Source: a virus
IMG/VR virus record: IMGVR_UViG_3300045141_000462
Coordinates: 1 to 42,363 of that record
Reading direction: 5' to 3' (one strand)
Length of the DNA stretch: 42,363 bases
Below the pieces are notes generated by a model. It was not told the origin of the DNA and did not search any database. It saw nothing but the letters and a program-made list of their open reading frames with translations. Positions 1 through 42,363 of this stretch are shown here, in pieces. A program made the position numbers and the translations under genes. Numbering within the stretch: the stretch's first letter is position 1; every line of letters starts with the position of its first letter.

Positions 1-101
1 CCTTCGCCGAGGAAGAGCGCAAAGCCGAGCAGATTGCTCACCTCGACCAGCAGAACGGCGAGATCCTCGGCAACATCGGCGCCACCCACGACCGCTTCAC
101 G
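1..101. repeat. Left copy of 101-bp terminal redundancy
   Basis: Bases 1-101 match the last 101 bases of the window except at positions 14 (A here, G at 42276) and 35 (T here, C at 42297). Both differences are synonymous in the scaffold-like gene that spans the join (GAA/GAG and ATT/ATC). This shows that the window is a closed circle or a terminally redundant molecule. Whether it is a physical direct terminal repeat or assembly overlap cannot be told; the silent mismatches suggest two strain variants. Confidence 0.9.
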
Positions 102-422
102 GTCGACCCGGTGGTGCTGGCCTTACCTCAGGCCGAGCGGAACCGCATCATGGCCATCGAGGGCGCGGGTCTCGGTCTCGAAGGACGCAAGCTCATCGTC
201 GAAGAAGGGCTCAAAGCCCTGGAGAAACACTGGAAAGCCGAGGGCGCCAAGGACGCGGAAGACAAACTGCGCCGCAACCCCGCTTTCCGCAAACAGGTCC
301 TGAACGAGTTTCGCCGAGGCATGAGCGAGCCCGAGTTCATCGGCAGTGGCGCTCCCTCGGCGAATGACAAGAACGTCTCGAACTTGCTTCGAGGCCAACT
401 GGGCTCCAGACGCTCACTCTAG
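3..422 (+). CDS. Scaffold-like head protein, C-terminal part (continues from 41950)
   Basis: This frame is open from the first bases and ends at TAG 420-422. Joined to the 5' part at 41950-42262 it gives a 244-residue protein. The visible part is charged, predicted helical and free of cysteine, with no enzymatic motif. It lies directly before the major capsid gene, which is where phage scaffolding or capsid-assembly proteins usually lie. Size, charge and position support a scaffold role, but no family signature is recognised. An internal GTG at 111 would give a shorter product and is not favoured, because the frame clearly continues through the join. Confidence 0.7.
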   Translation, partial: FAEEERKAEQIAHLDQQNGEILGNIGATHDRFTVDPVVLALPQAERNRIMAIEGAGLGLEGRKLIVEEGLKALEKHWKAEGAKDAEDKLRRNPAFRKQVLNEFRRGMSEPEFIGSGAPSANDKNVSNLLRGQLGSRRSL

Positions 423-457
423 TGAACGTTAGGTGCATTTGAAAGAGGCTACCGTAG

Positions 458-1465
458 ATGCCATATAACACGATCGGAACAAGGGCCACACCCGGCACCG
501 GGCCGCTGATCCCGGAAGACGTTCAGAAAGAGATTGTGCAATCGGTCGAGCAAAAGTCAGCAGCACTGCGACTTATGCCGCATGTCACCATGAAAAGGGC
601 TCAGCAAAGAATCCCGGTGATGTCGCAGTTGCCAGTCGCATACTGGTTGACAGGTGCATCATTAGATGCACGTGATATCGGCATGAAACAGACCACTTCC
701 GTTGCTTGGGACAATGTATATTTAAACGCAGAGGAGATCGCGGTCATCGTCCCGATCAGCAAGAATTTGCTGGACGACATCGACTACGACTTCTGGACCC
801 AGGTCAAGCCCAAGGTCACCGAAGCGTTTGGCGTGGCCCTCGACGAGGCGATCTTCTTTGGCAACAACGCGCCATCAACCTTCCCCACCAGCATCGTGGC
901 CTCGGCGTCGGCCGCGGGCAACCTGATCATCGCCGGCGCCACCACCCCCGACTACCTCGCCGACGTCAACGCGGCCATGGCTGCGGTGGAAAGCGACGGC
1001 TTCGACATCACCGGGTTCTGGGCACGGCGCCAGGTCAAGTCCAAGCTCCGCGGCTTGCGGGCCACCACCAACGAGTTGCTGTGGTACCCGGACACGGCCC
1101 CGACCGCGTCTGCCGACACAGGCTCACTGTACGGCGAGCCGATCATCTTCAGTAACGCCGGCCTTAGCGGGTACGTCACGGGCGCGGCCAACTACTCGAT
1201 GATCATGGGCCAGTGGGACCAGAGCATGCTCGCGATTCGCGAGGATATCTCAATGGAACTTTTTGACACGGGCGTCATCACCGACAACGGCAGCCCGCCC
1301 GTCATCCAGTTCAACCTGCTCCAGCAGGACATGGTGGCCCTCCGCGTCATCGCCCGGTTTGCGTGGGCCGTGCCAAATCCCGTGAATCGCCAACAGCCGA
1401 CCAAAGCCTCCCGCTATCCGTTTGGTGTTGTGCAACAGAAGGCGGCCACGGGGGGAGAAGGTTGA
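458..1465 (+). CDS. Major capsid protein, HK97-like fold
   Basis: A 335-aa protein of the phage_capsid (HK97-like) type. The N-terminal arm is followed by a helix rich in E and Q, then the P-domain-like stretch around VPISKNLLDD and an acidic segment DEAIFFGNN typical of the family. The C-terminal part has the conserved pattern of a short acidic strand followed by DMVALRVIARFAWAVPNP, which corresponds to the usual end of these capsid proteins. The ATG at 458 follows AAGAGG. It comes after the scaffold-like gene. The first roughly 300 bases use more AT-rich codons (ATA, TTA, AGG) than the rest of the gene, which suggests a recombination join. Confidence 0.88.
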   Translation: MPYNTIGTRATPGTGPLIPEDVQKEIVQSVEQKSAALRLMPHVTMKRAQQRIPVMSQLPVAYWLTGASLDARDIGMKQTTSVAWDNVYLNAEEIAVIVPISKNLLDDIDYDFWTQVKPKVTEAFGVALDEAIFFGNNAPSTFPTSIVASASAAGNLIIAGATTPDYLADVNAAMAAVESDGFDITGFWARRQVKSKLRGLRATTNELLWYPDTAPTASADTGSLYGEPIIFSNAGLSGYVTGAANYSMIMGQWDQSMLAIREDISMELFDTGVITDNGSPPVIQFNLLQQDMVALRVIARFAWAVPNPVNRQQPTKASRYPFGVVQQKAATGGEG

Positions 1466-1490
1466 CATAATATTGGCTGATGGACGAGGG

Positions 1491-2288
1491 CTAACGGGTT
1501 CCCTTGATGCGAGCTTTCGACGCGGCAGCGCGCTTCTTGACCGAGGCATTGCGCTCGGGGTCATTGGCGTACCGCTGCTGGTCAATGATTCGCGCACAAG
1601 CGCGGCATTGTCGATATCCATTCGACGTTGTCCGCGTGTTCTCGGGCGTGTACTCGTGACCTCGTTTGCAGTGTGTCCGTGCAGCGGGTGGGGGAAGGAC
1701 TTCCTTCCCTTCCGCTACGCGACGCGTAGCGTAGGCAGCGTTGCGCTTGGGACGCAGACGGTCCTGGTTGGCAGCGTAGTATCCCTCTGCGCAGGTTCGG
1801 CAGCGTCGTCCACCGTCCGTGAGGAGAATGGTGTTCGTTTCGTCATACGGGTGACCCTGAGGACAGTGTGTCTTTCGAGCGTGTATCGCCGGAGCCCCGT
1901 AACCGCGCATGACGTTTTCTTTGGCTGTGACAGGTTCAAGGTGAGCAGGGTTGACGCACGATCGGTTGCGGCACAGGTGATCAAGCACCAGCGTGGACGG
2001 GATTGGTCCTACGAGCCACTCGTATGCCAGGCGATGTCCAAGACGGTTTCGACCAGCAAGTTTCACCTGCGAGTGGGTGTCTCGATTAAGCCTTCCGCTG
2101 TATTGCCAGCAACCGGTCGGGATGTGGCAAACAATGCGCGACATGAAGCGCTGGAACGCTTCGAGGTCATTGAGCCATGGCAGCAGTGGTCGACCCAGCA
2201 GATCAGCAAGATCTGGTCGACGGATCAGTTCGAAACCAACTGCATCGATGGCGGAAAGGTCGCGCGGAAAGGTAGGGTGAACAGGCAT
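1491..2288 (-). CDS. HNH homing-type endonuclease, antisense to the late operon
   Basis: A 265-aa HNH_3-type endonuclease. The HNH core is at residues 101-118, with LDH (H104), CVNPAHL and supporting cysteines 106 and 111. Two similar zinc modules follow: C142-x3-H146 with C163-x2-C166, and C207-x3-H211 with C228-x2-C231. The tail is basic. The gene stands alone on the minus strand between the capsid gene and the next head gene, and is the only minus-strand gene in the late block. This is the usual behaviour of a free-standing homing endonuclease gene. The capsid frame is intact, so this is not a coding interruption. A 323-codon open frame on the plus strand is judged a shadow. Confidence 0.85.
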   Translation of the reverse strand: MPVHPTFPRDLSAIDAVGFELIRRPDLADLLGRPLLPWLNDLEAFQRFMSRIVCHIPTGCWQYSGRLNRDTHSQVKLAGRNRLGHRLAYEWLVGPIPSTLVLDHLCRNRSCVNPAHLEPVTAKENVMRGYGAPAIHARKTHCPQGHPYDETNTILLTDGGRRCRTCAEGYYAANQDRLRPKRNAAYATRRVAEGKEVLPPPAARTHCKRGHEYTPENTRTTSNGYRQCRACARIIDQQRYANDPERNASVKKRAAASKARIKGTR

Positions 2289-2318
2289 TGCGAGTCTCCA
2301 ATTCAGGCTCGTGGTGTT

Positions 2319-2351
2319 GCCCGAGCGTGTTCGCGCACGACTCGGGCTTTT
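2319..2351 (+). terminator. Rho-independent terminator behind the capsid gene
   Basis: On the plus strand GCCCGAG-CGTG pairs with CACG-(A)-CTCGGGC, an 11-bp stem with one bulged A and loop TTCGCG, followed by TTTT at 2348-2351. It lies between the capsid gene (with the antisense HNH gene) and the next head gene. It could reduce readthrough from the very strong capsid transcript. The HNH gene appears to have been inserted between the capsid stop codon and this terminator. Confidence 0.7.
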
Positions 2352-2372
2352 GCGTATGAAGAGGCTAGCAGC

Positions 2373-2407
2373 AGGAGGTTGTTATGCCGTTGAGAACCCA
2401 TGAGTAG
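2373..2407 (+). promoter_or_regulatory. AGGAGG site driving a 7-codon leader ORF coupled to the next gene
   Basis: A perfect AGGAGG (2373-2378) is placed five bases before ATG 2384. That ATG opens only a seven-residue peptide, MPLRTHE, ending at TAG 2405-2407. The stop overlaps the start region of the 137-aa head protein (ATG 2400). The ribosome site is too far (21 bases) from ATG 2400 for direct use, and TGA at 2391 closes the longer frame upstream. Translation of the head protein is therefore probably coupled to the leader. Confidence 0.55.
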
Positions 2408-2813
2408 CGTCATCTTCCTGGCGAGCGTCCAGGACCCGACCACGCCCACGCTGATCCACGGCGTGGGCGATCAGGCCACCGTGACCGACGAGAATGCCGT
2501 GCGCGCCCTGTTGCGCGACGGCAAACTCTCGCTCGCCGGCGCCACGGTGCGCGGCCAGTCGGTCACACCCATCGCGGCCACGACGGCCACCGTCAACTGG
2601 ACGGTGGATCAGGCGTGTACCGCGATGAAGGTCGACTTCGGCACGACCACGGCGTACGGCTCGTCCCAGGCGGCCACCCCGGCTGCCGGGTCGGGCGCCA
2701 TCGTGGCCAACCTGACCGCCCTGACCACCGCGACGCTCTATCACTACCGCATCAGCGTCACGGTCGGCACGGCCGTCACCCTGTCGCAGGACGCGACGTT
2801 CACCACGAGCTGA
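2400..2813 (+). CDS. Head or decoration protein with fibronectin-type domain
   Basis: A 137-aa protein. The N-terminal 55 residues form a small domain containing LLRDGKLSL. Residues about 58-137 match the fibronectin III/purple acid phosphatase N-domain pattern: TTATVNWTVDQ, then VDFGTTTAYG, then LTALTTATLYHYRI and a final TFTTS strand. Such Ig-like or FnIII domains are common in capsid decoration and fibre proteins. The gene is the first after the capsid gene and its terminator. A decoration role is inferred from position and fold. Confidence 0.65.
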   Translation: MSSVIFLASVQDPTTPTLIHGVGDQATVTDENAVRALLRDGKLSLAGATVRGQSVTPIAATTATVNWTVDQACTAMKVDFGTTTAYGSSQAATPAAGSGAIVANLTALTTATLYHYRISVTVGTAVTLSQDATFTTS

Positions 2814-2816
2814 GCC

Positions 2817-2984
2817 ATGCCCGGCGGACGACCCTATAAACGCCCGGTGAGCCGAGCTCAAGCCAGGTTCTTCGGGCTGGCCGCGGGCGGTGGCGTGCCG
2901 GGCTTCGACGCCACCGACGCCCAGAAGAAACTCAAAGGCGTCAAAGAGAACAAGCTTCCCGCCAGAAAGGGCAAGAAGACGTAA
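2817..2984 (+). CDS. Small basic head-region protein
   Basis: A 55-residue protein starting three bases after the previous stop. The N-terminal half carries the motif SRAQARFFGLAAGGG, a pattern I associate with small phage proteins encoded near portal and capsid genes. The second half is rich in lysine and ends in a basic tail. Its TAA overlaps the ATG of the next gene (TAATG). The function is unknown; DNA contact inside the head is possible from the charge. Confidence 0.6.
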   Translation: MPGGRPYKRPVSRAQARFFGLAAGGGVPGFDATDAQKKLKGVKENKLPARKGKKT

Positions 2985-3154
2985 TGCCCGTCCGCAAGAC
3001 TGCCAAACCGAAGCTCACGCCCAATCCGCTGTCGCCGTCGCTGGGTCCGCCACCCGGCGCGACGGCGCTGCCGCCGTACATTCCGCCGATGGTCAGCCGT
3101 AAAGTGACGGCAAAGGCTGCCGGGACGAAAAAACCCAGGGGGAAAACCACATGA
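2984..3154 (+). CDS. Small proline-rich basic protein
   Basis: A 56-residue product rich in Pro, Lys and Thr. Both ends are basic and the middle has PPPGATALPPYIPP. The start overlaps the preceding stop and the end overlaps the following ATG (ATGA), so it is coupled on both sides. No family is recognised. It is included because the frame and overlaps fit the operon exactly. Confidence 0.5.
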   Translation: MPVRKTAKPKLTPNPLSPSLGPPPGATALPPYIPPMVSRKVTAKAAGTKKPRGKTT

Positions 3155-3435
3155 CCGCAGTCCGCGCACTGGCGCCACTCGAGGATGCCGAGGGACCGAT
3201 CGCCCCCGGCACCGTGTTCGAGACGACGGACGAACAGGCCGCCGCGTGGAAAGCCGACGGCAAGGTCAGCCTGCTCACCGACGAAGCGGCGAATGCGAAA
3301 GTCGCCCAGGCGGGCCACTACGGCGAACGCACCGGTCGCGAGGACGTCGAGTCCACCGGTGCGTTCGGCGACCGCACGGGGCGTAGCGACACGAAGCCGC
3401 TCGAGTCCGAGGACACGAAAAAGGGGAAGAAGTAA
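3151..3435 (+). CDS. Hypothetical head-region protein with DGK motif
   Basis: A 94-aa acidic protein. Residues 1-45 form a compact domain with a WKADGKVSLL segment. The tail is hydrophilic and probably disordered, with two similar pieces (HYGERTGRED and AFGDRTGRSD), and ends in lysines. It shares the W/L-x-DGK-hydrophobic pattern with the genes at 2400 and 3435. Start and stop overlap the neighbours. Function unknown. Confidence 0.55.
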   Translation: MTAVRALAPLEDAEGPIAPGTVFETTDEQAAAWKADGKVSLLTDEAANAKVAQAGHYGERTGREDVESTGAFGDRTGRSDTKPLESEDTKKGKK

Positions 3436-3671
3436 TGGCGAGAGTGCGATTCCTGGCGCCCGCTGCCGATCCGCGCCCCGGCCAGGAGGGCATCGTCTAC
3501 GGTCCGCAGCACGAGACCGACTTCAGCGACGAGGACATCGAGTACGTCAAGAGTTTGTGGGTGGACGGCAAGGTCGAGATCCTCGACTCCACCGGGCTGA
3601 CCCCGCCGGCCACGCAGGCCGCGCCCCAGACGGAGACAGAGACGGATAGGGAGAAACGGGCGAAGACGTGA
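3435..3671 (+). CDS. Hypothetical head-region protein with DGK motif
   Basis: A 78-aa acidic protein starting at the last base of the previous stop codon. The core of about 55 residues contains [10 protein letters not shown], matching the WKADGKVSLL segment of the upstream neighbour, so the two may be distant paralogues. The C-terminus is Thr/Glu-rich and disordered. The stop overlaps the GTG of the following neck gene. Function unknown; a small head-completion or connector role is possible from position. Confidence 0.55.
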
Positions 3672-4588
3672 GCACCACGCTCGCACAGATCGAGCAGGAC
3701 ACCGCGCGGCGTCTGGGGCCGTACTCCTCGGCGTTTACGGATCGGCAGATCCCCAACACCGCGCAGTTCACGTTCGCGTCGTTCCCCCAACTGCAGTCGC
3801 AGATCGACCTCGACTCGGTCACCAACCTGTGGCTGCTACGCCGCGGCGTCACCTGGGACGGCACGCCGATCACGCTCGACGTCGTCGACCGTCAGCGACT
3901 GGTGGCGAGCTACGACCCCGAGATGGGCTGCGTCTATCCCGACCACCCGTGGGGCACCATCCCGTCACCGGGCGAGGTGTGCGAGTTCCACCACCTGAAC
4001 CCGGAGCAGGAGCTGCGCGTGGCCGTTCTGGCCGGACTGCGGCGCTGTTTCCTGCCCGACCTGATCCAGGTGCAGCCGACCGCCCAGTACGGCGGCATCG
4101 ACGTGACGGCCCAGTTGCCGTGGCTGACCGACCCGTGGCAGATCGATCGCGTCCAGTACGGCTGGCTGCAGCCATGGACCGACGCCCCGTTCGAAGCCGT
4201 GTCTCAGGGCGGGCACATCATCCTGATGGGCAGCGCGTACTGGGCGGCGCCCGTGTCGATGTGGCTCAGTGTGTGGCGCCCGGCCTGGTCGCGCGTGAAC
4301 GGGCTCGACTCGAGCGGGCCGACCCTCGACAGCGACGTCCTCGACGTCGACCTCGACTATGCCGCGGCCGCCGGTCACATCGAAGCCTGGCACCGCTTTC
4401 CCGCGCGGCTGATGACCGCTGCCGCGGGCGGCACGCAGGCGACCCAGGTGATGGCCGCGGCCGAGTTCAGTTACCAGGCGCGGATGTTCGGCCCCAGTCG
4501 GCCGACGACGATCGGCTTCCGCTCGAGCATCGGGTTACGGCCGAACACCCTGCGGTGGAGCGGCAGCCGCACGTGGGTCAATCGGTGA
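3668..4588 (+). CDS. Neck or head-tail connector protein
   Basis: A 306-aa protein starting at GTG 3668, overlapping the previous stop (GTGA). It is rich in Trp and Tyr and predicted mainly beta and helical, with no enzymatic motif. The last part ([16 protein letters not shown] and the following helix) resembles helical connector proteins. It lies between the head completion genes and the collagen-like and tail proteins, where podoviruses encode the tail-tube adaptor. No specific family is recognised, so the role is inferred from size and position. Its GTGA end overlaps the start of the collagen-like gene. Confidence 0.5.
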
Positions 4589-5307
4589 TCGATCCCGCGG
4601 TCATCAACGGCAGCGTGCTCGGCGTTCCCGCCGGGCCGCCGTCGTGGTCGCAGGGACCACCAGGCCCGCAGGGGCAACCCGGCGCGGTGGGGCCGGTTGG
4701 CCCGGTGGGACCAGCTGGTCCTCAGGGCCAGCCAGGACCGCAGGGCTTGCTCGGTCCGGGATGGGTCGTCGACACGCGCAACCCGTTGCCCCAGGACTAC
4801 ACCCTGAGCGTCGGCACGCTGTGGCTGAACGAGTGGAACGACCAGTACTTCCTGTTGACCTCCAACGTCATCAACGCGGCCGTGTGGCAGTACCAGGGCA
4901 ACCTCGGCGGGCCAGCCGGTCCGCTCGGCCCGACCGGGCCACAGGGTCCGCAGGGAGTGCCGGGCGCCACCGGTCCGCAGGGACCAACCGGCAATACGGG
5001 GCAGCAAGGGCCGACCGGCAATGCCGGCCCGACGGGCAGTCAGGGACCCGCCGGTCCTCAGGGACCGACCGGCCCGCAAGGCACGGTGGGAAATACCGGG
5101 CCGCAGGGCAATCCGGGCGTGGCCGGTCCTGCTGGCCCCACCGGGCCTCAGGGTGTCGCCGGACCGCAGGGATCTGTCGGCCCAGCCTGGACCCCCACGC
5201 CGATCGCCATCAGCGGACGCCGCGGCATGATCCGCAGCACGGTGCTGACCGACCTGCTGGTGGCCCTGCAGAGCCAGGGCATCATCACCAACAACACCAC
5301 GGCGTAG
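4585..5307 (+). CDS. Collagen-like virion protein
   Basis: A 240-aa protein starting at GTG 4585 overlapping the preceding stop. It has two collagen (Gly-X-Y) blocks, residues about 24-57 and 107-203, rich in GPQGP, GPTGP and GNTG. They are separated by a roughly 50-residue globular segment with [13 protein letters not shown] and AAVWQYQGN, a short module seen next to collagen repeats in phage tail proteins. The C-terminus is a short non-collagen domain. Collagen blocks trimerise, so this is probably a trimeric fibre or whisker at the neck or tail. Open frame upstream of 4585 in this phase is a shadow of the neck gene. Confidence 0.8.
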
Positions 5308-5309
5308 TT

Positions 5310-7451
5310 ATGGTCACCTTGAGTAGTAGGCGTCGTCCCTGGCCGTGGGATCTCCGTCTGGGCCTGATGGACCAGCCGATCACGGGACCGCACACCATCG
5401 GCGACCTGCGGCCGAAAACGATCGGCCAACTGCGGCCGCAACTGATCGGCCACACGCGCCAGACCACCGCGCAGCAGATCTTCCGCCAGGGACTGATGCT
5501 GATCCCCGGGCAGACGGGCCTGCTGGTGGGCAAGAAACAGAAACCGGTGGATCCCTACTTCCCGCCTGCCCAGGACTATGACTCGGCGCCGATCTATAAG
5601 GAGCGCACGTTCATGTTCAAGCCGACCGGCGGCATGGGCGAAAGCGTGCAGTCCTCCAATACCGACCGCCGCTACCACTACGCCATGGACTGCTGGGTCA
5701 CCGGCGGGTTGTTCGGCCAGGGACCGCTGGTGCATCCGATCGTGCCTCCTGCGACCGGGTCGGTGCGCCGCTTCGTCGAAGCCCTCAACGCCTCGGGCAC
5801 GCTGGCCGTGTTCGTCCTGGCCGGCCCGTACGTGCTCGTCCGCAACGATGACACCAATGCGGGCCAGGTTGCGGTGATCACCCGCGCCGGCCAGATCGCC
5901 ACCGACGCGCAGCGGTTCAAAGGGGCCTACGCGGGAGCGGTCGACGCCTTGTACGTGGCGTGGAACGACGGCGTGCTGCAGGAGCGCGCGGCCGGCGTCA
6001 CCACCACCTGCGCCTTGCCCGCGGGCTTTTCGGCCAACCTGCTCGAGATCGTCGGCGACGAGCTCTGGGCCGCCGACTCGGCCGCGTGCGTCATCCGCAA
6101 ATGCACCAACGACCCCAAGATCGCCGGCTCGTGGTCGGGGCCGATCCTGATCGGCAACCCGTCGATCCCGATCACCGCTATCCGCCAGACCACCAACCGT
6201 CTGTGCATCTTCAAAGCCAATGGCGACGTGTTCACGACCAATGGCGACGGGTCGGACAACGACCTGTTTCCGGGTCTGCAGAGCACCGTCGATCCGGACA
6301 ACGCGCGCACCGCGTCCGCGTGGCAGGGCAGCCTGTGGTTTCGGACCGACCACGCCTTCTGGCGATTGGACATGCAGGGTGGTGCCGTCCTGACGGCCGA
6401 AGGACCGGGCCGCGCTCTCAGCAATATCAGCGAGGTCAAAGGCCCCGTCCAGGCGTTCGAGGGCTGGAACAGCCAGATGGCCTTCGGGGTGATCTACAAC
6501 GCCGCGAAGAACACCAGTTACCTGCTGACGTACGGCAACTGGGAGCCGGGCCAGACCGACACGGGCACCAGTTACAGTTTCGCCGACCAGTGGGATGGGT
6601 GTATCGCGCACTGGACCGGCCGCAAGGCCACCGCGCTCTGGGTGTCCAACATCCCGTCCGACGCACGGCTCTACATCGGTTTCGCCGACGGCGGCTACGA
6701 CTGGATCAAACTGGTGCCGTTCCCGCTGACGCCCGACTCGGGAGCCGAGTTCACTCTGGGGCCGAGCTACGTCGTCGTGCCGTTGCACCACGCCATGTTC
6801 CAGGCCGACAACAAGCAGTTCGTCGGCGCCAGCGTCTTCGGCCCGTGGTTCCCCCAGGGCGCCGAGGTCGACCTGAGCTACCGTCTGCGCGGCTCCGCGG
6901 GCATGCCGCCGACCACGCCTCCCCCCACCAGCGATTTCATCGGCTGGGACACGCCATTTACGTTTAACGGTCAAAGGCAGGATCTGGGGCAGTCGATCGC
7001 GGGCAACGCCATCGAGCTCAAGATCACGATGAGCTCGACGAGCACGGCCAGCAGCATGGCGCTGCAAGGGGTGGGGCTCCACGAGCGCCTCGTGCCGCAG
7101 TTCCGGCGGGACTTCACCTTTTCGGTTGCCGCTCAGGATTTCGTCGCGCGGCGTGACGGGGCGAGCATCCGTCAGAGCGGGCGGGCCATCCGCGACATGG
7201 TGATGCAGGCCGCCGCGGCGCCGGCCACCATCGCGCTCGAGTTCCCCGACGAGACGATCCTCAACGTGGCGCTGTTCGACTACACCGAACGCATGGTGGC
7301 GCACTCCGCGTTCGGGGGTCAGGCATGGGCGCTCGATATCAACGCGACCCAGTTCGGCATCATCGAGATCCTGGGCGTGATCGGCCGCACGCGCGGCACC
7401 CGCATCGGCGACCTGCGCGGTTTTCCCATTGCACAGACGCGGTTCCTTTGA
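5310..7451 (+). CDS. Large tail protein, probably propeller-like (nozzle or tail hub)
   Basis: A 713-aa protein starting at ATG 5310, two bases after the collagen gene stop. It contains many short beta repeats with aromatic and Asp-Gly turns (for example IFKANGDVFTTNGDGSDND and LWFRTDHAFWRLD), as expected for a beta-propeller. A C-terminal beta domain follows. Podovirus tail-tube B (T7 gp12-type) nozzle proteins have similar size, beta content and gene order after a smaller connector. I cannot show direct homology. A large baseplate or minor tail protein is the alternative. No catalytic motif is seen. Confidence 0.5.
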   Translation: MVTLSSRRRPWPWDLRLGLMDQPITGPHTIGDLRPKTIGQLRPQLIGHTRQTTAQQIFRQGLMLIPGQTGLLVGKKQKPVDPYFPPAQDYDSAPIYKERTFMFKPTGGMGESVQSSNTDRRYHYAMDCWVTGGLFGQGPLVHPIVPPATGSVRRFVEALNASGTLAVFVLAGPYVLVRNDDTNAGQVAVITRAGQIATDAQRFKGAYAGAVDALYVAWNDGVLQERAAGVTTTCALPAGFSANLLEIVGDELWAADSAACVIRKCTNDPKIAGSWSGPILIGNPSIPITAIRQTTNRLCIFKANGDVFTTNGDGSDNDLFPGLQSTVDPDNARTASAWQGSLWFRTDHAFWRLDMQGGAVLTAEGPGRALSNISEVKGPVQAFEGWNSQMAFGVIYNAAKNTSYLLTYGNWEPGQTDTGTSYSFADQWDGCIAHWTGRKATALWVSNIPSDARLYIGFADGGYDWIKLVPFPLTPDSGAEFTLGPSYVVVPLHHAMFQADNKQFVGASVFGPWFPQGAEVDLSYRLRGSAGMPPTTPPPTSDFIGWDTPFTFNGQRQDLGQSIAGNAIELKITMSSTSTASSMALQGVGLHERLVPQFRRDFTFSVAAQDFVARRDGASIRQSGRAIRDMVMQAAAAPATIALEFPDETILNVALFDYTERMVAHSAFGGQAWALDINATQFGIIEILGVIGRTRGTRIGDLRGFPIAQTRFL

Positions 7452-7466
7452 AGGAGGAGTTCCTGA

Positions 7467-8522
7467 ATGTCGGGTAGCACAACCGAATTAGCGCTCTCGA
7501 CGGCGGTCGATACCGATGACAATGCCGACTATTTAACACTGTCGCTGGCGAATTCCCTGCGGACGGTGGACGCGCTGTTCAACTCGATCACCGGCCACAA
7601 CCACGGCGGGGCGCACCAGGGTGGGGCGATTGCTCCAGCAGCCATCCCTGGCGGCTCGATCACCAACGCCATGCTGGGCGCGGACGTCGCGCGCGACAAC
7701 CAACTCGTGAACCCCTCGTTCGATTTTTGGCAGCGTGGTGCCGGGCCATTCACGGCTACGACGGTGTTTACGGCGGATCGATGGTTTACTGCGGTAGGCG
7801 GGACCATGAGCGTCTCGCAGAACACCGCCAATGCTGATAATAGCGTTGCCTGTGCGGCAGTCACGGCCACCGGCACAGGCAACCTGCTGTACCAGACGTT
7901 GCAAGGATTGAATGAGTGGATTGCGATAAAAGGCCGCACATTTTCACTCAGTGTGCGTGTCAACTGCGCCACGGCAAACGCGTGCCGTGTCGGCCTGTTT
8001 GACAACTCCACGAATACCACGACGTGGTCCGCGTATCACTCTGGTAGTGGGGCCTATCAGACACTCAGTATTGCGAATGTTGTCTGTCCGACCGCTGCCT
8101 CACAGATTCAGGTCCGAGTAGCTTTTGACGCATCCTGCACGGCCTACGTCGACAACGCCATGCTGGTGGTGGGCTCGCAGGCGGCCAACTACGTGCCCAT
8201 GCACCCGGCCGACGACCTCGCGCGGTGTCTGCGGTATTACGAGAAGCAAGGCGTGGACGGGAGTGGCTTTCTGCACTACACGATGAACGCCTCCGGGGCG
8301 GGCTACGGAAATGACTGGACCCTGCCGTTCCGCGCCATCAAACCTGTGTCGCCGACGATTACGGTTGTTGGGACGTGGCTGGTGAGCAATGCCAACCAGC
8401 CAACCAACCTGGGCGCGGATGCCAGCGGGTTGCGGCTGCGCGTCACATCAACCGCCAGTGGCCAGTACTACGCCAACAATGCCAACGCGGGGAACAACAT
8501 CGTGGCGGAGGCAAACCCTTAA
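7467..8522 (+). CDS. Tail fibre or receptor-binding protein
   Basis: A 351-aa protein preceded by a strong AAGGAGGAG. Residues 1-60 are a virion-attachment type region ending in HNHGGAHQGG, a motif frequent at the base of phage fibres. Residues about 78-240 have the pattern NPSFDFWQRG then TADRWF and a beta sandwich, as in carbohydrate-binding-like fibre domains. The C-terminal part (RCLRYYEKQG to the end) is the usual partner domain of that module. It probably contacts the host surface. The middle of the gene has a lower GC content than its neighbours, consistent with exchange of receptor-binding sequence. Confidence 0.72.
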   Translation: MSGSTTELALSTAVDTDDNADYLTLSLANSLRTVDALFNSITGHNHGGAHQGGAIAPAAIPGGSITNAMLGADVARDNQLVNPSFDFWQRGAGPFTATTVFTADRWFTAVGGTMSVSQNTANADNSVACAAVTATGTGNLLYQTLQGLNEWIAIKGRTFSLSVRVNCATANACRVGLFDNSTNTTTWSAYHSGSGAYQTLSIANVVCPTAASQIQVRVAFDASCTAYVDNAMLVVGSQAANYVPMHPADDLARCLRYYEKQGVDGSGFLHYTMNASGAGYGNDWTLPFRAIKPVSPTITVVGTWLVSNANQPTNLGADASGLRLRVTSTASGQYYANNANAGNNIVAEANP

Positions 8523-8918
8523 ATGAGCGTCAAAGTCACTTCACTTGACGATCCAACAGCATGGGAGTACGTCCACGATGATGCCTACGGCGGCAGCCAC
8601 GCTGGCACGCTGGACCCGACCACGGTCACGTATGGGGAGAATATCGACGGCACGCCCAACGAGATGGTGGTGGTCGTGCCGTGCCCGTTCGAGGGCTGCG
8701 GCTCGGTGAGCTACTGGCCGCCAGGTGGTGGTGCCGACGCGCTGATGGGCCAGAGTCTGCACGTCATGGTGGCGATGCAGCCCGGTCTGGGACGCGAGGG
8801 CAAGACGGCCGAGCAGGCCGCCGCCGAGGTCAAGGCGCGCGTGATCGCCACCGACGGGGAAAGCCGCTGGATTTTGGACGACGCGGCGCTGGCGGTGCTG
8901 GAGGCTACTCAGGCATGA
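8523..8918 (+). CDS. Hypothetical protein behind the tail fibre
   Basis: A 131-aa protein starting directly after the fibre stop. It contains MVVVVPCPFEGCGSVSYWP, with a CxxxxC pair that could bind metal or form a disulfide, followed by an Ala/Glu-rich helix and a final beta-helix segment. It may be a fibre chaperone or accessory tail protein because of its position, but no family is recognised. Its TGA overlaps the next ATG. Confidence 0.5.
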   Translation: MSVKVTSLDDPTAWEYVHDDAYGGSHAGTLDPTTVTYGENIDGTPNEMVVVVPCPFEGCGSVSYWPPGGGADALMGQSLHVMVAMQPGLGREGKTAEQAAAEVKARVIATDGESRWILDDAALAVLEATQA

Positions 8919-9094
8919 CCTACAACATTGGGCCAGGTGTGCAGGCTGCCATCGACGAACATCAGGATGCTGCCCGCAGCGATGAGCAGTATGTGATCCT
9001 CGAACCCGGCCACAAGATCAGTCTGACGCTCGCGAGAGACGCGCAGTACTGGTATTACGAGGAGGATAACCGGGTCAACCGGCTCCCTTTCTGA
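8915..9094 (+). CDS. Small acidic hypothetical protein
   Basis: A 59-residue protein starting in an ATGA overlap. It is acidic and rich in Tyr, with EPGHKISLTLARDAQYWYY in the middle, which looks like a small beta domain. No family is recognised. Behind it is a 50-base gap holding an inverted repeat (GAATCGC at 9100-9106, GCGATTC at 9118-9124). Confidence 0.5.
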   Translation: MTYNIGPGVQAAIDEHQDAARSDEQYVILEPGHKISLTLARDAQYWYYEEDNRVNRLPF

Positions 9095-9144
9095 CCAGTG
9101 AATCGCCGGCTGCACCCGCGATTCGCTGGGACCCGTACACCACG

Positions 9145-9573
9145 ATGGAGCCGCAACTCCGCGACTGGACGTGTGCCGCGTGCAGCCTGGACTGGTGCAA
9201 AGTGGCCACGGGTCTTACGGGTGCCAGCGACCGCTACACCACCACCCTGGAAATCGGGCTGCCCGCGGAGATCAACCCGACCTACGGGCTGATGGATGGC
9301 TCGGGCGCCGAGCTGCAGCGGGTGCTCGCAGAGTACGGCCAGGCGAGTGAGCAGGGGTGGCTCGACTACGACTCGGTCTATGCACTGGCGCGTGAAACGA
9401 CAGGCATGATGTCCGGTGCGAACTGGTACCACTGGGTCTCGTTACGGGGCATAGAGGGCACCAATCTCTGGATCGCCAACTCGAGCCCCGGATACAAGGG
9501 CGTCTATTCGATATTGTCGCGTGACGACTTCAACCGGCTCGGAAGTTTTTCGGTGGTCTGGTTGGTGCGATAG
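9145..9573 (+). CDS. Putative C39/papain-like cysteine peptidase
   Basis: A 142-aa protein with papain-like landmarks. Gln4 lies six residues before Cys10 (MEPQLRDWTC), as for the oxyanion Gln and catalytic Cys of papain-fold enzymes. Downstream are NWYHWVSLRG (His96) and LWIANSSPGYKGVY (Asn112), in the order expected for C39-like folds. The function may be cleavage of peptidoglycan cross-links or of a protein. It is followed by a holin-like gene, so a lysis role is plausible. ATG 9145 lacks a clear ribosome site; the frame is open back to 9070 but offers only a CTG start. Confidence 0.55.
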   Translation: MEPQLRDWTCAACSLDWCKVATGLTGASDRYTTTLEIGLPAEINPTYGLMDGSGAELQRVLAEYGQASEQGWLDYDSVYALARETTGMMSGANWYHWVSLRGIEGTNLWIANSSPGYKGVYSILSRDDFNRLGSFSVVWLVR

Positions 9574-9581
9574 GAGAGGTC

Positions 9582-9734
9582 ATGAATATTGCGATGCCGC
9601 CGATTACGATCGGTCTGATCCTGGCGATCATCATCCTGATCCTGGCCGTCATCGGGCTGGTCGGTGTCCTGCCGCTCAACCCCTTGATCGTGTTCGGGAT
9701 GTTCGCCGGGTTGGCCATCTCGCGGATGATCTGA
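9582..9734 (+). CDS. Small membrane protein, possible holin
   Basis: A 50-residue protein with two hydrophobic segments (about 8-28 and 33-48) separated by a short PLNP turn. It is preceded by TAGGAGAGGT. It is nine bases behind the C39-like peptidase gene and just ahead of another tiny membrane ORF. Size, two predicted membrane spans and the hydrolase neighbour fit a small holin, but there is no diagnostic motif. Confidence 0.5.
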   Translation: MNIAMPPITIGLILAIIILILAVIGLVGVLPLNPLIVFGMFAGLAISRMI

Positions 9735-9735
9735 C

Positions 9736-9798
9736 ATGGTCTACGGCGTAGGCGGACTGATCATCGTCATCCTGCTCAGAGCCCTGGGCCTCGTCTAG
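9736..9798 (+). CDS. Tiny single-span membrane peptide
   Basis: A 20-codon ORF, one base after the holin-like gene stop, encoding MVYGVGGLIIVILLRALGLV, nearly all one hydrophobic span. Very small hydrophobic ORFs occur beside holins, but this could be chance. It is the last rightward ORF before a 149-base gap (9799-9947) separating it from convergent leftward genes. That gap shows GTGTACG...CGTACAC and a small TGTAAGGCTTACA hairpin but no clear terminator. Confidence 0.3.
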   Translation: MVYGVGGLIIVILLRALGLV

Positions 9799-9947
9799 CG
9801 ATCGAGCAGCGCTGGAGTGTACGTCGCAGGGCGGCGGCATCGCGTACGCCTGCTCGAGGCGCGTACACCCATCGTTCCAGGGCAAACGGGAGCGATTTGG
9901 TCGGCGCGAGGCCGATTGTAGACCGCCCTGTGGCGAAGCTGTAAGGC

Positions 9948-10352
9948 TTACAAAGGCGCTTCGTAAAGTCGTGAAACGTCCTTTTCGCTTGACATTTTGT
10001 ACGACCTATCGAAGCTCGCGCGGATGGGCTTGTCGGTGATCCACCAGTGTTCGGGGTCGCCGCCATCCTCGAGGTCTCTGACCGCGCGGGGCGGAGCCGC
10101 TGCCCGCTCGAGCGACGTGAGCCACGGCCGGCACGGCTCGAGGTCGGCGACGACCACGTAGCGGTACGCCATCCGGTCGCACTTCTGGATGTAGGTCGTA
10201 AGGCCGGTCGTCTCGGGATCCGGCACGGCCTCGGTGGTCAGCCAGATGACCTTGCAGCCGAGTGTGGGATGGCGGATCTGCGGGATCAGCAGACAGTTGG
10301 ACGTGCCGATATCAGCCTTTGAGTGCTTGCAGGTGAAGTGGTACAGATTCAC
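9948..10352 (-). CDS. Hypothetical protein of LYHFT type
   Basis: A 134-aa protein starting MNLYHFTC and containing HPTLGCKVIWLTTE and GLTTYIQKCDRMAYRY. I recall similar hypothetical proteins from actinobacteria and their phages. The start pattern, an aromatic-His strand followed by a helix, is reminiscent of small ADP-ribosyltransferase-like folds, but the full catalytic set is not evident, so no activity is assigned. It is the last gene of the leftward accessory operon. Confidence 0.5.
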   Translation of the reverse strand: MNLYHFTCKHSKADIGTSNCLLIPQIRHPTLGCKVIWLTTEAVPDPETTGLTTYIQKCDRMAYRYVVVADLEPCRPWLTSLERAAAPPRAVRDLEDGGDPEHWWITDKPIRASFDRSYKMSSEKDVSRLYEAPL

Positions 10353-10369
10353 GGTGAAATGAGCTTTGG

Positions 10370-10693
10370 CTAAGTGCTCTTATCTCTATCAAGCGGCAGT
10401 TGACGCCACCAATCGACGCCCTCCTGCGGGATCGACGTATAGCCCCAGAACGTGTCGCCATCGTCAGTCGGGACCGCCGGCACCATCCAGCCCACTGAAT
10501 CGACGGGGTAGCCTATCAACGGGTCGAGATAGCGTCCCTCGCCGTCAATGGCGGCAACATCGACGTGCTGATCCGCTGCGGTGTGAACTGCACAAAGGAG
10601 TTGCTGGTGGTTCAGGAACGTCTGATATCGCCGCCACAGCTTGACTTCGCTGGCCCCGCACTCAGCGCAGACGTAGGGAATCTTGTCAGACAT
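10370..10693 (-). CDS. Small zinc-ribbon protein
   Basis: A 107-aa protein with an N-terminal CAECGAS knuckle and a second CAVH pair about 25 residues later, so one zinc site is likely (CxxC...CxxH). The rest is acidic and Trp/Asp-rich. The ATG at 10693 overlaps the end of the upstream gene by eight bases (ATGTCTGA), indicating coupling. A TTG seven codons upstream is less likely. Function unknown. Confidence 0.55.
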   Translation of the reverse strand: MSDKIPYVCAECGASEVKLWRRYQTFLNHQQLLCAVHTAADQHVDVAAIDGEGRYLDPLIGYPVDSVGWMVPAVPTDDGDTFWGYTSIPQEGVDWWRQLPLDRDKST

Positions 10694-10880
10694 TACGGGA
10701 TTTAGCACTGGCAAGCGGCATCCAGACTGCGACTGGCTGCTCGTACAGGCGAATCAACGTGACCTGATGGGCAATCCAGGCACCGCAGCCGGCGTAGGTG
10801 ACACACCAGTCGTACTGCTCGAACCTGGGAATCCACGTTCTACCTGGCGTGAGTGTGTCAGCCGTACTTTGTTTGGTCAT
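10686..10880 (-). CDS. Small hypothetical protein
   Basis: A 64-aa basic protein between the exonuclease gene (two-base gap) and the zinc-ribbon gene (eight-base overlap). It contains two Cys (DWCVTYAGCGAW) and a C-terminal basic tail. No family is recognised. The spacing fits an operon member. Confidence 0.45.
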   Translation of the reverse strand: MTKQSTADTLTPGRTWIPRFEQYDWCVTYAGCGAWIAHQVTLIRLYEQPVAVWMPLASAKSRNV

Positions 10881-10882
10881 TC

Positions 10883-11368
10883 CTAACTCGCTTTAGCGCG
10901 ATCAAGCAGGAATTGCCAGGCCGTGAGATTCCAGCGGGCATCGGCCAGCGCATGGTGCTCCCCCTTGTCCTGCTCGGGCAACTTCGGGTTGCCGAGGTCA
11001 TCGCACCACTGCTTGATATCGCGGCAGTACATCGGCCATCCCTTCGGCAAGTCCATCATCGTGCCGAATAGCTGGCAGATCGCTACCCAGTCATAGTCCG
11101 CGTAGTAGCCCCAGAACTCGGGCTTGCCGTTTCGTTCGGGATCACAGAACACCTGCACCCCGAGGGCGATAGAGGCGCGCGGGTGGGTTTTGTCGCCGCC
11201 GACCAGATGGGGCATCACGTTCGCTTTGACCCACTCGCTGGCGCGATCCAACTTGCAGTCCCTGTTCTCGGCGTAGAACTCGCGGCCGTCCTCGGCCACG
11301 ATGCCGATGCTGATCAGGTCGATGGTCTTGCCGTCTTCGATGAATTCGGTATCGAGCCAGTAGCGCAT
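10883..11368 (-). CDS. DnaQ-like 3'-5' exonuclease (Rv2179c type)
   Basis: A 161-aa DEDDh-type exonuclease. MRYWLDTEF gives D6 and E8, YYADYDW gives D91, and GEHHALADARWN gives H139 and D143, matching the DEDDh metal-binding set. The N-terminal sequence matches the short Rv2179c-like exoribonuclease family found in mycobacteria and phages. It probably trims RNA or single-stranded nucleic acid. The start is placed at ATG 11368, directly before the DxE strand; the frame further upstream is not conserved-looking. It is in the leftward accessory operon. Confidence 0.8.
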   Translation of the reverse strand: MRYWLDTEFIEDGKTIDLISIGIVAEDGREFYAENRDCKLDRASEWVKANVMPHLVGGDKTHPRASIALGVQVFCDPERNGKPEFWGYYADYDWVAICQLFGTMMDLPKGWPMYCRDIKQWCDDLGNPKLPEQDKGEHHALADARWNLTAWQFLLDRAKAS

Positions 11369-11378
11369 CTTGGTAGTC

Positions 11379-11774
11379 CTAATTGGCCTTCTCTCTAGTA
11401 AGCGCCGCGATGAGAGCAGCGAGGCGACGGTCCCATTCCTCATGCCATTGATCCTGGGTGGCGTACGTCATCGGATAGAGCGTTCCTGGCGTACGCGGCT
11501 GACCTTTCAGATGCCAATCGACAAAGGCTTCAGCATGGTTGACCTTCTCCTGACGGTCGCGCAACGTGTCTTCGCAGAGTGCATACATGCGGGCCTGTGA
11601 CCCATTCTCGCGTTGCAGCCGCTCGACCTCGTGCTTGAGCCGTCCGATCTCGTGGCCGAAGTCGTAGATGATCTGGGCGTCGGTCAGAACGACGGGCTCA
11701 GCGTCGATGCGCGGATCGTGGGCTGGCTGACACCCGTCGCCCACGTAGTGAGTTTTTCCTGGGTCTAGCGACAT
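11379..11774 (-). CDS. Hypothetical coiled-coil protein
   Basis: A 131-aa protein whose ATG overlaps the stop of the upstream gene (ATGA). The N-terminal part is irregular. From about residue 36 there is a strong heptad pattern (EIGRLKHEVERLQREN) predicted to form a coiled coil. The C-terminal helix is charged. No family is recognised. The antisense strand is shadow. Confidence 0.5.
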   Translation of the reverse strand: MSLDPGKTHYVGDGCQPAHDPRIDAEPVVLTDAQIIYDFGHEIGRLKHEVERLQRENGSQARMYALCEDTLRDRQEKVNHAEAFVDWHLKGQPRTPGTLYPMTYATQDQWHEEWDRRLAALIAALTREKAN

Positions 11775-12049
11775 CACGTGTGCCAGCCCAGGTCGCGCAT
11801 CACCTGGTACGCCTTTTTGAGCTCGTCCACGTCCAGTTCCAAGACGTCGCCGCAGCCTGAACAGCGCGAGCGGATGATGGCGTGCTCGGGAACCGCGGCC
11901 AGTTGCGACTCGTGCAGGTGCATCTGCGCGTCGCACGAGCACTGGATCGTCAGCGGCGGAGAGCCGTCGTGACAGGAGGGGGTGAGCAGTTCGGGCGTGC
12001 GGTCGCCATACGCGGGATTCTTGACGACGGCAAACAGGTGTCTGGTCAT
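11774..12049 (-). CDS. Small Cys-rich protein
   Basis: A 91-aa protein starting MTRHLFAVV, with IQCSCDAQMHLHES and RSRCSGCGDVLELD. These four cysteines, with nearby histidines, suggest a zinc-ribbon. The C-terminus is a charged helix. Its stop overlaps the downstream ATG, and its own start overlaps the upstream gene by four bases. Function unknown. Confidence 0.5.
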   Translation of the reverse strand: MTRHLFAVVKNPAYGDRTPELLTPSCHDGSPPLTIQCSCDAQMHLHESQLAAVPEHAIIRSRCSGCGDVLELDVDELKKAYQVMRDLGWHT

Positions 12050-12252
12050 GGCAGTGGTTGGAAGTGCTCGAGGGCGTCGGCGACCTCGTCGTCGTCGAGC
12101 ACGCGACTGGTGTTGAAACGCATGGCACTCAGGCAGACATGCCCGTCCGGCAGCTTGTCGTGTTCCATACAAAAACATCGCCGGCATAAAGGACACCATG
12201 TGGCGGCGCCGAGGCTGCAGCCGGCTCGGTCGCATTGCTCGGGGAGAGTCAT
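12046..12252 (-). CDS. AN1/B-box-like zinc finger protein
   Basis: A 68-aa protein with a dense zinc-binding array: C7-x4-C12-x7-C20-x2-C23-x2-C26-x-C28-x2-H31-x6-H38-x-C40. The layout resembles AN1 or B-box fingers, with two zinc ions bound in cross-brace form. A helical acidic tail follows. Such fingers usually mediate protein contact. It overlaps both neighbours by four bases. This type is unusual for a phage and is assigned on motif layout only. Confidence 0.5.
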   Translation of the reverse strand: MTLPEQCDRAGCSLGAATWCPLCRRCFCMEHDKLPDGHVCLSAMRFNTSRVLDDDEVADALEHFQPLP

Positions 12253-12464
12253 AACTGAGCCAGGATGCGGGTCGCCGCTTTGCTGAAGTCCTCGCCCGAG
12301 ATCATCGTCCACTGGTCGCCCAGGACGATCAGCACGTTGCGGCCGGGCATGTCCCCGTCGATGTCGACGAACACCCGCCAGCGGATGCCATCCGCATAGT
12401 GGGCGTCGCCCACCAGCGTGTCGAGATCCTCGATCTTCGGGAATTCGTTGGGTGCCATGCACAT
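12249..12464 (-). CDS. Hypothetical protein, first gene of leftward accessory operon
   Basis: A 71-aa protein with a beta-rich centre (IRWRVFVDIDGDMPGRNVLI) and a C-terminal helix. A second ATG two codons in (MAPNEF) is an equally good start. It is the promoter-proximal gene of the operon that runs to 9948. Upstream are a CATCA-CGC-TGATG dyad and the terminator of the integrase operon. Function unknown. Confidence 0.5.
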   Translation of the reverse strand: MCMAPNEFPKIEDLDTLVGDAHYADGIRWRVFVDIDGDMPGRNVLIVLGDQWTMISGEDFSKAATRILAQL

Positions 12465-12471
12465 CAGACTA

Positions 12472-12484
12472 CATCACGCTGATG
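12472..12484. promoter_or_regulatory. 13-bp palindrome upstream of accessory operon
   Basis: CATCACGCTGATG is a CATCA/TGATG dyad with a three-base centre, eight bases before the first gene of the leftward accessory operon. The same half-sites recur in the dyad at 15281-15317 (TGATG-N7-CATCA). It may be an operator for a phage regulator. No convincing -10/-35 pair was found here. Confidence 0.35.
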
Positions 12485-12520
12485 CAAAGAAAAACCCCCG
12501 GCTCTTGGAAGAACCGGGGG
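12485..12520 (-). terminator. Rho-independent terminator of the integrase operon
   Basis: Read on the minus strand, CCCCCGGTTCTT pairs with AAGAGCCGGGGG (12 bp with one T-G pair, two-base loop), followed by a T-run (A-run at 12485-12494 on the plus strand). It ends transcription from the integrase and GNAT genes, so the accessory operon downstream needs its own promoter. Confidence 0.88.
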
Positions 12521-12560
12521 TAGCAGCGCGACGGATTGGCACCCAAACACACTGCGTCGC

Positions 12561-13013
12561 TCAGTATGGCATACGTTCGAGAATCGTGAGTCGGCCATCT
12601 TTGTTGTGTCCTGCTCGCTGCCAGCCTGCTTTCAAGAAACAGTACCCGGGGTTCGATGAGCGGATTTTGGCATCGGCGACGTAGGTGAAGTGGCGTTCGC
12701 CGGGCCAGCGTTGCCAGGCGAGCTCGTCGGCTTCGCGGATCAACTCGCTCGACAGGCCCGCTCCCTCGTTGCGGAAGACGGCGCAATTGATACCCAACTG
12801 GTGGTCGAGGCGCATGGCCGGGTCGCACTTGAGCCACACGAACAGCCCACGGCAGCACTGGCTGAGCAACACCATGGTCTCCCCAGCTGAGGTCACGTTG
12901 GTGTTGCCCGGTCGCCGCCAGCGTGCGCCTTTCTCCGCGGAGTAGTGGCGGCGATAGAGCGCGTACGCACGCGGATCGGTCCGTTTGACGGAGAGCCACG
13001 TGCCATCGATCAC
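12561..13013 (-). CDS. GNAT-fold protein, possibly Mom-like
   Basis: A 150-aa protein starting at GTG 13013, overlapping the integrase stop (GTGA). Its features are RRHYSAEKG near the N-terminus, the strand NCAVFRNEGAGLSSELI, and KIRSSNPGYCFLKAGW near the end, which matches the closing strand-loop of GNAT acyltransferases. The family recurs in actinobacterial phages. Phage Mu Mom, which modifies adenine, has a GNAT-derived fold, and a Mom-like role is one possibility. The canonical acetyl-CoA loop is not clear, so activity is unproven. It is cotranscribed with the integrase. Confidence 0.5.
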   Translation of the reverse strand: MIDGTWLSVKRTDPRAYALYRRHYSAEKGARWRRPGNTNVTSAGETMVLLSQCCRGLFVWLKCDPAMRLDHQLGINCAVFRNEGAGLSSELIREADELAWQRWPGERHFTYVADAKIRSSNPGYCFLKAGWQRAGHNKDGRLTILERMPY

Positions 13014-14857
13014 GCGGCGGAACCCCGTCGAGCAGGCAGGCTGATTTCGCGGACGATGACGAATTCCTCCTGCTCGACCTGGGGATTGTCCTCCGCGTAG
13101 GTCGCTCCAACACGGGCGGTTTTCGACGGAGCCTGAGATTGGAGTTGTGGATTGTCCGACGATTCTTGACCTGAGCGTGAATCTATCGAACCTATGTGTG
13201 GGACTGTCGAGCCCAGATCGATGGCGGCGCCCAGTCGCAATTCCAGCCTGATCGTTGGACGACCGTTGACAGTGCGCACCTCGGCACTTTTGACCACGGC
13301 GCGGATGAGTGCCGCTTTCCGCTTGCGGTCATCGGCCGCCTCGATCTCGTCCAGTTTTTCGGCAATGTCGGCGACGGTGATGGCGCTGCGCTCGGCAGCG
13401 ACACGGTCCATGCCGATCGAACGCAACTGGAGCTCGATCACCTCCTGCCGCTCGTACAGCGCGTTGGTCTGGTCGATGACCTCTTTGACGCGTACCGCGG
13501 TGCTCGCGTAATCGCGGAGTCCCAACTCGCCCGACCGCAGGACGTTTTCGTGCTCGGTCTTCGCGCGCTGGATCTGCGCGGCAATCTGTTGCAGCTCTGC
13601 GTCAAGCTGGATGCGCAACTGTTCGCTGCGTCCGTCATCGAGCATGGCCAGGTACGCGTGGGGATCGCGAACCACGGCTTTGACTTCGGCCCACACCGCG
13701 TCTTCCGCGTCCCCGGCGCGCAGCATTTTTGCCGTGCAACCAGCCTGCGATGGCGAGTGTGCCTGTTTCATTGTGCGGGAGCAGTAGTAGTAGGTGTAGT
13801 TCGCCTGATACTTGTGGCGGGCCTCAGTACGGCCGGTGAACACGCGTCCGCAGATGCCTTCGCCATTCGGCTCGTGGCAGATCAGGACATGGCTGAGCAG
13901 GTAATCGTAATGACGGTTGCGGCTGGAGTTCTTTTTGTTGTTAGCGAGCGCGGCCTGGGCCGCATCCCACACCTCGGGCGTGACCACCTGTGGGGGCGGG
14001 TTACTGGCCGCGTTCGTCCACTCGCCATTCTTGTCGAGGATGCCGCCCTCACCCTTATAGCGGACGTTGTGCAGCATCCAGTTCAAGCGACGGTCGGTGA
14101 CGCCGATACGCTGGGCTTCGCGCCACGCGGTCGAGCCGTGCAGGGCGATGTTCTCGAAGACGCTCTGGACGACTTCGTAGCGCATCATCTTGAGGTTCTC
14201 GTCGTAGGTCGTGTCCAGGGCCAGGTGCCCGTTGCTGTCAGTAACGAGCCCATAGGCTTTGCGGCCACCCACAAATTTGCCCTCCGAAGCTTTCTGATGC
14301 TTGCCGGCCACGGTGCGCTCGAGGATCGTGCCACGCTCCCACTGGGCGATCGAGGCAATCACGTTGAACACAAGCCGTCCTGATTCGGTCGACGTGTCCA
14401 TGCCCGGATCCATGCACACCAGCGCAACGCGATGGGCGGTCAGGAACGAGGCGATGTTGATCAGGATCTGCAGGCTGCGCGCCAGTCGGTCGAGCTTGGT
14501 GATCCAGACCTGATCGATCTGGCTGCCCATGCAGTTGCCGTCGCAGTCGGTGGTGCCGTAGCTGCAGATCAGGGCGACGAGTCGGCGCCCTTCGGGTCGG
14601 TGTTCGAGTGGGATGGTGCCGCTGATGCCTTCGTCCCAGCAGGAGTCGATGAGCTGCAACTGGTCCTTGTCGGGTAGCTCGGCGTTCTCGCGAATGCGGA
14701 TGGTGCTCTCGAGCTTGAGCACCTGAACTTTGATCGACTCGGCTTCGCGCTGGACGTCAGTGGAGACGCGGCCGTACGCCGCGACGCGCTGTGGACGGAT
14801 GAAAACGGTTAGCGGGCCGAGGGCTGTTCGTCGGCGTGCTGGCGGTCTGGGTGCCAT
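13010..14857 (-). CDS. int: Large serine integrase
   Basis: A 615-aa large serine recombinase. The N-terminal catalytic domain starts with AAYGRVSTDVQ (nucleophile Ser32) and includes DQVWITKLDRLARS and the E-helix region GRLVFNVIASIAQWER. The recombinase domain follows (about residues 200-310). Then comes a zinc ribbon (CHEPNGEGICG, later YYYCSRTMK and AGC), a long coiled coil (about 420-520) and a C-terminal tail. It catalyses attP x attB integration and shows that the phage is temperate. The only plausible start is ATG 14857. The gene overlaps a small ORF upstream by 49 bases. Confidence 0.93.
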   Translation of the reverse strand: MAPRPPARRRTALGPLTVFIRPQRVAAYGRVSTDVQREAESIKVQVLKLESTIRIRENAELPDKDQLQLIDSCWDEGISGTIPLEHRPEGRRLVALICSYGTTDCDGNCMGSQIDQVWITKLDRLARSLQILINIASFLTAHRVALVCMDPGMDTSTESGRLVFNVIASIAQWERGTILERTVAGKHQKASEGKFVGGRKAYGLVTDSNGHLALDTTYDENLKMMRYEVVQSVFENIALHGSTAWREAQRIGVTDRRLNWMLHNVRYKGEGGILDKNGEWTNAASNPPPQVVTPEVWDAAQAALANNKKNSSRNRHYDYLLSHVLICHEPNGEGICGRVFTGRTEARHKYQANYTYYYCSRTMKQAHSPSQAGCTAKMLRAGDAEDAVWAEVKAVVRDPHAYLAMLDDGRSEQLRIQLDAELQQIAAQIQRAKTEHENVLRSGELGLRDYASTAVRVKEVIDQTNALYERQEVIELQLRSIGMDRVAAERSAITVADIAEKLDEIEAADDRKRKAALIRAVVKSAEVRTVNGRPTIRLELRLGAAIDLGSTVPHIGSIDSRSGQESSDNPQLQSQAPSKTARVGATYAEDNPQVEQEEFVIVREISLPARRGSAA

Positions 14858-15012
14858 ATGTCCGATTGTACTACAGATTGATCCTGGCGTGCCCGGTCTT
14901 CGCGGATCCAGCCGGCGATGAGCCTCAGGGCTTCGACATAGAGCAGTTCATCGTCCGTGCTGCGAACGTAGGTGACCTCGACCACGGGCGGCAGCGCGAG
15001 TTTTCTGGGCAT
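14809..15012 (-). CDS. Small hypothetical protein leading the integrase operon
   Basis: A 67-aa protein starting MPRKLALPPV, with an acidic-aliphatic helix (DDELLYVEALRLIAGWI) and a hydrophilic tail. It overlaps the integrase start by 49 bases in another frame. It is the first ORF behind the copy of the duplicated 19-bp element at 15045-15063. The start region resembles that of the RHH-like gene at 16346. Function unknown; it may regulate or assist integrase. Confidence 0.5.
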   Translation of the reverse strand: MPRKLALPPVVEVTYVRSTDDELLYVEALRLIAGWIREDRARQDQSVVQSDIWHPDRQHADEQPSAR

Positions 15013-15044
15013 GCTCCGAGTCTGGCGCTCGGCCAGGCCCGTGT

Positions 15045-15063
15045 GACGTCAGTCCGGTCAGTG
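15045..15063 (-). repeat. Duplicated 19-bp upstream element, integrase copy
   Basis: On the minus strand this reads CACTGACCGGACTGACGTC, identical to 16294-16312 on the plus strand. It contains two CTGAC units nine bases apart. It lies 32 bases before the ATG at 15012. The bases between element and ATG are also similar in both copies (CGGG, GGCCG, CAGACT, CATGCC in order). It is probably a shared promoter or operator. Confidence 0.75.
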
Positions 15064-15096
15064 ATCGCGGAGCGCTGACGATGCCGGCAAACCGTG

Positions 15097-15267
15097 TCAT
15101 TTCGGCGGTTTCGGGGCCGACTGCCTGGCAAACCACTCTTCGACCATGAGCGCGACCTGGGCGCTCAGGCTGCGTTTCTGTTCTCGCGCGAGAACCTCCA
15201 GGCGACGGAACATTGCCTGGCTCAGGCGCACGCTGACAAGTTTCTCTCCTACCACTGCGTCAAGCAT
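15097..15267 (-). CDS. Ribbon-helix-helix regulator
   Basis: A 56-aa protein with the Arc/MetJ/CopG pattern: a beta strand EKLVSVRLS, helix AMFRRLEVLAREQ, turn KRS and helix SAQVALMVEEWFARQ. It would bind DNA as a dimer. The start is placed at ATG 15267, because the region just upstream (15281-15317) is a near-perfect dyad likely to be an operator. A GTG at 15300 would add 11 residues. It sits between the control region and the integrase operon, so it may repress its own promoter or the PAS-side promoter. Confidence 0.7.
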   Translation of the reverse strand: MLDAVVGEKLVSVRLSQAMFRRLEVLAREQKRSLSAQVALMVEEWFARQSAPKPPK

Positions 15268-15280
15268 AGTGGCAGTGTAT

Positions 15281-15317
15281 CTACCATTTTGATGCGTCAC
15301 ACATCAAGATATGGTAG
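15281..15317. promoter_or_regulatory. Long imperfect dyad upstream of the RHH gene
   Basis: Left arm CTACCATTTTGATG (15281-15294), seven-base centre, right arm CATCAAGATATGGTAG (15302-15317). The outer CTACCAT/ATGGTAG and the inner TTGATG/CATCAA halves pair exactly; two extra bases bulge in the right arm. On the minus strand TTGATG and TAGATA could form a weak promoter 13 bases before ATG 15267. It is a candidate operator, or half of attP. Confidence 0.55.
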
Positions 15318-15324
15318 TGTTTTC

Positions 15325-15346
15325 GATGACGTATCGATACGTCATC
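15325..15346. promoter_or_regulatory. 22-bp perfect palindrome in the divergent control region
   Basis: The half-site GATGACGTATC is followed by its exact reverse complement with no spacer. The core TATCGATACG recurs once at 15349-15358, seventeen bases on. It lies between the leftward RHH/integrase genes and the rightward PAS gene. It is most likely a regulator-binding site; a recombination site for the integrase is an alternative. Confidence 0.65.
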
Positions 15347-15387
15347 GTTATCGATACGCGGACTTCCGCTACCTGTGACGGGCCACG

Positions 15388-15416
15388 CTGACCCGAAACA
15401 GTGTAGAACATATGCT
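15388..15416 (+). promoter_or_regulatory. Candidate rightward promoter for the PAS gene
   Basis: CTGACC (15388-15393), a 17-base spacer and TATGCT (15411-15416) match the sigma-70 layout at four of six positions each. It lies 62 bases before ATG 15479 and just downstream of the 22-bp palindrome, consistent with regulated expression. Confidence 0.4.
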
Positions 15417-15478
15417 CTAGACAAGACCGCGGGGAGAGGGGTCGCGGAGTCTGTCGGACGAGGTGAAGGGGTGCGGCG

Positions 15479-16261
15479 ATGGGTGGAGCGCAGAGGGACG
15501 AGGCGTGGCAGGCGTACACGGTACGGTTGGCCTGGGCGACCGACGCGCGCGGCGTACTGGTCAACGCCAACCAGGCGTTCTGTGCGGTCATGGGCTACAG
15601 CCAGCAGGAAGTGGCCGATCATCCCGGCATGTTGTTGCTGCGGCCCCACACGTCGTCAGACGACCCGGAGATCCTGGCGCTAACCGCGGCCAAGCATCGA
15701 CTCGAGCGGCGCCAGTCGGTCGAAGAGCATCTCGTGTCGTGGATCGAGACCAGGGACGGCCAGCGCATCGATCTGCCCGACGCGGTCATGACGTACGACG
15801 CGGTCCACTTTCTGTGGGAAGTCGCGGCCGACGTCACGCTCACCTCTGTGCCGTTGGGGCCACAGTTCCGTACGCCGTGGCAAAAGGCGCTGTTGAGCGA
15901 GTGGCACCTCGAGCAGCTCACCCACACGGTGGAGGACCTGGGCAAACGCCTCAAACAGGTGCCGCTCGAAGAGGACCTGGTCGCCGATCACCTGCTGCGC
16001 CTGAAAAAGAAACCGCGGCGGCGCAAGCCGCGGCCGGATAAGGGAGCGCGAGCGGTCTCCGAAGCCGACTTCGACCAGCGCCTGCGGGCAGCCCTCGGCG
16101 ACGGCAAAGTCACGGTCAAAGCCGTGCTCGAGGCCACCCATGTGGGGCACCACGTCACGCTGCACCACTACCTCGCGCCGTACCGTGGCGACCGCGAGGA
16201 GACGCCGGGTCAGACCATCAATCGCCTCCGCCTCGAGTGGTTCCCGGACCGGTATTTCTAA
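15479..16261 (+). CDS. PAS-domain protein, probable regulator
   Basis: A 260-aa protein. Residues about 17-120 form a PAS domain: AWATDARGVLVNANQAF, then MGYSQQEVADHPG, and a late strand HFLWEVAADVT. Residues 150-190 are a basic helix-rich linker with KKKPRRRKPR. The C-terminal 70 residues contain VTVKAVLEATHVGHHVTLHH, which could be a helix-turn-helix. It may sense a ligand or redox state and control early transcription; no cofactor residue can be assigned. The start ATG follows GAAGGGG. It is transcribed divergently from the RHH/integrase genes. Confidence 0.65.
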   Translation: MGGAQRDEAWQAYTVRLAWATDARGVLVNANQAFCAVMGYSQQEVADHPGMLLLRPHTSSDDPEILALTAAKHRLERRQSVEEHLVSWIETRDGQRIDLPDAVMTYDAVHFLWEVAADVTLTSVPLGPQFRTPWQKALLSEWHLEQLTHTVEDLGKRLKQVPLEEDLVADHLLRLKKKPRRRKPRPDKGARAVSEADFDQRLRAALGDGKVTVKAVLEATHVGHHVTLHHYLAPYRGDREETPGQTINRLRLEWFPDRYF

Positions 16262-16293
16262 GCGCGCCGGCCCCGTGGTCAGCGGATAGCAAG

Positions 16294-16312
16294 CACTGAC
16301 CGGACTGACGTC
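16294..16312 (+). repeat. Duplicated 19-bp upstream element, replication-operon copy
   Basis: CACTGACCGGACTGACGTC, the exact reverse complement of 15045-15063. It lies in the gap between the PAS gene and the replication operon, 33 bases before ATG 16346, nearly the same distance as in the other copy (32). A small inverted repeat (GGTCAG 16277-16282, CTGACC 16296-16301) overlaps it. Confidence 0.75.
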
Positions 16313-16345
16313 TCTTTCGGGTGCGGCCGTCGCAGACTGGGCGGC

Positions 16346-16525
16346 ATGCCGATGCTCTCCCTACCGATCACGCACAGCGCGTGGGCAAAACTGGAGAAGG
16401 TCGCCGAACGCGAAGGCGTTGCCGTCCGCACCCTGATCATCTACAGGATCCGCGATGTCGTCGCCGAGGGCGACGCGCTGATCGCCACCAGCCCGTCCGA
16501 GTCGCTCGAGCCCGCCGCGGCCTAG
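16346..16525 (+). CDS. Small RHH/helical DNA-binding-like protein, first gene of the replication operon
   Basis: A 59-aa protein: a short strand MLSLPIT, helix SAWAKLEKVAEREG, turn and helix VRTLIIYRIRDVVAEG, consistent with a ribbon-helix-helix fold. The acidic tail is disordered. It is preceded by the duplicated 19-bp element and its leader. It may act as a regulator of the operon. Alternative start two codons in. It is too short for firm assignment. Confidence 0.5.
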   Translation: MPMLSLPITHSAWAKLEKVAEREGVAVRTLIIYRIRDVVAEGDALIATSPSESLEPAAA

Positions 16526-16529
16526 TTCG

Positions 16530-17105
16530 ATGGCCGACACCACCCCTGGCACCGCCGTGTCCGATGCCGAAGCCAGCCGCGCGTTCATGGTGGCAGCCCA
16601 GCGGCTGGACACGATGTACAGCCTGTCCTCGGACTACAACGTCCTGGTTGCCGAGCTCGAACAACCCGACGCCGAGCAGAACGTGGCTCTCATCGAAGCC
16701 GAGATGGCTCGCCTGACCAGCGACATCAAGCACAAGGGTTATGGAGTAGCGGTGGTGCTCGCCGAACTGGAGCGATTGGCCGAAAAACGGAAGTCGGAAG
16801 TGAAGCGATTGACCGACTCGGCGAAGGCGTTCCAGAACCACGCCGACCGGCTGCGGCAGTACGCGCTGACGTGTATGGAGAACCTGGGCATCGAACGCCT
16901 GGAGACGGGTGTCCACACCCTCAGCATCCGTCAGAATCCGCCGAGTGTGACCGTGGTGGACGCGGCCGCGGTACCCCACGAATTCGAGCGCACGAAGTGG
17001 ATCATCGACGTCGATAAGCGCGCCATTCTGGAGCACTTCAAAGCCACGGGCGAGATCCCTGCGGGCGTGGACATCACCCGCTCGTCGCGACTGGAAGTCC
17101 GGTGA
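16530..17105 (+). CDS. Gp157-family phage protein
   Basis: A 191-aa protein matching the Siphovirus Gp157 family. It has an N-terminal acidic helix, a central coiled coil (residues 55-110; EAEMARLTSDIK, LAELERLAEKRKSEVKRL), then the conserved ALTCMENLGIERLETG, FTV-like strands with IRQNPPSVTVVD, and IDKRAI-type DVDKRAILEHFKATGEIPAGV. Family members lie in phage replication/recombination operons and the founding member was linked to phage resistance in Streptococcus. It probably works with the downstream nuclease and replication genes. The stop overlaps the following GTG. Confidence 0.8.
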   Translation: MADTTPGTAVSDAEASRAFMVAAQRLDTMYSLSSDYNVLVAELEQPDAEQNVALIEAEMARLTSDIKHKGYGVAVVLAELERLAEKRKSEVKRLTDSAKAFQNHADRLRQYALTCMENLGIERLETGVHTLSIRQNPPSVTVVDAAAVPHEFERTKWIIDVDKRAILEHFKATGEIPAGVDITRSSRLEVR

Positions 17106-17347
17106 CCGTGTTCTCCGTGAAAGAGTTGCGACAGCGTATCCGTGAGCTGCGCGAGGACGGCGAGCACCTCGACAAACTCAACTACTTCGGGAGGCAGTGG
17201 GTTGGCTCTTACGCGGGCAACGTCGACGTGATCGCCGACTGCCTCGAAGAGCTGCTCGATCGGGGCGGGGTGACCAGTGTCGATTCATTCGCGACTCAGT
17301 ACGCGAGAGGAAAGAAGGATGCGGAGACGACAGCGCGTGAGATGTGA
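17102..17347 (+). CDS. Hypothetical protein
   Basis: An 81-aa protein starting at GTG 17102 (GTGA overlap). It is charged and helical with VKELRQRIRELREDGE near the start and a DVIADCLEELLDRGG helix. It may associate with the Gp157-like protein encoded just before. No family is recognised. The last 29 bases overlap the next gene. Confidence 0.5.
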   Translation: MTVFSVKELRQRIRELREDGEHLDKLNYFGRQWVGSYAGNVDVIADCLEELLDRGGVTSVDSFATQYARGKKDAETTAREM

Positions 17348-17519
17348 TTACGCCTTCTTCAATCTGCGCGGCGTGCAGGGCTCGTGGCAGAAGCTCAACC
17401 GCCGCACGCGGAGCGCAGTCCAGCGCGGCGAGTTCGTCCACTGGGTCGACGCCTGCATTCTTCCCTCCGGCCACGAGGGCGAGCACGTGCTGCCGACCAT
17501 GCCCCAGGTGGTTCGGTAG
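17319..17519 (+). CDS. Small hypothetical protein
   Basis: A 66-aa basic protein with a good ribosome site (GGAAAGAAGG) before ATG 17319. It contains RCDYAFFNLRGVQGSW and CILPSGHEGEHVLP; Cys and His residues could bind a metal. It resembles small phage proteins ending in a GHxGxH segment. Function unknown. Its TAG overlaps the GTG of the next gene. Confidence 0.5.
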   Translation: MRRRQRVRCDYAFFNLRGVQGSWQKLNRRTRSAVQRGEFVHWVDACILPSGHEGEHVLPTMPQVVR

Positions 17520-17923
17520 TGGCCAGGTTCGCGGTCGGCGTGGTGTTCGGTATCGTGGTCGGCTCGACGCTCGGGGCCGCGCTGGCGATCCACGCCTCAG
17601 ATGCTGACGGCAAACTGGTGTCCGTTGCAACGGACGAGACGTCCGACGCACCGGACGTCGTCGCCGAGCCGACACCCGAGCCGCAGGTCGATCCGCAGGT
17701 GGAATGCATCATCGCGAAAGAGTCAGGCGGGCGGGACGTGATGAATCGCCAGGGCAGCGGCGCCACCGGGCCGGGCCAGTACATGCCGTCCACGTGGCGG
17801 GCGCACACCCTCGAGATGGGGATGCCGTGGTTGTCGATCCATAGCCTGGCCGACGTGCGGCTGGTGGCCGCCCACGACCTGGCGCTCGGACGGCGACGGC
17901 AATGGACGGTGTCAGGGTGTTAG
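17519..17923 (+). CDS. Membrane-anchored lytic transglycosylase-like protein
   Basis: A 134-aa protein from GTG 17519. Residues 4-25 form a glycine-rich membrane anchor or signal. A Pro/Glu-rich linker (40-60) follows, then a short lysozyme-like domain: IIAKESGG with catalytic Glu68, and GPGQYMPSTW. This is the Rpf/SLT pattern (E...G-QY-PSTW). It would cleave the glycan strand. Its place in the early operon is unusual for an endolysin, so it may remodel the wall or take part in lysis together with the small membrane protein that follows. The C-terminus is shorter than usual for SLT domains. Confidence 0.6.
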   Translation: MARFAVGVVFGIVVGSTLGAALAIHASDADGKLVSVATDETSDAPDVVAEPTPEPQVDPQVECIIAKESGGRDVMNRQGSGATGPGQYMPSTWRAHTLEMGMPWLSIHSLADVRLVAAHDLALGRRRQWTVSGC

Positions 17924-18099
17924 CCCTGCTGGCTGCCGTTGTGCTGGCCGCGCCCTGGAACCCGCTCATTTATGTGCCTGACGGACAGACGTACGCGGAG
18001 CACATCGCCGAGGGCGAAGCGATCATCGCCGAAGTGCGGGCCTATGCCATAGCTCACTGTGACGAGCCCTACATGCCGTCCTGTGCGGTGGTCAAGTAG
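17902..18099 (+). CDS. Small secreted or membrane protein
   Basis: A 65-aa protein with an N-terminal hydrophobic stretch (VLALLAAVVLAAPW) typical of a signal peptide or single anchor, then a mixed segment with two Cys (HCDEPYMPSCAVV) that may form a disulfide outside the membrane. It overlaps the transglycosylase gene by 22 bases. A spanin-like or lysis accessory role is possible; no lipobox is present. Confidence 0.45.
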   Translation: MDGVRVLALLAAVVLAAPWNPLIYVPDGQTYAEHIAEGEAIIAEVRAYAIAHCDEPYMPSCAVVK

Positions 18100-18735
18100 G
18101 TGATGTACCTGTCAGGGGCGATCACCAACTCGCTGCTCGCGGACCTGCGGGCTGATGTCGGACTGATGATCCAGCCGGGGATGGGGATGTTCACCGCGGC
18201 GAATCTGCCCCTGCAATTCAGAGCCTGGGCTGCGGACAACGGTCGCTTCGCCCGACCAACCGAGTGGGTGGCGGGCGACTGGCTGGGTTGGGCAGCTGCG
18301 TTGCGCCCCTATCGGGAGCACTGCCTGTTCATGGTCGCTCCCGACTGCGTTGGCGACGCCGCGGCGACGTTGGAACTCAGCCTGCCGTACCTGCCTACGA
18401 TCCGGCAACTGGGCTTCAGGGCCGCGTACGTGAGTCAGAACGGGGCCACCGTCGAGTCATTGCCCTGGGATCTTTTCGACTGCCTGTTCGTCGGCGGCGA
18501 CGACGACTGGAAGTTTTGCGACGCGTCAGTCGAGATCGTCCTTGAGGCGCGGGCACGGGGCAAGTGGACGCATCAGGGGCGGGTAAACACCCTGCGGCGA
18601 CTCAGGGCATGTTCCGTACTGTGCTTCGACTCGGCTGACGGGACGTACCTGAAATATGGACCAGACACCAACTGGCCGAAGTTGTGCGGTTTTCTGGACG
18701 AGATCAACTCTGGGCAGATCGGACTCGCGGCATGA
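18100..18735 (+). CDS. TGT/DpdA-like base-exchange protein (putative)
   Basis: A 211-aa protein with the segment order expected for the tRNA-guanine transglycosylase TIM barrel: MIQPGMGMFTAAN, FMVAPDCVGDAAAT, LFVGGDDDWK, GKWTHQGRVNTLRRLRA and CFDSADGT. The last resembles the strand carrying the nucleophilic Asp in TGT and in phage DpdA (which has an H-G...ADS pattern). DpdA inserts 7-deazaguanines into phage DNA to evade restriction. No preQ0 synthesis genes are seen, so host precursor would be needed. GTG 18100 or ATG 18103 may start it. Direct homology is not proven. Confidence 0.45.
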   Translation: MMYLSGAITNSLLADLRADVGLMIQPGMGMFTAANLPLQFRAWAADNGRFARPTEWVAGDWLGWAAALRPYREHCLFMVAPDCVGDAAATLELSLPYLPTIRQLGFRAAYVSQNGATVESLPWDLFDCLFVGGDDDWKFCDASVEIVLEARARGKWTHQGRVNTLRRLRACSVLCFDSADGTYLKYGPDTNWPKLCGFLDEINSGQIGLAA

Positions 18736-19040
18736 AGTACCGCGCTGCCGACCACATCTCTGTTCGTGAGTGGCTCGCGTTCGTCGCGATTTTCTCCATC
18801 GTGCCGCTGCTCGTCGCCGCGGCCATTGTCATCGTCCTCCGAGTGTTGAAAGGTTTTCCAGGAGTGGCGAGCGCGGCGCCGTATCCGCGCGTGTGGGCAG
18901 GAATCCCAAGATGCCGCAAAAACCAACCAGCGCCTTTGCGCCGTCGATCGACGTCGACGATTCCAACAAGTACCTCGTCGAGCTCGTCGCCATGGACGAA
19001 CAGCCATCGCAATTTCGCGACAAACGCAAGGACGCGATGA
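18732..19040 (+). CDS. Small membrane protein with overlapping tail
   Basis: A 102-aa frame starting in an ATGA overlap. Residues 10-40 carry a hydrophobic span (LAFVAIFSIVPLLVAAAIVIVL). After about residue 60 the sequence becomes Ser/Thr/Arg-rich and overlaps the next gene by 130 bases in another frame. That tail looks like a shadow, so the ancestral stop was probably lost or a frameshift occurred. Function unknown. Confidence 0.45.
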   Translation: MKYRAADHISVREWLAFVAIFSIVPLLVAAAIVIVLRVLKGFPGVASAAPYPRVWAGIPRCRKNQPAPLRRRSTSTIPTSTSSSSSPWTNSHRNFATNARTR

Positions 19041-19444
19041 TGTGTACCTACAAATTCAACATGTGGGACATGGAGACCGGGCAGGGGATCATCGACGACA
19101 ACACCGGCGAGATGTTCGAGCTCTGGAAGATCACCAACGACCTGACCTACGACAACCCGGCGACCAACAAGATCGCGCCGGGCCGTGAGATCGCCAATGC
19201 CCTGGTCGGCCACCGTCTGACGGACGACGAGGTCAACGAGATGCTCGACTCGGGCTGGGAAGACGCGCTGGTCGGCAAGAAAGCCATCGCGGACGTGGAG
19301 TGGGCCGAGTTGTCCGACGGCGGCCAGCGACTGCGTCTGCTGCGGCTGAAGCCGTACGTGAAGAAGGCGAAGGAGCCAGCAGCGGTGGGAGCCAGTGGTG
19401 CCCGTCGTGGTCCGCGTCCGTCGCCCGGGGATGAACTGCCCTGA
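18911..19444 (+). CDS. Conserved-looking phage protein, possibly OB-fold DNA-binding
   Basis: A 177-aa protein. Beta-rich residues 12-55 (KYLVELVAMDEQPSQF, MMCTYKFNMWD) are followed by a helical region and a long strand (KAIADVEWAELSDGGQRLRLL). The tail is basic and disordered (GARRGPRPSP). It lies between membrane and nuclease genes of the replication operon. The strand pattern is compatible with an OB fold, as for phage ssDNA-binding proteins, but this is a guess. The start at ATG 18911 follows a weak AGGA. Confidence 0.5.
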   Translation: MPQKPTSAFAPSIDVDDSNKYLVELVAMDEQPSQFRDKRKDAMMCTYKFNMWDMETGQGIIDDNTGEMFELWKITNDLTYDNPATNKIAPGREIANALVGHRLTDDEVNEMLDSGWEDALVGKKAIADVEWAELSDGGQRLRLLRLKPYVKKAKEPAAVGASGARRGPRPSPGDELP

Positions 19445-19446
19445 GC

Positions 19447-19644
19447 ATGAGTTGGCTCCTGGTCGAGCTCGACGAGGACCTCGCGGCGCAGCGCACCACC
19501 CCGACCGGGGTGCTCGTCTCGATCATGCTGGTATCGGGAGTGGTGCGCGTGGTCGACCTGTCGGCGATCTCGCGCGAGACGCTCGACGTCTGGTTCCCGC
19601 CGTCGGTGCCGAAGAAGGGACGGAATGGTCGCACGGCGAGTTAA
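19447..19644 (+). CDS. Small hypothetical protein
   Basis: A 65-aa beta-rich protein starting two bases after the previous stop and overlapping the VRR-NUC gene by 20 bases. It contains SWLLVELDEDLAA and VLVSIMLVSGVVRVVDLS. No family recognised. Confidence 0.4.
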   Translation: MSWLLVELDEDLAAQRTTPTGVLVSIMLVSGVVRVVDLSAISRETLDVWFPPSVPKKGRNGRTAS

Positions 19645-20041
19645 GAAACCCGGGGCTGCCCAGCCGCCGCTGGACGGTCCCGACTTCCGTCGACTGATGG
19701 ATGGGCGGCTCAGCGAAGCCGCCTGGCAGAAGCAGGTCGAAGAAGCGCTCACCGTCTTCGGTTGGTGGTTTCTACACATTCCGCCGAACGTGGTGGTGTG
19801 TACGCGCTGCCACACGAAGATCTACCGCGGTATCGAAAAGGGCTTCCCGGACATCTTCGCGATCAAGCCGCCGTACATGTTGTGGCTCGAGCTCAAGGCA
19901 GAACGCGGCCATCTCGAGACGGAGCAGCGGCGCGTGGGCGCGATGTTGAAAGCGTGCGGGCAGACGTTCGTGCAGGCCCGGCCGCGCGACCGCGAGCGCG
20001 TGCTGCAGTTGATCACCCATCCCGAGGTTCACGTCCTATGA
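19625..20041 (+). CDS. VRR-NUC type PD-(D/E)XK nuclease
   Basis: A 138-aa nuclease. KGFPDIFAI (Asp76) and MLWLELKAERG (Glu89, Lys91), then Gln101, give the PD...E-x-K and Q motif of the VRR-NUC family. The CTRCHTK segment earlier may add structural support. These small phage nucleases can act as junction resolvases or structure-specific nucleases in replication and recombination. The gene is directly before the primase-helicase, with an ATGA overlap. Confidence 0.8.
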   Translation: MVARRVKKPGAAQPPLDGPDFRRLMDGRLSEAAWQKQVEEALTVFGWWFLHIPPNVVVCTRCHTKIYRGIEKGFPDIFAIKPPYMLWLELKAERGHLETEQRRVGAMLKACGQTFVQARPRDRERVLQLITHPEVHVL

Positions 20042-21939
20042 CGACCACCGAGACCGACGCGCTCGTGCTTGCCGCCCTGAACTATGCCGAGATCGGCTGG
20101 CCGGTGGTCCCGCTGCACACGCCGGTGGATGGGGTCTGCGACTGCCCCAAACGCGCGCGGTGCGAGAGCCCAGGCAAACATCCGCGGACGCTACACGGTC
20201 TCGACGACGCCAGTTGCGACGAGGCGACCATCCGTCGCTGGTGGACGATGTTTCCGCGGGCCAACATCGGCATCGACCTGGCGCGCGCCGGCCTGGTCGA
20301 CATCGCGCCGGACTCGCTCGAGTGGTTCGCCGAGTTCACCGCGCGCGGCTTGCCGTCGACGCCGCGGTTTGCCTCGGGCGGCGGCGAGGGCCACGCGCAC
20401 CACCTGTACCGACGGCCGGAGCACTGCGAGGTGTACCGCGACTGCCACACCGGCGAGTACGACGTGCTGAGCGCAGGCTACGCGGTGATGCCGCCGAGCC
20501 TGCACCAGAGCGGGCGCCTGTATACGTGGCTCGAGCCGGCCAGCGGCATCCTGCTCGAGACGGCCAGGCGGATGTCGCCAGAGTGGGGCGTGGCGATGCT
20601 GGCGCGCCACCGACGGCCGATAGCGGCACCGTCGGTCGACGACGAGGACGCGCCACCGGTGGTGCTGTCGCTCGAGGGGATGGAGCGCTGGTCGGGGCGG
20701 GTCTACGACCGTCGGTTGAACGGGCACGTCGATCGCAGCCACTCGCTGTGGTCGCTGGCGGTGCGCCTGCTCGAGGCGGGCTGTCGGCCGCCGTTCGTCG
20801 AAGACCTGCTCGCCGAGCGCGACGTGGCGCTCGGCTGGGAGAAGTTCTCGAAGCGCGGCGACGCCGCGGAGCGGTACCGCATCATTACCGCTGCGGCGGT
20901 GGCCGGCCAGGGACCGGGCCGCATCCGTCGCGAGCCCAGGAACAGGCCGGTACCGGCAACACCGGCGGTTGAGTGGCTGACGGCCGCGCGAGTGAACGCG
21001 CTCGAGGACGAGACCATCCGCTGGTTCGCGCACGGGCTGGTGGGCGCGGGACTGAGCACCGAGCTCGACGGCAAGGCCAAGCAGGCAGGCAAGACGACGC
21101 TGGTGCTCGCGCTCGTCTACTGCATCCTGCACGGCGAGGAATTCCTCGGGCGGCCGACGATCTACACCCCGATCTGCTACCTGACCGAGCAGAGCGGCCC
21201 CAGCTTCAAGCGCAACCTGTCGCGGGCGGGCCTGCTCGATCGCGAGGACCTCCACATCCTGTTCTGGAATCGGGTGGTGGGCAGGAAGTGGACGGACATC
21301 GTCCAGGACGCGCGGAACAAGGCGAAAGAGGTCGGGGCCGGGTTGTTGATCGTCGACACGCTGGCGCAGTTCAGCGGGATCCGCGGCGAGGACGAGAACA
21401 AATCCGGCGCCGCGATGGAGACCATGGAGCCGCTGCAGGCAGCCACGTCCGACGGGTTGGCGATCGTCACCAGCCGCCACGACCGCAAGTCCGGCGGCGA
21501 GGTCGGCGATAGCGGCCGCGGGTCGTCGGCGTTTGCGGGCGCGGTGGACATCGTGCTCCACCTGCAGCGGCTGACGGGCGACCAGACCGGCAAGGAGCGC
21601 CAGCGTCTGCTCGACGGGATCTCGCGGTTCGAAGAGACGCCCGACAAGCTGCTCGTCGAGTTCGTGCCAGGCGAGGACGGTGAGCGATCGACGTTCCGCG
21701 CGGTGGGTGACGTTGGCGTGGTGCGCAGGGAGTCGCTGCGCATCGACATCCTCGCGTCGCTGCCTACCAATCACGAGGACGCGCCCGAATTTCTGGAGCT
21801 GCGGAAAGAGCTGGGCGTGCGCGAGCTCGAGCTGCGCGCGGTGCTGCGCGACCTGATCGGCGAGGGGCTCGTGGAGCAGTTCGGACGACCGCGCCGCTAT
21901 GCCCAGAAGGCGGCCGAGGACACCAGAAATGACTGGTGA
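20038..21939 (+). CDS. Bifunctional PrimPol and RepA-like helicase
   Basis: A 633-aa replication protein. Residues about 10-200 form a bifunctional primase-polymerase domain: NYAEIGWPVVPLH, CDCPKRARCESPGKHPRT (Cys cluster), IGIDLARAGLVDIAPDS, SGGGEGHAHHLYRRP, EYDVLSAGYAVMPPS. After a linker, residues about 320-540 are an AAA_25/RecA-like ATPase: Walker A GKAKQAGKT (about 345-353), Walker B GLLIVDT (about 440), and VTSRHDRKSGG. A C-terminal winged-helix-like region follows. It would prime and unwind phage DNA. It starts at ATG 20038 in an ATGA overlap. Confidence 0.85.
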   Translation: MTTTETDALVLAALNYAEIGWPVVPLHTPVDGVCDCPKRARCESPGKHPRTLHGLDDASCDEATIRRWWTMFPRANIGIDLARAGLVDIAPDSLEWFAEFTARGLPSTPRFASGGGEGHAHHLYRRPEHCEVYRDCHTGEYDVLSAGYAVMPPSLHQSGRLYTWLEPASGILLETARRMSPEWGVAMLARHRRPIAAPSVDDEDAPPVVLSLEGMERWSGRVYDRRLNGHVDRSHSLWSLAVRLLEAGCRPPFVEDLLAERDVALGWEKFSKRGDAAERYRIITAAAVAGQGPGRIRREPRNRPVPATPAVEWLTAARVNALEDETIRWFAHGLVGAGLSTELDGKAKQAGKTTLVLALVYCILHGEEFLGRPTIYTPICYLTEQSGPSFKRNLSRAGLLDREDLHILFWNRVVGRKWTDIVQDARNKAKEVGAGLLIVDTLAQFSGIRGEDENKSGAAMETMEPLQAATSDGLAIVTSRHDRKSGGEVGDSGRGSSAFAGAVDIVLHLQRLTGDQTGKERQRLLDGISRFEETPDKLLVEFVPGEDGERSTFRAVGDVGVVRRESLRIDILASLPTNHEDAPEFLELRKELGVRELELRAVLRDLIGEGLVEQFGRPRRYAQKAAEDTRNDW

Positions 21940-22141
21940 GTTTAGTCCTAAAGGGAAAATCCCAAATCCGGGGTATATATACCGGGATTCCGGATTTTTT
22001 CCCCCGAGGGTGGTCTGGGGGCGCGAGCAGGGCTGGCTCAACGTGCGCGACCCGTGGGGGCAGTGGCACTCGATACGGGCCAGGGAGGCGCCGACGGGCT
22101 ATGTGCGACTGGCGACGCTGGCGAAGCGCGGCGGCCGGTGA
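21929..22141 (+). CDS. Small hypothetical protein over a structured region
   Basis: A 70-aa protein overlapping the PrimPol end by 11 bases. It has aromatic residues and WGREQGWLNVRDPWGQWHSI. The frame crosses the AT-rich hairpin at 21953-22003, so the first 25 residues may reflect DNA structure rather than protein selection. Its TGA overlaps the GTG of the methyltransferase. No family recognised. Confidence 0.4.
   Translation: MTGEFSPKGKIPNPGYIYRDSGFFPPRVVWGREQGWLNVRDPWGQWHSIRAREAPTGYVRLATLAKRGGR
21953..22003. other. Nested AT-rich hairpin behind the replication protein (origin or terminator)
   Basis: Outer arms GGGAAAATCC and GGATTTTTTCCC enclose AATCCGG, the perfect 12-bp palindrome GGTATATATACC (21972-21983) and CCGGATT. 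The TATATATA core and T6 run stand out in this GC-rich genome. It lies directly behind the PrimPol-helicase gene. It may be a replication origin; the stem followed by a T-run also fits an intragenic terminator. Confidence 0.5.
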
Positions 22142-22677
22142 GGGTGCTCATCGCCTGCGAATTCAGCGGCATTGTCCGCGACGCGTTCGCGCGCATGGGG
22201 CACGACGCGTGGTCGTGCGACCTGCTCCCCACCGAACGTCCCGGCAAGCATCTGCAGGGCGACGTACTCGAGGTCCTCGACGACGGCTGGGATCTGATGG
22301 TTGCCCATCCCCCCTGTACTGCTCTGTGCCGAGCTGGCGACCGCTGGTACCGCGACTCAGACGCGCGACTGCGAGCGCTCGAGTTCGTCGATGATCTCTG
22401 GCGTGCGCCGGTGCCGCGGATCGTGATTGAGAATCCCCGAGGACTCAACCGGTTCTGGTATCGCGAGTCGCAGGTGATCCAGCCGTGGATGTTTGGCGAG
22501 GGTGAGAAGAAGACGACGCTGCTCTGGTTGAAGAATGTGCCGCCACTGATGGCCACGGTGGTGAGCACCGGGCGTGAGCCACGGGTGCATTACGCGGCAC
22601 CCGGGCCGGAGCGCTGGAAAGTGCGCAGTCGCACGCTGGAACCGGTCGCGCGCGCGATGGCGGAGCAGTGGGGATGA
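22138..22677 (+). CDS. DNA cytosine methyltransferase-like protein
   Basis: A 179-aa protein starting at GTG 22138. It has the class I methyltransferase strand VLIACEFSGIVRDAF (SAM site), an acidic strand end CDLLP, DLMVAHPPCT with the C5-methyltransferase PC motif (Cys60), and IVIENPRG, the usual ENx motif. The family is a short phage variant lacking a large target domain. It would methylate cytosine, probably for anti-restriction. A separate companion specificity gene is not evident. It overlaps both neighbours by four bases. Confidence 0.75.
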   Translation: MRVLIACEFSGIVRDAFARMGHDAWSCDLLPTERPGKHLQGDVLEVLDDGWDLMVAHPPCTALCRAGDRWYRDSDARLRALEFVDDLWRAPVPRIVIENPRGLNRFWYRESQVIQPWMFGEGEKKTTLLWLKNVPPLMATVVSTGREPRVHYAAPGPERWKVRSRTLEPVARAMAEQWG

Positions 22678-23411
22678 GCCAGATGCCGCACTGGAGCGCC
22701 ACACGGTTCTCCTTGTTCGAACAGTGCCCGCAACTTTTTAAAGCCCACTACGTGGACGGCGAAGCGATGGAGGTGACCGAAGCGATGGCGTTCGGCTCCG
22801 CGGTCCACCACGGGCTGGAGGCGCACTACCAGGGCCAGGACGGCGTGCGCGCCTTCCGGGACATGTGGAAGGGCTATCCCACGGAAAACCGTGGGCTGAC
22901 CGCGGTGGGCCTCGACCTGCTCGAGCAGACGTTCGCCTTAAAACTCGAGGGCATCCCCGAACGCGGTTTCAGCATCGACACGGAGAGCGAGCTCGGCGCC
23001 CCGATCGTGGGCGCCATCGACCTGTGGGGCGCCGACGGCGTGATCTACGACTTCAAGACCACCCGCGGGGCGTGGTCGCAGGAGCGCGCGCAGCGCGAGC
23101 AGTGGCAGCCGATCCTGTACACGTGGGCGCGGTGGAACGACGAGCCCGAGTACGCGGCCGCCTTCGAGTACATCGTCCTGGATCGCGTCAGGGGCACGCT
23201 CAGCCGCTTCCGCCGGGAGTGGACCCCGCTGGAGTGGCTCGAGCAGATCAACGGTCTGTGGACCCGCATGCAGCGTATTTCGGTCGATGTGGCCCAGAAC
23301 CGGTACGTGTGCTCTGGCGACCACCCGAATTGTCCGGAGTGTGGGGCAAAGTGGGAGCACGGCCACGAGTGCGAGCCGCAGACGCAGCGGAGGATCCGTC
23401 GGCGTGCCTGA
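22674..23411 (+). CDS. RecB/Cas4-like PD-(D/E)XK exonuclease
   Basis: A 245-aa nuclease. SATRFSLFEQCPQLFK at the N-terminus (Cys18), GSAVHHGLEA (His46), GAIDLWG (Asp116) and IYDFKTTRG (Asp126, Lys128) form the RecB-type set. A C-terminal cluster (VCSGDHPNCPECG) with Cys18 could hold an iron-sulfur cluster, as in Cas4 and AddB. It probably resects DNA ends in phage recombination, next to the Gp157-like and VRR-NUC proteins. It starts in an ATGA overlap. Confidence 0.82.
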   Translation: MSQMPHWSATRFSLFEQCPQLFKAHYVDGEAMEVTEAMAFGSAVHHGLEAHYQGQDGVRAFRDMWKGYPTENRGLTAVGLDLLEQTFALKLEGIPERGFSIDTESELGAPIVGAIDLWGADGVIYDFKTTRGAWSQERAQREQWQPILYTWARWNDEPEYAAAFEYIVLDRVRGTLSRFRREWTPLEWLEQINGLWTRMQRISVDVAQNRYVCSGDHPNCPECGAKWEHGHECEPQTQRRIRRRA

Positions 23412-23499
23412 AGCGCTCGCGTGGTTTCTGGGGGGCTGGCTGGTGGCGAGTCTGGTACTGGCCGCGGTGCTGTCGCGCTGGTTGCGGAGGATGCGATGA
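23404..23499 (+). CDS. Tiny membrane protein
   Basis: A 31-residue ORF from GTG 23404 with one hydrophobic span (LAWFLGGWLVASLVLAAVL) and a basic end. It overlaps the nuclease stop by eight bases and the next ATG by four, which supports that it is real. Function unknown. Confidence 0.4.
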   Translation: MPEALAWFLGGWLVASLVLAAVLSRWLRRMR

Positions 23500-23693
23500 C
23501 GGACTACGCGATCGTGCAGCTTCGCGAGCTGGCAAAAAAGATGATTTTTCTCGAGCACGCGGCCAGGCAAGCGCTCGAGCGAGGCGATCAGGTAGCGGCG
23601 CGGCAGTTGTGGTTCGAGCGGGTACAGATCACCAGTTTGCGGTCAGCAAAACTGCGGGAGTACTGGAACGCAACAACGCCCTCGGTGGACTGA
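23496..23693 (+). CDS. Small helical protein, last gene of the replication operon
   Basis: A 65-aa protein starting in an ATGA overlap. It is helical (LRELAKKMIFLEHAARQALE), with a second helix rich in Arg and Leu. The terminal hairpin at 23674-23706 overlaps its last codons. No family recognised. Confidence 0.45.
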   Translation: MTDYAIVQLRELAKKMIFLEHAARQALERGDQVAARQLWFERVQITSLRSAKLREYWNATTPSVD

Positions 23694-23706
23694 CCCGAGG
23701 GCGTTG
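23674..23706. terminator. Hairpin between convergent operons
   Basis: CAACGCCCTCGG (23674-23685) pairs perfectly with CCGAGGGCGTTG (23695-23706), loop of nine bases. It separates the rightward replication operon from the leftward XRE operon. There is no U-tract on either side, so termination may need a factor or be weak. Position makes a bidirectional terminator likely. Confidence 0.6.
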
Positions 23707-23743
23707 CTGCGGTAAAAGGAAAGGGCCTGCTGCGGCCAGTGTA

Positions 23744-24055
23744 TCAGGGCTCAGTCGACTCGAGGCCTTTGAGCGCGAGGTGCAGGTAGGGTGGGATCGC
23801 TTGCGCGCCGGTTTCCCAGCGCTGGACCGTGATCCAGTACACGCCCAGAACGCCAGCTAACTGTTTCAGGGTGAGCCCGTGGTCGCGGCGCCACGAGCGC
23901 AGATCGAACGCGGGCACTTGCCGGGTGTTGAGAGAACTCACGTACTGAGCGGCGGCCGAAGCCCCGGAGGCGCCGGGGCCGAACTGTTTGACGACCGAAC
24001 CGGCGTCGTCCAGGACGCGCCACCCGGAAGGGTGACGCTCAGTGACGTAGGTCAT
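23744..24055 (-). CDS. XRE-type helix-turn-helix regulator
   Basis: A 103-aa protein. Residues 1-45 are a small beta domain with an Ala/Ser helix. Residues 50-100 are a helix-turn-helix: LRSWRRDHGLTLKQLAGVLGV, then WITVQRWETGAQAIPPYLHLAL, with the usual WE-G turn. It probably binds an operator; which promoter it controls is unknown. It is the last gene of its leftward operon and overlaps the preceding stop. Confidence 0.75.
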   Translation of the reverse strand: MTYVTERHPSGWRVLDDAGSVVKQFGPGASGASAAAQYVSSLNTRQVPAFDLRSWRRDHGLTLKQLAGVLGVYWITVQRWETGAQAIPPYLHLALKGLESTEP

Positions 24056-24267
24056 GCGATTACCACGCCAGCAACCGGCGTGATCTCATCGCCCCAATCG
24101 ACGGTACCGGTCACAGTGTCGAGCACGGCGACCCCGTAGAACTCTGTGCCGGCCAGGTTGTGAGCCATGTCCTTTGCGTCGTGTGCGTCGTCGCACGTAT
24201 GTAGCAAGGTGCCGAGAGACGTGTACGTGTCGTCGCCGATCACGCGGATTTCGTAGCGGCCGGTCAT
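24052..24267 (-). CDS. Small hypothetical protein
   Basis: A 71-aa protein: YEIRVIGDDTYTSLGT, an acidic Cys-containing segment HTCDDAHDAKDM, then FYGVAVLDTVTGTVDWGDE. This looks like a compact alpha-beta domain similar to small phage proteins that annotate as hypothetical. It overlaps both neighbours by four bases. Confidence 0.5.
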   Translation of the reverse strand: MTGRYEIRVIGDDTYTSLGTLLHTCDDAHDAKDMAHNLAGTEFYGVAVLDTVTGTVDWGDEITPVAGVVIA

Positions 24268-24467
24268 GACGCTGGCTCGTCGTCGACGGGTATGACGGTA
24301 TGAGCGAGGACCATCACGCCGGTACCGTCCGGGCGAGAGCACATCAGCGCTGGCTCGACTCGGATCACGGTGAGCACGGTTTCGGCGCCGTCGAGCATGC
24401 ACACGACGTGAGCGCCCGGGACCAGGACGGCCGGATCGATGTATGCGGGCAGTTCTATGGTGGTCAT
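24264..24467 (-). CDS. Small hypothetical protein
   Basis: A 67-aa beta-rich protein: MTTIELPAYIDPAVLVPG, then ETVLTVIRVEPALMC and VMVLAHTVIPVDD. The start at 24467 is placed on the ATG overlapping the upstream stop (ATGA). Further upstream the frame is a shadow of the membrane gene. No family recognised. Confidence 0.5.
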   Translation of the reverse strand: MTTIELPAYIDPAVLVPGAHVVCMLDGAETVLTVIRVEPALMCSRPDGTGVMVLAHTVIPVDDEPAS

Positions 24468-24637
24468 GACCAGCGCCGCCAGTCGAAGCGCTGGCCGGTG
24501 AGCCAGCAATAGACAAGGATCCCACCAAAGATGAGCGGGCACAGGGCGAGGACGGCGAGAGCCCAGAGGAGCCAGAGCAGGAGCGCCGCGAGCAGCGGGC
24601 CGGCCATGGCCAGGGTGGCGATGAAGAGTTCAATCAT
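24464..24637 (-). CDS. Two-span membrane protein
   Basis: A 57-residue protein almost entirely hydrophobic: residues 3-33 and 34-47, then a basic aromatic tail FDWRRWS. An AAAGGA site is upstream of ATG 24637. It lies within a regulated operon, so it is not an obvious lysis gene, though a holin-like shape is possible. Confidence 0.5.
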   Translation of the reverse strand: MIELFIATLAMAGPLLAALLLWLLWALAVLALCPLIFGGILVYCWLTGQRFDWRRWS

Positions 24638-24670
24638 GGGGTGGTGCCAATCCTTTTGGAAAGAGTGAAC

Positions 24671-24690
24671 GTGGCCGCTTACGCGGCCAC
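24671..24690 (-). other. Hairpin at the end of the Cys-motif gene
   Basis: GTGGCCGC (24671-24678) and GCGGCCAC (24683-24690) form an 8-bp GC stem with a four-base loop that contains the stop codon of the upstream gene. There is no clear U-run. It may attenuate transcription or stabilise mRNA between two operon genes. Confidence 0.4.
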
Positions 24691-25518
24691 TCGGATAACG
24701 AAACCGGACGTATCTTTCTTGCCTCTGCCCTTGGCGCTAAGGCCAACGAAGACGCCGGTAGGATCTAAAAAGCGGAGATCGTCGTTGTCGCCGTCGACGA
24801 CCGGCCGCCCGGCATACGCATCCGGCAATTGGTGCGGCTTGACTCCGAAGACAGCCGCCACATTCGCGCCGGCTGCAAGTACTCGCGAAACGTCGTCATG
24901 GTTGCTCTCAGCGCGTGAGAAGGTGAGCGAATAGTTGGAAGGGTGCTCACCTTGAACGTTGGCGATGGCACGTGCCGGGTGCTTCGTGTAATCGTAGAAC
25001 TGGATGTCCGGGAAGGTTTCTAAGACCGTCCGGCCATGGTTGAGACGGATCCGTTCCCACGGCAGATCGGAGGTGCCATTGAGGCGCACCACCGGTATGA
25101 GACCATTCCGAAGCGCTCGCCGGATGTGTGTCTCAATCGAGCGCACAAGAAGCTGGTTGAACAGAAACCGGTTCAGAAAATACATCCGTGTGCGAGCGAT
25201 GCGAGCACGTTGGACATCGTTGAGACCGTTTTCGTCAAGCTTGATACCGCCATGGCCGGCCGTGTTGAGACACGAGGCTCGGCACCCGTCGGTGGCGTAC
25301 TGGCAGACGTCATAGCCTGAGAGACCAGCCGGCGCGAAGTGGAGGATCGCCGTGGAATAGCCACGCGCCCGGCCTTTCTTCGTCTTGGGGTTGTAGCCAT
25401 CCGGCGTCAAGAGCTCGACGAAACCGAACTGTCGATAGCCATCTTTGCCCGGCAGAAGCTGCGTCTGTTTCATCACGAACGTGTCGAGTTCGGAAAACTC
25501 ACGAACGGTCACGGTCAT
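24679..25518 (-). CDS. Phage Cys-motif protein, Gp88-like
   Basis: A 279-aa protein. GFVELLTPDGYNPKTKKG is followed by VCQYATDGCRASCLNTAGHG (Cys72, Cys79, Cys83), which recalls the C-x-A-x-C-x3-C cluster of the phage gene product 88 family. Later blocks, RNGLIPVVRLNGTSDLPWE, YDYTKHPARA and SYSLTFSRAESNHDD, are arranged like barrel strands. Three cysteines could bind iron-sulfur or zinc. The activity is unknown. It is the main protein of the XRE operon; its ATG overlaps the upstream gene. Confidence 0.55.
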   Translation of the reverse strand: MTVTVREFSELDTFVMKQTQLLPGKDGYRQFGFVELLTPDGYNPKTKKGRARGYSTAILHFAPAGLSGYDVCQYATDGCRASCLNTAGHGGIKLDENGLNDVQRARIARTRMYFLNRFLFNQLLVRSIETHIRRALRNGLIPVVRLNGTSDLPWERIRLNHGRTVLETFPDIQFYDYTKHPARAIANVQGEHPSNYSLTFSRAESNHDDVSRVLAAGANVAAVFGVKPHQLPDAYAGRPVVDGDNDDLRFLDPTGVFVGLSAKGRGKKDTSGFVIRVAA

Positions 25519-25688
25519 GACCGTGCCTCGACCGAAACCCGGACGCCGTCCCGGTCTACGAACTGCGTCGGCCGACCTGCGAACTGCGGGTACGCATCGC
25601 GTACCTCGTCATCGCTCATAACTACGGTTCGATCCGAACCCGGATCGTTGGCGTCGCTCAGCGCGACCTGCCATGTGTTGGATGCCAT
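25515..25688 (-). CDS. Small hypothetical protein, first gene of XRE operon
   Basis: A 57-aa acidic protein: MASNTWQVALSDANDPGSD, VVMSDDEVRDAYPQF, then a strand with FVDRDGVRVSVEARS. Its ATG is six bases from the -10 of a strong promoter, so it is probably translated from a leaderless mRNA. It overlaps the Cys-motif gene by four bases. Confidence 0.55.
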   Translation of the reverse strand: MASNTWQVALSDANDPGSDRTVVMSDDEVRDAYPQFAGRPTQFVDRDGVRVSVEARS

Positions 25689-25694
25689 GTAAGC

Positions 25695-25723
25695 AATATA
25701 GCAAGACGATATAGAGTCTGCAA
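25695..25723 (-). promoter_or_regulatory. Sigma-70-like promoter giving a leaderless transcript
   Basis: On the minus strand TTGCAG (25718-25723), a 17-base spacer and TATATT (25695-25700). Only six bases separate the -10 box from ATG 25688, so transcription should start at or next to the A of the start codon. Confidence 0.65.
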
Positions 25724-25809
25724 GGATTCTCAGATTACGGGACGGTTACAGCCTCCAGGAGCTTCCGTTGACGTGCGCCACCTCAGACTGCTTCTATCCT
25801 TTAAGCGCT

Positions 25810-26286
25810 ATGACCGCTCCCCCACTCTTACCTGCACGGTCGCACGAACAACGGCTCGCCTCTAACATCACCCGGTTAACCCGGAGCGAGGCCATACGTG
25901 CTAAGCACGCGTTCCTACAGGACTATGTACGCTGGGCTAATGTGACCAGTGCAGTCGTTGCTGCCGGCGTCTCACGTGGTACGTACTACACGTGGATTGA
26001 ACGTGATGAGCAATTCGCTGCAGCTGTCAAACTCGCCGGTGAAGCTGCTACCGAACGCTTAGAGAGAGAAGCGTGGCGACGTGCTACCGAAGGTAGCCCA
26101 TACACGCGTACCTCTTACTGGCACGGTGAGCCAGTCGGTACCGATTCAAAGATAGAGTACTCCGACCAGTTACTCATGCTGCTACTACGTGCCCGGAAAC
26201 CTGACCTGTACAGAGAAAAGGTCGACGTTGCGGTGAACCAGATTATCAAGTCAATTGCGGGTGTTGACCCCGCATCCGTGCTCTAA
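25810..26286 (+). CDS. Terminase small subunit
   Basis: A 158-aa protein with an N-terminal helix-turn-helix (ITRLTRSEAIRAKHAFLQ, then WANVTSAVVAAGVSRGTYYTWIERDEQF), as in phBC6A51-like terminase small subunits. Further conserved-looking parts are EREAWRRATEGSPYT and the ending helices LLMLLLRARKPDLYREKV. It recognises phage DNA for packaging and hands it to the large subunit. The gene uses clearly more AT-rich codons than the rest of the genome, which suggests recent transfer. A rightward hairpin terminator follows. Confidence 0.8.
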   Translation: MTAPPLLPARSHEQRLASNITRLTRSEAIRAKHAFLQDYVRWANVTSAVVAAGVSRGTYYTWIERDEQFAAAVKLAGEAATERLEREAWRRATEGSPYTRTSYWHGEPVGTDSKIEYSDQLLMLLLRARKPDLYREKVDVAVNQIIKSIAGVDPASVL

Positions 26287-26309
26287 CAACACCCTCTAAC
26301 TGTTGGTGT

Positions 26310-26348
26310 CACCTACGTTTGTGCAAGCAAGCGTAGGTGGTCTGTTTG
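26310..26348 (+). terminator. Hairpin terminator behind terminase small subunit
   Basis: CACCTACGTTTG (26310-26321) pairs with CAAGCGTAGGTG (26328-26339), 12 bp with one T-G pair and loop TGCAAG, followed by the partly T-rich GTCTGTTTG. The remaining bases up to the HNH gene (26349-26485) show no other feature. Confidence 0.55.
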
Positions 26349-26485
26349 TAACGGCCACTCAGAGCAACCCTGCCTGCCCACGGAGCCGCGGGCGGTCACG
26401 CTCACCAGGACGAGGGCCACTCCCCCACGTGCCCCGATCCGTTCGCGAGCCCGGAATCCTATACCCCAAATCTGGCACACCGCAC

Positions 26486-26953
26486 ATGAGCGAAAACAGA
26501 ATTCAGAATCTCTGTTCTACGTGCAAGCAGTGGCACTACGGTGTGGTGTGTGCTCGCTGCAGGGCGCAGGACGAAACTCGGAGGTCGCAGGACCGGACGC
26601 GGTATCAGCGCACGACTCAGCACAGCATTGTGAGTCCGGAAATGTTTCACTGCAAGCCGGCGATGTTTCACGGAGATCAGGGGTGTTATCTGTGCGGTGG
26701 AGTGGTTGAGCCGACCACGGGACTCGGGCAGGACCATGTGATACCGCGCGTGTCTGGGGGCAGCGATGAGGCAGAGAATCTTCGTCCGTGTTGTCGGCAG
26801 TGCAATCGACTGAAGGGGCGCTGGACGCTGGAAGAGTTTCAGCGACGGTGTGAGAGCGTGGTCTACGACCTCCCCGATCGACATCTCGGGCGGCCCGTGT
26901 CGCCTGATCGTGTCTGGCTCTACGAGCGCATCGTCGTTCACATGGGGTGGTGA
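26486..26953 (+). CDS. HNH endonuclease next to terminase
   Basis: A 155-aa HNH protein. It has an N-terminal zinc knuckle (CSTCKQW and VCARCR) and the HNH core: CYLCGG (Cys67, Cys70), GQDHVIPRVSGG (Asp83, His84), ENLRPCCRQCNRLKG (Asn98, Cys103, Cys106, Asn107). HNH proteins beside terminases may support packaging or be homing endonucleases. The start is set at ATG 26486, since the earlier frame is not conserved-looking. It separates the two terminase genes. Confidence 0.82.
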   Translation: MSENRIQNLCSTCKQWHYGVVCARCRAQDETRRSQDRTRYQRTTQHSIVSPEMFHCKPAMFHGDQGCYLCGGVVEPTTGLGQDHVIPRVSGGSDEAENLRPCCRQCNRLKGRWTLEEFQRRCESVVYDLPDRHLGRPVSPDRVWLYERIVVHMGW

Positions 26954-26987
26954 ACCGTGAAACACTCTGACAGAGTGTTTCACGGTT
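26953..26987. other. Long perfect hairpin behind the HNH gene
   Basis: AACCGTGAAACACT (26953-26966) pairs with AGTGTTTCACGGTT (26974-26987), 14 bp plus CT/AG towards a three-base loop. No T-run follows, so it is not a classic terminator. It could be an operator, an mRNA-processing site or part of the HNH mobile unit. Confidence 0.6.
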
Positions 26988-27002
26988 GAGATTTCGGCTA
27001 CC

Positions 27003-27179
27003 ATGCCGGCGTTGAGAGCGTTGCTGGTGCTGTTGCACGATGTGGGTGCGCAGTTGGCGTCCTCGGGGAATCGAGTGGAGCACTACTGGGGGTTGCACCT
27101 GCTCGAGGACTGGCGTGGGCTGGAGCTGCTGGCTCACCGGGCTGAGACGGAGACGGTGGTGAAAGATGCCGCCGAGTAA
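27003..27179 (+). CDS. Small hypothetical protein before TerL
   Basis: A 58-aa helical protein (LRALLVLLHDVGAQL, then WGLHLLEDWRGLELLAH) overlapping the terminase start by 14 bases. It could be a small packaging accessory protein. No family recognised. Confidence 0.45.
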   Translation: MPALRALLVLLHDVGAQLASSGNRVEHYWGLHLLEDWRGLELLAHRAETETVVKDAAE

Positions 27180-29409
27180 CAAACTGAGTCAGGTGGGCAG
27201 GCCGGCGACGGTGGAGTGGGGCACCGAAGCGTCACCGGACGAGGCGCCCTATCAACCGCACGGGGCGGCTCTGGAATTGTTTCGAAGTCGGCGTCGTGAA
27301 GTGTTGCTGAGTGGGCCGGCCGGGACCGGAAAAAGCCGGGCCTGTTTAGAGAAATTGAACCTGATTGCGATGCAGAAACCGATCCGTGCGGCCATCGTCC
27401 GGAAGACCCGGAAAAGCCTGACCCAGAGTGCCATGGCGACCCTGGAAAACAAGGTATTGCCGCGGCCGAATCAGGTCCGATTTCACGAGGGAGATCAGGA
27501 ATATCGCTACCCCAGCGGGGCTCGAATTATGGTGGCCGGATTGGACGATCCGGAGAAAATCGGGTCCACGGAATTCGACGTCGTGTACTGCCTGGTTGGA
27601 GAAACCAGCGTCAGCAGTCCGTCAACGATTGAGCGAGGGTACGATCGTGTCTATACGGGACCACTGGTCACCATCCGTACGGCCCTCGGCCACGAGCTCA
27701 CCGGTACCCCGAATCACCCGGTACTGACCGATGAGGGATGGGTCGCGCTCGGCAGTTTGCGCAAGGGCCAGCACGTAGTGAGCTGCCTTGGCGCGCAGGG
27801 GGTGCCGTCGAGTGATCCACACGTAGACGACCAGCCAGCCACGATTGCCGAGATCGTACGTACGCTGGCGCTCCTGCCGACGTCCGTCACCGAACGGGTA
27901 GAAGGCATACGGATGGACTTCCACGGCGATGGGACCGACCGCCAGATCGATGTTGTACTTGCCGTCGGCGAGCTCAAGGAGCGGGGTGGCGCCCATCCTG
28001 GTCAGCGAACGCTGAAGCACGCGGGCTTCCGGGGAGACTTTGTGTGGCCGCAACTGGCGCACGGTGGCACGTTTGACGAGGGTAGAGTCCGAGGCCTGGC
28101 GACCACGGTTGAGTTCAGCCATGCGTTCCCCGAGCACGTGCATGCGCACTCGATTGGTCTCGGATTGCACCCAACGCAGACGCGCGGCGTCTCCGGCCGC
28201 TCTGAACTTCACGTACCACCCACTCGTGCGATCCCGAACGTGTCGCAGCGCCTGGCCTTCGCTGGGCGTACGCCATCGCAATCCGCGGCTGATGAACTCC
28301 CGTTTGAATCGACGATCGCTGATCCCGATCGAGAGAGCGATCGTGCTCAATCGGCCCTCGCCGGCCAGGTAACGCTGGATCGCATCATCGACGTCAGCAA
28401 CAGCTACGAGACTCGGGGCAGGCACGTTTACAATCTCCAGACAGCTTCGGGGTATTACTTCGCCAACTCAATAGTAACCCACAACTGTCAGGAAGCTACT
28501 GAGCTTGAGGAAGACGACTGGGCGATGTTGCTCCGCGGTCTCCGAAATGGGGTGCTCAGTTATCGGCAGATCATCGCCGATTGCAACCCGAGCTCACCCG
28601 ATCACTGGCTCAAACAAAGATGCAATGCGGGCGAGTGCGAGCTGCTCGAAAGCACCCACGAAGACAACCCCATGCTCTATCAGCAGGACGGGTGGACCGA
28701 CTTCGGCAGGGAGTACATCGCCACCCTCGACAGCCTGACCGGGTTCCTGTACCAGCGATTGAGGCTCGGGCAGTGGGTGGCGGCCGAGGGCATGTATTTC
28801 ACGGAATGGGACCCGTCTCTGCACGTCTGCCCGAGATTCGAGATCCCACCGGAATGGCCGCGGTGGCTGGCCGTCGACTACGGCTTCGCCGTGCCCTTCT
28901 GCTGCCTGTGGTTTGCCCGAGAGCCCGAGACCCGAAGGATCTTCGTCTACCGAGAGCTCTACGCGGCCGGCTTGCGGGACGAGCAGCAGGCCCAGGCAAT
29001 CGTGGCTCATAGTGGGCAGGAGCATCTGAATCTCAGGATCCTCGATCCGAGCATGTTCAACCTCAGGACGGAGCAGCAGCGGCCCTCGATCGCGGCCGTG
29101 TACTGGGCGCACGGGGTCAAGCCCGTTCACCCCGGCATGAACTCGAGGAAGCAGGGGTGGGCCATCGTCAGGCGAGCGCTGGCTCACGACTCGGGACCGC
29201 CGCGATTGCAGATCCTGAATGGCTGCGCTCCCAATCTGACGCGGACGTTGCCCAGCATGGTGGTGGATCCCCTGGATCCCGAGGACCTCGCCGATACGGT
29301 GCGGGGCACCAAGACCGAAGACCACGCGCCCGATGCCTTTCGCTACGGCCTGTGTGCCGAAGCGCAGCCGCCCCGGCCCACCGAGCCGATCGCCTTGAGG
29401 TTTGGTTAG
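27166..29409 (+). CDS. Terminase large subunit with intein
   Basis: A 747-aa precursor. The ATPase part has Walker A SGPAGTGKS (residues 49-57) and a Walker B that reads DVVY-CQEATEL once the intein (142-440) is removed. The C-terminal nuclease has WLAVDYGFAVP (Asp571 in the precursor), LRILDPSMF and DHAPDAFRYG. The spliced protein is 448 aa, normal for TerL. It cuts and pumps DNA into the prohead through the portal. Without splicing the Walker B site is destroyed, so the intein must splice for viable phage. Confidence 0.92.
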   Translation: MPPSNKLSQVGRPATVEWGTEASPDEAPYQPHGAALELFRSRRREVLLSGPAGTGKSRACLEKLNLIAMQKPIRAAIVRKTRKSLTQSAMATLENKVLPRPNQVRFHEGDQEYRYPSGARIMVAGLDDPEKIGSTEFDVVYCLVGETSVSSPSTIERGYDRVYTGPLVTIRTALGHELTGTPNHPVLTDEGWVALGSLRKGQHVVSCLGAQGVPSSDPHVDDQPATIAEIVRTLALLPTSVTERVEGIRMDFHGDGTDRQIDVVLAVGELKERGGAHPGQRTLKHAGFRGDFVWPQLAHGGTFDEGRVRGLATTVEFSHAFPEHVHAHSIGLGLHPTQTRGVSGRSELHVPPTRAIPNVSQRLAFAGRTPSQSAADELPFESTIADPDRESDRAQSALAGQVTLDRIIDVSNSYETRGRHVYNLQTASGYYFANSIVTHNCQEATELEEDDWAMLLRGLRNGVLSYRQIIADCNPSSPDHWLKQRCNAGECELLESTHEDNPMLYQQDGWTDFGREYIATLDSLTGFLYQRLRLGQWVAAEGMYFTEWDPSLHVCPRFEIPPEWPRWLAVDYGFAVPFCCLWFAREPETRRIFVYRELYAAGLRDEQQAQAIVAHSGQEHLNLRILDPSMFNLRTEQQRPSIAAVYWAHGVKPVHPGMNSRKQGWAIVRRALAHDSGPPRLQILNGCAPNLTRTLPSMVVDPLDPEDLADTVRGTKTEDHAPDAFRYGLCAEAQPPRPTEPIALRFG
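27589..28485 (+). mobile_element. Intein inside terminase Walker B
   Basis: A 299-residue in-frame element. It starts with CLVGETSVSS (Cys1, block A), then GTPNHPVLTDEGW (T-x-x-H block B). At the end it has HVYNLQTASGYYFANSIVTHN (block F and the HN of block G), with Cys as the +1 extein residue (CQEATEL). The splicing blocks occupy about the first 65 and last 40 residues. The middle (about residues 66-258) shows no LAGLIDADG or HNH motif in the sense frame; instead its opposite strand is open for an endonuclease. Confidence 0.9.
27622..28425 (-). CDS. Antisense HTH plus PD-(D/E)XK-like endonuclease nested in the intein
   Basis: A 267-codon frame on the minus strand, wholly inside the intein, from GTG 28425. 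Residues 12-50 look like a helix-turn-helix (AIQRYLAGEGRLSTIALSIG, SDRRFKREF). Residues 130-205 have the VSR/PD-(D/E)XK order: SPEARVLQRSL (Glu133), KYNIDLAVGPIAVEVHP (Asp160, Glu169, His171), then a basic stretch and GWLVVYVWI. This matches homing endonucleases of the VSR/EDxHD kind. The last 60 codons overlap the sense splicing block B. A shadow frame is possible, but the recognisable domain order argues for a real gene. Confidence 0.6.
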   Translation of the reverse strand: MPAPSLVAVADVDDAIQRYLAGEGRLSTIALSIGISDRRFKREFISRGLRWRTPSEGQALRHVRDRTSGWYVKFRAAGDAARLRWVQSETNRVRMHVLGERMAELNRGRQASDSTLVKRATVRQLRPHKVSPEARVLQRSLTRMGATPLLELADGKYNIDLAVGPIAVEVHPYAFYPFGDGRRQERQRTYDLGNRGWLVVYVWITRRHPLRAKAAHYVLALAQTAERDPSLIGQYRVIRGTGELVAEGRTDGDQWSRIDTIVPSLNR

Positions 29410-29411
29410 GG

Positions 29412-29537
29412 ATGAGGCCGCGACGCTTCGGACGCCAGTGGGAGTGGCCCGACCGATGGGTGCTCCTGTTCGACGCTCTCGGCTGGCGCGGCTGCTACTC
29501 GTACTGGAGCCACCACCCGACCTGGCGAGATGCCTGA
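29412..29537 (+). CDS. Small basic hypothetical protein
   Basis: A 41-aa protein rich in Trp and Arg (RPRRFGRQWEWPDRWVLL, CYSYWSHHPTWRD). It starts two bases after the TerL stop and ends in a TGATG overlap with the portal start, which supports it being translated. Function unknown. Confidence 0.45.
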   Translation: MRPRRFGRQWEWPDRWVLLFDALGWRGCYSYWSHHPTWRDA

Positions 29538-31660
29538 TGGCCACTCTGACGAAAACCGGCTCGTCGAACGGGTGGGGCAAGTCCGCGTCCGCGGAAGAGA
29601 CCATGCAGCAACTCACGTGCGAGCTCGCCGACCAGTTGCAGCGCGACTTCCACGATCGCGACGTCCTGTATCGCGACATCGACGCCACCCTGTTTTCGAA
29701 TTTCCCGATCGAGATCCCCGAGGCGTACAGAAAAACGGCGGTGGAGGTCAGAGCTCCACTGGCCCTGCACATCGCCCAGAACGTGGCCGCCGCCCTGAGT
29801 GTCAACGCCCCGACCGTGGGGTTCCGACCCGTCGGCTTCGGCGATGTCTACCAGGAGAACTCGACGCGCCGGGAGCGCTTCTTCGAAGCCTCGTGGCAGC
29901 GCCAGGAACAGGAAGCCCGACGGCAGCTGAGCCGCCTCTTCATGTGGAGCCTCGCCGTTAAAGGGGAAGGCATCTTAAAAACCTTAGAGCGGAGCGCCGC
30001 GGCGTGGAGCACGTACGCGCTCGACTCCGAGGCGTACCAGAAAGAGCTCGAGCAGGACGGCCTCGATCAGCACGCCCAGGACATGGCGTACGACAAGCAC
30101 ACCGAGAACCTGAAGCTCGGGCTGCCGTACCCGATCGCCACCACCGACGTCCCACCCGAATCTTTCTATTACACCCGCAACGAGAACGGCTACACGTCGG
30201 TGGTCGAGATCAAGGACGTGCCGTACCTCGAAGCCCTCGAGCGGTTCGGCGCCGAGCTCGACTCCTCGGGCAACGTCCGTGCTCCCTCAAAAGACCGCAG
30301 CTTCGATCCGCAGGCGGCCCAGCTCGCGCGCCCCGAGTGGAGCCACATCATGAAGACGGCCGGCTCCACCACTTTGAAATGCATCGAGGCCTGGGACGAG
30401 CACGTGCAGGTGGTGTGCCTGTCGGGTCCCAACCAGATCGCGAAGGGCAACGACCAGTCCACCCTGTGCAAGGTCACCCAGCACAGTTACGGGGATCCCC
30501 ACCTGCACACCCTCAGAGGCCCGTACTTCCACGCCCTCGGCATCACTACCGCGTCGAGACTGCCTGAGCACGCCGGCCTCAGCGTCCTGTACGGCTACCT
30601 GCAGCTCTTCCGCCTGATCGACTCTCTGCTCACCATGCAGGGCAATAGCGCGTACCTGACCGGCTTCCCGGCCTGGAAGCAGACCACCAACCCGAACCAG
30701 ATCCCCGGTTTGCCGTACGGGGCCAGCGGCCAGGAGCAGGCCGTCCAGGACCGCCTCGAGCCGGGCAAGCTCTACCCCTTCGACGTCACCCCCGTCGACC
30801 AGCCCCAGTCCGGCCAGGACGCGTCGAAGCTGCTCACCAACGTGCAACAGTTGGTCGAACGGGCTATGCCGGCCGCGTTCAGTGGCGCGGTGGGTGCCGA
30901 CCAGTCGGGCTACGCCCTCAACCAGGCCGCCTACCTCGCCGGGCTCGCCTTTAACCCGATCGTGAGTAACGCCGAGGTCGCGCTCGCCGAGCGCACTGGC
31001 TTCGAGTCCTGGCTGATCGAGAACCGCATCGCCGAGTCGGTCTATGCCTGGGGCGAACAGCCCGGCAAAACGGGTGGCCGAGGCGCCGGCCAGACCAAGG
31101 GCTCGTGGCTGCGCATGGACCCCGCCGACCTCGAGGGCATTCACAGGTACACGGTCCGCCTCAGCCCGAGTACGCCGAGCAACGAGATCATCCAGATCAG
31201 ATCCATCGGCGAGAAGATGCAGCTCAAGCTGATCACCTACGAGGACGCGGTCACCGAGGCGGGCGGCAACCCCGACGAGGTCGAACGGAGTTGGCTGTTG
31301 CACGATCTCAAGCAGAGCCCCGAGATCCAGCAGCAGTTGAAGGACGCCGTCTTCCAGAAACTCGGCACCATCCAGGCCAAACGCGTCAACGCCGCCGGCA
31401 ACCCCAGCCCGGCCGAGATGGCCGGGCTGCAGACCGGCGCGGTCACCAACGTGCCCGGTACGCCCGGCACCCCGCCGTCGGGACCCATGCCCGGCGGCAT
31501 GCCCCCGAACCCGGTGCCGTCGCCCGGAGCGGGCCTGCCTCTCGCGCCACCCCCTCCCGGCGGTGGTGGGCTGGCCATGCCTCCCGGCGGCGCGCCGGCT
31601 GGCAACGTCGTGGTGCCCAATCCGCCGCCCAACATGCTGCCCATGGGACCGGGGCGTTAG
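29537..31660 (+). CDS. Portal protein
   Basis: A 707-aa protein directly after TerL. Features are an N-terminal helical region with FHDRDVLYRDID and the conserved-looking IAQNVAAALSVNAPTVGF, the middle beta/helix wing, and LSVLYGYLQLFRLIDSLLTMQGNSAYL, a long helix as found in the portal crown stem. The C-terminal 100 residues are a Pro/Gly-rich disordered tail. It forms the dodecameric ring for DNA entry and exit. Order TerL-portal and size fit well; no Walker or nuclease motif is present. The start overlaps the small ORF before it. Confidence 0.78.
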   Translation: MATLTKTGSSNGWGKSASAEETMQQLTCELADQLQRDFHDRDVLYRDIDATLFSNFPIEIPEAYRKTAVEVRAPLALHIAQNVAAALSVNAPTVGFRPVGFGDVYQENSTRRERFFEASWQRQEQEARRQLSRLFMWSLAVKGEGILKTLERSAAAWSTYALDSEAYQKELEQDGLDQHAQDMAYDKHTENLKLGLPYPIATTDVPPESFYYTRNENGYTSVVEIKDVPYLEALERFGAELDSSGNVRAPSKDRSFDPQAAQLARPEWSHIMKTAGSTTLKCIEAWDEHVQVVCLSGPNQIAKGNDQSTLCKVTQHSYGDPHLHTLRGPYFHALGITTASRLPEHAGLSVLYGYLQLFRLIDSLLTMQGNSAYLTGFPAWKQTTNPNQIPGLPYGASGQEQAVQDRLEPGKLYPFDVTPVDQPQSGQDASKLLTNVQQLVERAMPAAFSGAVGADQSGYALNQAAYLAGLAFNPIVSNAEVALAERTGFESWLIENRIAESVYAWGEQPGKTGGRGAGQTKGSWLRMDPADLEGIHRYTVRLSPSTPSNEIIQIRSIGEKMQLKLITYEDAVTEAGGNPDEVERSWLLHDLKQSPEIQQQLKDAVFQKLGTIQAKRVNAAGNPSPAEMAGLQTGAVTNVPGTPGTPPSGPMPGGMPPNPVPSPGAGLPLAPPPPGGGGLAMPPGGAPAGNVVVPNPPPNMLPMGPGR

Positions 31661-31906
31661 ATGCCGTCACTGGAAGAGCGGATGCACCATCACCTGCTGT
31701 CGTACGAGGAAATGGTGCGGCAAGTACAACTCGAGTACGACCCGACGGTTACCGAGTCCGAGTCGCTGAAGGACTTCAAGCAGTCGCGTGAGGTCCAGGC
31801 GGAACTGGTGTACCAGACGGTGGTGAGACTGCACGCCACTGGCAAATGGACCGACGAGGACCTGCTCGAGTTCGCGCGCGCGTGGTGGACGAGGATACAT
31901 CGCTGA
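31661..31906 (+). CDS. Small helical hypothetical protein
   Basis: An 81-aa, mostly helical protein (LEERMHHHLLSYEEMVRQVQ, LYQTVVRLHATGKW, DEDLLEFARAWWTRI), directly after the portal gene. It may be a small head or ejection protein. No family recognised. Confidence 0.5.
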   Translation: MPSLEERMHHHLLSYEEMVRQVQLEYDPTVTESESLKDFKQSREVQAELVYQTVVRLHATGKWTDEDLLEFARAWWTRIHR

Positions 31907-32337
31907 TGCCGGGCGAGCCGACTCTCCTCGATAGCGTCTCCACCGACCTCGCGCTGTGGTTGGACCAGGAGTCGACGCGCATCGCCGCGGCCATGGCCCC
32001 GCAGGGCAACGCCCCGTTCGCGGCCCAGATCTCCGAGACGGATAAGCTCGAGTATTACCGGGCGCAGCTGTTCAATCCGGACGGCACGCCGAATCTGCAG
32101 GGCCGCCAGCAGGAGATGCAGCGCCTCGGGCCGCAGGGGTTCACCCAGGTCTACAAGACGGTGCTGAAGGCGTATCCGCAACTCAGGCTGCCGACTCCGC
32201 CCGGCATGCCGAGCGGCCCGGTCACCGAGATGACCCCGCCCCAGGCGCCCAGCGGCGTGCCGGTGCCGGCCGTGCCCCGCGGCATGCTCACGGCTCCGAA
32301 TCCCAACATCACGCCCGTGGTCCCGTTCGGCGGGTAA
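31906..32337 (+). CDS. Proline-rich virion-region protein
   Basis: A 143-aa protein starting in a TGATG overlap. The N-terminal 90 residues are helical (TDKLEYYRAQLFNPDG, MQRLGPQGFTQVYKTVLKAY). The C-terminal part is Pro/Val-rich and disordered. It lies between the portal and the ejection-protein block. Function unknown. Confidence 0.5.
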   Translation: MPGEPTLLDSVSTDLALWLDQESTRIAAAMAPQGNAPFAAQISETDKLEYYRAQLFNPDGTPNLQGRQQEMQRLGPQGFTQVYKTVLKAYPQLRLPTPPGMPSGPVTEMTPPQAPSGVPVPAVPRGMLTAPNPNITPVVPFGG

Positions 32338-32346
32338 GGAGGAGCC

Positions 32347-33954
32347 ATGGCGACCTTTACCGTTCCCATCACCGGTCCTGACGGCGGCAAGGGCACCATC
32401 ACCGTCAATGCGTCCGACGCGGCCGCGGCGGTCGACAACGCCAAGCAGGGCGGCAACACCCCCACCGGTAGCGCCACCCTCGTCGGCGGCAGCCCCAGCG
32501 CTCCGTCCACTCCGGGCAACAACAACCCCTCGAACAACAACAACAGCGGCGGTACTGGCGCCAACATCGCCGCCGGGCAGTTATTGCTGAGCCAGGCCCA
32601 GAACGCGGCCACGCAGGCCTACAACAACGCCAAACTGGCCCTCGACACCGACCAGGAGGCGTACCAGAAAGCCGCTCAGGCCGCCGCCACCCTGATCGCC
32701 CAGGCCGGTGTCACCGGCACCTACAACGGCATGCCTACTCAGGCAGCCATCAAGCAGGCTGCCGACATCGCCCAGCAGCAGGCGACCACGATGTCGAACT
32801 ACGCCCAGCAGTTCGGCGTGTGGGGTACGCCGACCTCGGGGCAGCAGACTCTCGCCGCCCAGCAGCAAGGCATCGCTCAGGCTGCCCAGGCTGCCCAGTT
32901 GACGGGCTGGTACACCCCGTACACGTATACCCCGCCGACCGCTGTGCCGGGTGCGGCAACGCCCGGTGCGACAACTCCGGGCCAGGCCACTCCGGCCCAG
33001 GCCGCTCCGCTCACCCAGGACAGTTACCTCCAGGCGCGTACTGCCCAGTTGCAGCAGATCGGCCAGAGCGCCGCGCAGGCACAGCAGACTGCCCAATCGG
33101 AATGGGCACAGGGCTACGCCCAGAGCGGCAACGTCGCTTACGGCATGCCGACCGGCCTGAGCACCGCCGGCGCACCCGCAACCGGAGCAGCCTGGCAGGC
33201 CCCCACCTCCGACCAGTGGATGACCGCGCGCGTGCCGCAATTGCAATCCAACGGCATGGGCGTCACCCAGGCGACGCAGACCGCCCAGGCCGAGTGGGCA
33301 CAGGGCTCCGCGCAGTCAGGCAACGTGGCGTATGGCATGCCGTCCGGGATCAGTTTCACCGCGCCCGCGCCAGCAGCAACCACGCCGGCTCCGACGGGTG
33401 CCCCCGTAGACCAGGCGAGCGGGCAGCCGAGCGCGAGCACCCCACCGGGTGTGCCGCCGGGGTGGACCCCCGGTCAGCCGGTGCAGACCCTGGCCGCGTG
33501 GCAGGCGCAGCAGACCGCCGCTCAGAACTACCTGACCATGATGGCTGGACTCAGAGGTCCGGCCGATTACGCGAAATATCAGCAGGTTCTTGGAAGCACC
33601 CCCGGCGGCATGAAGGATCTCGTGGCGGCCGCGGCTGGCCAGTACATCCCCGGTGGCGGGGCGACCACCGGCGTGCAGCCCACCGCGGTCAACATGAGCA
33701 ACTTCCTCGGTAGCGCCACTGGCGGCCAGCCCACCGATCCCTCCGGCCAGGCCGCCCTGAACACGCTGGTGGCGCCAAACCAACTTGCGCCGCAAACCTG
33801 GAATTCGTTAACGCCTTCGCAGCAGCAGCTCCTCCTCGGCCAGTGGGAATCTCAGGGCTACACCAAGGACGACGCCCAGGCACTGTTCAACCAGAGTTTG
33901 CCCAAGTACGCCCCGCAGACGGGCATCGGCGCGGGAACGTTCAAGCTCCAGTAG
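32347..33954 (+). CDS. Ala/Gln-rich internal virion protein with duplicated block
   Basis: A 535-aa low-complexity protein with strong AGGAGG upstream. Residues 1-50 form a small beta domain (GPDGGKGTITVNAS). The rest is helical and rich in Ala, Gln and Thr. Residues 230-273 and 294-337 are duplicates with a 64-residue period (AQSEWAQG, AQSGNVAYGMP in both). Such sequences are typical of podovirus internal or ejected core proteins. Position before the giant polyvalent protein supports this. No enzyme motif is seen. Confidence 0.6.
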   Translation: MATFTVPITGPDGGKGTITVNASDAAAAVDNAKQGGNTPTGSATLVGGSPSAPSTPGNNNPSNNNNSGGTGANIAAGQLLLSQAQNAATQAYNNAKLALDTDQEAYQKAAQAAATLIAQAGVTGTYNGMPTQAAIKQAADIAQQQATTMSNYAQQFGVWGTPTSGQQTLAAQQQGIAQAAQAAQLTGWYTPYTYTPPTAVPGAATPGATTPGQATPAQAAPLTQDSYLQARTAQLQQIGQSAAQAQQTAQSEWAQGYAQSGNVAYGMPTGLSTAGAPATGAAWQAPTSDQWMTARVPQLQSNGMGVTQATQTAQAEWAQGSAQSGNVAYGMPSGISFTAPAPAATTPAPTGAPVDQASGQPSASTPPGVPPGWTPGQPVQTLAAWQAQQTAAQNYLTMMAGLRGPADYAKYQQVLGSTPGGMKDLVAAAAGQYIPGGGATTGVQPTAVNMSNFLGSATGGQPTDPSGQAALNTLVAPNQLAPQTWNSLTPSQQQLLLGQWESQGYTKDDAQALFNQSLPKYAPQTGIGAGTFKLQ

Positions 33955-33960
33955 AACAAC

Positions 33961-36900
33961 ATGCCCGATTTACCGGACGTCCCGGAAGACCAGTACCGCC
34001 AGTACGAGGCCGACCAGTTCCAGCAGCAGGCCAGCCGTCGGATCGACGGCCTGAGTTTCGAGAATGCGGCGAATTCACGCATTGCCACACTGGAACGTCC
34101 ACCGTCCAGCGATAGCCTGACCAATCCACTGGGCACCGGGAATATCACCCCATCGCAAGCTCCACCTCCGGAACCCCCGGTCGAGGCTCCCGTCCCGCCT
34201 CCGCCCTCCCCAGCCCCCATCGCTCCCCCTGAGCCCTCGCCGCCACCGCCGGACCAACCTCCTCCAGCGGATGTGGTGGGGCCACCTCCACCACCGGTTG
34301 TGACGGCACCCCAACCGGTGGTGGCACCGCCTCCACCGACTCCTCCGACTGACTGGTTCGGGAGTGCGCTGAACGCGGCAGCCGGCGCTGGCGCCAACGT
34401 CCAGACCTTTGCCAACGACCTGACGTCACGCGTGGCCAGCGGCGGGCAGGACATCATGGGCCACGCCATCAACGCGGTGGCCCAGGCCGGCGGCGACGTG
34501 CAGCAATTCGCCAGCACGTTCACTCCACCTCCTCCGACTCCGACTCCGCCTGTGGCCGCGACGGCACTGAGTACGTCGGGGTCGCAGGCGGGGACGGGCG
34601 ACCTGCAGGCCTACGCGCAGCAGATGGCCTCGAAGTACGGCATCGACCCGCGGGTGTTCGTCGCCCAGATCCAGCAGGAGTCCGGCTTCAATCCGTCGGC
34701 CAGGAGTGGCGCGGGTGCCCAGGGCATCGCCCAGTTCATGCCGGCCACGGCTGCCGGCGTGGGCCTCGACCCTTCTGATCCCTACGCCAGCCTGGAGGCG
34801 GCGGCCCGGATGGACGCCCAGAACCTCCAGAAGTACGGCGGCGACTGGTCGAAGACGCTGGCTGCCTATAACGCTGGGCCGGGCAACGTCGACAAGTACG
34901 GCGGGGTGCCGCCATTCCAGGAGACCCAGACCTACGTCAGGAACATCCTCGGCGCGGCTAAGAGTACGGGGCAGCAGGCGCTGGAAGGGGTGGGCAACGC
35001 GATCGGCGGCGCGGCCTCGGCTCTCGGAACCCAGGCGCGCAACGCGATCAACACCGTCAGCCAGTTCGGGGACGCCCAGCTCTCGAGCGATGAGGCCTAT
35101 TCAGCATGCGGCCCGGCCGCGGCTGTGCGCTTCGCCCAGATGTTCGGGCGCAACCCGACCCTGCGCGAGGCGACCGACCTGGCGAAAACCGTGGGCTGGA
35201 CGGTGGCCCAGGGCATGGCCGGCCTCGGTTCAGAAAAAGCGCTGATGGACAAGATGGGCGTGCCGACGACGATGGTCGGTCCCGATATCCAGCGCCTGGC
35301 GGCCGAAGCCCAGACGGGCAACCCGGTGACCATCAGCACCCAGGGCCACTACTTCACGGCCGATGGGTATGACCCCAATTCGGGCGCGTTCCACGTCGGC
35401 CGCAGCGGCCTCGACCTGAAGGGCGGCAGCGAGTGGATGACCCCGGCCCAGATGTCCGCGCTGATGGGACCCGTCCAGGGCGGCCTGCTGGCCGACAACC
35501 CACAGGTGCCGGCGCCCAGCACAGCCGACCAGGGCTCGAACCCGCGGGGTTTTCTCGATCGCGCGAAGGACGCTATCGGCGGTGCCTTCAGCGCGGTGGG
35601 CACCGCCGTGCAGCAGGCTGTCCCGTCGTCGCTCGGGACGGCCGACCATGACGTCAATCGTCTGGACAACGCGGTGCAGCAAGCCTCCAGCCTCAGTGCC
35701 GCGGCGGACACCATGGGCATCATGGAGCCCGTGGCCAATCCGCCGACCCCGTCGGACTCGCTGACCAACCCCCTCGGTACGGGCAACCTCGCGCCGCCGC
35801 CGAGTCCGGTCGATCGGTTGAAGAGCGCGTTCGGGGATTTCATCGATCAGATGCAGGGTCAGGGCCAGGGCGGTGTCATGACGGCCGCTCAACAGCCCAC
35901 GCCCAGCGACACGCTGACGAACCCCACGCGCTCCACGGTGATGCCCGCGGATCGAAGTCTTCAGCCATCGACGCCCGGTCTCACCGAGGGGCCAATTCCT
36001 CCAGGCATCCCCATCGTGAGCGGCGCGGGCAACCTCGCCGCCAACGCGATCAACACCGTTGGCGATGCGGTCAAGGCCAACATTCAGAACGATCCCAGTC
36101 TGCTGGCGCAGGTGGTGCGCGCCGTGGCTGGCGGGGAAAGCTCGACGGCGATTCAGCGTGATCTGATGGCCAAGTACGGCACCTGGATTCCCGACGACCG
36201 CTTCACGCCAGAGGACCGAGATCGAGCTGGCAGTCTGGCGATGCTCGTCGGCGGTGCGGAGATGGGCGGCGCAGGCGATGCTGTCGATGCCCTGGGCAAC
36301 AAGATCAAGCCGCTCGAGGAGCAAGCTGCCCAGTTGGCCGGCCGTACCCTCGAGGGAGGCGCGGGATTGCTGGGGCTCGGCCAACCAGCGGCATCGCCCG
36401 CAGCAGCAGCGAGTGCTTCCGCGACGCCGAGCCTCGAGGACTTCCTGCGGACGGCGCCGCGTGCGGATGACGTGGTGCCGACCCAGACGGTCGATCAGCT
36501 TGCCCAGAATCTGCGCACACGCACGGGACCGCCCGGCATCAGCATCGAGCGCGGCTACATGGGTATCCCTGGCGGCCCCGAGGTCGCCGACACCGGTACG
36601 CGGTACGTGGTCTCGCGCAATGCCCAGGGCGAGCCGGTCGGCGTGCTCGAGATGCATATCGATCAACCGAGTGGGCAGCCCGGGCTGCTGCAGGTCGCGG
36701 TCGATCCAGCCTATCAGCGGCAGGGCATCGGCACCGCGCTGTACAAGGCGGCGCAGGACGCCGGGTTCGATGTCGAGGCGGCCAGTGGCGCGGGCGGCTA
36801 CACCGACGCGGGCGCTCGCTTCGCCTACGCACGCCGTTACCCGTCGGCAGACAGCGCCCAGGCCGCGGGCGTGCATCCACTCACCACCGTGGATCCGGTC

Positions 36901-39900
36901 GCGGCCCAGGCTGCTCATCCGTCCAACAGCGCCATGCCGCCCGAGTCCGCCGTGGCCAACCAGGCCGTCCATCAGGTTGGCGAGACGTCCGCTGCAGCCG
37001 GCACGCCCCTCGATCGAATCAACGCCATGTACGCGGCGCCGAAGGGCGGCGACTCGATCCCCCAGCGCCTGGCAAACGCCCGTACGGCGATCGTGCGGGC
37101 ATTGACCGATCGCGGCGTCGACATCGCCCAGGCGCAGCAGGCCTACGCTAAAGCCCTTGGCCGTCCGCTGAACGCGGACGAGATGATGTACGAGCTGAGC
37201 CGCCTGCAGCCGGGACCGGCGGCCGAGACGCGCCTGCAGCAGGGCCTCGCGCCAGCCATTCGCTCGGTCGGCGACGACTACCAGGCGTTGCGGAATTACG
37301 TCACCGCCCGGTCGAACATCCAGGTGGCCGACGGGGTCGGACAGGACCTCGTGCGGAACCTGGCCGATACCCAGGTGCCATCCAACCTGACAGACAAAGT
37401 CAACAGCGCGCAGACGAGCCTGCGCGGGCGTCAGGCAGCGCTCGAGCGTTTGCAGGCCGACAGTCTGCCAGACGACGCCAGGGTGGCCGCCGCGCAGCGC
37501 AGCGTCACCTCCGCCCAGCGCACCCTGACGCGCGCCCAGTCAGCGGTCGAGACCGCGCGGCAGGCCGTGCTCGACAGTGCCAGCCGCAGCGGCGCCGAGG
37601 CCACGGCCAACCGCATGTTCTCGGGCGGGGTCAACAAGGCCGACAGCGAGGCGGCCATCCAGCAGATCCAGCAGGAGCTCGGCCCAGAGCGGTTCGCCAG
37701 GGTGCAGGCCGCCGCCGATCAGGTCTCGGAGTACGGCCGCACCCTGCGCCAGCGGCTGGTCGACTCGGGCGTGCTCAGTGCCGACCAGGCCGACGAGATG
37801 GCCAGCAAGTACCCCGACTGGGTCAAGACCCGCATCCTGCAGCACATGGACGACGCGAGCGGTGGTGGCCAGGCGAGCGGCACGGGGATCGGGCTCGGCT
37901 CCCGCGACGTCCATGCCTACACCCAGGCCGGCACGGTCGCCGCGCGGGAGGACCCGCTGGCCTCGATGGTCGCCTACACCCACCAGGTCGAGAAAATGGC
38001 GATGAAGAACGACACCTTCAACGCCGCGGTCAAACTGGACCAGGCCAGTCCCAGCCCGCAGCTCCGCCCCGTGACAGGCGACTTCCACCCGACCAGCGAC
38101 CAGGCGACCGTGCAGGGCTTCATCAATGGCCAGAAGCAACGCTTCGTCACCGACAACAAGGCCCTGGGGCAGGCAATCGAGGGCGCCCACCAGACCTCGC
38201 TGCCGAAGTTTATGACTGCCTGGGCGAACGTGTTCCGCAACGTCGCCGCCAGTCGCAACCCCGCGTTTGTCGCCGGGCACGCGAGCTTCACCATCCCGCA
38301 ATACATTTTCCGCCAGACCGCGCTCGAGGGCGGCCCGCAAGCCCTGCCGCGCGTGTTGAGCGAACTGGTCAAGGGGTACGGGGACGTCTTCCAGGGGATG
38401 CTGCAGGGCAAAACGCTGGCCGAGGCTGGCGAAGGCACCCAGCAGTTGCTGCTGGGCGGCGGCGGCCAGTTCGGAGCGCTCAGCGGCAGCAGCCAGGACG
38501 CGGCCAGAATGGTCGAGCAGATGCGCGGCATCCCGATCAACTCCGCCGCCGGCGTGCGGACCCTGATGAAGGACCTGATCACCCTCAAGCCGGTCGAGAA
38601 TCTCGTCAACCGTGTCGACTACGGCCCGCGCGTGGCGGCCATGCGCCTGGCCGAACAGCGCGGCATGAACCCGGTGCAGGCGATTGTCGCGGGACGGGAC
38701 GCGACGATCGACTTCAACCGCGGCGGCACGGCGACGCGCCTGCTGTCGCAGATGATTCCGTTCCTGAATGTCGGCGTGCAGGGTCCGCTCCAGGTGGCGC
38801 GTACCTTCCAGAGCAACCCGCGCGCGGCGATCTTCACGGCCGGCTCGTTGATCGGCATGCCCACCGTCGCGGCCGAGATCTGGAACAACGCCGACCCGCA
38901 GCGCGCGAAGGACTACGCCGACGTGCCCAAATACATCAAGGACCAGGGCATCGTGATCATGCTCCCGACCGAAGCGCCCGTCGACGCTCGAGGCGACCGC
39001 CACCCGCAGTTTGCCTGGATCAACACCCGCAACTGGTCCCCGTTCGTGTCGATGGCGCGCGAAGCGACCGACCGCGCCATGGGCAAGGACACCGGTAGCT
39101 GGCAGGACGCTGCCGGTTCGATGCTGGCCGGTGCTCTGCCGGTGCAGGCCACTGGCCCGGCGGACCTGGCCCAGAAGATGGCGCTCAGCCTGCCCGGGGT
39201 GCAGACCGCCGCTCAGCTCGCGCTGAACAAGGATTTTTACCGTAACCGCGACATCGTCACCAACCGCGCCGACGTGGCCGCCAGCCCGACGGCCAAGTGG
39301 CTGACTCCCGCCGCGCAGGGACTGGCCGACGTGGTGGCGCCCGGCTCGACGGCGCGGCCCTCGGCGATCGACTTCGCCATCCGCAACATCGGCGCCGGCA
39401 CCGCGACCGCCGGGCTGAGTGCTACCGACATGGCGCTCAAGAGCGCCGGCTACGGCCCGGCCCAGAAGCCCAACCAGGCTGCCGCGGGGCCGTCGACCAT
39501 CCCGGTGCTGGGCAGTGTGGTCGGCCGTTTCGTGCGCGGCAACACCGGCGAGTCGCTGCAACAGGCGCGTCAGGCAGCGCTCACCCCGTCGGCCACCCAG
39601 CTCTTGCGCGACGCCGGGGTGCAGTACACCCCCACCCCGGTGCCGAGCACGGTGCAGGGCATCCCCCTGCAACTGGACGAGGAGACGCAACTGCAGGAGA
39701 CCGCCAACCGCTATGTCGACGACTTCATCCACCGCACCGCTCAGACGGCAGGCTGGCAGCGAGCCACGCCGGCCCAGCGCCAGACCATGATCGAACAGGC
39801 AGTCAACCTGGGCCACCAGCGTGCCGAAGGCGAGATCCTGCGCGCCATTCCGGCCGAGGAGCGTCGTGCCCGTCTGGCTCAGGCCTTACCCCAGCGCGGC

Positions 39901-39939
39901 GCGGCGTCAGCGGCCGCACAGGCGTGGATGAACCCCTAA
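33961..39939 (+). CDS. Giant polyvalent virion protein (SLT, C39-like, GNAT, LPD regions)
   Basis: A 1992-aa protein. Order: Pro-rich N-terminus (66-130); SLT transglycosylase (about 216-330; IQQESGFNPSA with Glu240, GIAQFMPATA, AAYNAGPGNVDKYGG); C39-like peptidase (about 375-490; SACGPAAAV with Cys383, QGHYFTADGYD with His463 and Asp471); GNAT acetyltransferase (about 856-965; QRQGIG at 919-924); then long helices and a polyvalent-protein type region near 1430-1620 (RNPAFVAGHASFTIPQYIFR, TIDFNRGGTATRLLSQ). It is probably ejected with the DNA, piercing the wall and then acting on host targets. The motif S-D-S/T-L-T-N-P recurs three times. Confidence 0.82.
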   Translation: MPDLPDVPEDQYRQYEADQFQQQASRRIDGLSFENAANSRIATLERPPSSDSLTNPLGTGNITPSQAPPPEPPVEAPVPPPPSPAPIAPPEPSPPPPDQPPPADVVGPPPPPVVTAPQPVVAPPPPTPPTDWFGSALNAAAGAGANVQTFANDLTSRVASGGQDIMGHAINAVAQAGGDVQQFASTFTPPPPTPTPPVAATALSTSGSQAGTGDLQAYAQQMASKYGIDPRVFVAQIQQESGFNPSARSGAGAQGIAQFMPATAAGVGLDPSDPYASLEAAARMDAQNLQKYGGDWSKTLAAYNAGPGNVDKYGGVPPFQETQTYVRNILGAAKSTGQQALEGVGNAIGGAASALGTQARNAINTVSQFGDAQLSSDEAYSACGPAAAVRFAQMFGRNPTLREATDLAKTVGWTVAQGMAGLGSEKALMDKMGVPTTMVGPDIQRLAAEAQTGNPVTISTQGHYFTADGYDPNSGAFHVGRSGLDLKGGSEWMTPAQMSALMGPVQGGLLADNPQVPAPSTADQGSNPRGFLDRAKDAIGGAFSAVGTAVQQAVPSSLGTADHDVNRLDNAVQQASSLSAAADTMGIMEPVANPPTPSDSLTNPLGTGNLAPPPSPVDRLKSAFGDFIDQMQGQGQGGVMTAAQQPTPSDTLTNPTRSTVMPADRSLQPSTPGLTEGPIPPGIPIVSGAGNLAANAINTVGDAVKANIQNDPSLLAQVVRAVAGGESSTAIQRDLMAKYGTWIPDDRFTPEDRDRAGSLAMLVGGAEMGGAGDAVDALGNKIKPLEEQAAQLAGRTLEGGAGLLGLGQPAASPAAAASASATPSLEDFLRTAPRADDVVPTQTVDQLAQNLRTRTGPPGISIERGYMGIPGGPEVADTGTRYVVSRNAQGEPVGVLEMHIDQPSGQPGLLQVAVDPAYQRQGIGTALYKAAQDAGFDVEAASGAGGYTDAGARFAYARRYPSADSAQAAGVHPLTTVDPVAAQAAHPSNSAMPPESAVANQAVHQVGETSAAAGTPLDRINAMYAAPKGGDSIPQRLANARTAIVRALTDRGVDIAQAQQAYAKALGRPLNADEMMYELSRLQPGPAAETRLQQGLAPAIRSVGDDYQALRNYVTARSNIQVADGVGQDLVRNLADTQVPSNLTDKVNSAQTSLRGRQAALERLQADSLPDDARVAAAQRSVTSAQRTLTRAQSAVETARQAVLDSASRSGAEATANRMFSGGVNKADSEAAIQQIQQELGPERFARVQAAADQVSEYGRTLRQRLVDSGVLSADQADEMASKYPDWVKTRILQHMDDASGGGQASGTGIGLGSRDVHAYTQAGTVAAREDPLASMVAYTHQVEKMAMKNDTFNAAVKLDQASPSPQLRPVTGDFHPTSDQATVQGFINGQKQRFVTDNKALGQAIEGAHQTSLPKFMTAWANVFRNVAASRNPAFVAGHASFTIPQYIFRQTALEGGPQALPRVLSELVKGYGDVFQGMLQGKTLAEAGEGTQQLLLGGGGQFGALSGSSQDAARMVEQMRGIPINSAAGVRTLMKDLITLKPVENLVNRVDYGPRVAAMRLAEQRGMNPVQAIVAGRDATIDFNRGGTATRLLSQMIPFLNVGVQGPLQVARTFQSNPRAAIFTAGSLIGMPTVAAEIWNNADPQRAKDYADVPKYIKDQGIVIMLPTEAPVDARGDRHPQFAWINTRNWSPFVSMAREATDRAMGKDTGSWQDAAGSMLAGALPVQATGPADLAQKMALSLPGVQTAAQLALNKDFYRNRDIVTNRADVAASPTAKWLTPAAQGLADVVAPGSTARPSAIDFAIRNIGAGTATAGLSATDMALKSAGYGPAQKPNQAAAGPSTIPVLGSVVGRFVRGNTGESLQQARQAALTPSATQLLRDAGVQYTPTPVPSTVQGIPLQLDEETQLQETANRYVDDFIHRTAQTAGWQRATPAQRQTMIEQAVNLGHQRAEGEILRAIPAEERRARLAQALPQRGAASAAAQAWMNP

Positions 39940-39948
39940 GGAGCCCGT

Positions 39949-41937
39949 ATGCCGCCAGCAGCCCAGCCCGCCACCTCGTCTTCCAGCCCCGCTGATCCGT
40001 TCGACCCGTACACGACGCCGATCAGTCCGCTCATCGCGCACCTGACGGAGCAGCACGGGTCAGTGCTGGGCACGCCCTATAACACCAATCCGACCATCCC
40101 GAACCCCAGCGCGTTGCCCGGTGAGTCGAAGGACATCCCCAATCCGAACCCGACGTATCGCTATGTCTTTGCGGACGGCACCGTGCTGGAAGCGACCTCG
40201 ACCGGCGACGTCTCCACGCTGAATGAGAAGACGCCGACCACCACCCAGACCCACCCCAACGTCACGGGCGCGGACGGTTCGGTGTACGTCTGGGATCCCA
40301 AAGCCATCGACCCGACCACCCAGAAGCCGGGTACCTACACGAAGGCGCCCGGCCTGCCGTCGGGCGAGGCGAAGCCGACCGAGGGAGCCAAGCGCGCAGC
40401 GGTGGAGGGCGGCCGCAACGTCGAGCAGACGTACTCGGGCGGCCAGTGGGTCACCACCTCGGTCGGCAGCAACGCGACGCCAGGCGCCGCCGTCGAGGGC
40501 GCCACGCGCGACATCGTCGACAGCGGCCGTTACGTCACCCAGACCTACCAGAACGGGCAGTGGGTCACCACGAAGGTGGGCGACAACGCGATCCCCGGCG
40601 CCCCGAAGGCGGGCGACAAGCGGCCCTCGGTCGACGGTGGCCGCTACGTCGAGCAAACCTACGACGGCACCAGTTGGCGCACCACCTCGGTAGGTGACTC
40701 GGCCATCCCCGGCGGAGGTACGGAAGGGCAGAAGCGGCAGGTGGTCGAGAACGGCCGCAACGTCACCCAGACGTTCCAGAATGGCGCATGGACGACCACC
40801 GGCATCGGGGAGTCGGCCCTGCCTGGCGCGGCCAAAGTGGGCGACACACGGCAGTCCATCGAGAATGGCCGCAACGTCGAGCAAACCTATGACGGCACGA
40901 CCTGGCGGACCACCGGTATCGGCGCCAATGCTCTGCCTGGCGCGGCCAACGAAGGCGACAAGCGCTCGAACGTCCAGGGTGGTTTTACCGTGGGCGAGGT
41001 GTACCGCAACGGTCAGTGGATCGTCGACCCGAGCGTGCCGCCGACCCGCTTCACGCCCCAGGACCCGACCGTCATCAGCGCGCCGTCCACTCAGGCCAAC
41101 ATCGCCACGATGCAGAACGGCCAGATCAGCACCCAGACCAATCCGAACTTCATGCCGACCACCACGGCCGAGGTGGCGCAACGGGTGACTCAACTGCAAA
41201 GCGCGGCGCAGCAGCAGCGCGACGCCCTGGCAGACAAGCAGCGGTCGGGGGCGATTACCGCCGACCAGGCCGCGCAGCAATTCGATAGTTGGTGGTCATC
41301 TAACGTCGAGCCGCAGAAAGCCGTGCTGGACGCGGCCCAGCGCACGGCCCAGACGACTGAGCAGCAGAAAGCCGAAGAGGCCAACCGCGCCAACTACGCC
41401 ACTGCCATGGGCGCCGGCCAGAACGCGGTGCAGGCCCAGCAGGCACTGATGCCGTACATGGTTGGCCCCGGCTTCGGCGCCGCGCTGAACAACATCCAGA
41501 GCGCGTATGCCAGCGGCAAGGCGCCGGGCAACATCGACCTGGGTTCTGCGGTGACGTTCCAGCTCCCCGACATGCAGGCCCTGGCGACTCAAGCCACCAA
41601 CCAGGCACTGGCGCATATCTCGCCGACGGCGGCCCAGAACATGGGCCAGGCGACGGGTCAACAGGCCAATCCCCAGATGGCCCAGATGCCCCAGGGCATG
41701 GACATCAACCAGCAACTGAACCGCACCAACTACACCCCGACCACGACCGTGGCCCCGGATGGAACGGTCACCGTCAGCCACCAGAATCAGGCCCCGCCGC
41801 AACCGACCCCGCAGCCCCAGGTCCAGCAGCACCCCTTCTACGCCGGCCTGCAGCAGGGGTACGGGGCCGCGCCGCAACAGGATTTCCGCGGTCTCGCGCA
41901 GGGAGCCGTCATGCCCCCGTACCAACCGAGTTTCTGA
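39949..41937 (+). CDS. Virion protein with six 38-aa tandem repeats
   Basis: A 662-aa protein with AAGGAG before ATG 39949. Residues 1-150 are Pro/Thr-rich, with a TYRYVFADGTVLEATSTGDV strand pair. Residues 155-370 are six tandem repeats of about 38 aa, with pattern GR-N/Y-V-x-QT-Y/F then GxW-x-TT-x-V/I-G and A-L/I-PG. The C-terminal half is helical and Gln/Ala-rich, ending in a disordered Pro/Gln segment. It sits between the giant ejected protein and the scaffold. It is probably structural or ejected; no enzymatic motif is seen. Confidence 0.65.
   Translation: MPPAAQPATSSSSPADPFDPYTTPISPLIAHLTEQHGSVLGTPYNTNPTIPNPSALPGESKDIPNPNPTYRYVFADGTVLEATSTGDVSTLNEKTPTTTQTHPNVTGADGSVYVWDPKAIDPTTQKPGTYTKAPGLPSGEAKPTEGAKRAAVEGGRNVEQTYSGGQWVTTSVGSNATPGAAVEGATRDIVDSGRYVTQTYQNGQWVTTKVGDNAIPGAPKAGDKRPSVDGGRYVEQTYDGTSWRTTSVGDSAIPGGGTEGQKRQVVENGRNVTQTFQNGAWTTTGIGESALPGAAKVGDTRQSIENGRNVEQTYDGTTWRTTGIGANALPGAANEGDKRSNVQGGFTVGEVYRNGQWIVDPSVPPTRFTPQDPTVISAPSTQANIATMQNGQISTQTNPNFMPTTTAEVAQRVTQLQSAAQQQRDALADKQRSGAITADQAAQQFDSWWSSNVEPQKAVLDAAQRTAQTTEQQKAEEANRANYATAMGAGQNAVQAQQALMPYMVGPGFGAALNNIQSAYASGKAPGNIDLGSAVTFQLPDMQALATQATNQALAHISPTAAQNMGQATGQQANPQMAQMPQGMDINQQLNRTNYTPTTTVAPDGTVTVSHQNQAPPQPTPQPQVQQHPFYAGLQQGYGAAPQQDFRGLAQGAVMPPYQPSF
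40411..41055 (+). repeat. Six tandem 114-bp coding repeats
   Basis: Repeat starts at 40411, 40525, 40639, 40753, 40867 and 40981, each exactly 114 bases (38 codons); the sixth is diverged and partial. The constant positions are GGCCGC/T at the start, CAG-ACC/ACG, TGG-x-ACC and the PGA codons. The exact period shows duplication by slippage or recombination with later drift at codon level. Confidence 0.9.
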
Positions 41938-41949
41938 GGATCGATTACG

Positions 41950-42363
41950 ATGCAACCAGCAGCACCAGAGCCTTCGGCCGTCGAGCCATCCGCGGATGTC
42001 CAGGCAGGCGAGGTTTCTTCCGAGCAGAGCCGACCAGCTTCCCGCACCTTCCTACAGCGGTTGTTCCGCAACGGACGGGGGAGCCAGGAGCTCGAGCCCG
42101 AGGAGCAACCCGAGCCTACGCCCCAGACGTCCAGCGCGATCACGCTGACGCAGGAGGAGCTCGATCGTCGGATCCAGGCTGAGACGGATCGCCGCGAAGC
42201 CAAACGCGCGACCCAGGCTTCCGCCGAGCGACGCCGCAAACTCCGTGACGAAGACCCCTGGGCCTTCGCCGAGGAGGAGCGCAAAGCCGAGCAGATCGCT
42301 CACCTCGACCAGCAGAACGGCGAGATCCTCGGCAACATCGGCGCCACCCACGACCGCTTCACG
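41950..42363 (+). CDS. Scaffold-like head protein, N-terminal part (continues at 3)
   Basis: From ATG 41950 the frame runs off the right end and continues at base 3, giving 244 aa in total. Residues 1-70 are Pro/Glu-rich and disordered. Residues 75-130 form a very charged helix (EELDRRIQAETDRREAK, RRRKLRDEDPWAFAEEER) that could be a coiled coil. This layout, disordered and helical without enzyme motif, directly before the capsid gene, suits a scaffolding protein. Confidence 0.7.
   Translation, partial: MQPAAPEPSAVEPSADVQAGEVSSEQSRPASRTFLQRLFRNGRGSQELEPEEQPEPTPQTSSAITLTQEELDRRIQAETDRREAKRATQASAERRRKLRDEDPWAFAEEERKAEQIAHLDQQNGEILGNIGATHDRFT
42263..42363. repeat. Right copy of 101-bp terminal redundancy
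   Basis: This is the same sequence as bases 1-101, with G at 42276 and C at 42297 instead of A and T. See the left copy. Removing one copy leaves about 42,262 bp. Confidence 0.9.

What the first reader, a model, noticed from the sequence alone, without database searches (positions are those of the whole stretch)
27622..28425. Homing endonuclease frame on the opposite strand inside the terminase intein
Inteins normally carry their endonuclease in frame between the splicing blocks. Here the sense interior has no recognised endonuclease motif, while the antisense strand holds a 267-codon frame with an HTH-like N-terminus and a VSR/PD-(D/E)XK-like core (Glu133, Asp160, Glu169, His171). The open frame lies completely within the intein. 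This suggests a mobile element in which one DNA segment encodes a spliced linker on one strand and the nuclease on the other.
Basis: partly seen in the sequence, partly recalled or inferred. Interest (0 to 1): 0.85.

Follow-up and report, generated by a model that had tools for sequence, protein, structure and literature searches.

The report
Intein hiding a nuclease gene antisense
A self-splicing protein insert in a phage DNA-packaging gene is read on one DNA strand, while the same DNA read on the other strand encodes a homing-type nuclease, and more than a hundred related phage elements share this two-strand design, which I found described nowhere for inteins.

Summary
The terL gene (27166-29409, +) carries a 299-residue intein (27589-28485: Cys1, TPNHP, HVYNLQ, THN|C). 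It has no endonuclease motif in the sense frame. Codon-for-codon opposite lies a 267-codon frame (27622-28425, -) encoding helix-turn-helix domains plus a VSR/EDxHD-type nuclease; profile and fold searches both reach I-Bth0305I. ORF length alone proves nothing here, because long antisense ORFs are common in this GC-rich window. Homology and selection do. Of 126 nuclease clusters, 125 lie wholly inside an in-register opposite-strand ORF (GC 39-71%). Substitutions follow antisense codons across the nuclease and sense codons across the splicing blocks. Synonymous codons are skewed exactly where they build an antisense start codon, ribosome-binding site and, in most relatives, an extended -10 promoter. 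The antisense product is predicted to fold (pLDDT 87); the sense interior is predicted disordered. Empty alleles with 92-94% identical flanks show mobility. A second nuclease family, LAGLIDADG, sits antisense in an intein at the same site in Gordonia phages, so the design arose at least twice. Most likely this is a mobile intein whose homing endonuclease is a separately expressed antisense gene. Cleavage, splicing and antisense expression are inferred, not shown.

The parts
27166..29409 (+). terL (large terminase) gene, host of the intein; sense ORF of 747 codons
   Evidence: Terminase_3 E 2.4e-11, TIGR01547, PHROG terminase
27589..28485 (+). intein, 299 aa, Cys1 to Asn; +1 residue Cys (28486-28488)
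   Evidence: Intein_splicing E 8.8e-8; exact insertion against an empty terL allele at 92-94% nucleotide identity
27589..27786 (+). N-terminal splicing region (blocks A to B, TPNHP); under sense constraint
   Evidence: intein_Nterm match; AF2 pLDDT mostly above 90; sense-type substitution pattern
27916..27930 (+). sense motif DFHGD, conserved in its own right; faces the antisense nuclease catalytic VAVE (about residues 166-169)
   Evidence: Synonymous skew on both strands, 119 loci; skew map
28369..28485 (+). C-terminal splicing region (HVYNLQ block F, block G, THN|C)
   Evidence: AF2 pLDDT 85-97; intein C-terminal model
27622..28425 (-). antisense nuclease gene, 267 codons, GTG start, codon-for-codon opposite the intein
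   Evidence: codon-position test
28288..28401 (-). N-terminal helix-turn-helix-type region (residues 9-46; helices continue to about 125)
   Evidence: HTH Pfam families in most relatives; AF2
27814..28032 (-). VSR/EDxHD-like nuclease core (residues 132-204; invariant Y157 N158 D160 E169, nearly invariant R188)
   Evidence: 3r3p/3hrl profile hits, Foldseek, invariants, pLDDT 77-98, mostly above 95
28423..28425 (-). start codon GTG of the nuclease, facing the block F His codon CAC
   Evidence: in relatives the His codon is CAT 81 and CAC 14 (background 42:58)
28435..28438 (-). Shine-Dalgarno-like GGAG, 9 nt before the start, facing CTC-C of block F
   Evidence: Leu codon CTC in 80 of 100 against 28% background; SD-like core in 96 of 105

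Best explanation
The element is a mobile class 1 intein whose homing endonuclease is a separate gene on the antisense strand, fully overlapping the intein in exact codon register. Read with terL, the segment makes an intein: its ends form the HINT splicing fold and its interior is mostly a stop-free, predicted disordered linker. Read from the other strand, it makes an HTH plus VSR/EDxHD-type nuclease, started by a GTG and ribosome-binding site written inside splicing block F and, in most relatives, by an extended -10 promoter written inside block G. The nuclease would cut intein-free alleles at the insertion site, and repair from the occupied copy would spread the intein. A separate antisense transcription unit would let the nuclease be made early, apart from the late structural gene. 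Shown here by computation: the two overlapping frames, purifying selection on both, nuclease homology, initiation-signal codon bias, and occupied versus empty alleles. Inferred: splicing, expression, cleavage, homing and timing.
For: Family: tblastn of the antisense protein hits 101 phage records, and in every one I inspected that bears the intein the match is opposite the annotated gene; 209 and 335 relatives in two viral scans. Architecture: 125 of 126 clusters at 80% identity are in-register overlaps, GC 0.39-0.71. TTA/CTA/TCA: 0 of 4765 Leu+Ser codons in nucleases, against 17% outside the overlap in the same genes (30% at GC below 0.5); the free-standing Acinetobacter relative has 12 of 39. 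Selection: 29 independent pairs; nuclease core differences p1/p2/p3 .271/.189/.423 in antisense codons and antisense identity above sense identity in 29 of 29; in the part facing blocks A/B .310/.107/.246, with sense identity higher in 22 of 29. Fold: antisense pLDDT 86.9; sense interior 35-46. Initiation signals: CAT for His 81 against 14 CAC, CTC for Leu 80%, SD-like in 96 of 105; ATT-ATA-ACA skew giving antisense TGTTATAAT, at least 5 of 6 in 72 of 90. Mobility: empty terL and MuF sites. Replicate: antisense LAGLIDADG in Gordonia MuF inteins, core differences 7/1/30, 4 antisense against 30 sense amino-acid changes.
Against: No expression, splicing or cleavage data. The window's own copy has only a GTG start, a 4-nt SD and no promoter found by the consensus scan; its block G gives a weak -10 (TACTAT). 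The window protein alone has only marginal family hits (MTES_1575 E 0.042), so its assignment rests on the family profile. The Foldseek E-value is modest (0.042, probability 0.99). Codon-skew backgrounds come from the same genes; no set of canonical inteins was used as a control, and clusters at 80% identity are not fully independent.
Confidence: 0.87

Rival explanations
1. The antisense frame is a non-coding by-product of sense codon bias in GC-rich DNA.
For: About ten other long in-register antisense ORFs, up to 781 codons, occur in this window; in this register only TTA, CTA and TCA block the other strand.
Against: Antisense-type substitution pattern in the core in 29 of 29 pairs; nuclease homology; persistence at 39-45% GC; confident fold for the antisense but not the sense interior; initiation-signal codon skew.
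Confidence: 0.02
2. A nuclease gene merely interrupted the host gene; the sense reading is not translated through or spliced.
For: A free-standing relative beside an uninterrupted MuF gene exists in Acinetobacter phages; the sense interior looks disordered.
Against: Sense frame stop-free in 125 of 126 clusters; Cys1 in 114 of 114, C/S/T +1 in all 114, terminal Asn conserved; 44 of 44 hit Intein_splicing; sense-type constraint over the blocks; terL and MuF are normally essential (general knowledge).
Confidence: 0.03
3. Both frames are real, but the antisense protein is not a homing endonuclease: for example a regulator, an interference nuclease against competing phages, or an inactive remnant.
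For: No cleavage assay; HTH repeats also fit DNA-binding regulators; one decayed copy, REQ3.
Against: Invariant Y-N-x-D...E and nearly invariant A and R; closest structure is the homing endonuclease I-Bth0305I; patchy occupied and empty alleles in near-identical hosts; a LAGLIDADG gene takes the same antisense place.
Confidence: 0.08

Closest known systems
Canonical mobile inteins with an in-frame LAGLIDADG or HNH endonuclease domain (e.g. mycobacteriophage TerL inteins, PMC5050341)
   Same: Class 1 splicing blocks, in-frame insertion at a conserved site of terL, occupied and empty alleles.
   Different: The endonuclease is not a domain of the intein polypeptide; it is a separate antisense gene with its own initiation signals.
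I-Bth0305I and the EDxHD/VSR-like homing endonucleases; 'fractured genes' with split inteins (Dassa et al. 2009, cited in PMC12350094; paper not held)
   Same: Nuclease core related by profile and fold; an association of this nuclease type with inteins has been described.
   Different: I-Bth0305I is intron-encoded and, from memory, fractured genes put the nuclease gene between split intein halves. Here the intein is whole and the gene overlaps it on the other strand. The orientation in fractured genes could not be checked.
Antisense homing endonuclease genes in nuclear group I introns (I-DsqI, PMC9548176)
   Same: Antisense homing endonuclease gene inside a self-splicing element.
   Different: The intron acts as RNA and need not be translated, so only one coding frame is needed; here both strands encode protein.
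ShiLan out-of-frame HNH insertion in a phage methylase (PMC11855218)
   Same: Endonuclease overlapping a stop-free in-frame insertion in a phage gene, with a poorly structured product in the host frame.
   Different: Same strand, different frame, HNH type, and no splicing element detected.

Membership tests
Class 1 intein | N-terminal Cys/Ser, block B TxxH, block F/G with terminal Asn, +1 Cys/Ser/Thr | tested here: met
   C1, TPNH, HVYNLQ, THN|C in the window; 114 of 114 C1 and +1 C/S/T in relatives
Class 1 intein | Precise in-frame insertion relative to an empty allele | tested here: met
   Flanks 92-94% identical, ending at 27588 and resuming at 28489
Class 1 intein | Protein splicing activity | not testable with these tools
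   No expression or mass data available
Canonical mobile intein | Homing endonuclease domain in frame within the intein polypeptide | tested here: not met
   No endonuclease family in the sense frame of 44 relatives; interior predicted disordered
EDxHD/VSR-like homing endonuclease | Sequence and fold similarity to the I-Bth0305I catalytic domain | tested here: met
   Profile E 1.7e-6; Foldseek top hit, probability 0.99
EDxHD/VSR-like homing endonuclease | Catalytic Asp plus following Glu/His and further acidic residue | tested here: inconclusive
   D160 and E169 invariant, R188 nearly so; His171 variable; full EDxHD pattern not verified
EDxHD/VSR-like homing endonuclease | Site-specific cleavage of the intein-free allele | not testable with these tools
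   Needs a cleavage assay
Fractured gene / split intein | Host gene and intein split into two ORFs around the nuclease gene | tested here: not met
   Single continuous sense ORF through the nuclease in 125 of 126 clusters

The most novel reading that the evidence does not exclude
A general class of two-strand selfish elements, arisen at least twice (VSR-type and LAGLIDADG nucleases), in which an intein's splicing motifs also spell the promoter, ribosome-binding site and start codon of an antisense homing endonuclease gene, and in which the nuclease active site and a conserved intein motif (DFHGD) share the same codons.
Probability: 0.75. Interest if true: 0.95.

Novelty: new variant of a known kind. 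Interest (0 to 1): 0.9.

Why it matters
Inteins are taken to carry their endonuclease as a domain of the same polypeptide. This family breaks that rule in over a hundred phage lineages and probably resolves a conflict: the host gene is expressed late, while homing may need earlier expression. It is also among the clearest cases of two proteins from different folds encoded codon-for-codon on opposite strands, with separate regions where each strand is the constrained one and a motif where both are. It implies that many inteins catalogued as endonuclease-free may carry an antisense gene, and it gives laboratory-tractable phages (E. coli phage Snoke, Gordonia phages Lennon and Fosterous) in which to test this.

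Tried and rejected
ORF length as evidence: rejected, since similar antisense ORFs abound in the window. Single-protein searches of Pfam, NCBIfam, PHROGs and PDB: only marginal hits, which is why family profiles were built. An 18-member alignment gave no conserved stretch for collection scans. DFHGD as a mere echo of the nuclease motif: rejected by codon skew. A search for DFHGD inteins lacking the nuclease found nuclease matches in all 80 top viral loci; among six further phage records one copy had a decayed nuclease and one carried LAGLIDADG instead. Promoter scan of the window copy: no hit. A control set of bacterial inteins could not be drawn. Ten literature searches of open-licence papers found no description; the key 2009 paper is not held.

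Full report
WHAT IS THERE. The window is a 42,363-base virus record. terL runs 27166-29409 (+) and contains an intein at 27589-28485 (299 residues) with Cys1, block B TPNHP, block F HVYNLQ and THN|C. Close relatives carry the same terL without it: flanks are 92-94% identical to locus L275 and break exactly at 27588/28489. The empty allele has Val where the occupied one has the +1 Cys. On the other strand, 27622-28425 is a 267-codon frame in exact codon register, wholly inside the intein. Its length alone means little, because about ten other in-register antisense ORFs of comparable or greater length occur in the window.

THE ANTISENSE FRAME IS A GENE. tblastn finds relatives in 101 phage records, and in each one inspected that bears the intein the match lies opposite the annotated gene, usually a MuF/head-morphogenesis gene. 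Collection scans add hundreds of loci. After clustering at 80% identity, 125 of 126 nuclease ORFs are wholly covered by an opposite-strand ORF in the same register, at GC from 39% to 71%. In this register the only forbidden codons are TTA, CTA and TCA: they make up 0 of 4765 Leu+Ser codons in the nucleases, against 17% outside the overlap in the same genes and 30% for loci below 50% GC. The outside figure is somewhat inflated because each ORF boundary is itself such a codon. A free-standing Acinetobacter relative uses them 12 times in 39.

SELECTION ON BOTH STRANDS. In 29 independent pairs, nuclease-core differences per antisense codon position are .271.189.423, the signature of an antisense-coded protein, and antisense identity exceeds sense identity in all 29. 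In the last 45 residues, which face splicing blocks A and B, rates are .310.107.246, the sense signature. The predicted antisense protein folds well (mean pLDDT 86.9, core mostly 95-98), while the sense intein has a confident HINT fold at its ends and a disordered interior (pLDDT 35-46 over most of residues 127-255). One stretch is constrained on both strands: the nuclease catalytic A-V-E faces sense F-H-G, with Ala GCC in 115 of 119 (background 42%) and Val GTG in 109 of 111 (background 16%). A skew map shows the sense constraint limited to this motif, a nearby helix and the splicing blocks.

INITIATION SIGNALS WRITTEN IN THE SPLICING BLOCKS. The nuclease start codon faces the block F His: CAT 81 against CAC 14 (background 42:58), giving ATG. 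The block F Leu is CTC in 80 of 100 (background 28%), giving GGAG/GAGG 7-9 nt upstream; an SD-like core is present in 96 of 105. Block G uses ATT, ATA, ACA far above background (57 of 79, 38 of 66, 23 of 40 against .29.20.13), spelling the extended -10 TGTTATAAT on the antisense strand, while most neighbouring positions are little skewed. The window copy has the GTG and GGAG but only a weak -10.

IDENTITY OF THE NUCLEASE. The family profile hits I-Bth0305I (3r3p, E 1.7e-6) and 3hrl (1.1e-5); 47 of 61 relatives hit REase_MTES_1575, and most hit HTH families. The best PDB fold match is I-Bth0305I. Y157, N158, D160 and E169 are invariant.

MOBILITY AND A SECOND ORIGIN. In Jerseyvirus phages the MuF site is empty or occupied in near-identical hosts. 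In Gordonia phages the same MuF site is empty (L361, L363, L364), or holds the VSR-type element (Fosterous, Vivi2, Angelicage, Sedona), or holds an intein with an antisense LAGLIDADG nuclease (Lennon, Nordenberg, Barsten and others; PHROG 5046 E 9e-15, I-MsoI E 1.3e-3). Between Lennon and Barsten the LAGLIDADG core differs at 7, 1 and 30 antisense codon positions, with 4 antisense against 30 sense amino-acid changes. A copy in phage REQ3 has a broken nuclease but an intact intein, as expected if the nuclease is dispensable to the host.

MECHANISM. Most likely the antisense nuclease cuts intein-free alleles and repair copies the intein in; the intein then splices out of TerL or MuF. Separate antisense initiation would free the nuclease from late-gene timing, and late sense transcription could in turn silence it; both are hypotheses. 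Cleavage, splicing and expression were not testable here.

NOVELTY. Ten literature searches of the open-licence library found no intein with an antisense endonuclease gene. Nearest are antisense endonuclease genes in group I introns (PMC9548176) and an out-of-frame HNH insertion (PMC11855218). Subscription papers, including the fractured-genes paper, could not be read, so prior description is not excluded.

Noticed in passing
L357:1986-3065 (-) (Gordonia phage Lennon MuF intein): A different intein at the MuF site carries an antisense LAGLIDADG nuclease, an apparently independent origin of the same architecture.
   Followed up: yes
L014:455-1345 (+); L020:2992-3885 (+) (Acinetobacter phages): A free-standing relative of the nuclease sits in opposite orientation just past an uninterrupted MuF CKCR site, with a stop-filled sense frame; possibly an ancestral or escaped form.
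   Followed up: partly
L355:1995-3056 (Rhodococcus phage REQ3): The antisense nuclease is broken by a stop and its N-terminus is not recognised, while the sense intein remains intact, as expected for decay after fixation.
   Followed up: partly
window 27916-27930 and relatives: The DFHGD motif is conserved on the sense strand while the opposite nuclease VAVE is conserved too; its role in the intein is unknown.
   Followed up: partly
window 26303-26953 (+): Just upstream of terL lies an HNH endonuclease gene (PHROG 16726 E 7e-14), perhaps a free-standing homing endonuclease near the packaging genes.
   Followed up: no
L350 to L352, L361, L363, L364: Near-identical phages differ by presence or absence of the intein at one MuF site, a ready set for homing crosses.
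   Followed up: partly
L008:616-1968 (virus Rctr197k): The element also occurs in a gene that looks like a dCMP deaminase but is annotated as head morphogenesis protein; the annotation seems to be driven by the intein.
   Followed up: no

Follow-up and report, generated by a model that had tools for sequence, protein, structure and literature searches.

The window, i.e., the whole 42,363-nucleotide stretch of IMG/VR record IMGVR_UViG_3300045141_000462 analyzed here, encodes at 33961..39939 (+) a giant protein (LPP) of 1992 aa, in one open reading frame with an ATG start and no internal stops. A sequence-only reading had assigned SLT, C39-like and GNAT domains to this frame, and Pfam on the full protein confirmed it, the C39-like match falling just under its cut-off and being carried by fold and catalytic residues. 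Several unlike catalytic domains (SLT, C39-like and GNAT), plus LPD38, were found within these 1992 aa, and the proposed polyvalent character of LPP was borne out by an LPD38 match above cut-off.

LPP is likely a polyvalent protein that a short-tailed-type soil phage carries inside its virion and ejects. Organized into a head, a cargo and a chassis, it probably cuts the bacterial cell wall first and then brings a protein-modifying enzyme into the cell. The N-terminal third would form a wall-breaching head, in which the SLT lytic transglycosylase would cut glycan strands and the C39-like papain-fold peptidase would cut peptide stems or cross-links. The middle would be an optional effector bay, filled here by a GNAT that, on reaching the cytoplasm, would acetylate a protein of the host (or of the incoming phage). 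The long LPD38-containing C-terminal region would be the conserved chassis, with a role in packaging, ejection or DNA passage.

Gene neighbourhood and phage type

The terminase large subunit gene, interrupted by an intein (27166..29409, +), is followed by a 752-aa probable portal gene (29402..31660, +) named from its position only. The portal-like protein had no match in PHROGs, Pfam, PDB sequences or annotated phages, and its 80 viral relatives anchored the sample used below. The 535-aa gene directly upstream of LPP (32347..33954, +) is kept beside it in relatives and may encode a further ejection protein; downstream lies a 662-aa gene with 114-bp repeats (39949..41937, +). The HK97-type major capsid protein (458..1465, +) was identified by PF05065 (E 5e-27), phrog_10 (E 1.5e-43) and 42% identity to Arthrobacter phage capsids. 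The relative L055 repeats this gene order (terL, portal-like, one or two genes, LPP, one gene, capsid). Gene order, together with LPD38 relatives in podovirus-type genomes, suggests the podovirus label. A search of genome contigs returned three loci (two in Chloroflexota MAGs and one phage contig in an Acidobacteria MAG), too few for a host call.

No tape-measure-like gene was recognized in the window by profile or by reading, and LPP itself could be considered as the tail tape measure protein of a long-tailed phage. Its best matches in annotated phages were SLT-containing tape measure proteins, and such proteins are long and often bear SLT, M23 or NlpC domains. However, these matches were confined to the SLT part (5-9% of the query among the matches listed), the LPP gene sits between the portal-like and capsid genes, and the C-terminal region has its counterparts in podovirus-type giant proteins. 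In addition, a tape measure would be expected to follow tail length, yet lengths from 1273 to 2989 aa occurred among 61 complete relatives (90% clusters). A tape measure role is very improbable on these grounds, and LPP is treated below as a putative ejection protein. Counting against this role, an obvious membrane helix is missing from it, since no segment reached a hydropathy of 1.6.

The SLT and C39-like domains and their replacements

LPP opens with a conserved segment (aa 1-44, LPDVPEDQYRQYEADQF...; 33961..34092, +) seen again in relatives, in which L4, P5 and D6 were the sole invariant columns across 45 aligned N-terminal regions. The SLT lytic transglycosylase domain (aa 218-322; 34612..34926, +) was clearly matched by PF01464 (E 1.5e-23, 83 bits, cut-off 21.3), and conservation at its presumed catalytic Glu240 is at least 90% among 45 aligned rows. 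PDB sequence matches of LPP included T7 gp16 (7eyb_I), limited to aa 220-346. Like LPP, gp16 has an N-terminal transglycosylase; it is an ejection protein, and its C-terminal part reaches the membrane and cytoplasm, but unlike LPP it has no wall peptidase or effector domain described, nor any mention of LPD38, in the accessible portion of its description (PMC8954989). The glycan slot of the 45 N-terminal regions was filled by SLT (24), Glucosaminidase (7) or, with weak matches, Phage_lysozyme2 (5). The pairing of glycan and peptide enzymes is not universal, as L055 has a C39-like domain with no glycan enzyme recognized by reading.

The C39-like domain (aa 366-520; 35056..35520, +) was delimited from a sub-threshold Pfam match, an alignment and a fold model. 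Peptidase_C39_2 (PF13529) matched aa 377-478 with 20.7 bits in the full protein, below the cut-off of 24, and with 23.1 bits in the N-terminal part; it exceeded the cut-off in relatives (L126, 35.4 bits; L054, 24.9 bits) and matched 36 of 45 N-terminal regions at E <= 0.01. Gln368, Cys383 and His463 occupy invariant columns of a 41-row alignment (positions Q29, C44 and H124; residue number = position + 339), in the Gln-Cys-His order on the papain fold, while the same alignment offered no confident candidate for the third catalytic residue (Asp/Asn). The AlphaFold model (pLDDT 77.3) matched papain-fold enzymes with Z up to 11.8. The best match was the pseudomurein endoisopeptidase PeiR (Z 11.8, 130 residues, rmsd 3.0, 14% identity), a methanogen-virus wall enzyme acting on pseudomurein, which was tied with C39 domains (ComA, 11.0). 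Papain-like toxin domains of contact-dependent inhibition were also among the structural neighbours. Because Z values were tied with double-glycine peptidases and close to papain-like toxins, the substrate is not fixed by fold alone. A PDB sequence-profile search with this domain gave nothing useful.

More information came from the relatives, which were counted from the portal-like anchor, since a search with LPP itself favours C39 carriers. A peptidase-bearing giant protein was reached in 48 of the 80 anchored loci, a count that is conditional on a peptidase match. Each of these 48 had exactly one peptidase in the slot after the wall-glycan enzyme: C39-like in 41, M23 in 5 and NlpC/P60 in 2. 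The remaining 32 loci were dropped as no peptidase-bearing ORF was found downstream of the anchor; their downstream ORFs (at least 180 aa considered) reached at most 609 aa, and many of the contigs stop shortly past the anchor. Circularity is countered by the observation that every listed downstream ORF of at least 720 aa carried a C39-like, M23 or NlpC/P60 domain, none lacking all three. Pfam support was strong for M23 in four relatives (E 9.7e-17 to 6.7e-16 or better) and for NLPC_P60 in two (E 7.3e-18 and 4e-19).

M23 and NlpC/P60 are classic peptidoglycan-peptide hydrolases. Since they fill the same slot, the C39-like domain is best read, from sequence comparison, as a wall-peptide cutter rather than a self-cleaving or host-directed protease. 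The exchange in 7 of the 48 loci also lends support to the earlier proposal that the SLT and C39-like domains act as wall-entry enzymes. A Chloroflexota contig further carried a non-phage-looking gene with just Glucosaminidase and C39-like domains (E 1.2e-24 and 3.4e-5).

The resemblance to contact-dependent inhibition toxins would fit an injected effector cleaving host proteins, but wall hydrolases replace the domain in relatives, it sits directly after the glycan enzyme and it is much better conserved than the cargo region, so that a host-directed role appears highly improbable.

The C39-like domain could also be an autoprotease that frees the cargo by cutting LPP at repeated SDxLTNP linkers. 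The motif P-x-x-S-D-x-L-T-N-P occurs in three copies (aa 47-62, PPSSDSLTNPLGTGN, 34099..34146; aa 595-610, 35743..35790; aa 646-655, 35896..35925; all +) that flank modules and differ in codons. A papain/C39 fold with invariant Cys and His would suit such a role, and self-processing has been proposed for the metallopeptidases of polyvalent proteins (PMC5512222). However, of 56 C39-type clusters just 12 had the motif, and it occurred as well in L101, which bears NlpC/P60 and has no C39 domain. Self-cleavage at the motif was dropped on this distribution, and with the wall hydrolases found in the slot an autoprotease is quite unlikely. A wall-peptide cutter remains the preferred reading of the domain.

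GNAT and ART-like domains

The GNAT domain spans aa 845-965 (36493..36855, +) and was called from Pfam, motif and fold search. Acetyltransf_1 (PF00583) matched aa 879-938 with 35.9 bits (cut-off 20.7); the profile search sustained this call of the sequence-only reading, while in the window protein the C39-like call stayed short of its threshold (20.7 bits vs 24). The acetyl-CoA motif of GNATs follows the rule (Q/R)xxGx(G/A); it reads QRQGIG at aa 919-924, and the five aligned copies, which share 39-97% identity with that of the window, all keep QRQGIG/A. Fold search returned almost only GNATs, with weak scores (Foldseek E >= 5e-3, Z <= 6.9) because only about aa 844-936 were modelled well, the C-terminal half being poor. 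A PDB profile search returned one GNAT-containing enzyme (E 0.0017).

Cargo was unevenly distributed among the 61 complete relatives (90% clusters), with GNAT in 5, an ART-like domain in 5, none recognized in 51 and both in none; these proportions are not field frequencies, since the set mixes loci found via LPP, the portal-like gene and GNAT. Where recognized, cargo always lay between the peptidase and a C-terminal part of 729-1277 aa. GNAT was within the giant ORF in all five GNAT-bearing records among 41 searched, known carriers deliberately included. The ART-PolyVal profile matched 5 of 40 records, also including known carriers by design (E 6e-6 to 3e-3), none over 31.2 bits and none reaching the cut-off; the name is therefore kept at "ART-like", the call resting on motif and mutual homology. 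A PDB sequence-profile search with the ART-like domain gave nothing useful.

In the variable regions of 30 giant proteins, Pfam (E <= 0.01) found LPD38 in 5, GNAT in 2 and DUF7178 in 1, and no named enzyme besides GNAT. Ten more regions (E <= 0.1) added a GNAT in L140 and a weak ART lead in L081. As the ART-like domains surfaced only via this weak match, further cargo may be hidden.

Judged from these sequences, GNAT is an optional cargo of LPP relatives, and its alternation with an ART-like domain at the corresponding place in relatives supports the earlier suggestion that it is carried in with LPP, where it would act on a cytoplasmic protein. Its presence in only 5 of 61 clusters and its poorly modelled C-terminal half could indicate a degenerate, inactive passenger left by recombination; however, the acetyl-CoA motif is intact in every copy and the domain recurs in five otherwise different giant proteins, which makes decay unlikely. 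Between the window and L002, changes in the GNAT domain were too few to gauge selection. The domain showed fewer codon changes than the other parts, which might fit a recent exchange of GNAT DNA between the two, but 27 of 2000 shuffles equalled or surpassed this result and similarly quiet stretches lie outside the domain.

C-terminal region, known systems and a mosaic joint

LPD38 (PF18857; aa 1650-1838; 38908..39474, +) lies inside the long C-terminal region and scored 28.2 bits, narrowly over the curated cut-off of 27; relatives scored higher (L007, 64.4 bits; L029, 77.2 bits). Bacillus phage Pascal and Vibrio phage 1.211 encode giant proteins that include relatives of this region.

The closest known layout is that of the DarB-like giants of Bcep22-like podoviruses (JC1 gp69, BcepIL02 gp70), encoded by a very large gene among virion-associated genes. 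According to the accessible part of PMC9144972, they share with LPP an N-terminal lytic transglycosylase-like domain, enzymes in the middle and LPD38 near the C-terminus (in JC1 gp69, LT-like 80-192, YtxK 1537-1783, LPD3 3170-3270 and LPD38 4195-4401), whereas their cargo is methylase- and helicase-like instead of GNAT, with no wall peptidase given there. BcepIL02 gp70 is also longer (about 4,670 aa vs 1992), and both phages are only distantly similar, being absent from the best 25 of 29 LPD38-region matches. Polyvalent proteins (Iyer et al. 2017, PMC5512222) likewise join many unlike domains in one injected protein, with lysozyme, GNAT, ART and LPD38 all named. The phage GNAT family described there typically has an ART neighbour, while in LPP relatives the two are alternatives. 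The peptidases listed by Iyer et al. are zincin, assemblin-like, DD and LonC; none of the words C39, papain, thiol or NlpC appears in their main text. Acetyltransferases also occur among virion genes as separate genes rather than fused as in LPP, i.e., beside the internal virion proteins of a cobavirus (pc40; PMC6775973, accessible part) and as the lone GNAT gene gp65 of BcepIL02.

The domain combination, which the sequence-only reading had called unusual, proved less so. A glycan cutter with a peptide cutter is the rule among LPP relatives, SLT with effectors and LPD38 is already known from the DarB-like podovirus proteins (PMC9144972, accessible part), and GNATs in polyvalent proteins were published in 2017 (PMC5512222). 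The novel features are a putative C39-like peptidase for entry, the replacement of this enzyme by other wall peptidases of the same presumed class and the GNAT/ART alternation. The relatives offer a natural experiment on the required contents of an ejected phage protein, wall-glycan and wall-peptide functions being kept while unrelated enzymes are swapped in, and the carried modifier being swapped too. More tentatively, and with somewhat less than even confidence, the LPP family may be a standardized delivery vehicle, with a two-socket head (a glycan cutter; a C39-like, M23 or NlpC/P60 peptide cutter), an effector bay with interchangeable GNAT or ART-like domains and a shared C-terminal chassis. 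Host wall chemistry would pick the head, host defences or transcription machinery would pick the bay, and C39-like domains would make up a new family of peptidoglycan peptidases used for entry. They offer a conserved candidate class of wall-cleaving peptidases, and the target host protein of an early-injected acetyltransferase is directly testable with a small, well-bounded domain.

The block at aa 646-791 (35896..36333, +) is about 85% identical in L016, L017 and L019, while adjoining parts differ, which marks a mosaic joint. L057-L059 share 96-99% identity with the window in the portal-like protein, but about 30% in the giant protein once its best-conserved parts are set aside, and the long DNA match to the window stops 24 nt inside the giant-protein gene.

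The giant protein and its relatives

The interval 33961-39939 (+) was confirmed as one real, unbroken open reading frame (ORF) of 1992 aa. Of the domains that the sequence-only reading had placed in this giant protein, SLT (aa 218-322) and GNAT (aa 879-938) were recovered by Pfam above cut-offs, while the C39-like peptidase fell slightly short as Peptidase_C39_2 (aa 377-478). Pfam also placed LPD38 (aa 1650-1838), above its cut-off, in the long C-terminal region. No strong membrane segment was found in the giant protein. A linker motif, P-x-x-S-D-x-L-T-N-P(-LGTGN), was repeated within it (window 34099-34146, 35743-35790 and 35896-35925); P-x-x-S-D-x-L-T-N-P occurred in the giant proteins of 13 of 61 relatives and, outside giant proteins and their fragments, in just one of the 9,274 ORFs scanned, which belonged to a neighbouring gene of the related locus L040. 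The stretch S-P-V-D-R-L-K-S-A-F-G-D-F-I-D (aa ~614-632, window 35800-35856) recurred slightly altered in three related loci (L061, L101 and L133).

Searches returned 52 viral loci by the giant protein, 80 by the portal-like gene (752 aa, 29402-31660 (+)) and seven by the GNAT. In the annotated phage collection, no close relative was found, the first 25 kb of the window had no near match, and the portal-like protein had no match at E <= 1. The giant protein was matched by 891 records of annotated phages, none of which covered 80% of its length; among the matches listed (40 of 891), all fell in the SLT region, some extending slightly past it.

Exchange of enzymes in the proposed wall-cutting head

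The sample anchored on the portal-like gene provided the decisive evidence on this head, because it was independent of the giant protein. A peptidase-bearing giant protein lay within reach at 48 of these 80 loci, carrying a C39-like (41), M23 (5) or NlpC/P60 (2) domain at the corresponding place in its sequence; two peptidases were never present together (0/48). Removal of near-duplicates left 37, 5 and 2, respectively (n=44). Among the downstream ORFs of at least 720 aa that were listed, none lacked a C39-like, M23 or NlpC/P60 domain. Pfam matches were far above cut-off for M23 in four loci (L062, L068, L086 and L133) and for NLPC_P60 in two (L101 and L135); the fifth M23 (L094) was assigned from a profile built here and from the Pfam tally of N-terminal regions. 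In that tally (45 regions), peptidases were C39_2 (36), M23 (5) and NLPC_P60 (2), and glycan enzymes were SLT (24), Glucosaminidase (7) and weakly matched Phage_lysozyme2 (5).

M23 and NlpC/P60 enzymes are established peptidoglycan-peptide hydrolases. For NlpC/P60, this activity is also described in PMC7824862. Since unrelated enzymes replaced one another at a fixed position, a substrate shared by the three peptidases is the best explanation. A gene in a Chloroflexota MAG (L054, 9239-10978), whose neighbours did not look phage-like, joined Glucosaminidase and C39-like domains without the giant tail, which fits a wall-peptidase reading. In fold, the model of the C39-like domain (aa 366-520; pLDDT 77.3) was nearest to PeiR (Z 11.8), a wall peptidase of a methanogen virus; C39 domains, ComA (Z 11.0) among them, tied with PeiR, and further papain-fold enzymes came next. 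Because of this tie, the fold by itself does not decide the role.

Proposed cargo domains and mode of action

The census of cargo, the GNAT or ART-like domain of the middle region, covered 61 clusters, formed at 90% identity from 78 complete giant ORFs; the 5'-cut L016 was left out. GNATs were carried by window/L002, L026, L038, L061 and L140, inside the giant protein every time. Across 41 whole records, PF00583 likewise placed the GNAT in the giant ORF of each GNAT-bearing record, with one extra weak match (E 0.006) in a different ORF. Five aligned copies retained the QRQGIG/A motif, and fold searches returned almost exclusively GNATs with modest scores. Two more distant matches (L141 and L142) encoded a 697-aa protein with a GNAT-like stretch after an apparent HExxH peptidase, an arrangement consistent with polyvalent GNATs. 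The middle region of the L026 GNAT carrier (ORF 9608-17377) also held DUF7178 (E 7.5e-8).

A weak ART-PolyVal match in L081 (E 0.013) led to six giant proteins (L016, L020, L040, L050, L052 and L081) sharing a YHGT/FHGT...GPGYY/GPGHY domain. PF18760 matched five of the six at E 6e-6 to 3e-3, all under cut-off, so the domain is named ART-like only. The 61 clusters comprised C39 without recognised cargo (46), with GNAT (5) or with ART-like (5), M23 without cargo (4) and NlpC/P60 without cargo (1); GNAT and ART-like never co-occurred in one protein (0/61). Cargo always followed the peptidase and preceded a C-terminal part of 729-1277 aa.

We infer every step past the presence of these domains. 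In T7 gp16 (PMC8954989), the N-terminal transglycosylase stays periplasmic and the C-terminal part reaches the membrane and cytoplasm. By analogy, the N-terminal head would probably cut both the glycan and the peptide bonds where entry takes place, and the part of the chain that follows, including cargo, would probably move inward. Once inside, the GNAT could acetylate host proteins; a precedent given in PMC7824862 is phage Rac, which acts on RNA polymerase.

No paper linking lytic transglycosylase and C39 in phage virions (full text), or an ejection protein and acetyltransferase in podoviruses, was found in the open-licence literature. The domain table of JC1 gp69 (PMC9144972) already shows the same plan, with lytic transglycosylase, effector enzymes and LPD38. 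In BcepIL02, the gene at the place corresponding to that of JC1 gp69 encodes ~4,670 aa and is annotated 'DarB-like antirestriction protein'; its product and JC1 gp69 are presumably homologues. The polyvalent-protein paper (PMC5512222) already includes GNAT, ART, lysozyme and LPD38, and no papain-fold or NlpC/P60 peptidase was seen in its main text.

Genome organisation and mosaicism

The window is a 42,363-base IMG/VR virus record; its first and last 101 bases were identical at 99 positions, the agreement that a circular or terminally redundant genome would give. Gene order was intein-split terminase (from 27166), portal (752 aa, from 29402; probable, by position only), two smaller genes, giant gene, a 662-aa gene and HK97-type capsid (458-1465). 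This order was matched by L055, a phage contig from an Acidobacteria MAG, minus one gene between the portal-like and giant genes. The portal-like proteins of three relatives (L057, L058 and L059) were 96-99% identical to that of the window, and their giant proteins ~30% identical outside the N-terminal third. The long DNA match to them stopped at base 33984, 24 nt inside the giant gene, past which they matched in shorter pieces only (69-76% identity). A block at aa 646-791 was ~85% identical in L016, L017 and L019, whose remaining parts differ.

The intein (27588-28489, within the terminase large subunit at 27166-29409) matched Pfam Intein_splicing under its cut-off (E 6.8e-7; 29.7 bits, cut-off 35.8); relatives, L057-L059 among them, lacked this DNA and had the flanks almost contiguous. 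Upstream of this terminase lay an HNH endonuclease gene (26303-26953), with 34 to 86% identity to the relatives that matched. The capsid protein was 42% identical to Arthrobacter phage capsids, whereas the same collection held no portal-like relative. As a large serine recombinase was encoded (13010-14857 (-); Resolvase E 4e-23), the phage is probably temperate. At 5400-5480 (-), over a coding repeat, ARAGORN called a tRNA-like gene whose anticodon had four bases (cagt); this call is probably spurious. The 662-aa gene downstream of the giant gene contained a 114-bp tandem repeat in 2.6 copies (40367-40662).
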